The notes below the pieces were generated by a model that worked only from the letters and a program-made list of their open reading frames with translations, had not been told where the DNA came from and did not search any database. From contig NZ_QKOE01000026.1 in NCBI RefSeq assembly GCF_003226565.1, positions 1-42,423 of the forward strand: a DNA stretch of 42,423 nucleotides, written 5' to 3'. This document shows positions 1-42,423 of the stretch, piece after piece. This DNA comes from Parazoarcus communis SWub3 = DSM 12120 (lineage in GTDB: Bacteria > Pseudomonadota > Gammaproteobacteria > Burkholderiales > Rhodocyclaceae). Within the stretch, counting starts at the first letter, position 1. Each line of letters opens with the position of its first letter. The position numbers and the translations under genes were made by a program.

Positions 1-51
1 ACACCCCAGAGAATCTTGCAAGTAGAAAATCAAAAAAACCAGAAATCCTAC

Positions 52-183
52 TTACACCACCTGAAACACACGCAACTCATAGTCCTCACCCTGCAACATG
101 CCACCCAGAGGCTTCAGCTTGCTCAGAGACAGGCCTGCATCAAACGATGCACTCAGGCAAGGAACTGATCCGAGTACCAACAC
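52..183 (-). other. Possible short ORF or gene remnant
   Basis: Reading the minus strand from a GTG at 183 gives an uninterrupted 43-codon frame that ends at TAA (54-52). Its C-terminal half, ending LRVFQVV, looks protein-like, but I recognise no family. The upstream frame is closed by a TAG about ten codons before the GTG, and I see no convincing ribosome binding site. It could be the 3' remnant of a larger gene or chance. Nothing else is recognisable in positions 1-270. Confidence 0.2.
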
Positions 184-271
184 AGAGCCACACCTGTTCT
201 ACCGAGAGAGGCTGCTGGACTTACTCCTGGCAAAGCAGGCAGCACCCGAAGAAAGCAACGCGAACACGGCA

Positions 272-305
272 TAAACGAACAAAGCCCGGCATTGAGCCGG
301 GCTTT
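272..305 (-). terminator. Rho-independent terminator after tRNA-Val
   Basis: A perfect 10-bp inverted repeat, AAAGCCCGGC / GCCGGGCTTT (281-290 and 296-305), encloses a 5-nt loop. On the minus strand it is followed by a T-rich stretch (TTTGTTCGTTT). It lies 6 bp past the 3' end of the tRNA-Val gene and probably ends the hupB/tRNA transcript. Confidence 0.8.
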
Positions 306-311
306 GGAATT

Positions 312-387
312 TGGTGGGTGCTGACGGGCTCGAACCGCCGACATTCGCCTTGTAAGGGCGACGCTCTACCAACTGAGCTAAGCACCC
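312..387 (-). tRNA. tRNA-Val (anticodon TAC)
   Basis: The minus strand folds as a 76-nt tRNA. The acceptor stem is GGGTGCT paired with AGCACCC, the D arm contains AGCTCAGTTGGTAGAGC, and the anticodon loop is CTTACAA inside a CGCC/GGCG stem. The T arm carries GGTTCGAGCC, and the CCA end is encoded at 314-312. Anticodon UAC reads valine GUA and other GUN codons. It sits just downstream of hupB and upstream of a strong terminator. Confidence 0.97.
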
Positions 388-425
388 GCGCAACAGCGTA
401 GATGCTGTGTGCTCAGGAAAGTCCG

Positions 426-698
426 CTAGTTTACTGCATCTTTAAGGCCTTTACCAGCCCTGAATTTCGGGACCTTTGCTGCCTTGATCTTGATGTTCTT
501 GCCTGTTCGCGGATTACGCCCTGTTCGAGCTGCGCGATCCCCTACATAGAAAGTACCAAACCCCACCAAGGTTACGGTATCTTCCAGCTTAAGCGCCTGC
601 TTGACAGATTCGATGGTTGCATCCAACGCCTTTCCTGCTGCTGCCTTGGAAATTTCAGCGTTTTTGGCGATGGCATCGATCAGTTCGGATTTGTTCAC
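426..698 (-). CDS. hupB: DNA-binding protein HU-beta
   Basis: A 90-residue histone-like protein of usual family length. It has the HU/IHF fold: an N-terminal helical dimerisation part ([11 protein letters not shown]), then the beta-arm with the signature [18 protein letters not shown], which carries the DNA-intercalating proline and arginines. HU bends and compacts DNA in the nucleoid. The start is GTG at 698, preceded by a G-rich Shine-Dalgarno stretch (GAGGGGGG) and a good sigma70 promoter at 832-803. The position directly downstream of lon is the classical proteobacterial arrangement. The separate promoter means it need not depend on lon read-through. Confidence 0.97.
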
Positions 699-802
699 TT
701 CCAGCCCCCCTCATAATGTGGATCGCGTCAGAAAAACCCGGCCAAACCCAGAAACGGCGCGGGATTCCGAACCATCTCTGTCATGCTGCTCAACTCGTGG
801 TC

Positions 803-832
803 TTTATAGCGCGGTGAATTCCCGAGTGTCAA
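803..832 (-). promoter_or_regulatory. Sigma70 promoter of hupB
   Basis: The minus strand has a consensus -35 TTGACA (832-827), an 18-bp spacer and a -10 TATAAA (808-803), about 105 bp before the GTG start of hupB. This is the cleanest sigma70 promoter in the window and fits a highly expressed nucleoid protein. The rest of the 699-901 gap shows no gene. Confidence 0.8.
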
Positions 833-901
833 GACGAAACGCGGTACTTAAGAAATATCCACGTATCGCCCGACACCCAAGACAAGAGGGGAAGCAGAAA
901 C

Positions 902-3325
902 CTAGTGTGCCAAACCTTTGGTACCGGCGCCCTTAGTGCTGTCTTCAGCACCAACGGCAGCAGCCGCCGACTCCGCGATGTCAGGCAATGGCACGGGCTT
1001 ACGCTCCAGGGCCAACTCCAGAACCTGATCGATCCACTTGACCGGAATGATCTCGATGGCGTTCTTGATGTTGTCAGGGATTTCCGCCAGATCCTTGACG
1101 TTTTCTTCCGGAATCAAGGCCCGCGCAATCCCGCCCCTGACTGCGGCAAGAAGCTTTTCCTTCAGCCCACCAATCGGCAACACCTCGCCACGAAGCGTGA
1201 TCTCACCAGTCATGGCCACGTCGCAGCAAACCGGGATTCCCGACAATACCGAGACCAGCGCGGTCGTGATCGCGCTGCCTGCAGAGGGACCATCTTTAGG
1301 GATGGCGCCTTCCGGCAAGTGAATGTGGATGTCGCTTTTCTGATAGAAGTCATCCTCGATACCCAGCGAGCGCGCACGTTTGCGCACGACAGACAGCGCG
1401 GCCTGAATCGACTCCTGCATCACCTCACCAAGCTTGCCAGTCGTCATGACCTTGCCCTTGCCGGGCAGAACGACCGCCTCGACAGTCAGCAACTCACCAC
1501 CGACTTCCGTCCAAGCCAACCCCGTCACCTGCCCGACCTGATTCTGCTTTTCGGCCACACCGAAGCTGTACTTGCGGACGCCGAGATACTTGTCGAGATT
1601 CTTGGCATTGACCACGATCTTGGAATTACGTGGTTTGAGCACCAGCGACTTCACGACCTTACGGCAGATCTTGGAGACCTCACGTTCCATGCTGCGCACG
1701 CCCGCTTCACGGGTGTAGTAGCGGCAGACATCGCGCAAGGCCTCTTCGGTCACCGTGAGCTCTTCGGATTTCAGCCCGTTGTTCTTCATCTGCTTGGGCA
1801 GCAGATAGCGTTGAGCGATGTTCACCTTTTCATCTTCGGTGTAACCCGACAGACGAATCACTTCCATGCGATCGAGCAACGGAGCAGGAATGTTCAGCGT
1901 GTTTGCCGTCGCCACGAACATCACGTCCGACAGGTCGAAATCCACCTCAACGTAATGATCCTGGAAGGTGTGATTCTGCTCCGGGTCCAGCACCTCGAGC
2001 AACGCGGACGACGGATCACCACGGAAGTCCTGACCGAGCTTATCGACCTCGTCGAGCAGGAACAGCGGGTTACGATAACCAACCTTGCTCATGTTCTGCA
2101 GGATCTTGCCCGGCATCGAGCCGATGTAAGTCCTGCGATGACCACGAATCTCGGCCTCGTCCCGTACTCCACCCAGCGCCATGCGCACGAACTTGCGATT
2201 GGTTGCCTTGGCGATTGACTGACCGAGTGAGGTCTTGCCCACCCCCGGAGGTCCGACCAGGCAAAGAATCGGCGCCTTGACCTTGTCGACACGTTGCTGG
2301 ACCGCAAGATATTCGAGGATGCGTTCCTTGACACGCTCGAGACCGTAGTGATCCTTATCCAGAACCTTTTCGGCTTCGGACAGATCCTTGCTGACACGCG
2401 ACTTCTTCTTCCACGGCAAGCCGATGAGGGTGTCGATGTAGTTACGCACCACTGTTGCTTCTGCTGACATCGGCGACATCAGCTTGAGTTTTTTCAACTC
2501 GGACAAGGCCTTGGCGAGTGCATCCTTGGGCATGCCTGCAGCCTTGATCTTCTTGTCCATCTCCTCGAGATCGGCACCCTCCTCGCCTTCCCCGAGCTCT
2601 TTCTGAATAGCCTTGACCTGCTCGTTGAGATAGTACTCGCGCTGGCTTTTCTCCATCTGCCGCTTGACGCGACCCCGGATGCGCTTTTCGACCTGCAGGA
2701 TGTCGAGCTCGGTTTCGAGTTGGGACAACAGCTTGTCAAGACGTTCGTTGATATCGAACATCTCCAGCACTTCCTGCTTTTGCTCCAGTTTGAGCGGCAG
2801 GTGCGCAGCAATGGTGTCGGCCAGACGACCCGGCTCGTCGATACCCGCCAGCGAAGTCAGAATCTCCGGCGGAATCTTCTTGTTCAATTTCACGTACTGG
2901 TCGAACTGGGCGATGATCGCCCGACGCATGGCCTCGACCTCGTGATTATCGACCTCGGCCAGCGGGACAGGCGTTGCCTTGGCAACGAATAGCTGGCGCA
3001 GATCCTCCACCGAGTCGATGCGCGCGCGCTGCAAGCCCTCAACCAGCACCTTGATCGTGCCGTCCGGCAACTTGAGCATCTGCAGAATATTGGCGACACA
3101 GCCAATATCGTAAAGATCCTCGATCGCGGGTTCATCCTTGGCAGCGGATTTCTGCGCCACCAGCAAGATGCTCTTGCCCGCTTCCATCGCGTTCTCGAGC
3201 GCTTTGATCGACTTGGGCCGCCCTACGAAGAGGGGGATGACCATATGCGGGAACACCACCACATCGCGCAGCGGCAGTAACGGTAGTTCCAGTTGTTCGT
3301 TGGGTAGGTCAGCAGGGCCCGACAT
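902..3325 (-). CDS. lon: ATP-dependent protease Lon
   Basis: A LonA-type AAA+ serine protease of 807 residues that degrades misfolded and short-lived regulatory proteins in the cytoplasm. In order: the N-terminal substrate-binding domain (LPLLPLRDVVVFPHM), a coiled-coil region, the ATPase with Walker A GPPGVGKT at about residues 358-365, and the C-terminal protease domain. The catalytic dyad is Ser681 (KDGPSAGSA) and Lys724 (GGLKEK). An in-frame ATG at 3358 would add 11 residues but lacks a ribosome site. ATG 3325 has GGAAGGA at good distance and gives the family N-terminus, so I chose it. A sigma32-like promoter and a palindrome lie just upstream. Confidence 0.97.
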   Translation of the reverse strand: MSGPADLPNEQLELPLLPLRDVVVFPHMVIPLFVGRPKSIKALENAMEAGKSILLVAQKSAAKDEPAIEDLYDIGCVANILQMLKLPDGTIKVLVEGLQRARIDSVEDLRQLFVAKATPVPLAEVDNHEVEAMRRAIIAQFDQYVKLNKKIPPEILTSLAGIDEPGRLADTIAAHLPLKLEQKQEVLEMFDINERLDKLLSQLETELDILQVEKRIRGRVKRQMEKSQREYYLNEQVKAIQKELGEGEEGADLEEMDKKIKAAGMPKDALAKALSELKKLKLMSPMSAEATVVRNYIDTLIGLPWKKKSRVSKDLSEAEKVLDKDHYGLERVKERILEYLAVQQRVDKVKAPILCLVGPPGVGKTSLGQSIAKATNRKFVRMALGGVRDEAEIRGHRRTYIGSMPGKILQNMSKVGYRNPLFLLDEVDKLGQDFRGDPSSALLEVLDPEQNHTFQDHYVEVDFDLSDVMFVATANTLNIPAPLLDRMEVIRLSGYTEDEKVNIAQRYLLPKQMKNNGLKSEELTVTEEALRDVCRYYTREAGVRSMEREVSKICRKVVKSLVLKPRNSKIVVNAKNLDKYLGVRKYSFGVAEKQNQVGQVTGLAWTEVGGELLTVEAVVLPGKGKVMTTGKLGEVMQESIQAALSVVRKRARSLGIEDDFYQKSDIHIHLPEGAIPKDGPSAGSAITTALVSVLSGIPVCCDVAMTGEITLRGEVLPIGGLKEKLLAAVRGGIARALIPEENVKDLAEIPDNIKNAIEIIPVKWIDQVLELALERKPVPLPDIAESAAAAVGAEDSTKGAGTKGLAH

Positions 3326-3345
3326 ATTCTTTGTCCTTCCGATAG

Positions 3346-3373
3346 GGGTCACACCCATATGCGGGCGTGACCC
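3346..3373. repeat. Imperfect palindrome upstream of lon
   Basis: GGGTCAC-A-CCC / GGG-C-GTGACCC forms a 10-bp stem with one mismatch around a 6-nt loop, between clpX and the lon start. No T-tract follows on either strand, so it is not a standard terminator. It overlaps the predicted -10 and transcript start of lon. It could be an operator, or a hairpin in the clpX-lon read-through RNA. Confidence 0.5.
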
Positions 3374-3384
3374 GGGAATTCAAG
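3357..3384 (-). promoter_or_regulatory. Putative sigma32 (heat-shock) promoter of lon
   Basis: The minus strand reads CTTGAA (3384-3379), a 13-bp spacer, then CCCGCATAT (3365-3357). The sigma32 consensus is CTTGAAA, 13-15 bp, CCCCATNT. It lies about 32 bp upstream of the lon ATG. Heat-shock control of lon is established in proteobacteria; its use here is inferred from the motif alone. Confidence 0.5.
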
Positions 3385-3413
3385 TGGCGGGAAATCGCGC
3401 ACTGCGCGGTAGT

Positions 3414-4682
3414 TCAGTTCGAACCAGACACCTTCTGCTGATCGGCATAGATCAGCAGCGGCTTGGCGCCTTCTTCGATGGTGTTCTCATCCACCACGAC
3501 CTTGGCAACACCATCCAGTGCGGGCAGGTCATACATGATGTCGAGCAGCGCAACCTCAAGGATGGAACGCAGGCCACGAGCGCCAGTCTTCCGGCGGATC
3601 GCCTTTCGAGCCACCGCATGCAGGGCAGCCTGGCGGATTTCCAGCTCGACGCCTTCCATCGAGAACAGCTTCTGGTACTGCTTGACCAGCGCGTTCTTGG
3701 GCTCGACGAGGATCTGGATCAAGGCCTCCTCATCCAGTTCCTGCAAGGTCGCAACGACGGGCAGACGTCCGATCAACTCGGGGATCAGACCAAACTTGAT
3801 CAGATCTTCAGGCTCGACTTGGCGGAACGTCTCAGTCAGGCTCTTGTTTTCCTTGCTCTTGACCTCGGCACCAAAACCGATCCCGACTTTTTCGGTACGG
3901 TTGCGGATGACCTTGTCGAGGCCGTCAAAAGCGCCACCGCAGATGAACAGCACGTTAGTGGTATCCACCTGGATGAAATCCTGGTTCGGGTGCTTTCGCC
4001 CCCCCTGCGGCGGGATGGACGCGATCGTGCCTTCGACCAGCTTCAGCAAGGCCTGCTGAACCCCCTCACCGGATACGTCACGGGTAATGGAGGGGTTATC
4101 CGCCTTGCGCGAAATCTTGTCGATCTCATCGATATAGACGATACCCTGCTGCGCCTTCTCGACATCGTAGTCACACTTCTGCAGCAGCTTCTGGATGATG
4201 TTCTCGACATCCTCGCCAACATAACCTGCTTCGGTCAGCGTTGTCGCATCCGCCATCACGAAGGGCACATTGAGCAGGCGCGCAAGCGTCTGGGCCAAAA
4301 GGGTCTTGCCCGAACCGGTAGGACCGATCAGCAAAATGTTGCTCTTGGAGAGCTCGACATCGTCCTTGCTGTCACCCAGATGGCGCAAGCGCTTGTAGTG
4401 GTTGTACACCGCCACCGACAGGCTGCGCTTTGCCTTGGACTGACCAATCACATACTGATCGAGGATGGCGCAGATTTCCTGCGGCGTGGGCAACTGCCCC
4501 TTGACGCTCTCCCCACCCGTATCGCCCGCAACCTCTTCGCGAATGATGTCGTTGCACAGCTCGATGCACTCGTCGCAAATGAAAACGGACGGGCCGGCAA
4601 TGAGCTTGCGCACTTCGTGCTGGCTCTTGCCACAAAACGAGCAGTAAAGCAGCTTTTCGCCGCCCGTCTTCTTTTCCGACAT
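3414..4682 (-). CDS. clpX: ATP-dependent Clp protease ATP-binding subunit ClpX
   Basis: A 422-residue AAA+ unfoldase that recognises tagged substrates, unfolds them and feeds them into ClpP. The N-terminal C4 zinc domain has Cys14, Cys17, Cys36 and Cys39. Walker A GPTGSGKT, the pore-loop segment AGYVGEDVE, Walker [11 protein letters not shown] and the ClpP-docking IGF loop (VGIGFGAEV) are all present. Length and motifs are normal for the family. It follows clpP by 17 bp in the tig-clpP-clpX order and is followed 88 bp later by lon. Confidence 0.98.
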
Positions 4683-4699
4683 GTTCTGGCTCTCCTGTT

Positions 4700-5338
4700 T
4701 CAGGTATCGGCGCGGCTGGTCAGCACCTTGTCGATGAGACCGTATTCCTTGGCAGCGGCAGCCGCCATGAAGTTATCACGATCGGTATCTTTTTCGATCT
4801 GCTCGATCGACTGGCCAGTGTGATGCGCCAGCATGCCGTTGAGGCGCTCGCGCAGATAAAGGATCTCGCGGGCGTGAATCTCGATGTCCGACGCCTGCCC
4901 CTGGAAGCCCCCCAGCGGCTGGTGGATCATGACGCGGGAGTTGGGCAGCGCGAAGCGCTTGCCCTTTTCTCCAGCCGCCAGCAGAAAAGCCCCCATGCTG
5001 GCCGCCTGCCCAATGCACAGGGTGCTGACATTGGGCTTGATGAACTGCATGGTGTCGTAGATCGCCATGCCTGCGGTCACCGAGCCACCCGGCGAATTGA
5101 TGTAGAAGTAGATGTCCTTGTCCGGATTTTCGGACTCCAGGAACAGCAACTGGGCCACGATCAGATTTGCGGTGACATCGTTCACCGGTCCCACGAGGAA
5201 CACCACACGCTCCTTGAGCAGACGCGAGTAGATGTCATAAGAACGTTCGCCGCGGCCGCTTTGTTCGACGACCATCGGGATCAGGCCGAGACCGACCGGC
5301 TCCCATGCGCTTTGGTGCTGTGGTGTTCCGTAGTTCAT
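4700..5338 (-). CDS. clpP: ATP-dependent Clp protease proteolytic subunit ClpP
   Basis: A 212-residue serine peptidase that forms the barrel-shaped proteolytic core used by ClpX and other unfoldases. The catalytic triad is visible: Ser114 in GQAASMGAF, His139 in MIHQPLGG and Asp188 in DRDNF. The hydrophobic substrate groove [10 protein letters not shown] is intact. The roughly 20 residues before the folded core match the cleaved propeptide seen in many ClpP proteins. It lies 18 bp after tig and 17 bp before clpX, so the three are probably one transcript. Confidence 0.98.
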
Positions 5339-5356
5339 CGTGAGCCTTCCGTAGCG

Positions 5357-6661
5357 TTAAGCTGCATTTCCCATCAATTCATCGAATTCGACCGATTTTT
5401 CCGTGGTCTGGGCTTGCGACACGACCCAGCTCACCACGTTGTCCTCGATCACGACCGCTTCGGCTTGCGCCAGCCGCTCGGGCTGTGCGTAATACCAGCG
5501 TACCAGTTCAGACGGATCCTCGTAACTCTGAGCCATCTCGTCGACCAGGGTACGTACCTGCTCCGGCTTTGCATGCAACTCTTGTGCCTTGACCAGTTCA
5601 GCCATGATCAGGCCCAGCTTGACCCGGCGCACGGCCTGATCGGCGAACCAGGCCGGCTCGACCGGGATGTCCTTGGTCTGCATGCCGCGCATTTCCAGAT
5701 CGCGCTTGGCGTTTTCAGCCAGCTGACGCGACTCGGCTTCGACCAGCGCCTTCGGCACTTCGATCGGCGTCACCGTCAACAGCGCTTCCATGACCTGCTC
5801 CTTGACCTTGGCCTGAATGCGGCGCTTCACTTCACGGCTCAGGTTGGTCTTGACTTCGTCACGCAGCTTGGCGACATCACCGTCGGCCACGCCGAGCGCC
5901 TTGGCAAAGTCGGCATCGACTTCAGGCAGCTTCGGCGCCTCGACCTTCTTCACCGTCACTTCGAACTGCACCGTCTTGCCGGCCAGGTGCGCCGCGTGAT
6001 AGTCCTCAGGGAAGGTCATATCGAAGGTCTTGGACTCACCTGCAGCCAGACCGGTCACCGCCGCTTCGAAATCCTTCAGCATCGAACCCGCACCGATCAC
6101 GAACGGGAAATCCTGTGCCTGACCGCCTTCGAACAGCTCGCCATCCTGACGACCCGCAAAGTCGATCACCACGCGATCGCCTTCTGCCGCTGCACGCTCG
6201 GCCACATCGAAAGTCGTACGCTGCTTGCGCAGCACTTCGATCGTCTTGTCCACTTCGGCATCGCCGACTTCGAGCACTGGGCGCTCGATCTCCTGCGCCG
6301 ACAGATCACCCAGGGCCACATCGGGATAGACCTCGAACACGGCGCTGAATTCAAGCTGCTCGGCATTGGAGCCTTCCTTGGGCTCGATGCGCGGGTAGCC
6401 GGCAACGCGCAGATTCTGGCTACGCACCGCTTCACCAAAGGCCTTCTCCACTGCAGCGCCGATCGCTTCGGAGCGGGCTTGCGGCTCGTAGGTCTGGGCG
6501 ACGATCTTCATCGGCACCTTGCCCGGACGGAAGCCGGGCATTTTCACCGTGCGGGCCATCTTCTTCAGGCGCGCCTCGACTTCCTTGTTGATGTCCGCCA
6601 TGGTGACGGCCATGTCGATGCGGCGCTCCAGCGCGCTGGTGGTTTCCTGGTTGGTCTGCAT
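5357..6661 (-). CDS. tig: Trigger factor, ribosome-associated chaperone and prolyl isomerase
   Basis: A 434-residue three-domain chaperone that meets nascent chains at the ribosome exit tunnel. The N-terminal ribosome-binding domain contains the signature GFRPGKVPMKIV. The central FKBP-type peptidyl-prolyl isomerase domain spans about residues 155-245 (GDRVVIDFAGRQDGELFEGG, LAGKTVQFEVTV). The C-terminal helical substrate cradle follows. First gene of the tig-clpP-clpX group. The start is the ATG at 6661; the upstream region has an extended -10 element. Confidence 0.97.
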   Translation of the reverse strand: MQTNQETTSALERRIDMAVTMADINKEVEARLKKMARTVKMPGFRPGKVPMKIVAQTYEPQARSEAIGAAVEKAFGEAVRSQNLRVAGYPRIEPKEGSNAEQLEFSAVFEVYPDVALGDLSAQEIERPVLEVGDAEVDKTIEVLRKQRTTFDVAERAAAEGDRVVIDFAGRQDGELFEGGQAQDFPFVIGAGSMLKDFEAAVTGLAAGESKTFDMTFPEDYHAAHLAGKTVQFEVTVKKVEAPKLPEVDADFAKALGVADGDVAKLRDEVKTNLSREVKRRIQAKVKEQVMEALLTVTPIEVPKALVEAESRQLAENAKRDLEMRGMQTKDIPVEPAWFADQAVRRVKLGLIMAELVKAQELHAKPEQVRTLVDEMAQSYEDPSELVRWYYAQPERLAQAEAVVIEDNVVSWVVSQAQTTEKSVEFDELMGNAA

Positions 6662-6992
6662 TAAATCGATCCTGACAAGTCAAAAATACTGCCGACACGA
6701 CCGTTTTACCCAGGTAGTCCCTAGCAAAAAACCGGCCATGTGCAACATGGGCGAAAAAATCAAACATTGATTCTAGCACAGGGCCCGGGCCTTCCTTCCA
6801 GCGCCTCTGACGGCGCAGAATGCACGACAGAGGGTGAAAAAATGCACGGCGCGTGATGGAACTCCATCGCAACGACCGCCTCTCAAGGGGGAGAATGGCT
6901 TTGTATCAGAGACAGCACAACTGCCGATGATGCATTGATGTGATCGACGAAACTGAAACCGGGTCATCAGGCCCGAACGAGCAGGAGACGTC
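6662..6992. promoter_or_regulatory. Divergent tig / prkA intergenic region
   Basis: 331 bp without a gene. For tig, the minus strand has an extended -10 element, TGTGCTAGAAT (-10 hexamer 6775-6770), with a poor -35. The tig leader contains a perfect palindrome, CCATGT-GCA-ACATGG (6736-6750). For prkA I see no convincing sigma70 promoter, only the ribosome site AGGAGA (6983-6988) ahead of two adjacent ATGs (6993 and 6996). Confidence 0.45.
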
Positions 6993-8918
6993 ATGATGAG
7001 CATCTTCAACGCCTACCAGGCCCGCTTCGAAGCCGCCCGCGAAGACGAAATGTCGATCCAGGAATACCTGGACCTGTGCAAGCAGGATCGCGCGGCCTAC
7101 GCCACCGCTGCAGAGCGGATGCTGATGGCGATCGGCGAACCGGAGCTGGTCGATACCCGCCTCGATCCGCGCCTGTCACGGATCTTTTCCAACAAGGTTC
7201 TAAAGCTCTACCCGGCCTTTCGTGACTTCTACGGCATGGAGGAAGTCATCGAGCACATCGTGTCGTACTTCCGACATGCGGCACAGGGACTGGAGGAAAA
7301 GAAACAGATCCTCTACCTCCTCGGCCCCGTCGGCGGCGGCAAGTCGTCGCTCGCCGAAAAACTGAAATCCCTGATTGAGCGCGTGCCCTTCTATGCCATC
7401 AAGGGTTCGCCGGTCAACGAGTCCCCTTTGGGATTGTTCAACGCCCTTGAGGACGGTCATATCCTTGAAGACGACTACGGCATTCCCCGCCGTTACCTCG
7501 GCACCATCATGTCGCCCTGGGCCGTAAAGCGCCTTCATGAATTCAACGGCGACATCACCCGGTTCCGCGTAGTCAAGCTGACGCCGTCGGTGCTGCGTCA
7601 GGTTGCCGTCGCCAAGACCGAGCCAGGCGACGAGAACAACCAGGATATTTCCTCGCTGGTCGGCAAGATCGACATCCGCAAGCTTGAGCAATATTCGCAG
7701 AACGATCCCGACGCCTACAGCTACTCCGGCGGTCTGTGCCTGGCAAACCGCGGTCTGCTTGAGTTCGTCGAGATGTTCAAGGCACCGATCAAGGTCCTGC
7801 ATCCGCTGCTGACCGCCACTCAGGAGGGTAACTACAAGGGTACCGAGGGCTTCGGGGCGATTCCGTTCGATGGCATCGTGATGGCACACTCGAACGAGTC
7901 CGAGTGGGTCGCGTTCAAGAACAACAAGAACAACGAGGCCTTCCTGGATCGCATCTACACGGTCAAGGTGCCCTACTGCCTGCGGATGTCGGACGAGATC
8001 CGCATCTACGAGAAGCTGCTTGTGCATAGCTCGCTGTCCGAAGCGCCTTGCGCGCCCGACACACTGAAAATGCTGGCGCAGTTCTCGGTGCTGTCGCGGC
8101 TGAAAGAGCCCGAGAACTCCAGCATCTTCTCCAAGATGCGGGTCTACGACGGCGAGAACCTCAAGGACACCGACCCCAAGGCCAAGAGCTACCAGGAATA
8201 CCGCGACTACGCCGGCGTCGACGAAGGCATGACCGGACTCTCTACCCGGTTCGCCTTCAAGGTGCTATCACGCGTGTTCAACTTCGACCACCGCGAAGTC
8301 GCAGCCAACCCTGTGCACCTGATGTATGTGCTCGAGCAACAGATCGGCCAGGAGCAGTACCCCCCCGAAACCGAGGCTCGCTACCTGGCCTTCATCAAGG
8401 AATACCTTGCACCGCGCTACGCCGAATTCATCGGCAAGGAGATCCAGACCGCCTATCTCGAAAGCTATTCCGAGTACGGCCAGAACATCTTCGACCGTTA
8501 TGTCATCTATGCCGATTTCTGGATTCAGGATCAGGAGTTCCGCGACCCGAACACCGGCGAGATCCTCGACCGCTCGGCATTGAACGAAGAGCTTGAGAAG
8601 ATCGAAAAACCGGCTGGCATCAGCAACCCGAAGGACTTCCGCAACGAAGTCGTCAACTTCGTGCTGCGGGCCCGGGCCAAGAACGAAGGCCGCAACCCAA
8701 GCTGGACCTCCTACGAGAAGCTGCGTGCCGTCATCGAGAAGAAGATGTTCTCCAATACCGAAGACCTGCTGCCGGTGATCAGCTTCAATGCCAAGGCCAG
8801 CGCCGATGAGCAGAAGAAGCATCAGGACTTCGTCAACCGCATGATCGACAAAGGCTACACCGAGAAGCAGGTCCGCCTGCTGTGCGAATGGTATCTGCGC
8901 GTGCGCAAATCATCCTGA
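6993..8918 (+). CDS. prkA: PrkA-family serine protein kinase
   Basis: A 641-residue protein of the PrkA/YeaG family. The N-terminal AAA-type domain has Walker A GPVGGGKSS (residues 111-119). The C-terminal part resembles a kinase domain and ends EWYLRVRKSS. Family members phosphorylate serine/threonine and are produced in nutrient stress and stationary phase. The precise activity varies, and protease activity has been proposed for some homologues. It heads a three-gene unit with yeaH (69 bp downstream) and spoVR. Start at 6993 or 6996; AGGAGA lies at suitable distance from both. Confidence 0.93.
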   Translation: MMSIFNAYQARFEAAREDEMSIQEYLDLCKQDRAAYATAAERMLMAIGEPELVDTRLDPRLSRIFSNKVLKLYPAFRDFYGMEEVIEHIVSYFRHAAQGLEEKKQILYLLGPVGGGKSSLAEKLKSLIERVPFYAIKGSPVNESPLGLFNALEDGHILEDDYGIPRRYLGTIMSPWAVKRLHEFNGDITRFRVVKLTPSVLRQVAVAKTEPGDENNQDISSLVGKIDIRKLEQYSQNDPDAYSYSGGLCLANRGLLEFVEMFKAPIKVLHPLLTATQEGNYKGTEGFGAIPFDGIVMAHSNESEWVAFKNNKNNEAFLDRIYTVKVPYCLRMSDEIRIYEKLLVHSSLSEAPCAPDTLKMLAQFSVLSRLKEPENSSIFSKMRVYDGENLKDTDPKAKSYQEYRDYAGVDEGMTGLSTRFAFKVLSRVFNFDHREVAANPVHLMYVLEQQIGQEQYPPETEARYLAFIKEYLAPRYAEFIGKEIQTAYLESYSEYGQNIFDRYVIYADFWIQDQEFRDPNTGEILDRSALNEELEKIEKPAGISNPKDFRNEVVNFVLRARAKNEGRNPSWTSYEKLRAVIEKKMFSNTEDLLPVISFNAKASADEQKKHQDFVNRMIDKGYTEKQVRLLCEWYLRVRKSS

Positions 8919-8987
8919 TGACCTCAGTGCCGTGCCCTACCCACAACGACAGGTAGTGGGCCGGGAATGGCAAACCTGGAGGAAGGT

Positions 8988-10252
8988 ATGGTCCGGATCA
9001 TCGATCGGCGTTTCGACAGCAAGAACAAGAGTGCGGTAAACCGCCAGCGCTTCGTGCGCCGTTTCAAGCAGCAGATTCGCCGTGCGGTGTCCGACGCAAT
9101 CCAGGGGCGCTCGATCCGCGACCTCGACAATGGCGAGAGCGTGTCGATTCCTGCCAAGGACCTGTCCGAACCTCACTTCCAGCATGGCAAGGGTGGCATC
9201 TGGGAACAGGTGTTTCCCGGCAACGACCAGTTCAGCACTGGCGATCAGGTCAAGCGCCCGCAAAGCGGTGGTGGAGGCGGCGGCGGTGGGGGCAAGGCGA
9301 GCAAGGACGGCGAAAGCGAGGACGATTTCGTCTTCCAGCTGTCGCGCGAGGAGTTTCTCGACATTTTCTTTGACGACCTCGCCTTGCCCAACCTCGTCCG
9401 CACCCAGTTGGCCCGGGTCACAGATTTCAAGACCCAGCGCGCCGGCTTTACCTCGACCGGGGTGCCGGCCAACATCAATATCGTCCGCTCGATGCGCAGC
9501 GCGCTGGGTCGCCGCCTGGCACTTGGCTCGCCCTACAGTGCCCGCCTGCGCGAACTGCAGCAGGCCGTGGATGAAGCCATCGCCATCCATGGCGAGGACA
9601 GCGACGAAGTTCGCCAACTCCGCGACGAACTCGGCCGCCTGCGCGCCAAGATCGACGCCATTCCCTTCATCGACAGCTTTGATCTGCGCTACAACAACCG
9701 GGTGAAGATTCCCTTGCCGACCACCCAGGCGGTGATGTTCTGCGTGATGGATGTTTCCGGATCCATGGACGAGGAAAAGAAATCCACCGCCAAGCGTTTC
9801 TTCATGCTGCTCTACCTGTTCCTGAACCGCACTTACGAGCACATCGAGGTGGTGTTCATCCGCCACCACACCGTCGCCAAGGAAACCGACGAGGACGAGT
9901 TCTTCCACTCGCGGGAGTCCGGTGGCACCGTGGTGTCCAGCGCCCTGGTGCTGATGCGGGACATCATCCGCGAACGCTACGCGGGCGGCCAATGGAACAT
10001 ATATGGGGCGCAGGCCTCCGACGGCGACAACTGGGACAACGATTCGCCCATCTGCCGGGACATACTTTCCAGCGAAATCCTGCCCTGGTGCCAGTACTTC
10101 GCCTACATCGAGATCACGCCGGGCGAACCGCAGAACCTGTGGCGCGAATACACCAAGCTGATCGGCACCAGTCCCAGCTTTGCCATGCAGCGCATCGAGT
10201 CACCGGCTGACATCTATCCGGTGTTCCGCGAACTGTTCAAGAAGAGCCTCGC

Positions 10253-10256
<4 letters not shown>
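8988..10256 (+). CDS. yeaH: YeaH/YhbH family protein (DUF444)
   Basis: A 422-residue DUF444 protein. The N-terminus MVRIIDRRFDSKNKSA matches family starts. A run of nine glycines lies near residues 90-100. The C-terminal von Willebrand A-like domain has a metal-site motif DVSGSM at Asp255. An in-frame ATG at 8967 exists, but GGAGG is placed exactly for ATG 8988. Partner of PrkA in the conserved prkA-yeaH-spoVR stress unit. Its biochemical role is unknown. Its stop overlaps the spoVR start (ATGA). Confidence 0.92.
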
Positions 10257-11779
<1,523 letters not shown>

Positions 11780-11844
11780 AACCGGGCCCACCCGTCAGTG
11801 CAGCCCGCGGTGCAAAAATGCGCCGCATTACGGCGTTCAGAACT

Positions 11845-11850
11845 TAGAAT
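11845..11850 (+). promoter_or_regulatory. Possible -10 element for the NAD(P)HX repair gene
   Basis: TAGAAT lies 30 bp before the ATG at 11880, in the 100-bp gap after spoVR. There is no good -35. The same hexamer is seen before tig and nadC. Weak evidence on its own. Confidence 0.3.
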
Positions 11851-11879
11851 CGGGGCTTCCCCAGCACGAGCGGCCCCAC

Positions 11880-13388
11880 ATGTTCACTCCCGCCCAACCG
11901 ATCTACCCCGTCTCCGGCATCCGCGAGATCGAGCGCAAGCTCATCCCGAGTGCCCGTCCGCCGCTGATGGAGCGCGCCGGACGAGCGGCGGCCGAAGATG
12001 CGGTACGCCTGATCATGGACCGCCCCGGGCCCATCCTCATTGCCTGCGGCCCCGGCAATAACGGCGGCGACGGGCTGGTCATGGCGCGCCAGCTGCGACA
12101 GGCCGGCCGCGAGGTGATCGTCGCCTTTGCCGATGATCCGGGCGAACTCCCGCCCGAAGCAGCAAAGGCCTATACCGATTTCATCCATGCCGGTGGTGGC
12201 ACGGTTTCCGATCTGCCTGCGGCACCCGCCAATGGCTGGGCGCTGGTCGTCGACGCCCTGTTCGGCATCGGCCTCAGACGGCCGATCGAAGGTCGCTACG
12301 CGACCTGGATCACCACGATGAACGCCCAGCGCGCGCCACGAATGGCGCTGGACGTCCCGAGCGGACTCGACGCCGATACCGGCAAGCCGCTGGGCACCTG
12401 CTTCCGCGCCACCCACACCACCACCTTCATCGCCCTCAAACCAGGCCTGCTGACGCTGGATGGACCGGATCATTGCGGTGAAATCTCGGTGCAACGCATC
12501 GACATCGACGCGCCTGCCTGGGTGCCCGCCAAGGGGCAATGCATCCGCCCCAGCATGTTTCGCGATCGCCTGGTACCACGCCCGCGCAATGCCCACAAAG
12601 GCATCTATGGGGATGTCGGCATCCTCGGCGGCGATCGCGGCATGGCCGGTGCTGCACTGCTGGCCGCACGCGCCGCACTATGGCTGGGCGCTGGCCGGGT
12701 GTATGGCGGATTGCTGGACAAGGACGCACCCACGGTCGATAGCCGTTATCCCGAGATGATGTTGAGGCCTGCCGATGCGCTGCCCGAGTCACTGTCGGCC
12801 CTCGCCGTCGGACCCGGCCTGGGCACCAGCGCGATGGCACTCGAACTGTTGACGGCGGCCATCGAACGCGAGATCCCACTGGTGCTCGATGCCGACGCGC
12901 TCAACCTGGTCGCGCAGAAAACCGCCCTGGGCAGCGCGCTGGCGGTACGCAAAGCGCCCACGCTGATGACCCCCCACCCCGCTGAGGCTGGCCGGCTGCT
13001 GTCGTCCACCACGGCCCAGGTCCAGCATGACCGTCTCGCCGCCGCGCTCGACCTTGCCCGCCGCTATCATGCCCTCGTCGTGCTGAAGGGCTGCGGCAGT
13101 CTGATCGCCACACCCGACGGGCGCTGGTTCGTCAACACCACGGGGCATCCGGGCATGGCCACGGCAGGCATGGGCGACGTGCTGACCGGGCTCGTCACCA
13201 GCCTGCTGGCTCAGGGCTGGCCACCAGAATCCGCCCTGATTGCCGCGGTACACCTGCACGGTGCAGCTGCCGACCGGCTGGCGCGGGAAGGCATCGGCCC
13301 GATCGGACTGACTGCTGGAGAAGTCGTCGATGCTGCGCGGGGGGTCTTCAACGGCTGGATGGTCGAGGCTCAGCGCGGCACGCACTGA
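11880..13388 (+). CDS. nnr: Bifunctional NAD(P)H-hydrate epimerase / ADP-dependent dehydratase
   Basis: A 502-residue metabolite-repair enzyme that restores hydrated NADH/NADPH. The N-terminal YjeF_N epimerase domain (about 1-215) carries CGPGNNGGDGLVMAR and the segment DALFGIGL. The C-terminal ribokinase-like dehydratase domain (about 225-500) has VGPGLGT, the phosphate-loop region HPGMATAGMGDVLTG and the PHPAEAGRLL segment. Length is normal for the fused bacterial form. No strong ribosome site is seen, but the ATG gives the expected N-terminus. Divergence from spoVR is uncertain; a TAGAAT element may provide its own promoter. Confidence 0.95.
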   Translation: MFTPAQPIYPVSGIREIERKLIPSARPPLMERAGRAAAEDAVRLIMDRPGPILIACGPGNNGGDGLVMARQLRQAGREVIVAFADDPGELPPEAAKAYTDFIHAGGGTVSDLPAAPANGWALVVDALFGIGLRRPIEGRYATWITTMNAQRAPRMALDVPSGLDADTGKPLGTCFRATHTTTFIALKPGLLTLDGPDHCGEISVQRIDIDAPAWVPAKGQCIRPSMFRDRLVPRPRNAHKGIYGDVGILGGDRGMAGAALLAARAALWLGAGRVYGGLLDKDAPTVDSRYPEMMLRPADALPESLSALAVGPGLGTSAMALELLTAAIEREIPLVLDADALNLVAQKTALGSALAVRKAPTLMTPHPAEAGRLLSSTTAQVQHDRLAAALDLARRYHALVVLKGCGSLIATPDGRWFVNTTGHPGMATAGMGDVLTGLVTSLLAQGWPPESALIAAVHLHGAAADRLAREGIGPIGLTAGEVVDAARGVFNGWMVEAQRGTH

Positions 13389-13473
13389 GCCCGGCCCGGA
13401 TATCGCCTGGCGCACCCGTCGTCCACCACCGTCCACAACGCCTCCTCCACACGCCTTTCGCACCGGAACCCTC

Positions 13474-14367
13474 ATGCCTGAAGTCACCCCCGGGGTCGCC
13501 CGCAGCATCCTGCTGCTGTCGGGCGCCTTATTCCTTTTCGTGCTGCTCGATGCCACCGCGAAGCACCTTGGCCAGACCTACCCGGTCCCCATGCTGGTGT
13601 GGGCGCGCTACGCGGTGCACTTCGTGCTGATGATGGTCTTCCTGGCACCCTCGATGCGCATGCGTCTGGTCAATACCCGCCGGCCCTCACGCCAGATCAT
13701 CCGTGCCGTGTGCCTGCTCGGCACGACCTTCTTCGGCATGGCCGCGCTCGCCCGCATGCCGCTGGCCGAAACCACTGCCATTGTGTTTGCCGCGCCGTTG
13801 ATCGTCACCCTGCTCGCGCGGCCGTTGCTGGGTGAGCAGATCGGCTGGATACGCTGGGGCGCCGTCATCGTCGGCTTTGTCGGTGTGCTGCTGATCGCGC
13901 GCCCGGGCAGTGGACTGGTCACCGACGGCGTACTGTTTGCCCTTGCCGCAGCACTGTCGTATGCCGTCTACCAGATCCTGACCAAGCAACTTGCACCGAC
14001 AGAAAGCCCGGTTACGATGCTGTTCTACACCGCGCTGGTCGGCACCTTGGCGATGAGCCTGCTGCTACCCTGGATCTGGGGTGGACCGACGCCCGACCTG
14101 ATCGATGGCCTGATGATTGCCTCGCTGGGCCTCTACGGCGGGCTCGGCCACTTCCTGCTGATCCGCGCCTTCAGCGGTGCACCGGCCTCGGTGCTCTCGC
14201 CCATCCTGTACATGCAGCTGATCTGGGCCACCCTGGTTGGCTGGCTTGCCTTTGGCCACCTGCCGGATGGCCTTGCGCTGGCAGGCATCCTCACCATTGG
14301 CGGCGCCGGGGCGATGATCGCGCTGGACAGTCGCAAGCCAGCCACAGGTCCGCGCCACAAGGTCTGA
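13474..14367 (+). CDS. EamA/DMT-family inner-membrane transporter
   Basis: A 297-residue protein with about ten hydrophobic segments arranged as two EamA repeats (for example [20 protein letters not shown] at the start and [24 protein letters not shown] in the second repeat). This is the drug/metabolite transporter superfamily. The substrate cannot be read from sequence. The reading frame is open further upstream into nnr, but that extension is a shadow; ATG 13474 starts directly before the first membrane segment. It follows nnr by 85 bp and precedes nadC. Confidence 0.88.
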
Positions 14368-14375
14368 GCACCGGA

Positions 14376-14384
14376 TGCTAGAAT
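14376..14384 (+). promoter_or_regulatory. Extended -10 element of nadC
   Basis: TGCTAGAAT forms an extended -10 nine bases past the end of the transporter gene. Transcription would begin near 14391, downstream of the in-frame ATG at 14375. That supports the internal ATG 14417 as the nadC start. No clear -35 is visible. Confidence 0.4.
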
Positions 14385-14416
14385 TCGCTCCCGGCAACCT
14401 CCAACTACGCACCGTC

Positions 14417-15262
14417 ATGCTCTCCGAACAGCTTCGCGTCGAAATCCAGCGTACCGTCGCCGCCTCCCTGGCCGAGGACATCGGCACGGGCGATCTGACC
14501 GCCCGCCTCGTTCCGCCCCAGGCCGAGGCCGTGGGCCGGGTCATCACCCGCGAGGATGCCATCATCTGCGGTACCGCTTGGTTCGACGCCGCCTTTGCCG
14601 CGCTCAGCCCGGCCGCCACAGTCAATTGGCTGGTCAAGGACGGTGACCGGGTCGAAGCAGGCCAGCAGTTGTGCGAGGTCTTTGCCCGCGCCCGCGTGCT
14701 GCTGACAGCCGAGCGTACTGCACTCAACTTCCTTCAGTTGCTGTCAGGTACGGCCACCGTCACCCGGCGCTTTGTCGATGCCGTCTCCGGAACCCAGGCC
14801 AGCATCGTCGACACCCGCAAGACGCTGCCCGGCCTGCGGCTGGCACAAAAGTATGCGGTTGCGATTGGCGGCGGGGTCAACCACCGTATCGGCCTGTACG
14901 ACGGTATCCTGATCAAGGAAAACCACATCATCGCCGCAGGCGGCATACGCGAGGTCGTCGCCCAGGCACGCGAGATCGCCCCTTCCAACGTCTTCATCGA
15001 AGTCGAGGTCGAAACCCTCGACGAACTGCGCGAAGCGCTCGATGCCGGCGTCAGCATGATCCTGCTCGACAACATGAGCCTGGAAGAAATGCGCGAAGCC
15101 GTCTCCATCACCGCGGGCCGCGCACTGCTCGAGGCCTCGGGCGGCGTCAATCTCGAACGCGTTCGCGCCATTGCAGAAACCGGCGTCGACCGCATCTCGA
15201 TCGGCAGTCTGACCAAGGACGTACGCGCGCTCGATCTCTCCTTGCGCCATATCGAAGCCTGA
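14417..15262 (+). CDS. nadC: Nicotinate-nucleotide pyrophosphorylase (carboxylating)
   Basis: Quinolinate phosphoribosyltransferase, 281 residues. It converts quinolinate and PRPP to nicotinate mononucleotide in de novo NAD synthesis. Family signatures are present: [15 protein letters not shown] near the N-terminus, [50 protein letters not shown] and ILLDNMS. An in-frame ATG at 14375 lies on a likely -10 element, so I place the start at 14417 ([10 protein letters not shown]). It shares a neighbourhood with the NAD(P)HX repair gene, a theme of nicotinamide cofactor supply. Confidence 0.96.
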
Positions 15263-15265
15263 CCC

Positions 15266-15295
15266 CTTGCCGGGGCAGACCCTTGCCCCGGCAAG
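15266..15295. terminator. Strong GC hairpin between convergent genes
   Basis: A perfect 11-bp stem, CTTGCCGGGGC / GCCCCGGCAAG, with an 8-nt loop begins 3 bp after the nadC stop. It lies between nadC and the converging gene at 15363. No T-run follows on either side, so factor-independent termination is uncertain. It may still stop transcripts or protect 3' ends from both directions. Confidence 0.55.
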
Positions 15296-15362
15296 GCCTG
15301 TCTCACGCCCCGGCACCGTCGCAGTCCCGCAGCCTGAACCGGAAAACGCCGAGTGCGCCGGC

Positions 15363-17039
15363 TCAGTCGTCCACGGCAACCTCCACACCATCCAGCTTGG
15401 AGAAGGCCTCCAGCAGTATCGCGGTCAGTGCATGCATGGGCCCGAGCGCAGTCTCCGCGGGATACACACCCCTGATGAAACCGCGCTCACGCAAGGTCCG
15501 GCTCAGGCGCGCATTGGCACTGATCACATGCACCGGCACCTCCCAGTTTGCCCCCGGCCCCGTCACGCTGCCCACCGGCTGATGGTCGCCAACAATCACC
15601 AGCACCAGGTCGGGCGAGGCACGCTCATTGAGGTACTGAGCCAGCCAGGTCAGGGTGTAGCGCATGGACGCAACATACGCCGGTCTCGGATCCGACCACG
15701 ACACCGGCTCGGCAAGCACGGCAGCATGCGTAGCCGCATCGTAGGCATCGCTGTGCTCCAGTGCCGCCCAGTTGTCCACCCAGGGTGCAAGGGGCCGGAA
15801 CGGTGCATGCGACGAGACGGTAGGAAAGACCACAAACCGCGGCCGACCCGGCTGCTCACGCCCTGAATCGAACTCCTGCACATGCAGCAAGGCCATTGCC
15901 GCCTGATCGGGCACACGCCAGTAGCCAAAAGCCGGTCCGCGATACCCCAAGGTGTGGACATCGGCAATGCGCTCATAGCCGTAATAGGCACCTTCCGGCC
16001 AGGGCATCTGTAACCCGGGCATCCAGCCGACCGTGCGATAGCCATGACGGGCAAAGTGGCCGGTCAGCGTAGGTCGGTCGGACGCCAGCAGGGTTTCGTA
16101 GGTGCCGGCGGGCGCGGTATCCACGCCCGACAAAAGCGCCGAATGCGCCAGCCACGACCCACCCCCGAAGGTCGGCGAAACCACCCGTGCCGATACCACC
16201 TCACGGCCATCCCGGCGTATCGCCGCATCCAGCACCGCCCGCGCATCTTCCAGCTGCGCGGCCAGATCTCCATCATCCAGCGTGATCGCACCATAGGCTT
16301 CGGCAAAGAGCACAAGCACGTCCCCGCCGCCCAGCGCCGCAAGATCAGCGCGGGCAAAGGCCTCGACCGGGCTATCCGACAGCAGCAAGGCCTGGCGCGC
16401 CGGGGATACCGCATCGCGCCACTGCAGCACCGCGCGATGGACTGCCGGGGTCGCTGCATCAGCAAACAAGGGTCGCCCCTCGCGATCGAACCACGGCTGC
16501 CACATGTGGAACGCCACCGGCAAGGCCATGCCCGCGAGCACCGCCCACAAGCGCCCCCCACGCACCGACGAGAACCCGCCAATCCAGACCGCGCAGCACC
16601 GTACGATCAAGAACAATGCGGCGATCCCGAGCAGCACCGCACATCCGGTCCACAGCACCCGCGCGGCTGACTGCCCGGACCAGGCCATCAGCAACACCTG
16701 CCACGCATGCCGACCGTCCCAGTACAGGTTCACCGGCCGCCCCAGCACGGCCGGCACGGTAACGTCGATGTAACGCACCAAGACCAACAGCACGAACACT
16801 GCCGCCCATGTCGAGCACATACTGGCAGGTACCCGCCCGCGCAAGTGTGCGAAAACCACCAGACCTAGCACCAGCACGCAAGCCTCGGGCGCCAGTTGCG
16901 GCCGCAGCACCACCCCGATGCCGGGCCAGTCGTTGCCAAAACTGAGCAAGGCGTTGAGCAGCATCACGACCAGTACAAAGCCAAGCCAACCCAAAGATTG
17001 GACCACGGCGGCCGCACGGCTTCGACCTTCAGACCCCAT
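15363..17039 (-). CDS. Membrane-anchored sulfatase-fold hydrolase/transferase
   Basis: A 558-residue protein. Four or five membrane helices fill about residues 16-181. A periplasmic alkaline-phosphatase/sulfatase-superfamily domain follows. Expected metal-site elements are visible: VLVLFAEAYG (Glu247), FGGGSWLAH (Ser295 where LtaS/EptA-like enzymes use Thr as nucleophile), SSHAPF (His411) and IVGDHQP (Asp485-His486). Relatives move phosphoglycerol or phosphoethanolamine onto lipids or glycans. The substrate here is unknown. It is divergent from the creatininase/RibD pair and probably belongs to the same accessory cluster, perhaps as a tailoring enzyme of an envelope glycoconjugate. Confidence 0.8.
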   Translation of the reverse strand: MGSEGRSRAAAVVQSLGWLGFVLVVMLLNALLSFGNDWPGIGVVLRPQLAPEACVLVLGLVVFAHLRGRVPASMCSTWAAVFVLLVLVRYIDVTVPAVLGRPVNLYWDGRHAWQVLLMAWSGQSAARVLWTGCAVLLGIAALFLIVRCCAVWIGGFSSVRGGRLWAVLAGMALPVAFHMWQPWFDREGRPLFADAATPAVHRAVLQWRDAVSPARQALLLSDSPVEAFARADLAALGGGDVLVLFAEAYGAITLDDGDLAAQLEDARAVLDAAIRRDGREVVSARVVSPTFGGGSWLAHSALLSGVDTAPAGTYETLLASDRPTLTGHFARHGYRTVGWMPGLQMPWPEGAYYGYERIADVHTLGYRGPAFGYWRVPDQAAMALLHVQEFDSGREQPGRPRFVVFPTVSSHAPFRPLAPWVDNWAALEHSDAYDAATHAAVLAEPVSWSDPRPAYVASMRYTLTWLAQYLNERASPDLVLVIVGDHQPVGSVTGPGANWEVPVHVISANARLSRTLRERGFIRGVYPAETALGPMHALTAILLEAFSKLDGVEVAVDD

Positions 17040-17108
17040 TGGCGACGCTCACTTCCAGGTACACTCCTGTCTGCGGGATGATGGCGCCCCATCTGCGCGC
17101 CTTACGGA

Positions 17109-17140
17109 CCCACTCATCCCTTACCCCACTCATCCCTTAC
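17109..17140. repeat. Two tandem copies of a 16-bp unit
   Basis: CCCACTCATCCCTTAC occurs twice head to tail (17109-17124 and 17125-17140), followed by CCCACACC. It lies in the 235-bp region between the divergent sulfatase-fold gene and the creatininase gene. It could be a double binding site for a regulator of the cluster or simple slippage. No clear promoter boxes are recognisable in this gap. Confidence 0.6.
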
Positions 17141-17274
17141 CCCACACCTATCACCGGCCCCGGCACGATTGCCCGAAACCCGGGCATGCGGCCCATCACG
17201 GACTTTATCCACTCTAACGAAACTCGTGGTGCAATGACGCCTCCAACACCCCGATGTTCCCCGAGCCCCCCGTC

Positions 17275-18105
17275 ATGAGCCTGCCCGCACACCGTTACTG
17301 GTCCAATCTGAGCACCGAAGACATCCGCCAACGCGTCGGCCCTGCCACCGTTGCCGTGCTGCCACTGGCCGCCATCGAACAGCACGGTCCCCATCTGCCG
17401 CTATCGACGGACCTCGATATCGGAATGGGCCTGGCCGAGGCCGCATTCGCCCGTCTGCCTGCCGAGATCGACGCCCTGCTGCTCCCGCCCCTTGCGATCG
17501 GGCTCAGTCTGGAACATGCGCATTTCCCCGGCACACTGAGCCTGTCTCCCACCACCGCTCAGGCGGTGATTGCCGAGGTCGGTGGCAGTATCGCGGCGGC
17601 CGGCGTGCGCCGCCTGATCCTGTTCAACAGCCACGGCGGCAACAAGGCTGTCGTGGACCTGGCCGCGCTGGGCCTGCGTGCAACCCATGACATGCTGGTG
17701 GTACGTGCCAATTATTTCCGCTTCGCCCCGCCGGCCGATGCCCTTCCGGCACAGGAGCTGCGTCATGGCTTGCACGGCGGTGCGCTCGAAACCTCGATGA
17801 TGCTCCACCTCGCCCCCGCCAAAGTCCGCACCGACGCACTGGCAAACTGGTCCTCGCTCGGCTGTACCCTGGCAGATCATGACAGGCGTCTGGGCCCGGA
17901 GGGGGAAGCCGGTTTTGCCTGGCTGGCCGAAGATCTGAACCCTGCTGGCGTGACCGGCAATGCGCTCCTCGCCAACGCGGCCCTCGGCGCCCGCCTGGTC
18001 GAGCACTTCGCGGCGGTTCTGGCCGAGCTCATCCTCGACACCGCCCGCTTCGACCTGGCATGGCTGGGGTCCCGTCCGCAGGCAGACCAAGCCCGACAAC
18101 CCTGA
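17275..18105 (+). CDS. Creatininase-family amidohydrolase (ArfB/MftE-like)
   Basis: A 276-residue metal-dependent amidohydrolase. Family motifs are intact: AIEQHGPHLPLSTD (Glu/His/Asp metal ligands), FNSHGGN, and LHGGALETSMML with the catalytic-site His and Glu. The family includes creatininase, the archaeal ArfB that removes formamide from a GTP-derived pyrimidine in riboflavin/F420 synthesis, and mycofactocin MftE. Pairing with the RibD-type reductase 7 bp downstream mirrors the ArfB-ArfC steps, so a pyrimidine formamide substrate is a reasonable inference. An in-frame ATG at 17254 would add seven residues; neither start has a strong ribosome site. Confidence 0.85.
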   Translation: MSLPAHRYWSNLSTEDIRQRVGPATVAVLPLAAIEQHGPHLPLSTDLDIGMGLAEAAFARLPAEIDALLLPPLAIGLSLEHAHFPGTLSLSPTTAQAVIAEVGGSIAAAGVRRLILFNSHGGNKAVVDLAALGLRATHDMLVVRANYFRFAPPADALPAQELRHGLHGGALETSMMLHLAPAKVRTDALANWSSLGCTLADHDRRLGPEGEAGFAWLAEDLNPAGVTGNALLANAALGARLVEHFAAVLAELILDTARFDLAWLGSRPQADQARQP

Positions 18106-18112
18106 GGTGACG

Positions 18113-18985
18113 ATGAACTTCCCGCATGCCGAACCTGCGCTCACCCACACACTCCTGGGGCCGGACACCGCCTGGCGGCGGATCCTGCAGGCGCGCGATC
18201 ATGATTGGCAGCATACGCCACTGCTGGAAACGACCGAAGACGGCTGCGTGTTGCGGATCGAGCGCGGCGGCACCTGGCATGCCATGCCCGCGGCCAGCAC
18301 CGCGGCCCGCGAACTGTTCGATCTTTTCCTGCCCTTGGTCGCAGGCACCGGAGTGCGCACCATCGGCCAGTTGGGTCAGAGTCTGGACGGCCGCATCGCC
18401 ACCGAAACGGGGCATTCGCATTACATCAACGATCCTGAAGCCCTCACCCATCTGCATCGCCTGCGCGCCGTCGTCGACGCGGTGCTGATCGGCGTGGGCA
18501 CGGCCAACGCCGACAACCCCTTGCTGACCGTGCGCCACGTTGACGGCCCGCAACCCCGGCGGGTCATACTCGACCCGAATGGACGCATTCGTCCGGACCT
18601 GAGTCTGTTACATGACGGCACCGCACCGGTCCTGCTGATCCAGTCTCCCGCCTCAAGCCACGTGGCTCAAGCCTGCGCTCACCATGTGGAGCGCATCGTA
18701 CTGCCGCTCGAAGGTCGGGGCTTCTCGCCGACGGGCATCCTGGACACCTTGGCCGCACGAGGACTACATCGCATCCTGGTTGAGGGGGGCGGCGATACCC
18801 TGTCGCGTTTTGTTCAGGCCGGACGCCTTGACCGTCTGCACCTGCTGGTCGCGCCCCTGCTGATTGGCTCGGGTCGCCCGGGACTCTGCCTTCCCCCCAT
18901 CGACACCTTAGACAGCGCCCTGCGCCCAGTCAGTCGCAGCTATGCCTGCGGACGCGACACCATCTTCGATCTCCAGCTGCGCTGA
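18113..18985 (+). CDS. RibD C-terminal-domain reductase (ArfC-like)
   Basis: A 290-residue protein. About 85 unassigned N-terminal residues precede a complete RibD_C/dihydrofolate-reductase-fold domain: GQSLDGRIATETGHS, LRAVVDAVLIGVGTANADNPLLTVR, RRVILDPNGR, and ILVEGGGDTLSRF for NADPH binding. Related enzymes reduce the ribosyl chain of diaminopyrimidine intermediates from GTP. The deaminase domain of bifunctional RibD is absent. GAGGTGA is well placed before ATG 18113, directly after the creatininase stop, so the two are coupled. The stop abuts that of the converging gene at 18986. The substrate is inferred only by family. Confidence 0.85.
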   Translation: MNFPHAEPALTHTLLGPDTAWRRILQARDHDWQHTPLLETTEDGCVLRIERGGTWHAMPAASTAARELFDLFLPLVAGTGVRTIGQLGQSLDGRIATETGHSHYINDPEALTHLHRLRAVVDAVLIGVGTANADNPLLTVRHVDGPQPRRVILDPNGRIRPDLSLLHDGTAPVLLIQSPASSHVAQACAHHVERIVLPLEGRGFSPTGILDTLAARGLHRILVEGGGDTLSRFVQAGRLDRLHLLVAPLLIGSGRPGLCLPPIDTLDSALRPVSRSYACGRDTIFDLQLR

Positions 18986-19951
18986 TCAGCGCCGAGGTGG
19001 CAGAGCCTCGCCGGCCTGTGCGGCAAGCACCCCACCCCGCCGCAACAACAGCAGCCCACCAGGCACACTCGACAGCAGCACCACCACGCCGTAGACAAGC
19101 GACACCGCCAACCCCTCCGCGGGTGGCAGACCCGCCAGCAACCAGACCCCGGCGGCGGCCCCCTCACGCACGCCCCAACCCGCCATCGTCAAGGGCAGGG
19201 CCATCGCCAGCAGGACCGGGGGCAGCAACGGCAACAACTCGGCCAGCGGCCGCGCCACGCCGATCGCACGCGCACAGCAGACAAAAACCAGCACATAGCT
19301 CGCTGCCAGCAGCAAGGAGAGCACCAACTGCACCGCCAGCACATCGGGCTGGATCAGGGCTAGCTTCAAGTCCCGCCCGAAGGCCCGCAGGCGGGAACCC
19401 ATCCGCGCCCACCCCCATACCGCGCCGCCCAGCAGCACAAGCAGCAGCAACGCGCTCCCCGCGCTGGTCGTCACCCCATGCTCGATCACTGCCGCGCGCA
19501 GCGCCGGTGACGCCGCCACGCCCAGCACGGCAAGCAGGATCATGGCCAGTTGCCCGGAAAGACGCTCGATCAGCACCGCGTGCCAGGCCGCAGCGCCGGC
19601 CTGCTGCCAGCGCGCGTGCCTCCAGGCACGGCCAAGATCGCCTGCCACGCCACCGGGCAGCACCTGGTTGATGAAACTTGCCAGGTAGTATTCGCCCAAT
19701 GCCCGCCGCATCGGCAAGGCCATTCCCAAGCGCCCTGCGGTAAAGCGCCAGCGCCATGCGGACAGCACAAGCTGCGGCAACACCATCAACAGCGCGGGGG
19801 CCAGCCACCAAGGGTCAAGTGCAATCCGCGCCGCCTGCCAGCTCGCCCACACTTCAAGCGGGTCAAGCAGCCAGACCAGGCCCAGCAATAGCGCAGCGCT
19901 GATCAAAAGCCGCAAGCTCGCCCTCAGACGCAAGCGCAGCCTGTCAGTCAT
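18986..19951 (-). CDS. YbhN/lysylphosphatidylglycerol-synthase-like membrane protein
   Basis: A 321-residue integral membrane protein of the UPF0104/LPG synthase transmembrane family. About eight hydrophobic helices are seen, and the signature region ALGEYYLASFINQVLPGGVAGDLGRAWR lies near residues 85-112. The soluble aminoacyl-transfer domain of MprF is missing. Members without it are thought to handle or flip lipid-linked substrates. The ATG at 19951 overlaps the methyltransferase stop by 8 bp, so it is translated with it. A longer in-frame start at 20029 lies inside that gene and is unlikely. Confidence 0.82.
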   Translation of the reverse strand: MTDRLRLRLRASLRLLISAALLLGLVWLLDPLEVWASWQAARIALDPWWLAPALLMVLPQLVLSAWRWRFTAGRLGMALPMRRALGEYYLASFINQVLPGGVAGDLGRAWRHARWQQAGAAAWHAVLIERLSGQLAMILLAVLGVAASPALRAAVIEHGVTTSAGSALLLLVLLGGAVWGWARMGSRLRAFGRDLKLALIQPDVLAVQLVLSLLLAASYVLVFVCCARAIGVARPLAELLPLLPPVLLAMALPLTMAGWGVREGAAAGVWLLAGLPPAEGLAVSLVYGVVVLLSSVPGGLLLLRRGGVLAAQAGEALPPRR

Positions 19952-20879
19952 CGCTGCGCGTTGCAGGCAAGGCCAACACATCCACATGACCGACTTCAAT
20001 CCCCCCCGAACCGACCTCCATCCAGGCACGGCGGCGCCCCCCCCAGCGCCTTATCCCCTCGGCCTCGCCGGGTGACTGCTCAATCGCCGCATCCAGCCAG
20101 CCTTGCAGCAAGGCCAGTGCCAGAGCACGATCATCCGCGCGGTCCAGCGCCAAGCGCCACGGACTGGGCGCCGTCATCACCACCAACCCAAGCGTCTGAA
20201 GGTGGCGGACCAGGTTGGGCGCCGCCGCCGCACCCAAGGCCCCCTCCGGCCCCTTGTCGCGACGCTGATGCGCGTTGAACAAGGCGCACACCTTGTCATC
20301 GTCCGGATCGCTGACGGGCCTGCCGCCGGCGTCAAGGAAACGCCAGCCACCATCGACGCTCAGGGTCACCAGCAAGGCTGCGCCGGCTGCAGCAAGCTGA
20401 TCTGCGAGCAGCCGCAACCAGCGATCTCCCACCAGATCAATCAAGGCCGAGGCCGTCACCAGATCCATGCCGTGAAAGCCCTCGCCGACACGATCTGCAA
20501 GATCACCACAACGACTGGACACGATCGGCGTTCGCCCGGCTTCATCCGCCGCAGACGCGACACGCGTCGTCGCCCGGGCAAGCAGCGCGGCATCGTGATC
20601 GAACAGGTGCCAGTGCTGAGGCCCGGGTAGGCGCGGCGCAAGGTAGACCCCATTGGCCCCACTGCCCGTCCCCAGATCGATCAAGTTCAGCAGGGTCTGT
20701 CCGCCCGCCAGTCGGCGTCGCAGGTGCATTGCCAGTTGCTTGTCGAGCACTGCAGCCCGCGCCCGCCGATCTGCCTCGGCACGCAGGGCAAGCCAGCTGT
20801 CGGCAAAGACCAGACCGGGATCCGGCCCGGCGGCCTGAAGGGTGGCCCGGTGTGCCGGCTTGTGATCCGTCTGAGTCAT
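19944..20879 (-). CDS. SAM-dependent methyltransferase (class I fold)
   Basis: A 311-residue protein. A Rossmann motif I, LIDLGTGSGANGVYLA, at about residues 66-81 is followed by LFDHDAALLARA (motif II acidic residue). A later segment VTASALIDLVGDRWLRLL fits the motif near the active site. The substrate is not evident. It sits between the glycosyltransferase and YbhN-like genes with 4- and 8-bp overlaps, indicating one operon. It could modify the pterin/pyrimidine head, the sugar or the lipid of the proposed product. Confidence 0.8.
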   Translation of the reverse strand: MTQTDHKPAHRATLQAAGPDPGLVFADSWLALRAEADRRARAAVLDKQLAMHLRRRLAGGQTLLNLIDLGTGSGANGVYLAPRLPGPQHWHLFDHDAALLARATTRVASAADEAGRTPIVSSRCGDLADRVGEGFHGMDLVTASALIDLVGDRWLRLLADQLAAAGAALLVTLSVDGGWRFLDAGGRPVSDPDDDKVCALFNAHQRRDKGPEGALGAAAAPNLVRHLQTLGLVVMTAPSPWRLALDRADDRALALALLQGWLDAAIEQSPGEAEGIRRWGGRRRAWMEVGSGGIEVGHVDVLALPATRSDD

Positions 20880-22060
20880 ACCCCCTCCAGGATGGAGTCG
20901 AACGCCGCTGCCACCTGCGTCCAGCCGCGCAGATGGATGCGCCGCTGGCGGGCACCCGCCCTCAGTCGTGCGCGCAGCGCCCCATCTGTCAGCACAAGGC
21001 GCAAGGCCTCGGCCAAGGCATCGACATCCCCTGGCGGAACCAGCAGGCCCGCCCCTGCCGGCACGGTCTGCGCCAGCGCCCCGCCTCCGGTCGACACAAT
21101 CGGCAGGCCATGAGCCAAGGCTTCGTCAATCACCATGCCATAGCCCTCATAGAACGACGGCAACACAAAGACATCGGCCCCGGCATAGGCAGCCGTCAGG
21201 GCTGCATCGTCCAGCTCTCCAACAAAATCGACGCGCCCGGCAAGCCCGAATGCCATCACCAGTGAACGCAAATGGTTGGCGTGATCGACGTCGCGCTCGG
21301 CACTGCCGACACAGTTCAGGTGCCATTGCAGTCCGACCATGCCGGCCAAGGCCCGCAGCAACACCTCATGCCCCTTGCGCCGGGTCAGCGTCGCGACGCA
21401 CAGCAAACGGGGCGGTTGATGATCGGCAGCGGCGCAGGGTGCCGGCTCGACACCGGGCTCGACAACAGCGATGGGCACCTGAATGGATCCCGGACTCGAG
21501 GGGTGTCCAGCCCCCGGATCCAGCCCCGCATCAGCACCCATGTCAGACCCGGCGCGAGGCCCCGCACTTGAGCGATCTCCAGACGATGCGCGCGGCGTCT
21601 GCCGCTGCACGAGGCCCATCGCCGGGGCATGGATGCTCGCCAGCGTACGCAGACGGCGTGCGGTAAAGTCGCTGGTGGTGATCACCAGCCGGACAGCCTG
21701 TAAGGCCTTGAGCTCGCGCTGATGCAGTTCCACCGCCTGGGTCTCATCCAGCCCGGTCTCGTCTCCGAGCGGGTGATGCACCAGCGCGATCAGACGAAGG
21801 CGGCTGGCATGGTTGTGCGCGAGTTCGGGCAGTCCGCCCAGGGCCAGGCCATCAACCAGTACCCTGGCGCCGTCCGGCTGCGCACGCAACGCCGCATCCA
21901 TTGCGGCACGCGCCTGCTCATCGACCTGCGGAAAGGTACCGTCCAGCTCGCACACCTGCACCTGCCAGCCACGGGCGCGCAGCCCGTCAAGGAGCCTGGC
22001 ATCGTATCGATAGCCACCGGTGCGCTGATTCAGCGCACCGGGCACGATCAGCGTCAGCAC
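20876..22060 (-). CDS. GT4-family glycosyltransferase
   Basis: About 394 residues with a GT-B fold. The N-terminal part (LTLIVPGALNQRTGGYRYD) is the acceptor-side domain. The C-terminal nucleotide-sugar domain has LLCVATLTRRKGHEVLLRAL and the diagnostic E-x7-E stretch FYEGYGMVIDEALAHGLPIV. It transfers a sugar, probably from a UDP or GDP donor; the acceptor is unknown. A longer frame to 22429 is a shadow of the PTPS gene. GTG 22060 is preceded by AGGTGA; GTG 22069 is an alternative. A low-complexity Ser/Gly/Pro-rich insert lies in the middle (about 21,500). The end overlaps the methyltransferase start (ATGA). Confidence 0.85.
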   Translation of the reverse strand: MLTLIVPGALNQRTGGYRYDARLLDGLRARGWQVQVCELDGTFPQVDEQARAAMDAALRAQPDGARVLVDGLALGGLPELAHNHASRLRLIALVHHPLGDETGLDETQAVELHQRELKALQAVRLVITTSDFTARRLRTLASIHAPAMGLVQRQTPRASSGDRSSAGPRAGSDMGADAGLDPGAGHPSSPGSIQVPIAVVEPGVEPAPCAAADHQPPRLLCVATLTRRKGHEVLLRALAGMVGLQWHLNCVGSAERDVDHANHLRSLVMAFGLAGRVDFVGELDDAALTAAYAGADVFVLPSFYEGYGMVIDEALAHGLPIVSTGGGALAQTVPAGAGLLVPPGDVDALAEALRLVLTDGALRARLRAGARQRRIHLRGWTQVAAAFDSILEGV

Positions 22061-22082
22061 GGGCCTCACCTGGGGATTCCGC

Positions 22083-22481
22083 TCACAGACGGCCCTCGTA
22101 GCTGGCCCAGGCGATGTGCGACTCATGCAGGCAGACCTTGATGGCCTGCAAACCGCGCGCGCCTTCGCCAAGCGCCCCTGCCCGTACGGCTGCGGCGACC
22201 CGCTCGAAGATGACCCGCGCCATGAACTCGGTGGTGGTGTTCTTCCCGGCAAAGGCCGGCTCATCATCCAGATTGCGGTAGTTGAGGTCGGCCAGCAGGC
22301 TACGCAACACCTCGCCAGCGCGGCCGATATCCACCACCAAGCCATCGTCGTCCAGATCCTCGCGCTGGAAGCACACATCGACGACGTAGGTGGCACCGTG
22401 GACGCGCTGCGCGGGGCCAAAGATTTCACCGCGAAAACTGTGGGCGATCATGATGTGATCGCGAACATTCAGGCTGTACAT
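22083..22481 (-). CDS. Divergent 6-pyruvoyl-tetrahydropterin synthase / QueD-family protein
   Basis: A 132-residue T-fold protein of the PTPS/6-carboxytetrahydropterin synthase family. Family landmarks remain: His14 (IAHSF), His28 (VHGATY), the DGLVVDIG segment, NTTTEFMA, and Glu120 (HESHIAW), which would anchor the pterin. The catalytic apparatus does not. The Cys before HGH is lost (PAQRVHG), the third zinc His is Ala30, and the Asp-His of LDHxxLN is Asn67-Tyr68. It therefore probably does not catalyse the QueD or PTPS reaction. It may bind a pterin or pyrimidine, or perform different chemistry. It lies in an operon with a dehydrogenase and a glycosyltransferase. Confidence 0.85.
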
Positions 22482-22541
22482 GAAGGCTTCCTTGTTCGGG
22501 GAATAATGAAGAAAAACAGGGGCGGAGATCCGCGACAGACA

Positions 22542-23558
22542 TCAGTCACCCGCGTCCGGCGTCGACGGATAACGCACACGGTGGCACAGGGTGGACGCAC
22601 CTTCGGCCAGGATGAGCGGCATCTGCGCAGGCAGTTGAAAGAAATCCGACTCACCACTGAACAGCGCATCAAGCCGGGTATCCAGCAGCAAGGAAAGCGC
22701 CAGCCCCAGGCGTCGACGGTAATCCCAGCGCGGCCGGCGCAGCGGCGGAATGGAGCCAACCTGGCTCGAGCGCAAGTTCAGACGACGTACATGAAACGCC
22801 TCACCAAGCGGCAGACACACTGACTGCGCACCGTACCAGCTCATCTCCAGCACGGTCGCCTCTGCTCCTGCCAGGCCCAGCGCGGTATCCAGTCCTGCCG
22901 GGTGGCCACTGGCATGGATCACCAGATCACATTCCGACGGCGCGGCTTCAGGCCGGCAGAAATCCACGCCCAACGCGTGGGCGATGGCGGCACGCGTGGG
23001 ATCGACATCAACCAGACTGACCTCGGCGCCCGGTATCCGGGCGCACAGAAAGGCCACCAGGCAGCCAACCACGCCCGCACCAACGATCACGATACGATCG
23101 CCCACTGCCGGCGAGGCATCCCATAGCGCATTGACTGCCGTCTCCATATTGGCGGCGAGCACTGCCCGCCCCGCAGGCAAGCCGGCAGGCAAGGGCGTCA
23201 GCGCCGTAACAGGCACCACATAGCGGTGCTGGTGCGGAAACAGGCAGAACACCTCGCGCCCAAGTCGGTCCGGCGTCCCCTCGCCCGGCAGGCAGGATCC
23301 AAGCGCTTCGACCACGCCAACGCTGGCATAACCGTATTTCACTGCATCGGCAAAGTCACCCTGCTGAAAGGGTGCCCGCATGCGCTGATGCTCGCTCGGC
23401 GGTATGCGCCCATTGAACACCAGCCGTTCGGTACCACGGCTGATGCCGCTGTACAAGGTTCGCACCCGGGCCTCACCGGGTCCGGGCTCGGGCAGAGGCT
23501 CGGCACGGATTTCGCCGCGGCCGGGGACGAGGGTCCAGAAAGCATGGGTCAGACTCAA
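22542..23558 (-). CDS. Medium-chain dehydrogenase/reductase (zinc-binding alcohol dehydrogenase type)
   Basis: About 338 residues with an N-terminal GroES-like domain ([15 protein letters not shown]) and a Rossmann domain with [16 protein letters not shown]. The catalytic-zinc Cys and the structural-zinc Cys cluster are not evident. This resembles BchC/threonine-dehydrogenase-like members that start SGIS-x-GTE. It likely oxidises or reduces an alcohol side chain with NAD(P). The frame opens at 23684, but the family N-terminus begins near the TTG at 23558, which has CGGAG nine bases upstream; I use that start. It is probably the first gene of the minus-strand operon ending at 18986. Confidence 0.82.
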
Positions 23559-23708
23559 GGCACTGAACTCCGGAGCGTGTTGCCGGCCTAAGCCGGAAAG
23601 CTGGTAGCGTATGACGAAGCAGCGTGAAAAGCACGCTTGCGCTCGGAGCAGGGCGTGAACCGAAGGGTTCCCTGCACCATCCACTGTTTTTCGACGAGGC
23701 CCGCCATC

Positions 23709-24503
23709 GTGCGCTCACCCGTATCACCTCGCCCCCTTGCCACGCACCAGATACCCGCATGGTTTGCATTGCTGCTCAGCATCCCGCTGACGGGGGGGCT
23801 GGTGCTTGCATTCGGGGGGCTGATCGACCTGCCGCATGCACTGCTGTGGCCAGCAATGGGGGTCCAGACGGGAATTGCGCTCGTCATCGCGCTGAGCTGG
23901 CGGCATCCTGGCCAGACGCTGGGGGCCGCCAATCACATCACCCTGCTGCGCGCCACCCTGGTGTCGATGGTGGGCGGCATGGCACTGCTGCCCGCTGCCT
24001 TGCCGCAGGCCGCAACTGCGCTGGCCGTCGTCAGCCTGCTTGCACTCATGCTCGACGGCGTCGATGGTTGGGTCGCCCGGCGAACCGGCAGTGCCAGCCC
24101 TTATGGCGCCCGCTTCGATATGGAGCTCGATGCGCTGTTCATTCTGCTGCTGTGCATCGTCTTGTGGCTGCTGGGGCGGGCAGGCGCCTGGGTCGTGCTG
24201 ATCGGAGCCATGCGCTATCTCTTCGTGCTTGCCATGCAAGCCTGGCCCTGGATGAATCGCCCGCTGCCCGAAAGCTTCCGGCGCAAGGCGGTTTGCGTGG
24301 GACAGATCCTTGCACTGCTGGTGTGTCTGCTGCCGCTCCTGTCGCCGGTGCTGACGACCGCCTTGCTGGCAGCCGCGCTGGGGGCTCTAAGCCTGTCCTT
24401 CGGCATCGATGTTGCCTGGCTGTACCAACATCGCAGCACATCAATAGCCGGCAGACACGACGGCAGCACCACGCCCAACCCAAGCCAAGGAGTCCAATCA
24501 TGA
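23709..24503 (+). CDS. CDP-alcohol phosphatidyltransferase
   Basis: About 264 residues with several membrane helices and a perfect family signature D-x2-DG-x2-AR-x8-G-x3-D-x3-D, read in the segment [13 protein letters not shown] continuing through GARFDMELD. These enzymes join a CDP-activated alcohol to a second alcohol, as in phospholipid headgroup synthesis. GTG 23709, after GAGG, is the likely start; an ATG at 23637 is possible but its extra residues are not family-like. Its stop overlaps the yceI-like start (ATGA). It is divergent from the dehydrogenase operon, which suggests a shared control region. Confidence 0.85.
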
Positions 24504-25111
24504 ACACCCTTCCCCTTCCCCGTGTTCGCCAGACCCTGCTGCTGGGGGCGCTGCTTGCCAGCCTGGGCGCCATCAGTGCGCAAGCCGCCCCAGCCAGTTA
24601 TCGGATCGACCCCGAACATCTGTCGATCGCATTCCAGGTACGTCATGTCGGCTACGCCGACGTGATCGGCTTGTTCCTGAAGGCTGAGGGCGAGTTTCTG
24701 TACGACGAGCACACACGCGAACTGAGCACGGGGCGCTTCGTGGTCGAGGCCGACAGCGTGTTCACCAATCATGATCGCCGAGACCGCCACCTGCGCGACC
24801 GCGACTTCCTGCAGACCAGCCGCCATCCCAGGATCGTTTTCGAAGCCACTCGTTACCTTCCCGGCGATAACGGAAAGGGCAGGCTCGAGGGCAATCTGAC
24901 CTTGCTTGGGCAAACCCACCCCGTCGTGCTGGAAACCACCCTGAACAAGTCCGCCGCCTACCCCTTTGGCCACCGCAAGCCCACGCTCGGGATCTCGGCG
25001 CGAACCACCTTGCTGCGCAGTCAATGGGGTATGAACTATGCTTTGAAAGACGACATGGTGGGCGACGCAGTGGAGATGCGATTCGAGTTCGAAGCGATCC
25101 GTCAGGATTGA
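24500..25111 (+). CDS. YceI-family periplasmic lipid-binding protein
   Basis: A 203-residue protein with a cleavable signal peptide (hydrophobic core LLLGALLASLGAI, likely cut after SAQA near residue 29). A YceI lipocalin-like barrel follows: SYRIDPEHLSIAFQVRHVG, FLQTSRHPRIVFEAT, GRLEGNLTLLGQTHPV. Family members bind polyisoprenoid or other amphiphilic ligands in the periplasm. The start has AAGGAG at 24487-24492 and overlaps the CDP-alcohol transferase stop. The pairing suggests it carries or stores the lipid product made next door. Confidence 0.9.
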   Translation: MNTLPLPRVRQTLLLGALLASLGAISAQAAPASYRIDPEHLSIAFQVRHVGYADVIGLFLKAEGEFLYDEHTRELSTGRFVVEADSVFTNHDRRDRHLRDRDFLQTSRHPRIVFEATRYLPGDNGKGRLEGNLTLLGQTHPVVLETTLNKSAAYPFGHRKPTLGISARTTLLRSQWGMNYALKDDMVGDAVEMRFEFEAIRQD

Positions 25112-25224
25112 AAAGCCGACCGAGCTGAGGATTGACGCGGCGCCGCATTATTTTGCCGACGTCAGGAACTCGGTTTGTGCAAATGAGTCACTCGCTGGAA
25201 GGCAGTCGCGGGGAGGTGCAGCAC

Positions 25225-25251
25225 ATGCTTCAATCCGGATGGCAGCGATGA
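25225..25251 (+). CDS. Eight-codon leader ORF coupled to the protease gene
   Basis: A strong ribosome site, GGGGAGGTG (25210-25218), stands 6 bp before an ATG that opens MLQSGWQR. The TGA stop overlaps ATG 25248 of the protease gene as ATGA. The protease starts (25239 and 25248) have no good ribosome site of their own. Translation of the protease is therefore probably coupled to this mini-ORF. The peptide has no recognisable attenuation codons. Confidence 0.4.
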   Translation: MLQSGWQR

Positions 25252-26228
25252 AACGAACGCCGCTCTACAGCCACTCGCGCCGTAGCCTTCCCGCTGCGCC
25301 TGTCGCGCCGGCCGCAGAATCACACGCGCTCGATGGAGCTGCGGCAACCCCCACCGCTCAAGCAGCGCACGACCTGCCCCCCTTGCCAACGCGCAGCCTG
25401 ATGGCCCGGCTGGTCCGACTCGCCCGGCATCACGAGCGCCGCCTGTGGCTGCTGACCGTCCTGCTGCTCGCACTGGCAGGCGTCTGGCGGATCAGTGCCC
25501 CCGGCACAACACAGCCCGGCCTGGACTTCGATCGTATCGACCACATGATGCGCACGTCCATCGCCGAACGTCCGCTGACCCCGGCCAGCACCCTGGCTTA
25601 CGCGAAGATCCACCCCTCGGTGGTGCGGGTAAGCGGCCATGCAGACGCGGGAAACAGCGCCAGGCTGCCGCCCCAGGACAATGCGGACCACACCAGTGGT
25701 GTCGGCAGCGGCGTGGTGATCCTGGACAACGGCACCATTCTCACCAACCTTCACGTCGTACTGGGCGCACGTACGATCAAGGTCACCTTCAGCGACGGGC
25801 TGGAGTCCGAGGCCCGGCTGATCAACGTGATGCCAGAGCACGACCTGGCGGTGCTGCAGGCCAGCATTCTGCCTGACGATCTCGTGCCCGCCACGCTGCG
25901 CAGCACTGCGGGTCTGGTCCCGGGCGATCCCGTGATGGCGGTGGGTTTTCCCTTCGATATCGGCCCTTCGGCATCACTGGGCGTGATTTCCGGTCTCAAA
26001 CGTGAATTCCGCTCGCCCGAAGGCAAGGGCGTGTTGAGCAACCTGATCCAGTTCGACGCAGCGGCGAACCCCGGTAACTCGGGCGGCCCGCTGGTCACCA
26101 TGGAGGGCGAGGTGATCGGCATCGTCACCGCGATACTCAACCCGACCGAACAGCGGGTATTCGTCGGCATCGGTTTTGCCGTACCAATCGAAAACGCGGC
26201 TGCCGGCGTTGGCATGTCTCCATTCTGA
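25248..26228 (+). CDS. Membrane-anchored trypsin-like serine protease (S1C/HtrA type, no PDZ)
   Basis: About 326 residues. A Pro/Ala-rich cytoplasmic head is followed by one membrane helix (about 65-81) and a chymotrypsin-fold protease domain. The catalytic triad is His169 (LTNLHVV), Asp199 (PEHDLAV) and Ser278 (NPGNSGGP). Unlike DegP/DegS it has no C-terminal PDZ domain. It is followed 9 bp later by MoxR, so it is probably cotranscribed with the MoxR-DUF58-VWA set and acts in the periplasm on envelope proteins. An ATG at 25239 is an alternative start. Confidence 0.88.
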   Translation: MKRTPLYSHSRRSLPAAPVAPAAESHALDGAAATPTAQAAHDLPPLPTRSLMARLVRLARHHERRLWLLTVLLLALAGVWRISAPGTTQPGLDFDRIDHMMRTSIAERPLTPASTLAYAKIHPSVVRVSGHADAGNSARLPPQDNADHTSGVGSGVVILDNGTILTNLHVVLGARTIKVTFSDGLESEARLINVMPEHDLAVLQASILPDDLVPATLRSTAGLVPGDPVMAVGFPFDIGPSASLGVISGLKREFRSPEGKGVLSNLIQFDAAANPGNSGGPLVTMEGEVIGIVTAILNPTEQRVFVGIGFAVPIENAAAGVGMSPF

Positions 26229-26237
26229 GGACAGGTA

Positions 26238-27248
26238 ATGATTCCACACACCGCACAGGCCGAGCACACTGCCAACCTGATGGAGCGCATCCTGTACGAG
26301 GTCAAGCGTGTCGTCGTCGGCCAGGATCACTTTCTCGAGCGCGTCATGGTGGCGATGCTGTCCAATGGTCACCTTCTGGTCGAGGGTGTGCCCGGGTTGG
26401 CCAAGACACTGACCGTGCGCACACTGGCCGACACCTTGCACGGTCACTTCAAGCGCATTCAGTTCACCCCCGATCTGGTGCCGGCCGATCTGGTTGGCAC
26501 GCGCATCTACAACCCCAGGAATGGTGAGTTCGATACCGCGCTCGGGCCGGTTTTCACCAATCTGCTGCTGGCCGACGAAATCAACCGGGCCCCCGCCAAG
26601 GTACAGAGCGCCCTGCTGGAAGTCATGCAGGAACGCCAGGTGACGATTGCGGGCACTTCGCATGCCGTGCCCCGCCCCTTTCTCGTCATGGCCACGCAGA
26701 ACCCGATCGAGACCGAAGGCACCTACCCCTTGCCCGAGGCCCAGGTCGACCGCTTCATGATGAAGGTGCTGGTTGATTATCCGAGTGAGGAGGAAGAGTT
26801 CGTCATTGCCGAGCGCGTCACCGGCCCCGCCGTCCAGGTCGCAGCCGTGGCCAGCATGGAGCAGCTGGCGGAGTTGCAGCAGGCCTGCCGCAAGGTCTAT
26901 GTCGACCCGTCGCTGATGCAGTACGCGGTCAAGCTGGTCAGCGCCACCCGCCGCCCGGCCGATTACGGCCTTGCCGAGCTCACCCCCTACCTGAGCTACG
27001 GTGCCAGCCCACGGGCCACCATCGGCCTGATTGAAGGCGCACGCGCACTGGCCTTCATGCGGGGGCGCAGTTATGCACTGCCGGAGGACATGAGCGGACT
27101 GGTGCATGACGTGCTTCGCCACCGTCTGGTACTGAGCTATGAAGCGCTGGCCGACGGACTGGACGCCGACGCCGTGCTGCGCCGGGTAACCGAGCACATC
27201 CCGCTGCCAGAAAAGGCCCTTGCCCCCCATGAGCACGCCAGACACTGA
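26238..27248 (+). CDS. MoxR-family AAA+ ATPase
   Basis: A 336-residue MoxR ATPase with Walker A GVPGLAKT (residues 50-57), Walker B LLLADEINRAP (Asp113, Glu114), sensor 1 MATQNP and the segment EGTYPLPEAQVDRF. MoxR proteins act as chaperone-like ATPases that assemble or activate complexes together with VWA-domain partners. Here it is followed by DUF58 and VWA genes, the usual set, and preceded by an unusual membrane protease. The ribosome site GAGGACAGG lies just before the ATG. Confidence 0.95.
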   Translation: MIPHTAQAEHTANLMERILYEVKRVVVGQDHFLERVMVAMLSNGHLLVEGVPGLAKTLTVRTLADTLHGHFKRIQFTPDLVPADLVGTRIYNPRNGEFDTALGPVFTNLLLADEINRAPAKVQSALLEVMQERQVTIAGTSHAVPRPFLVMATQNPIETEGTYPLPEAQVDRFMMKVLVDYPSEEEEFVIAERVTGPAVQVAAVASMEQLAELQQACRKVYVDPSLMQYAVKLVSATRRPADYGLAELTPYLSYGASPRATIGLIEGARALAFMRGRSYALPEDMSGLVHDVLRHRLVLSYEALADGLDADAVLRRVTEHIPLPEKALAPHEHARH

Positions 27249-28197
27249 AGCCGACGGCTCGGCCGACGCGCTGCTGCGCCGCCTGGAATGGACGGTGATC
27301 CGGCGTCTGGACGGCCTGCTGCAGGGCGACTACCGCAGCTTGTGGCGTGGCAGCGGACTGGACCTCGCCGACCTGCGCGAATATCAGCACCACGACGACG
27401 TGCGCCATATCGACTGGAACGTCACCGCACGCCTGCAGCAGCCCTATGTACGCCAGTTCACCGAAGAGCGCGAACTGTCCGCCTGGTTTCTGATCGACCT
27501 GAGCGCCAGTGTGGACTTCGGCTCCGACCTGCGCACCAAGCGTCAGGTGGCCTGCGCCTTTGTCGGCGTGCTGGCGCAATTGCTGACACGGCACGGCAAC
27601 CGGGTCGGTGCCCTGATCTACGGTGATACGGTGGAGGCAGTGATTCCGGCACGGGGCGGACGGCTGCAGGTCCTGCATCTGATGCAGCGCATCAGCCGCC
27701 GCCCGGACACCGCGGACACAACCCACCAGGCAACCCGTCTTGGTGAGCTGTTGAACGCAGCCAGCCGGGTGATCCGTCAGCGTAGCTCGATCTTCCTCCT
27801 GTCCGACTTCATCAGCCCGCCCGACTGGGCGATGCGTCTGGGACAACTGGGACGCCGTCACGACGTCACCGCAGTGCGCCTGTACGACCCGCTGGAGATG
27901 AGCTTGCCCGACCTGGGCCTGATCAACCTGGTGGATGCAGAAACCGGCGAACAGCTGCTGGTCGACACCCACGATACCGGCTTCCGCAAGCGCTTCGCGG
28001 CCGCGACCGAGGCACGTGAGGCGACACTGCGCAGTGCGCTTGCCGATGCAGGCGTGGATACCCTGGAGCTGGCCACCGATGACGATCTGTTCGATGCCAT
28101 CCTGCGCTTCACCGAAATGCGCCGCATCCGTAGCAGTTTGAGCAGCGGCGGACGAGCCCTCAGGCACCTGAGCGAACTGAAGGTGGAATCTCGATGA
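27229..28197 (+). CDS. DUF58 domain-containing protein
   Basis: A 322-residue protein. The DUF58 signature region GSGLDLADLREYQHHDDVRHIDWN leads to a VWA-like fold with LIDLSASVDFGSDLRTK. No membrane helix is obvious. It is a standard partner of MoxR ATPases; its activity is unknown. The start lies 20 bp inside moxR (ATG 27229), and its stop overlaps the next gene (ATGA), so the three proteins are translationally coupled. Confidence 0.92.
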   Translation: MSTPDTEADGSADALLRRLEWTVIRRLDGLLQGDYRSLWRGSGLDLADLREYQHHDDVRHIDWNVTARLQQPYVRQFTEERELSAWFLIDLSASVDFGSDLRTKRQVACAFVGVLAQLLTRHGNRVGALIYGDTVEAVIPARGGRLQVLHLMQRISRRPDTADTTHQATRLGELLNAASRVIRQRSSIFLLSDFISPPDWAMRLGQLGRRHDVTAVRLYDPLEMSLPDLGLINLVDAETGEQLLVDTHDTGFRKRFAAATEAREATLRSALADAGVDTLELATDDDLFDAILRFTEMRRIRSSLSSGGRALRHLSELKVESR

Positions 28198-29240
28198 ACG
28201 CATTGCCCAGGCTCGACTTCATCTGGCCGCAACTGCTGTGGCTGCTATTGTTACTGCCGCTGCTGGTCCTGCTGTATGTGTGGCTGCTGCACCGGCGCAA
28301 GAAGGTCACCGTACGCTACGCCAACCTTGCCCTGGTGCGGGAGGCCATCGGTCGCAGCGCCGGCTGGCGCCGGCATCTGCCACCAATGCTGATGGGGCTT
28401 GCGCTGGCAACGCTGATCCTGGCCAGCGCCCGACCGACCGCGCTGCTCAGCCTGCCTTCGCAACAGGAGACCATCATCCTGGCGATGGACGTTTCGGGCA
28501 GCATGCGGGCCAATGATGTACAACCCAACCGTCTGGTGGCCGCGCAGGAGGCGGCCAAGGCCTTCATTGCCGCGCTGCCACGCAATGTCAGGGTTGGCGT
28601 CGTGCAGTTTGCGGGCACCGCGGCTGCGGTGCAGCTCCCCACCCACAGCCGTGAAGACGTCGTCGCCGCAATCGATCGTTTTCAACTGCAACGCGGCACC
28701 GCCACCGGCAGTGGCATCGTGCTGTCACTGGCCACGCTGTTCCCGGAGGCAGGCATCGACCTGTCGCAAATCACCGGCCAACGCGCCATGCCGCGCGCCG
28801 CCGATGCGCCCCCCAGCCCTGACTTCGTCCCGGTGGAACCGGGCTCCTATGGTTCCGCAGCCATCATCATGCTGACCGACGGCCGCGCCACCACCGGCCC
28901 CGACCCTCTTGAGGCCGCCCGCATGGCAGCCGAGCGCGGCGTGCGGGTATACACGGTGGGCATCGGCACCAAGGAGGGCGAAACAATCAGCTTCGAGGGC
29001 TGGTCGATGCGGGTACAGCTGGACGAGGAATCGCTGAAATCCATCGCCCAGATCACTCACGCCAACTACTTCTATGCCGGCACCGCCGAAGACTTGAAGC
29101 GGGTCTACGAAAGTCTCTCCACCCGCATCGCACTGGAGCGCAAGGAAACCGAGATCAGCGCGCTGCTCGCCGCGCTCGGCGCCCTGTTGATGCTGAGCGC
29201 GGCCGGGCTGTCGATCTGGTGGTTCGGCAGAATTGCCTGA
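28194..29240 (+). CDS. VWA-domain membrane protein (BatA-like)
   Basis: 348 residues. Two N-terminal membrane helices (about 10-32 and 61-78), a von Willebrand A domain with an intact MIDAS (DVSGSM, Asp99/Ser101/Ser103, and MLTDGRAT), and a C-terminal membrane helix. This matches the BatA/aerotolerance-type partner of MoxR. It would present the VWA domain to the periplasm for metal-dependent protein contacts. It converges with the acetate-kinase fusion gene 17 bp downstream. Confidence 0.92.
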   Translation: MNALPRLDFIWPQLLWLLLLLPLLVLLYVWLLHRRKKVTVRYANLALVREAIGRSAGWRRHLPPMLMGLALATLILASARPTALLSLPSQQETIILAMDVSGSMRANDVQPNRLVAAQEAAKAFIAALPRNVRVGVVQFAGTAAAVQLPTHSREDVVAAIDRFQLQRGTATGSGIVLSLATLFPEAGIDLSQITGQRAMPRAADAPPSPDFVPVEPGSYGSAAIIMLTDGRATTGPDPLEAARMAAERGVRVYTVGIGTKEGETISFEGWSMRVQLDEESLKSIAQITHANYFYAGTAEDLKRVYESLSTRIALERKETEISALLAALGALLMLSAAGLSIWWFGRIA

Positions 29241-29257
29241 TCACGGACGCGCCGTCC

Positions 29258-31582
29258 TCAGTAACGACTCTGGATTTCCTCGATGTAGCCGCGCATGCCT
29301 GTGCGGATGTTGGCCGCGTTGCCCTCGTCAGTGTCGATATGCATGGCCAGACGGAAGGCCGGATTCACCCGCACCACCACATCGCCGAAAATCAGCTCGC
29401 GCTCGCCCTCCACCCGCACCCGCACCACATAGTTGTCACGCACCCGGAAGCGCAGGGCGTCTTCGGGCGACATGTGGATGTGGCGTTGCGCGCAGATCAC
29501 GCCGCGCTCGATCGTGGTGCTACCGTACGGCCCTTCCAGCGTCAGCCCCGGGGTGTTGGCCAGATCCCCCGACTGGCGGATGGGTGGCTGCACACCAAGC
29601 TTGAACTGCTCGGTCATCGCGATCTCGACCTGGGTTTCCTTGCGCGTCGGCCCCAGCACCCGGACATTGGCGATCCGCCCCTTGGGGCCGACCAGATGCA
29701 CCTTCTCCGCACAGGCAAACTGCCCGGGCTGCGACAGTTCGTGCTCCGGCGTCAGCTGGTGACCGGGGCCAAACAGCTTCTCGACGTCGGCCTGCGCCAG
29801 ATGCACGTGGTGCGCCGAGATTTCGACCGGAATCGGCGCGTCGGCCTGATCCTGCTTCATCGCCACAATCAGCTCGTTGCGCTCGATTGCGCGCAAGGTC
29901 TCCCATGCCACCAGACGCTCGTCATCGTTGGCGATCACCAGCACAGTCACCGGCGAGTCGTCTGTCGAGATCACCTTGCAGGCACCCAGCGTACCCAGAT
30001 TGCGGTTTTTTTCCTCGTCGAGCTTGATGCCCATGTAGCCCAGCCCCTGGCAGGCCAGGCTGCGCACGGTGGCGCTGGTCTCACCGATGTCGCCGGTGAA
30101 GGTCAGTACATCAATACCCCCCATGGCCGCGACATAGGCGCCGATGTTCTTGCGTACCTGGTAGCAGAAGGCCTTGTGCGCCAACAGCGCGCGGTGATGC
30201 CCCTCGGCCGCGGCGGCCTCGATCTCGGCGATGTCGCTGGAGATGCCCGAGATGCCCTTCATGCCGCTTTCAGTATTGATCAGGTTGGACAGCTGATCCG
30301 GCGACATGCCGTGATGCTGGAGCAGATGGATCATGACGGCCGGATCGATGCTGCCCGAGCGGCTCGGCATGATCAGGCCGTCCGTCGGCGTCATGCCCAT
30401 GGTGGTGTCGACCGAGCGGCCGTGGTCGATCGCACACACCGACGCCCCGATGCCGAGGTGACAGGAAACGATCTCCAGTTCGCCCAGCGGGCGCTTGAGC
30501 ACCTCGGCCGCCTTCAGCGACACATAGCGGTGCGAGGTGCCATGAAAACCGTAGCGCCGGATACCATCCTGCTTGTACAGGTAGTAAGGCAGACCATAGA
30601 GATAGGCATAGGGCGGCAGGGTTTGATGGAAGGCGGTATCAAACACGGCCACATGCGCGACCCCAGGCAACTGCTGCATCGCCACCCGGATGCCATCGAC
30701 GTTGACCGGGTTGTGCAGCGGTGCGAACACCGACAATGCCTCGATATCGGCGATCACGGCCGGCGTGATCACCACCGAACTGGCAAACTTGCTGCCACCG
30801 TGCACCACACGGTGGCCCACGGCGGTCACGTCCTGCAGATGCAGCGCGAACGCATCGCCAAACAGCCGGGTGGTCTCCTGCATGACCAGAAACAAGTCGG
30901 CAAGCGGAAATGCCGGGCGCTCCAACGTGCGGGTATGCGGCCCCACCGATACACTGATCTTCGCGATGCGGTCATCGACGTTGTCGATGACACCGTGGAT
31001 GTCCGAACCCAGATCGCGGGTGTCGTAGATGCCAAAGTGAATCTGGCTGATGCCCACATTGAGCACCACGACCTTACCAGGAGTATCGGTGGCCAGCGAC
31101 AAGGCGTAGGGATCATCCGCATTGGCCAGCGCGCGGCGCTGCAGCTTGCCCGCATCCTGTGACATCGCCCGGGTGCGCTCGGTCAGCAGGCGCGACAGAT
31201 AGGCGACTGCCTTCGGGTTGGTCAGGATCTGGGTATGAAAGATCTCGCGCGGAATCATCAACACGAAACAACGACTACCGGCGATCACGTCGGCGGCGAT
31301 GCGCTCACCGGTCATCAGCGATAGCACGCCGAACACATCCCCCTCGCCCAGCTGACCGATCACCGAGCGCGTGCCCGTGTTGTCGGTGAGCGAAATCTCG
31401 GCCACGCCACTGACCACCACCCCGAGGAAGCGCCCCTCATCACCCGTCTCGATGATGGCCTCGTTGCCTTCGTAGGTTTCCAGCCGGGACGCCGCCACGA
31501 TCTCATCGACCCGGTCGGCCGAAAAGCTCTCGAACAGCCGAACCTGCTCAAGGAAGAACCGTTTCAGATCCGCATCACTCAT
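29258..31582 (-). CDS. Fusion protein: cyclic-nucleotide-binding + acetate kinase + PduL phosphotransacylase
   Basis: 774 residues in three parts. Residues 1-150 form a CRP-like cyclic-nucleotide-binding domain (GQLGEGDVFGVLSLMTGERIAADV). Residues 170-570 form an acetate/propionate-kinase domain, with GHRVVHGG (Arg258), FDTAFH (Asp315), FHGTSH (His347), CHLG (His375), SRSGSID (Arg408) and GDIGET (Glu501). Residues 583-774 form a PduL phosphate acyltransferase with zinc-site His pairs in SAHHVHL and QRHIHM and MHIDTDEGNAA. Together they could convert acyl-CoA to acyl-phosphate and then acid plus ATP, gated by a nucleotide. The kinase phosphate-binding residues are altered (NVGISQIHF for NxGSSSxK; CHLGIGAS with Ile378 for Asn). 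No DNA-binding domain is present. A palindrome overlaps its promoter. Confidence 0.93.
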   Translation of the reverse strand: MSDADLKRFFLEQVRLFESFSADRVDEIVAASRLETYEGNEAIIETGDEGRFLGVVVSGVAEISLTDNTGTRSVIGQLGEGDVFGVLSLMTGERIAADVIAGSRCFVLMIPREIFHTQILTNPKAVAYLSRLLTERTRAMSQDAGKLQRRALANADDPYALSLATDTPGKVVVLNVGISQIHFGIYDTRDLGSDIHGVIDNVDDRIAKISVSVGPHTRTLERPAFPLADLFLVMQETTRLFGDAFALHLQDVTAVGHRVVHGGSKFASSVVITPAVIADIEALSVFAPLHNPVNVDGIRVAMQQLPGVAHVAVFDTAFHQTLPPYAYLYGLPYYLYKQDGIRRYGFHGTSHRYVSLKAAEVLKRPLGELEIVSCHLGIGASVCAIDHGRSVDTTMGMTPTDGLIMPSRSGSIDPAVMIHLLQHHGMSPDQLSNLINTESGMKGISGISSDIAEIEAAAAEGHHRALLAHKAFCYQVRKNIGAYVAAMGGIDVLTFTGDIGETSATVRSLACQGLGYMGIKLDEEKNRNLGTLGACKVISTDDSPVTVLVIANDDERLVAWETLRAIERNELIVAMKQDQADAPIPVEISAHHVHLAQADVEKLFGPGHQLTPEHELSQPGQFACAEKVHLVGPKGRIANVRVLGPTRKETQVEIAMTEQFKLGVQPPIRQSGDLANTPGLTLEGPYGSTTIERGVICAQRHIHMSPEDALRFRVRDNYVVRVRVEGERELIFGDVVVRVNPAFRLAMHIDTDEGNAANIRTGMRGYIEEIQSRY

Positions 31583-31623
31583 CTCATTTCTCGCACGATT
31601 GCCTTGTGGGCTTGATTTGAGAG

Positions 31624-31652
31624 ATTATCATTGTGTTGCATTGCAGCAAAGC
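31624..31652 (-). promoter_or_regulatory. Promoter with palindromic operator for the acetate-kinase fusion
   Basis: The minus strand has a -10-like GATAAT (31629-31624), with GCTTTG 17 bp upstream as a weak -35. Between them lies TGCAATGCAA (31645-31636), a near-perfect palindrome that recurs at 32720. A bound protein would block RNA polymerase. The adjacent 31654-31685 segment carries three GTCAC/GTGAC boxes in alternating orientation. The rest of the 183-bp gap to the alpha/beta hydrolase has no gene. Confidence 0.45.
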
Positions 31653-31765
31653 GTCGTCACGTCCCCTGCGTGACCCAGGTGACGCATCAGATCACCGGAT
31701 ATGCCGATCACATCGCACGATACGCGGCAACGACCAACAGCACATAACACATCGAACCCCCAAAC

Positions 31766-32611
31766 ATGACCACCCATCCGCTGAAGATTCATCATCATCC
31801 CGCCGACAGTCCCAACGATCGCCCGCCACTGCTGTTTGTGCACGGCGGCTACACCCATGCGGGCAGCTGGCAGCAAAACTTCATCCCCTACTTCAACGCA
31901 CGGGGGTACGACTGCCATGCAATCGACCTCGCCGGCCATGGTCAGAGTGGCGGACAGGATCAACTGGACAACTTCGGTCTGGCGGACTACACCGAGGACC
32001 TGGCTCGCGCCATTGAGAGCCTGGCCGATACCCCGGTGCTGATCGGCCACTCGATGGGAACACTGGTCATCGACCGTTACCTGTCTTCAGCACACGCCCG
32101 CGCAGTGGCCGTCGCACTGCTTGCGCCGGTCCCGCCAACCGGCACCGGCGGCTCGGCCACGCGCCTGGCGCTGCAAGTGCCCGGGTTCTTTGAGGAGTTG
32201 CCAAACGCAGTCGGTGGCACCCCCACAGCCGACACCCTGCGCGTCATGGCCCAGGTGTATTTCTCGCCCGATCTCAGCCCGGAAGACATCGAGCGCTTCA
32301 TGCCCCTGATCGGTAACGAATCCGAGCATGCAGTTGCGGAAATGGTCACCCTGCCATTCCGCCCCGCAGGCCGGCGCCCCAAGCTGCCCGCGCTGGTCAT
32401 GAGCGGCAGTTGCGACGCCGTGTTTCCTGCTTCGATGCTGCACTTCACCGCAGCCATCTGGAACGCACGCTCGGTCATCGTCGAAGGCGCCGGCCATATG
32501 CTGATCCTCGACCCACAATGGCCCGTTGCAGCAGAAAAACTGCTCGAGTGGGTGGACAACCTGCCGGTCACCCACCCACCGGAAAGCCTCGTCGGCTGTA
32601 CCGGCTCCTGA
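31766..32611 (+). CDS. Alpha/beta-hydrolase fold protein
   Basis: A 281-residue hydrolase with the oxyanion HGG region (LLFVHGGYTHAGSW), nucleophile elbow GHSMG (Ser near residue 95) and a C-terminal acid-His pair (SGSCDAVFP, EGAGHMLILD). It is broadly similar to esterases and lysophospholipases; the substrate is not evident. It is divergent from the cNMP-AckA-PduL gene, and matching palindromes lie on both sides of it, which suggests shared control. No signal peptide, so cytoplasmic. Confidence 0.88.
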   Translation: MTTHPLKIHHHPADSPNDRPPLLFVHGGYTHAGSWQQNFIPYFNARGYDCHAIDLAGHGQSGGQDQLDNFGLADYTEDLARAIESLADTPVLIGHSMGTLVIDRYLSSAHARAVAVALLAPVPPTGTGGSATRLALQVPGFFEELPNAVGGTPTADTLRVMAQVYFSPDLSPEDIERFMPLIGNESEHAVAEMVTLPFRPAGRRPKLPALVMSGSCDAVFPASMLHFTAAIWNARSVIVEGAGHMLILDPQWPVAAEKLLEWVDNLPVTHPPESLVGCTGS

Positions 32612-32719
32612 CGATATCAAGCTCGCTCTCAGCGGCTCGGGTTGTCGACACGTCCGCGGCTTCGGGCTTATGCATATTTTTTACTTATACCGGGATAGAA
32701 ACATTCGAATGCGCTGATA

Positions 32720-32748
32720 TTGCATTGCAACACCTGTCTCGGTATTCT
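32720..32748 (+). promoter_or_regulatory. Promoter with TTGCATTGCAA palindrome for a small RNA
   Basis: TTGCAT (32720-32725) as -35, a 17-bp spacer and TATTCT (32743-32748) as -10 make a plausible sigma70 promoter. The -35 is part of a perfect 11-bp palindrome TTGCATTGCAA (32720-32730). The same core occurs upstream at 31636-31645. Transcription would start near 32755. Confidence 0.5.
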
Positions 32749-32754
32749 GCAGCT

Positions 32755-32817
32755 GTCTCCTCCACCCTCCTCCTTTGGTGTGGATTTAGCCCGAACCCGA
32801 AAGCGTTCGGGCTTTTC
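32755..32817 (+). ncRNA. Candidate small RNA with anti-Shine-Dalgarno loop
   Basis: About 60 nt are predicted between a promoter and a terminator. The first hairpin (32761-32784) pairs TCCAC+CC with GG+GTGGA around one bulged U and shows UCCUCCUUU in the loop, which is complementary to AGGAGGA ribosome sites. A second CUCC stretch lies just 5' of it. The second hairpin is the terminator. Small RNAs with C-rich loops aimed at ribosome binding sites are known in Burkholderia and Neisseria. There is no ORF here. Expression is not shown. Confidence 0.5.
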
Positions 32818-32820
32818 TTT
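32788..32820 (+). terminator. Rho-independent terminator
   Basis: AGCCCGAA (32788-32795) pairs perfectly with TTCGGGCT (32806-32813) across a 10-nt loop and is followed by TTTCTTTT. It serves the predicted small RNA, and any read-through from the alpha/beta hydrolase gene 177 bp upstream. Confidence 0.8.
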
Positions 32821-32964
32821 TGGTTGTCCGCCCGTTGATGTTCGGCGTGGTTCAGATCGCCGAAGGACGCCGACCTACCACAAGGCATGCAACAGCAACA
32901 CAGCCGAGACTCAGGAAATCAAGCATAAGGTGACCTGTAGGCCACGCGTTTCAGCTCACCGAGC

Positions 32965-33004
32965 AAAAAAACAACCCCTTCGCGGCATTGCACCACGAAG
33001 GGGT
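32965..33004 (-). terminator. Rho-independent terminator of the meta-cleavage operon
   Basis: On the minus strand ACCCCTTCG / CGAAGGGGT makes a 9-bp stem (33004-32996 and 32982-32974) with a 13-nt loop, followed by TGTTTTTTT. It lies 125 bp beyond the stop of the last operon gene. The segments 32821-32964 and 33005-33129 hold nothing else I can identify. Confidence 0.8.
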
Positions 33005-33129
33005 CAAACACGACCGACTAGGCGGGGAGGAGAGGAATCACGTCGGTCGAGAGAGAACATCGGTTGCCCCCCGACGTCCCATGCTTTCAAGGCCATCAAT
33101 ACGCCGGACGGACGCAAGCCGCATCGGCC

Positions 33130-33573
33130 TTATCGACGTTCGACATCGCCACTGATCGCCGTAGCGCGGGCACGTGCCTCGACCTCATCCTGGCGCAACA
33201 CACTCGCCGGCTCGCCACCAATGGCCCAATCCTGGGGCGCCACCCTGCGGCAACTGCCGCGGACAAGGTCGCGGCGGACACCGAGCGTGTCCACCAGCAG
33301 GTCGGTAAAGCCGGCCAGCAAGCGCTGGCGCTCGTCGAGCGGACGCCCTTCCAGCACGATGAAATCGAAGTACGGCGCGTGCAGCCCATTGTTCACGACC
33401 ACATCTCCCGCCACCGCAAACCGGCTCGCCCGGTGCGGCGTGATGAAGGCCCGCACCCGCTGCAGCGGCGCACCCAGCACTTCCGCGTACAGTCGGCTCG
33501 CCCCGATCAACAGGCGTTCGTCCTGTTCGGATGAAGTCATGCCTTCGACAAGATGGAAATTCACGACCGGCAT
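33130..33573 (-). CDS. Tautomerase-superfamily protein (two-domain, cis-CaaD-like size)
   Basis: 147 residues that begin MPVVNF, giving an N-terminal catalytic proline after Met removal. Two beta-alpha-beta units are visible. The second (YFDFIVLEGRPLDERQRLLAGFTDLL) ends in QDWAIGGEPAS, which resembles the 4-oxalocrotonate tautomerase C-terminus. The length matches fused tautomerases such as cis-3-chloroacrylic acid dehalogenase and malonate semialdehyde decarboxylase. Last gene of the operon, 19 bp after the SDR. It may isomerise a ring-cleavage intermediate, but the operon already has a true 4-OT. An ATG at 33573 was chosen over the open frame to 33624 because of the proline. Confidence 0.78.
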   Translation of the reverse strand: MPVVNFHLVEGMTSSEQDERLLIGASRLYAEVLGAPLQRVRAFITPHRASRFAVAGDVVVNNGLHAPYFDFIVLEGRPLDERQRLLAGFTDLLVDTLGVRRDLVRGSCRRVAPQDWAIGGEPASVLRQDEVEARARATAISGDVERR

Positions 33574-33592
33574 GATCTGTTCCCTCGGGTGT

Positions 33593-34360
33593 TCACGGCA
33601 GGCCGCGACGGCGGCCGGAGTCAAGCATCAGGCTCGAGCCCGTCATCGCATCCGCCTCCGGGTCCAGCAGCATGGAAACCGCCCAGGCCACTTGCTCCGC
33701 CGTGGTGAAGCGGCCAATGGACGAATCGGCGAGCATCTCGGCCAGCACTTCATCGACGGTGATGCCGCGCAGGGCCGCCCGGTCGGCAGCCACGCGACGC
33801 AGGCGCTCGGTGTCGGCGGGCCCCGGGGCAATCAGGTGCGCAGTGATGCCGCGCGAGCCGTAGGCCAGACTGAGCTGGCGTACCACGTTCATCAGCGCCG
33901 CATTGGCGACACCGGCCGCGGCGGCGTAAGCGGTTGGCTCGAAGCCGTAGTGGCCGCCGATGGCGACGATGCGCGAACCATCCACCAGCAGGCTATCCAC
34001 CGCCCGGGTCAGGCGCAGCAGGCCGCCGACCTTGATATTCACCGCATCCACCATCGTCGCCGTGGGCACGCTGAGGATGCCGCCGGCCACGCCAACGCCG
34101 GGGCCGTGCACCACCATCCGCACGGGCCGGTTCACCGCCGCAGAAATGGCTGCGATGGCGGAGTCGGAGGCGATGTCGGCAACGCAGGCGCGCAGGCCGG
34201 GCACCCTGTCCTGCAGGGCGGCAAGCGCATCGCCACTGCGGGCCACGGCGACGACGCCCAGCCCGGCGGCAGCGAGCCGTCCCACGATTGCATTGCCGAA
34301 GGCGCCGGTAGCGCCCACCACAACCGCGATCTCGTCGCGTTGCTGCACGTTGGCGTTCAT
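33593..34360 (-). CDS. SDR-fold protein lacking the catalytic Ser and Lys
   Basis: A 255-residue short-chain dehydrogenase/reductase fold with the cofactor motif GATGAFG (residues 16-22) and an SDR-like C-terminus (MTGSSLMLDSG). At the active site Tyr145 is present, but the Lys four residues on is Ala149 (YAAAA) and the usual Ser is Gly136. It therefore may bind NAD(P) without classical SDR catalysis. In catechol pathways SDRs usually act on dihydrodiols or alcohols. It lies 4 bp after catechol 2,3-dioxygenase, in the same operon. Confidence 0.8.
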   Translation of the reverse strand: MNANVQQRDEIAVVVGATGAFGNAIVGRLAAAGLGVVAVARSGDALAALQDRVPGLRACVADIASDSAIAAISAAVNRPVRMVVHGPGVGVAGGILSVPTATMVDAVNIKVGGLLRLTRAVDSLLVDGSRIVAIGGHYGFEPTAYAAAAGVANAALMNVVRQLSLAYGSRGITAHLIAPGPADTERLRRVAADRAALRGITVDEVLAEMLADSSIGRFTTAEQVAWAVSMLLDPEADAMTGSSLMLDSGRRRGLP

Positions 34361-34364
34361 TCGA

Positions 34365-35300
34365 TCACCCGGTCAGCACAGTCAGGAAACTCTCGCGGAC
34401 GACGTTGTCCTGAGCGAAAGTGGCATGACCCAGTTCGGTCGTGTCCCACGTAAGCGTCGGGGTGTCCGGGTAATGCACATAGCCGCCGGAGAAGACCTCG
34501 TTGCGATTACCCGACGGATCAAAAAAATAGATCGTCATGCCGCGGGTCACGCCGTGCCGGTTGGGGCCCACGTCCACCGGGATGCGATACTTTCCGATCA
34601 GGTCGGCGGCGTGGATCACGTCGGATTCCGACTCGAGCAGGAAAGACACGTGATGGAAGCGCCCCGGCGTCGGCTGCAGCACGAAGGCGATATCGTGGGG
34701 TTTGGTCGAGCAGCTCAGGAACAGCGCCAGTGACTGCCCGCCCTCCGCATCGATCAGGCGCTCGCTGAGGTCGAAGCCGAACACCTCGCGGAACAGGCGT
34801 GCCGACTCGTCGATATTCACCCCGCCAAGCAGCGCGTGATCCAGCCGGTTGATGCGGAAGCCACGGATCACGCCTTCGTCGGGCAGTACCCCCGGATTGC
34901 GCACGCCAAGGCTGTTGCCGATCTGCTCCTTGTGCGCATAGAGCTGCATGAGATGGCCGCTGGGCAGCATGAACTGCAGGCGGCGCCCGCTCTTCGGATA
35001 GACCCCCGCCGCGATGCGCTCGACCTGCAGGCCGAAGGCGCGGATCTTCGGCTCCAGCTCGTCGAGCGTGGCATCGTCGAAGACCTTGAAGGCGAAGTAA
35101 TCCATGCCCGACGAATCCGCCTCGCGCAGCACCAGGCAGTGGTGGTCATGCTCGTCCCAGGCCTTGAAGTAGACCTGCCCGGCGGCGTCGGTCATGACCT
35201 CGTGCAGGCCCATGCGCTTGCCGTAATGCTCGCGGGCTTCGCCCATGTCGAGCACGCGTACTGCGACTTCGCCGAGGCGAAGCAATCCTCTGAGTGCCAT
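34365..35300 (-). CDS. dmpB: Catechol 2,3-dioxygenase (extradiol, XylE/DmpB type)
   Basis: A 311-residue type I extradiol dioxygenase that opens catechol next to the hydroxyls to give 2-hydroxymuconate semialdehyde. Fe(II) ligands are His155 (RLDHALL), one of His216/His217 (RFHHVSF) and Glu268 (GNRNEVF). The signature YFFDPSGNRNEVF and segments matching XylE (RVLDM, YFKAWDE, LVLREAD, GMDYFAFKV) are clear. Unusually it is near the end of the operon, after the lower-pathway genes. The dmpB name follows the phenol-type meta pathway; xylE is the equivalent. Confidence 0.95.
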   Translation of the reverse strand: MALRGLLRLGEVAVRVLDMGEAREHYGKRMGLHEVMTDAAGQVYFKAWDEHDHHCLVLREADSSGMDYFAFKVFDDATLDELEPKIRAFGLQVERIAAGVYPKSGRRLQFMLPSGHLMQLYAHKEQIGNSLGVRNPGVLPDEGVIRGFRINRLDHALLGGVNIDESARLFREVFGFDLSERLIDAEGGQSLALFLSCSTKPHDIAFVLQPTPGRFHHVSFLLESESDVIHAADLIGKYRIPVDVGPNRHGVTRGMTIYFFDPSGNRNEVFSGGYVHYPDTPTLTWDTTELGHATFAQDNVVRESFLTVLTG

Positions 35301-35365
35301 CTCTTGTCTCCGTTATGTGCTTGTTGCCTGCGCGGGGTATCTGCGTGGACACCCCGTCGTTTCCG

Positions 35366-36418
35366 TCAGCGCGCGACCTCTTTGAGCAGGCCACGCGCCT
35401 TGGCCATGGTCATCGCCGTGTCCATGATCATATCCTCCTGCCCGCCGATCATCTTCCTGCGGCCAAGCTCGACAAGGATGTCGCGGGCCGACACGCCAAA
35501 GCGGTCTCCGGCGCGTTTCGCATGCAGCAGAAAGGTGGAATAGACACCGGCGAAGCCGAGGGTCAGGGACTCGCGGTCGACCCGAACCAGGTGATCCATC
35601 ATCGGCACGATGATGTCTTCGGCCACATCCATGATCTTGAACAGATCCACGCCGGTCTCGATTCCCATGCGCTCGCACACGGCGGCGAAGACTTCCAGCG
35701 GCGTGTTGCCGGCACCAGCCCCCAGCCCCGCCACCGAACCATCGATGCGGCTGGCGCCGGCTTCGATCGCGGCAATCGAGTTGGCGATGCCCATGCCCAG
35801 GTTGTGATGTCCGTGGAAACCGATCTCGGTTTCGGGCTTGAGCACCGCGCGCAAGGCACCGATACGGGCCTTCACGTCGTCGGGCAGCATGTAGCCGGCC
35901 GAGTCGGTGACATACACCGTCTGTGCACCATAGCTTTCCATCAGCTTGCCTTGCTGGGCAATGCCGGCGGCGTCGTTGAGGTGGGCCATCATCAGAAAGC
36001 CGGTGGTGTCCATGCCCAGCTTGCGGGCAAAGGCGATGTGCTGAGGCGAAGTGTCCGCTTCGGTACAGTGGGTGGCCACATGCACGCTGCGGGCGCCGCA
36101 GTCGTAGGCCGACTGAAGTTCCTTCATCGTGCCCAGGCCGGGGATCAGCAGCACCGAGACCCTGGCCTGCTTCATCTTCGAGGCAACGGCGGTGATGTAT
36201 TCCTCGTTGCTGGCCAGGGCAAAACCGTGCTGCAGCGAGTTGCCGCCCAGGCCGCCACCGTGGGTGACCTGGATGTAGGGCACACCCGCGTCGTCGAGCG
36301 CGGTGGCAACCTTGACCATCTGCTCGACACTGATCTGTTCGCGCTTGGCATGCATGCCGTCGCGCAGGCACATGTCGTGCAGGATGACCTTGCGGCCTTT
36401 CAGACTGGATTCACTCAT
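35366..36418 (-). CDS. dmpG: 4-hydroxy-2-oxovalerate aldolase
   Basis: A 350-residue DRE-TIM metallolyase that splits 4-hydroxy-2-oxovalerate to pyruvate and acetaldehyde. [11 protein letters not shown] (Arg19, Asp20) and the [11 protein letters not shown] metal-ligand segment are intact. It forms a channelling complex with the acetaldehyde dehydrogenase next door. Its ATG (36418) overlaps the dehydrogenase stop by one base (TGATG). A frame extending to 37012 is a shadow of that gene. Confidence 0.97.
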
Positions 36419-37332
36419 CACGCGGCCTCCGTCGCCTTGAGCTGGATTGTTCCAGCGAGAATTTCCTCGGCAAACATCTCGGCGGTACGGGCCGCCGCCG
36501 CGGTCATGATGTCGAGATTGCCGGCGTATTTCGGCAGGTAGTCGCCAAGGCCGGCCACTTCCATGAACACCTGCACCTTGTTGCCGTCGTAGATCGGCCC
36601 ATTCACCAGGCGGTAGCCCGGCACGTACTTCTGCACCTCGCCGATCATCTGCAGGATCGACTCGGTGATCTTCAGGTGATCGGGTTCGTCGTCGGTCAGG
36701 CAGGAGATGGTGTTGCGCATGATCATCGGCGGCTCGGCCGGATTGATGATCGCCAGCGCCTTGCCGCGGCGGGCGCCACCGACCACCTTGATCGCGTTGG
36801 AGGTGGTGTAGGTAAACTCGTCCAGGTTGGCGCGGGTGCCCGGGCCGACCGATTTGGAGGCCAGGCTGGCGACGATCTCGGCGTAGTCGACGCACTGAAT
36901 GCGCGACACCGCCCGAACGATGGGAATCGTCGCCTGACCCGCGCAGGAGATCATGTTGACGTTCATCTCCACCTTGTCGGCATGCTGGCGCAGGTTCACC
37001 GGCGGCACGCACAGGGGGCCGATGGCCGCGGGCGTAAGGTCGATCATCATCACCCCCAGCTCATTGAGCTTGCGGCTGTTCTCCGCATGCACATAGGCGC
37101 TGGTGGCATCGAAGGCGATCTGGATGTTGTCTTCCAGCACATGGGGCACTAGCCCGTCCACGCCTTCGGCCGTGGTCTTGAGGCCCATTTCGCGGGCGCG
37201 GACGAGGCCTTCGGACTCAGGGTCGATGCCCACCATCCATACAGGCTCGAGCACCGGGCTACGCTTGACCTTGTAGATCAGGTCGGTGCCGATGTTGCCC
37301 GAGCCGATCAGTGCACAGCGGATCTTTTTCAT
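36418..37332 (-). CDS. dmpF: Acetaldehyde dehydrogenase (acylating)
   Basis: A 304-residue enzyme that converts acetaldehyde, NAD and CoA to acetyl-CoA. The N-terminal dinucleotide motif [10 protein letters not shown] and catalytic Cys in [12 protein letters not shown] are present. [10 protein letters not shown] at 37332 is the normal start; earlier in-frame codons are shadow. ATG overlaps the 4-OT stop (ATGA) and its stop overlaps the aldolase start. Confidence 0.97.
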
Positions 37333-37544
37333 AGGGATAGCTCCTGCGCCTTGGCGGCGGCACGCTGGGCCATGGTCTGGCCAGCGACGAAGAAGCCGTC
37401 GGCGGCATGTTCGGTAATCAGGATGCGCACCGTATCGGCGCTGCATTCCAGGCTTCTGGCAACCGCCTCGGTGACCGCGGCCGCAACCTTGTGCTTCTGC
37501 TCGGTGGTGCGGCCCACCATCATGTGCATCTCGATAATTGGCAT
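37329..37544 (-). CDS. dmpI: 4-oxalocrotonate tautomerase
   Basis: A 71-residue 4-OT monomer starting MPIIEMHM, with the catalytic proline exposed after Met removal and Arg12 plus VRILITEH as expected for the active site. It isomerises 2-hydroxymuconate to 2-oxo-3-hexenedioate. Slightly longer than the 62-residue archetype owing to its C-terminus. ATG 37544 is preceded by a good ribosome site (AGGAGAT). Confidence 0.94.
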
Positions 37545-37563
37545 GGGATCTCCTTGGGTTCCT

Positions 37564-38373
37564 TCAGTCGACAAAGCGCATCGATACGCTGCCCAGTTCC
37601 TGGAAGCGGGCAGTGATGCTGTCGCCCGGCTTCACCGCAATGGCTTCGGTGATGCCGCCGCTCATCACGAAGCTGCCGGCGGGCAGGTCTTCGCCCAGCT
37701 CGGCGAGGATATTGACCAGCATCGCGATCGCCTCGGCCGGGTGGCCGAGCACCGCGGCCGACGCCCCCATGGTGACGATCTCGCCATTCTTCTCCATCAC
37801 CACACCGAGCGTGCGCAGGTCCAGCTCCTCTGCGTAGCGGGCGCGACCGCCGCCAACGAAGCGCGCCGACGAACCGTTGTCGGCGACCACGCTTTCAAGG
37901 TCGAACTTGAAGCCGGAAAAGCGCGAATCGATGATCTCGACGGCGGGCAGCACATAGTCGGTCGCGGCCAGCACGTCCTCGCGGGTGCAACCTGGCCCGG
38001 AAAGCGTCTTCTTCATGACGAAAGCCACTTCGCACTCGACCCGCGGATGCACCAGATCGGCGGTGGAGATGGCCGAGTTCTCGGGCCGTGCCATGCGGTC
38101 GGTGAGGAAACCGATGGAGGGTACGCTGACCCCCATCTGCTGCATCTTGGCCTTAGAGGTGAGGCCCGCCTTCCAGCCCACCTGGCGGTGGCCTTGTTCG
38201 AGAAAGCGACGACGCAGCTCGAGCTGCACGGCGTAGCCGTCGCCCATGGTCATGCCCGGGTATTCGTCGGTCAGCTTGGGAATCGCATAGGCACGCTTCT
38301 GCGCCCCTTCCACACGTTCGCACAAGCGAACGACGTCCTCACGCGACAGGGTGACGTTCATGCTCATGCTCAT
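37564..38373 (-). CDS. dmpH: 4-oxalocrotonate decarboxylase
   Basis: 269 residues of the fumarylacetoacetate-hydrolase-like DmpH/MhpD family. The ligand segment VECEVAFVMKKTL carries the Glu metal ligands, and ATDYVLPAVEIIDSRFSGF and DNGSSARFVGG are typical of the decarboxylase. It decarboxylates 2-oxo-3-hexenedioate to 2-oxopent-4-enoate and works in complex with the hydratase encoded upstream. Start 38373 has AGGGAG; two more in-frame ATGs follow at 6-bp steps (MSMSMN). Overlaps the hydratase stop (ATGA). Confidence 0.94.
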   Translation of the reverse strand: MSMSMNVTLSREDVVRLCERVEGAQKRAYAIPKLTDEYPGMTMGDGYAVQLELRRRFLEQGHRQVGWKAGLTSKAKMQQMGVSVPSIGFLTDRMARPENSAISTADLVHPRVECEVAFVMKKTLSGPGCTREDVLAATDYVLPAVEIIDSRFSGFKFDLESVVADNGSSARFVGGGRARYAEELDLRTLGVVMEKNGEIVTMGASAAVLGHPAEAIAMLVNILAELGEDLPAGSFVMSGGITEAIAVKPGDSITARFQELGSVSMRFVD

Positions 38374-39167
38374 GCTGCACTCCCTACGGAAAACTTCACC
38401 CGGCAGCTGCCCAAACCGCCGACTGTGCACACCAGTTCGTCGCCATCGACCACCGGCACCAGCGCCGATTGCGAACCGGACAGGATCACCTCGCCGGCCC
38501 GGAACGGAATGCCCAGCTCGCCCAGCGTGTTGGCCAGCCAGGCCACCGCATTGGCGGGCGAGCCCTGCACCGCGGCGCCGACGCCGGTGGAGTGCAGTTC
38601 GCCGTTCTTCTCCAGCACCATGCCGGCCAGGGTGATGTCCAGCTTGCGCGGGTCGCCCCGCGTCTTGCCCAGCACATACACGCCGCAGGAGGCGTTGTCA
38701 GCCACCGTGTCCTGGATCTTGATCTTCCAGTCGGTGATGCGCGAATCCACGATTTCGAAGCACGGCACCACGTAGTCGGTGGCGCGAATCACGTCCATCG
38801 CGGTCACGCCCGGCCCCTGTAGATCGGCCTTGAGCACGAAAGCCAGCTCCGCCTCGGCCTTGGGCTGGATCAGCGTCCCGAGATCGATGGTGTCGCCTTC
38901 CTCATGGACCATGCCCGAGGTGAGCTGGCCGAAATCGGGCTGGAACACACCGAGAAAGTCCTGCACCGCCTTGCTGGTGACGCCGATCTTCTTCCCGACA
39001 ACGGTTTCGCCCGCGCCCACCCGGCGCTCGATGTAGCGCGACTGAATGCGGTAAGCGTCGGCAAGGGTGATGTCCGGCTCGCGCTCGAGCAGCGGCGCGA
39101 CCGTGCGCCGCTCGAGCCAGGCGACATAGAGCTCGTCGCCATATTTCTGAATGGTTTCGTCGTTCAT
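38370..39167 (-). CDS. dmpE: 2-oxopent-4-enoate hydratase
   Basis: A 265-residue paralogue of the decarboxylase: KKIGVTSKAVQDFLGV, AEAELAFVLKADL, ATDYVVPCFEIVDSRITDW and DNASCGVYVLG. It hydrates 2-oxopent-4-enoate to 4-hydroxy-2-oxovalerate. The DNASCGVYVLG signature is that of the hydratase rather than the decarboxylase. It starts 7 bp after the dehydrogenase stop. Confidence 0.94.
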   Translation of the reverse strand: MNDETIQKYGDELYVAWLERRTVAPLLEREPDITLADAYRIQSRYIERRVGAGETVVGKKIGVTSKAVQDFLGVFQPDFGQLTSGMVHEEGDTIDLGTLIQPKAEAELAFVLKADLQGPGVTAMDVIRATDYVVPCFEIVDSRITDWKIKIQDTVADNASCGVYVLGKTRGDPRKLDITLAGMVLEKNGELHSTGVGAAVQGSPANAVAWLANTLGELGIPFRAGEVILSGSQSALVPVVDGDELVCTVGGLGSCRVKFSVGSAA

Positions 39168-39174
39168 GTCGGCC

Positions 39175-40635
39175 TCAGAGTTTCACGCACACATTGCGCG
39201 TCTCGGTATAGAACTCGAGCGAATGCACCCCGCCCTCACGCCCGATACCCGACTGCTTCGAGCCGCCGAAGGGCGTGCGCAGATCGCGCAGAAACCAGCT
39301 GTTGATCCAGGTGATGCCCACCTCGACCCGCGCTGCCACCCGGTGTGCGCGCGTCAGGTTGGTGGTCCAGATCGTGGTCGACAGGCCGTAGTCGGTGTCG
39401 TTGGCGAGATTCACCACCTCGTCTTCGCTGTCGAAGGGGCGGATGTGGCAGCACGGCCCGAAGATCTCCTCACGCACCACGGCCGCGCTCTCGGGCAGCC
39501 CGGTCCAGATCGTCGGCTGCACCCAGGCCCCTTCCGCAAGCTCGCCCGGCATGTCGGGCACGCCACCGCCGGTAACGACGGTCGCCCCTTCCTCCACCGC
39601 CTTGGCGTAATAGGAAAGCACCTTGCGCTGGTGTTCCTGGCTGATCAGCGGGCCATAGTTGGCATCGTGGCTTTCGGGGCGGCCAAACCGGACGCGCTCC
39701 GCCTTGAGCTTCAGCGCCGCGACGAATCGATCGAAGATCGGCCGCTCGACATACACCCGCTCGGTACCCAGGCAGACCTGCCCGGTATTGAGAAAGGCGG
39801 AGCGGAAGATGCCTTCAACGGCCGCATCGAAGTCCGCATCCGCGAACACGATGCCGGCGTTCTTGCCGCCGAGCTCGAACGACACGTCGCGCATGCCGTC
39901 CGAGGCCGCCTTCATGATCGCCGCGCCCGTGCGCGTCTCGCCGGTAAAGGTGATCGCATCCACGCCCGCATGGCGGGTCAGGAACTCGCCCGCGGAATCC
40001 GGCCCAAAGCCGTGCACCACGTTGTAGACACCTTTCGGGATGCCCACCTCGTTCATCACCTCGCCCAGCAGCGCAGCGGTGTGCGGCGACTCCTCGGAGG
40101 GTTTCACCACCACCGTATTGCCGCAGGCCAGCGCCGGCCCGACCTTCCACGTCATCAACAAAAAGGGGGCGTTCCACGGACTGATCACGCCGATCACGCC
40201 CTTGGGCATACGCAAGGCATAATTCAGCGCGCCGCGCCCATCGGGCGTATCCATCTGAAAGGCCTCGGTCGGCACATTCTTGATGACATCGGCAAATACC
40301 TTGAAGTTGGCTGCGCCGCGCGGAATGAACACATGGCGCATCACATGCGAAGGCTGACCGGTATCGGCCATCTCGGCTTCGACGAAATCCTCGAAGCGGC
40401 GGGTAATGCCATCGGCCACACCGTAGAGCAGATCAACGCGCTGCTCGGTCGCAAGCCCGCCCCACTCGCCCCGCAGCGCGGCACGCGCCGCCGCGACGGC
40501 GGCATCGACCTCGGGCCTTCCAGCCTCGCTGATCGAAGCAATGACCCGATTATCCAGCGGAGAACGCTTGTCGAAGCGCCGCCCGCTGGCCGCGCCGACA
40601 AACTCGCCCGCGATGAAATTCTCGATCTGACGCAT
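39175..40635 (-). CDS. dmpC: 2-hydroxymuconate semialdehyde dehydrogenase
   Basis: A 486-residue NAD-dependent aldehyde dehydrogenase with WNAPFLLMTWKVGPALACGN, the general-base Glu in FELGGKNAGIV and the catalytic Cys in NTGQVCLGTERVYVE. The last motif is typical of the DmpC/XylG group. It commits ring-cleavage product to the oxalocrotonate branch. Two ATGs lie 6 bp apart; GAGGAG is properly spaced only for 40635. First gene of the operon. The hydrolase of the alternative branch (DmpD) is absent. Confidence 0.94.
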   Translation of the reverse strand: MRQIENFIAGEFVGAASGRRFDKRSPLDNRVIASISEAGRPEVDAAVAAARAALRGEWGGLATEQRVDLLYGVADGITRRFEDFVEAEMADTGQPSHVMRHVFIPRGAANFKVFADVIKNVPTEAFQMDTPDGRGALNYALRMPKGVIGVISPWNAPFLLMTWKVGPALACGNTVVVKPSEESPHTAALLGEVMNEVGIPKGVYNVVHGFGPDSAGEFLTRHAGVDAITFTGETRTGAAIMKAASDGMRDVSFELGGKNAGIVFADADFDAAVEGIFRSAFLNTGQVCLGTERVYVERPIFDRFVAALKLKAERVRFGRPESHDANYGPLISQEHQRKVLSYYAKAVEEGATVVTGGGVPDMPGELAEGAWVQPTIWTGLPESAAVVREEIFGPCCHIRPFDSEDEVVNLANDTDYGLSTTIWTTNLTRAHRVAARVEVGITWINSWFLRDLRTPFGGSKQSGIGREGGVHSLEFYTETRNVCVKL

Positions 40636-41022
40636 CCTCATCTCCTCTGTCCATCCCCTGCTCCGCGCCTCAAGCGGCGGATTGCGGGGCTGCAGTTCAC
40701 TCGACCTGGAAGAGAGTCTAAGAAGCGAGTGGAATACCGTCTAATACCTTATTCCAGGACGTTCAATACCTGCGAGGTATGACGAGACATGCTTACACAG
40801 CATCTTCAACCAGCGTGCGCTGAAGGTGGCTTGAGGAGGATATTGACTGTGTTGATTCAATGACGGCTAAGCGGCGGAAGGTGCCGGTATCCCATCGTGG
40901 GCGGCGGGCCGAAGGCGTTGGTCGATTTCCAATTCCCGAATCGCTGCTGCCGAACGCAAGCCCACATCCGCTAAGAGCGTGCATCCTCCGACCGACGCGT
41001 AGTTACAAAAAATCCTCGGCAG
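40636..41022. other. Operon leader and unassigned spacer
   Basis: About 390 bp between the meta-cleavage operon and toxin-antitoxin remnants. The first 150 bp holds the likely operator/promoter region. I see no sigma54 (GG-N10-GC with TTGC) motif and no good sigma70 -35/-10 pair. From about 40790 to 41022 there is no recognisable gene. The operon's regulator, if linked, is not in the window. Confidence 0.5.
40731..40780. promoter_or_regulatory. Repeated AATACC boxes and palindromes upstream of the meta operon
   Basis: AATACC occurs at 40733, 40743 and 40765 (spacings 10 and 22, near whole helical turns). The third copy is half of a perfect palindrome ATACCT-GCG-AGGTAT (40766-40780). The first lies in GGAATA...TATTCC (40731-40755). 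The cluster is about 100-145 bp before the first operon gene and looks like a multi-site operator. Confidence 0.45.
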
Positions 41023-41126
41023 TCGGAATTATCGTAACTACACTCGGTGGTGAAACACGCCGCATCATCAGCATGAGGAAAGCGAATGAACGCGAAAAAG
41101 CACGCTACGCCGACCGACCGGATTGA
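41023..41126 (+). pseudogene. brnT toxin gene remnant (3' end only)
   Basis: The frame ending at TGA 41126 reads GIIVTTLGGETRRIISMRKA then NEREKARYADRPD. This closely matches the C-terminus of BrnT ribonuclease toxins (RIISxRxAxxxERxxY). The N-terminal two-thirds, with the catalytic part, is missing; the upstream codons of the frame do not resemble BrnT, so the left boundary is approximate. It overlaps the brnA start as in intact brnTA operons. Confidence 0.65.
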
Positions 41127-41160
41127 CACCGACGATGCGCCAGAACTGACTGACGAATTC
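41086..41160 (+). pseudogene. brnA antitoxin gene remnant (5' end only)
   Basis: ATG 41086 opens MNAKKHATPTDRIDTDDAPE then LTDEF, a typical BrnA N-terminus, and is cut at 41160 by the IS3-family element. The frame runs on into the IS to a stop at 41241, which would give a 51-residue chimeric product. The DNA-binding ribbon-helix-helix C-terminus is lost. Confidence 0.7.
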
Positions 41161-41184
41161 TGGAGTTCCCAGGATTTAGTGGAG
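41161..41184. repeat. Left terminal inverted repeat of the IS3-family element
   Basis: 24 bp starting TGGAGTTCCCAGG and ending TTTAGTGGAG; exact reverse complement at 42122-42145. The transposase stop codon lies inside it. Confidence 0.9.
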
Positions 41185-42081
41185 ACCTTTGCCTTGTTGC
41201 TCGAAGTTGGCCTCGAAGTCATCAGGGCTGACACCCGATAGATGCGAGTTTTTGCGGGTTCGATTGTAGAAAGTCTCAATGTAGTTAGAAATATCTTCCG
41301 TTGCGAGTGCGCGGTTTTTGTAGATGTGCTTCTTGATGAGTTCCTTCTTCAAACTACCGAAAAAGGATTCTGCTACGGCATTGTCCCAACAGTTACCTTT
41401 GCGACTCATGCTGGGTTCAAGGTGATTGGACTTGCAAAATCGCCTCCAAACATCGCTTCCGTACTGTGAGCCTTGGTCAGAATGAATCAAGGTTTCTCGT
41501 GGATGGCGACGGCGAGTCGCCATCAGCACAGCGTCAAGAACTAGCTCGTGTTGAATGCTACCTCTCGTTGCCCAACCTACCACCTTGCGCGAAAACAGAT
41601 CTATGACGACAGCTAGATAAAGCCACCCTTCCCAGGTACGAATGTAAGTGATATCCGTCACCCACGCCTTATCAGGTTGCGAAACGGTAAACTGGCGCTG
41701 GAGTAGGTTCGGTATCAAAACGGCGGGCTTTCCCGCTACTACACGTCTGATACGAAACCCTCCGTGTGCTCTCAAGCCGTTTTCCCGCATCAGGCGCTCG
41801 ACACGATGCTTGCTACAAGTCTCACCCGTTTCGCGAAGATCAAGAAAAACGCGAGGCGCACCATACACTCCGTGGCTGCGATCGAAAGAGGCACGAATCA
41901 ATCGAAGCAACCTCGCATCTTCCTGATCTCGTTCGGAGATCGGCTTTTTAAGCCAAGCGTAATAGCCACTGGGCGCAACTTCGAGCACGCGGCACATGGC
42001 CTCAACGCTGTATAGTTTCTTGTTCGCCTCTATGAATTGATAGGCAAGGCGGACATGACTGCAATTTAGCTTGGTGTCCAT
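41176..42081 (-). CDS. IS3-family transposase OrfB (DDE integrase core)
   Basis: A 301-residue OrfB. The N-terminal HTH_21-type region (MCRVLEVAPSGYYAWLKKP) is followed by the rve integrase core with the DD(35)E triad: WVTDITYIRTW, HSDQGSQYGS and NCWDNAVAESFFGSLKKE. It appears intact. No orfA or frameshift fusion is present, so the usual OrfAB transposase cannot be made from this copy. ATG 42081 has its own GGGAGGG ribosome site. Confidence 0.93.
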   Translation of the reverse strand: MDTKLNCSHVRLAYQFIEANKKLYSVEAMCRVLEVAPSGYYAWLKKPISERDQEDARLLRLIRASFDRSHGVYGAPRVFLDLRETGETCSKHRVERLMRENGLRAHGGFRIRRVVAGKPAVLIPNLLQRQFTVSQPDKAWVTDITYIRTWEGWLYLAVVIDLFSRKVVGWATRGSIQHELVLDAVLMATRRRHPRETLIHSDQGSQYGSDVWRRFCKSNHLEPSMSRKGNCWDNAVAESFFGSLKKELIKKHIYKNRALATEDISNYIETFYNRTRKNSHLSGVSPDDFEANFEQQGKGLH

Positions 42082-42121
42082 GTAGTCCCTCCCACGAGAT
42101 GAGGATAGGTTATTTTCCCCT

Positions 42122-42145
42122 CTCCACTAAATCCTGGGAACTCCA
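42122..42145. repeat. Right terminal inverted repeat of the IS3-family element
   Basis: Exact reverse complement of 41161-41184, ending CCTGGGAACTCCA. Confidence 0.9.
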
Positions 42146-42296
42146 GTTCTGCGAACAGCTCGATTACAACATCCTCTTTCGCTGGTTTCTTGACATGAAT
42201 CTCGAGAGCACCAGCCTGGATCAGTCGAACTTCAGCCGACTGCGCGAGCGCCTGGTGAAGACCGACATCGCCCGGCGCTTCTTCGACGAGGTGGTG
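42146..42296 (+). pseudogene. IS5-type transposase gene fragment
   Basis: The plus frame reads FCEQLDYNILFRWFLDMNLE and ends DIARRFFDEVV. This is the typical N-terminal domain of IS5-group transposases (EQLDYNLLFRWF...FF-DEV). Both ends are cut by other IS elements: the 985-bp IS3 element on the left, and on the right the element whose TGA terminus supplies the stop codon. The DDE domain is absent here. Confidence 0.8.
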
Positions 42297-42423
42297 TGAA
42301 TCGCCCCGGGTTCCGTGGAGGCCGGTTGGTTTAAGTCAGGTCGCGATCGCGGCCTGACTGGCGAGCTGCCTGTAGTAGTTTGCCTCAGCTTCTGCGGGCG
42401 GGATATACCCGATAGGTTCAAGG
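42297..42423. mobile_element. Second IS3-family element, one end, runs off the window
   Basis: TGAATCGCCCCGGGTTCC at 42297 looks like the terminal repeat of many IS3-family elements. It is followed by the 3' end of an OrfB-like reading frame on the minus strand. It is inserted in the IS5-type transposase gene directly after codons FFDEVV. Confidence 0.7.
42336..42423 (-). CDS. IS3-family transposase, C-terminal end (partial)
   Basis: The minus frame ends EPIGYIPPAEAEANYYRQLA with stop TGA at 42338-42336. The PAEAE-x-x-YY ending is common to IS3-family OrfB proteins. The rest lies beyond the window, so nothing can be said about integrity. Confidence 0.8.
   Translation of the reverse strand, partial: LEPIGYIPPAEAEANYYRQLASQAAIAT

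Follow-up and report, generated by a model that had tools for sequence, protein, structure and literature searches.

The window analysed here is a stretch of 42,423 nucleotides, positions 1 to 42,423 of contig NZ_QKOE01000026.1 from Parazoarcus communis SWub3 = DSM 12120. All the genes named in it by the initial annotation were found again by reading of open reading frames and by domain searches (Table 1). The creatininase-family and RibD-type genes are coupled on the plus strand, 7 bp apart, and the five-gene run on the minus strand is held together by three overlaps (PTPS/GT4, 8 bp; GT4/MT, 4 bp; MT/YbhN, 8 bp) and one 60-bp gap between the dehydrogenase and PTPS genes, both as that annotation had described. 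The end of the RibD-type gene directly abuts the end of the YbhN gene, and the CDP-alcohol transferase frame overlaps the YceI gene by 4 bp. PF01872 is the sole Pfam match of the RibD-type protein, which therefore has no deaminase domain.

Table 1. Features of the gene cluster and the unlinked cyclohydrolase gene of the same genome
Feature	Position	Strand	Remarks
Membrane sulfatase-fold protein	15363-17039	-	resembles phospholipid head-group transferases; accessory
Creatininase-family hydrolase	17254-18105	+	PF02633, 3.8e-64; ArfB/BrbF-like role proposed; accessory
7-bp creatininase/RibD junction	18106-18112	+	site of GTP cyclohydrolase II (GCH2) in relatives, e.g. L014, L058
Stand-alone RibD C-terminal reductase (RibD_C)	18113-18985	+	PF01872, 6.4e-38; core
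YbhN/LPG_synthase_TM family membrane protein	18986-19951	-	accessory
Class I SAM methyltransferase (MT)	19944-20879	-	core
GT4 glycosyltransferase	20876-22090	-	core; GTG start assumed; overlaps PTPS
PTPS homologue	22083-22481	-	SCO6650/3d7j family; motif FGPAQ..HGAT; core
MDR-type dehydrogenase (DH)	22542-23552	-	weak BchC likeness; core; start uncertain, ORF opens at 23684
CDP-alcohol phosphatidyltransferase	23637-24503	+	PF01066, 1.5e-19; accessory; start uncertain
YceI family protein	24500-25111	+	PF04264; accessory
Own GCH2 (L001)	contig C150, 1393-2502	-	370 aa

Distribution and linkage of the gene set

Of 398 Pseudomonadota genomes drawn evenly, 27 carry the PTPS homologue, the genome studied here included. 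Counting as linked any gene in the region retrieved, which reached about 10 kb to each side, the 26 other carriers show DH beside PTPS in 26/26, GT4 in 25/26, MT in 24/26, RibD in 22/26 and GCH2 in 11/26. Each accessory gene is present in fewer than half of these clusters: the CDP-alcohol transferase in 12, YbhN in 11, creatininase in 6, the sulfatase-fold gene in 5 and YceI in 4. With linkage in only 6/26, creatininase was rejected as a core gene. Fifteen profiles run against 14 arbitrary control windows (L260-L273) gave no matches, and the linkage of the genes is far above background. Three windows selected around further PTPS or RibD genes (L254, L255 and L258) likewise gave none; L256 and L259 returned the RibD and PTPS matches, respectively, expected from their choice, and L257 was removed from the controls once recognised as a diverged cluster.

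The same gene set occurs in 80 loci of a species collection, the best 80 of at least 495 relatives; the search profiles were made from these loci, so that matches in them arise by construction, and several of them, as well as L128, L141 and L145, end at contig ends. It also extends to Actinomycetota, where 25 of 296 genomes gave matches (the centre genome G577 included), 9 of them close (at least 49 per cent identity) and 16 weaker. Regions were taken from 8 of the 9 close genomes (G577 corresponding to L036) and 12 of the 16 weaker ones, leaving out G796, G732, G850 and G807; in L236 the set is reduced to DH, PTPS and a weak GT4. Type B clusters, in which PTPS is 37-46% identical, carry RibD, DH, PTPS and GT4 in 12/12 fetched loci, with FolB adjoining RibD in all 12 (GCH2 in L242) and a different methyltransferase in 11. 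L257 represents a third version, and both diverged versions retain RibD-DH-PTPS-GT4 together with a methyltransferase.

Copies of the cluster lie on plasmids as well as chromosomes, RibD being absent from the Neorhizobium plasmid region, and the spread is patchy, with none in the 5 same-family genomes listed. These loci share ancestry and are not phylogenetically independent, some species possibly figure in both genome sets, and neighbour families beyond those named were judged from 13 representatives. Gene-gene distance correlations range from 0.64 to 0.95, values that are compatible with co-transfer and with common descent alike and are therefore not proof. The expectation of the initial annotation that these genes would travel together holds across Pseudomonadota and Actinomycetota, and its core inference thereby withstands the neighbourhood test that it had set.

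Gene fusions tie the enzymes more closely. GT4 and MT form a single reading frame in 24/110 loci, GCH2 and RibD are fused in 1/110, and in type B GT4 is fused to the different methyltransferase in 4/12; therefore the steps concerned with the head, the sugar and the methyl group belong to one set. The CDP-alcohol transferase is fused to the sulfatase-fold protein in 2/110 loci. The opgH gene, for the periplasmic glucan synthase OpgH, was found adjoining the cluster. The OpgH link and the fusions both go beyond what the initial annotation covered.

Sequence features of the encoded proteins

The closest solved relative of the PTPS homologue is SCO6650 of Streptomyces coelicolor (PDB 3d7j), matched over residues 1-130 with an E value of 2.7e-55. 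In Streptomyces the same gene neighbourhood as in the clusters was seen on the S. fungicidicus plasmid p1 and in L036, L069, L071, L073, L078 and L092; S. coelicolor itself lies outside the sample. Residues were compared against a QueD reference. The catalytic Cys of C-x3-HGH has no counterpart, its place being taken by Phe (by alignment) or Ala (counting back), each in 81/81 type A sequences, and the third zinc His is replaced by Ala (HGA) in the same 81/81. Glu120, the residue anchoring the pterin ring (2-amino-4-oxo ring), is kept in all 81. Type B PTPS has HGH in 12/12 and no catalytic Cys in the matched motif. Assignment of the window protein as QueD was ruled out; besides it, the genome encodes two further PTPS-family proteins, and the key residues are absent. 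The initial annotation had invoked action on dihydroneopterin triphosphate, a role that is unlikely to apply because the PTPS catalytic residues are missing.

DH is an MDR protein, with PF00107 below cut-off. Zinc-dependent MDR members usually carry a Cys where this family has SRGTE, a motif conserved in at least 95% of its sequences. The methyltransferase has no Pfam match at E<=0.001; at E<=0.01 it gives a weak Methyltransf_25 match, as do 47/50 family members, and its model (pLDDT 92.2) resembles class I methyltransferases.

GCH2 is absent from the window, in keeping with the initial annotation, and the gene predicted to lie elsewhere is L001, on contig C150 and unlinked; loss from this genome is thus ruled out. 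In the tree L001 falls with GCH2s from the clusters of Thauera and Methyloversatilis. It is the only GCH2 of its genome with all six checked residues, a URC1-like paralogue aside, and so probably serves riboflavin too. Many relatives carry the linked GCH2 that the initial annotation had proposed to look for, between creatininase and RibD. Among the 15 genomes without a linked copy, four have a full-length cluster-type copy further away (G465, G215, G384 and G561, the last at a distance of about 14 kb on one contig with the cluster), one (G283) has a copy truncated where its contig ends, six match over the GCH2 domain only, and four have no cluster-type GCH2 at E<=1e-10 (G449, G571, G292 and G451). 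PF00925 matches in these four and in G580 are confined to copies lacking the intact residues, a fragment (G292) and a URC1-like paralogue (G580).

Which partner accompanies GCH2 in Actinomycetota follows its residue 105. With Met or His, creatininase is present and RibD absent (14 loci); with Tyr, RibD is present and creatininase absent (8 loci, one of which, L237, is a 3.8-kb contig, so the missing creatininase says little there). The Tyr is kept in Pseudomonadota clusters and in L001, which thus have no obvious need of a deformylase. Could creatininase and RibD be two routes to one intermediate? Such a swap fails to explain the Met-type clusters without RibD, which count against a universal reduction step.

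The archaeal Arf pathway (ArfA/ArfB/ArfC) uses creatininase-family and RibD-type steps on a GTP-derived pyrimidine. The motifs EQHG..LPL.TD, N.HGGN and H.G..ET, which are metal-related, are kept in at least 90% of 54 creatininase sequences. The NCBIfam ArfB model does not match the window creatininase, and one actinomycete member reaches 36.6 of 180 bits, far below cut-off.

Among the lipid- and envelope-type genes, the CDP-alcohol transferase contains, as read by eye, D-x2-D-G-x2-A-R-x8-G-x3-D-x3-D, the catalytic motif of CDP-alcohol phosphatidyltransferases, and scores below the PgsA, PssA and PIP synthase cut-offs. The sulfatase-fold protein combines membrane helices with an alkaline-phosphatase-type domain that has conserved metal-site-like residues; PF00884 scores 24.9 bits, just short of the cut-off of 25, and no solved chain matches it by sequence. 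Its model ranks MCR-1 first, followed by a Vibrio alkaline-phosphatase-superfamily protein and LtaP/LtaS, with BcsG at rank 18, at TM-scores of only about 0.3-0.5 and with true sulfatases matching too, from rank 12. Its gene is accompanied by the CDP-alcohol transferase in 23 of the 25 loci that have it.

A candidate pathway and its relation to known systems

Together, these observations suggest that the cluster probably directs the biosynthesis, from GTP, of a pyrimidine- or pterin-type compound that is both glycosylated and methylated. Of the inference first drawn from this locus, the co-travel of the genes and the linked GCH2 stand; the conversion of dihydroneopterin triphosphate by PTPS is unlikely. 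Judging by the enzyme families, GCH2 (unlinked in this genome) would convert GTP to 2,5-diamino-6-ribosylamino-4(3H)-pyrimidinone 5'-phosphate, and the RibD-type reductase would turn the ribosyl into a ribityl chain. In streptomycetes the Tyr-to-Met GCH2 would be expected to keep the formyl group, which the creatininase-family protein may remove in the manner of BrbF. The active-site residues point to a putative remodelling of the head or side chain by the PTPS-fold protein and DH, and the fusions to addition of a sugar by GT4 and a methyl group by MT, often as one fused protein, putatively in that order. No enzyme for ring closure was recognised. Neighbourhood, fusions and fold bear on the last and least certain step: where a lineage carries the accessory genes, the product might be placed on a phospholipid by the CDP-alcohol transferase and moved with the help of YbhN, and the sulfatase-fold enzyme might hand its phospho-head-group to an acceptor in the envelope, perhaps a periplasmic glucan. 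Attachment to phospholipid and transfer to the envelope follow less surely than reduction, glycosylation and methylation. In a speculative extension that we regard as rather doubtful, the CDP-alcohol transferase would join the glycosylated, methylated head to diacylglycerol phosphate, giving a pterin- or pyrimidine-headed phospholipid that would cross the inner membrane with YbhN and whose phospho-head the sulfatase-fold enzyme would pass to the OpgH glucan or another envelope acceptor.

Does the head-forming part simply feed riboflavin synthesis? GCH2, the creatininase family and RibD_C all include riboflavin enzymes, L001 is the sole intact GCH2 besides the URC1-like paralogue, and BrbF, a characterised creatininase-family formamidase of riboflavin synthesis (PMC9478397), offers a precedent. 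GCH2, creatininase and RibD could then be an auxiliary branch supplying precursor, much like the BrbF module, next to an unrelated glycosylation operon. However, a second, longer RibD (417 aa), bifunctional by sequence, sits elsewhere in the genome, and DH-PTPS-GT4 comes with a linked RibD in 22 of the 26 sampled clusters and in all 12 type B loci. Moreover, blastp at E<=1e-5 with the genome's own RibB, RibE and RibH, one query each so that distant forms could escape, found no match in 110 cluster loci, 20 actinomycete regions or the window. An auxiliary riboflavin branch is accordingly unlikely.

Pterin glycosylation is known in cyanobacteria, and a tetrahydrobiopterin-like glycoside could be built in that style, with PTPS acting on dihydroneopterin triphosphate, DH standing in for sepiapterin reductase and GT4 glucosylating the pterin. 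PTPS family membership and the retained pterin-anchoring Glu fit such a pathway, as do the HGH zinc motif and adjoining FolB of type B. It is made improbable by the missing catalytic Cys, in type A and in the matched type B motif alike, by the lost zinc His of type A, and by a linked cyclohydrolase of type II (GCH2 being the cyclohydrolase searched for); a RibD-type reductase is not known to take part in the tetrahydrobiopterin pathway. Also improbable is a loose island without a common product, brought together by its place on the chromosome near opgGH and yceIJ, which lie close together in E. coli, and spread by horizontal transfer. The patchy presence (27/398 genomes, own included; 0/5 same-family genomes listed) and plasmid copies agree with it, but gene fusions, overlapping reading frames and the survival of the core across two phyla and through three diverged versions speak against it.

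If a single GTP-derived compound is indeed made, a unit that has been kept in two or more phyla and sits on both chromosomes and plasmids would supply a context for 3d7j, the orphan PTPS homologue, and a chemical target: a glycosylated, methylated and possibly fluorescent product. Methylosinus trichosporium OB3b, Halomonas and Streptomyces are hosts suited to testing. The lipid part, if true, would add a novel kind of head group to the bacterial envelope, and the headed phospholipid a new class of redox- or light-active envelope glycoconjugates with Gram-negative and Gram-positive versions. No description of the cluster or its product came up in searches of the PubMed Central literature, which, as they covered open papers only, is weak evidence.

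Several known systems share parts of this arrangement. SCO6650 matches over its full length and has the same altered motif, FGPAQR.HGAT; it differs in being labelled an uncharacterized protein in the PDB, with no pathway. Reportedly, neither zinc nor PTPS activity was found for it. COG0720 comprises PTPS-I (QueD), PTPS-II and PTPS-III (PMC5041015). Type A shares the sequence family and the pterin-binding Glu with these classes, but lacks the catalytic Cys and the third zinc His and has a different gene context. As in ArfA/ArfB/ArfC and BrbF, a creatininase-family protein and a RibD-type reductase are available for a GTP-derived pyrimidine, here judged from families; unlike in those systems, their genes stand together with those for DH, the PTPS-like protein, GT4 and MT, and the cyclohydrolase belongs to the GCH2 family. 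OpgB is another phospholipid head-group transferase comparable to LtaS, EptA/MCR and BcsG. The sulfatase-fold protein keeps the Glu, Ser, His and GDHQ positions, and is set apart from these transferases by the linkage of its gene to a CDP-alcohol transferase, as a single frame in 2 loci.

Gene layout and spread of the cluster

All the genes that the initial annotation had placed in the window are present there, with corrected starts (table). The window's methyltransferase has no Pfam match at E<=0.001, and 47 of 50 members of its family match Methyltransf_25 at E<=0.01; these family matches and a predicted structure (pLDDT 92.2) support its putative identity.

Positions and arrangement of cluster features in the window and in related loci
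Feature	Sequence	Position	Strand	Arrangement
Whole gene set	window	15363-25111
Dehydrogenase, PTPS homologue, GT4, methyltransferase, YbhN	window		minus	60-bp gap, then overlaps of 8, 4 and 8 bp
Creatininase and RibD reductase	window		plus	7 bp between
CDP-alcohol phosphatidyltransferase and YceI	window			4-bp overlap
Third cluster type	L257 (G140:C28)	6895-12177		six genes within 5.3 kb
PTPS N-terminus joined to GT4	L009 (G140:C105)	from about 1501		in frame
Genes after the cluster	L036, Streptomyces	from about 15402
Acyltransferase-like gene	L239	6516-7400		adjoins FolB

Scanning a species collection with the PTPS homologue gave at least 495 relatives, the best 80 of which were kept as loci; they span Thauera, Methyloversatilis, Halomonas, Streptomyces, Micromonospora, Amycolatopsis, Variovorax, Nisaea and others. 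By blastp, these best 80 of at least 495 contain the dehydrogenase (80), GT4 (80), methyltransferase (78), CDP-alcohol transferase (68), YbhN (66), RibD (64), GTP cyclohydrolase II (GCH2; 62), creatininase (53), YceI (22) and sulfatase-fold protein (19). An even draw of 398 Pseudomonadota genomes is a less biased test, and 27 of them, the window's own included, carry the PTPS gene at E<=1e-15. Profiles around it in the 26 others find the dehydrogenase in 26, GT4 in 25, methyltransferase in 24, RibD in 22 and GCH2 in 11, followed by CDP-alcohol transferase and OpgH (12 each), YbhN (11), FkbM (8), cytochrome b561 (7), creatininase and MdoG (6 each), sulfatase-fold protein (5) and YceI (4). Fifteen profiles gave zero matches in 14 arbitrary control windows. 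The proposed co-occurrence thus holds for the core, which is linked in most of the 26 sampled clusters. Presence across genomes is patchy: within the window's own order the PTPS gene is found in 8 of 200 genomes at E<=0.001 (own included, four others strong), and it is absent from all five same-family genomes listed. The cluster is real and widespread, every enzyme in it belongs to an already known family, and no description of it was found in the literature searched.

Plasmids carry the cluster too (L250-L253), and 19 plasmid records match the PTPS homologue. Among the carriers are Methylosinus OB3b pOB3b1, a conjugative Neorhizobium plasmid, Streptomyces fungicidicus p1 and Thiodictyon pTs417, where transposase genes flank the cluster. 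Two metagenome-assembled loci titled Gemmatimonadetes and Natrialbaceae archaeon (L023, L025) encode PTPS homologues 70-71% identical to the window's, and misbinned contigs are a likely cause of these titles. In the Streptomyces locus L036, genes judged from sequence to be ornithine-cyclodeaminase-like, FAD oxidoreductase and saccharopine-dehydrogenase-like come after the cluster.

The PTPS homologue and the cyclohydrolase

The best solved relative of the PTPS homologue is SCO6650 (3d7j, E 2.7e-55), and the second is a PTPS (1b66, E 0.0041). The motif across 81 sequences reads FGPAQ..HGAT, with the third zinc His changed to Ala, Phe or Ala in place of the PTPS Cys, Asn (96%) and Tyr (54%) at the Asp-His pair of QueD, and an invariant pterin-anchoring Glu. 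Judged from sequence, the protein should bind a 2-amino-4-oxo ring without PTPS chemistry. PMC5041015 sets out the classes PTPS-I to III. The early pathway steps are putative, assigned by enzyme family.

The initial annotation held that a cyclohydrolase missing from the window would lie elsewhere, and the gene indeed sits on contig C150 (L001, 370 aa). The linked copy that it proposed looking for in relatives stands between creatininase and RibD in Methyloversatilis, Thauera and Halomonas, mostly about 370-400 aa long; in the window its place is the 7-bp junction. In a FastTree phylogeny of 117 tips, some genes appearing twice, L001 has L022 as its nearest neighbour (support 0.85); eight cluster GCH2s from Thauera and Methyloversatilis join at the node after that (0.73), and a tenth at the one beyond (0.96). 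Of the E. coli RibA residues checked, L001 retains all six: three Cys, Tyr105, Asp126 and Arg128. Because these residues are kept, while the RibB-fused copy L002 does not retain the Cys and L003, with all six checked residues, is URC1-like, L001 probably also serves riboflavin.

The 15 sampled genomes in which GCH2 is not linked were searched for distant copies. Full-length cluster-type genes are found in G465, G215, G384 and G561 (in the last, on the cluster's own contig at a distance of about 14 kb), a copy interrupted by a contig end in G283, and a match to the GCH2 domain only in six; G449, G571, G292 and G451 have no cluster-type GCH2 at E<=1e-10. A cluster-type copy of full length is also present in the Nisaea genome G579, whereas the Comamonadaceae genome G580 has none. 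In G580 and the four genomes without a match, PF00925 finds only copies lacking intact residues, a fragment in G292, or, in G580, a URC1-like paralogue; apart from that paralogue, none of the GCH2s found in these five genomes keeps both zinc and catalytic residues intact. The four other than G580 are probably alphaproteobacteria, since they share the window's phylum but not its class. According to PMC9478397, the cyclohydrolase used by BrbF-containing bacteria is yet to be discovered, which may explain these genomes.

Among 22 actinomycete loci with GCH2 found, residue 105 is Met (13) or His (1) in 14, with creatininase present and RibD absent, whereas it is Tyr in eight, one a short contig, with RibD present and creatininase absent. 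In Pseudomonadota, Tyr, creatininase and RibD are frequently found together. SCO6655, of the Met type, reportedly makes a formylated product. BrbF is a creatininase-family deformylase of the formylated product, according to PMC9478397.

Fusions and diverged versions

In 24 of 110 loci a single reading frame holds both the GT4 and the methyltransferase match; the same is true of CDP-alcohol transferase and sulfatase-fold matches in two (L040, L087), and of GCH2 and RibD in one. Pfam confirms the first fusion in L126, the one tested, and the last in L062; for L040 and L087 it confirms the CDP-alcohol part only, the sulfatase-fold part being matched by a profile built in this analysis. In L009, a 28-residue PTPS N-terminus of the window-like type runs into GT4, as if the remaining part of the PTPS homologue were missing.

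PTPS matches occur in 25 of 296 Actinomycetota genomes (centre genome included), and 20 regions were fetched. Eight are close matches (L230-L237): L230-L235 hold a near-full gene set, L236 the dehydrogenase, the PTPS homologue and a weak GT4 only, and L237, a 3.8-kb contig, GCH2, RibD, YbhN, GT4 and the PTPS homologue. The other twelve (L238-L249) form a second type, with PTPS homologues 37-46% identical and the motif FGPA.R.HGHT. All twelve have RibD, the dehydrogenase, the PTPS homologue and GT4, and one has a linked GCH2. FolB adjoins RibD in every one (GCH2 in L242), and the methyltransferase comes from a different family in 11, the twelfth locus stopping at a contig end. It shares a frame with GT4 in four of the 12, a second occurrence of such a fusion. 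FolB is a pterin enzyme, and its presence speaks for a link to pterins, although the gene may serve a housekeeping role. Beside FolB in L239 lies an acyltransferase-like gene with a weak OlsF match, and L248 has a similar protein. L257, originally chosen as a control region, proved to be a cluster version itself, with RibD, dehydrogenase, PTPS homologue (26% identity), methyltransferase, CDP-alcohol transferase and GT4; its genome also carries L009.

Product and envelope side

What does the cluster make? A glycosylated, methylated pyrimidine- or pterin-type compound from GTP is the best explanation overall, and a reasonably probable one. Could the genes instead be grouped without one common product? 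The partial gene sets in L236 and the Neorhizobium region speak for this, and because of them confidence in a GTP-derived product is lower and that in a mere grouping higher; the latter is nonetheless improbable.

For that GTP-derived compound, fusions and neighbourhood suggest hypothetical lipid and glucan steps. OpgH, one member of which NCBIfam confirms as MdoH, lies inside the fetched region in 12 of 26 (even draw), 3 of 4 and 25 of 80 (best 80 of at least 495 relatives) loci. It is divergent beside the dehydrogenase in L132, L133, L137-L139, L142, L144, L148 and, adjacent to it, on the Methylosinus trichosporium OB3b plasmid; on the Neorhizobium conjugative plasmid it is on the same strand as the dehydrogenase gene, 2 bp upstream of it. 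The window contains neither OpgH nor MdoG. The CDP-alcohol transferase is present in 23 of 25 loci with a sulfatase-fold gene, whose product retains the Glu, Ser, His and GDHQ positions. Its model (pLDDT 89.6) best matches MCR-1, a Vibrio alkaline-phosphatase-superfamily protein and LtaP/LtaS, at TM-scores of about 0.3-0.5; BcsG ranks 18 among the matches, and true sulfatases match too.
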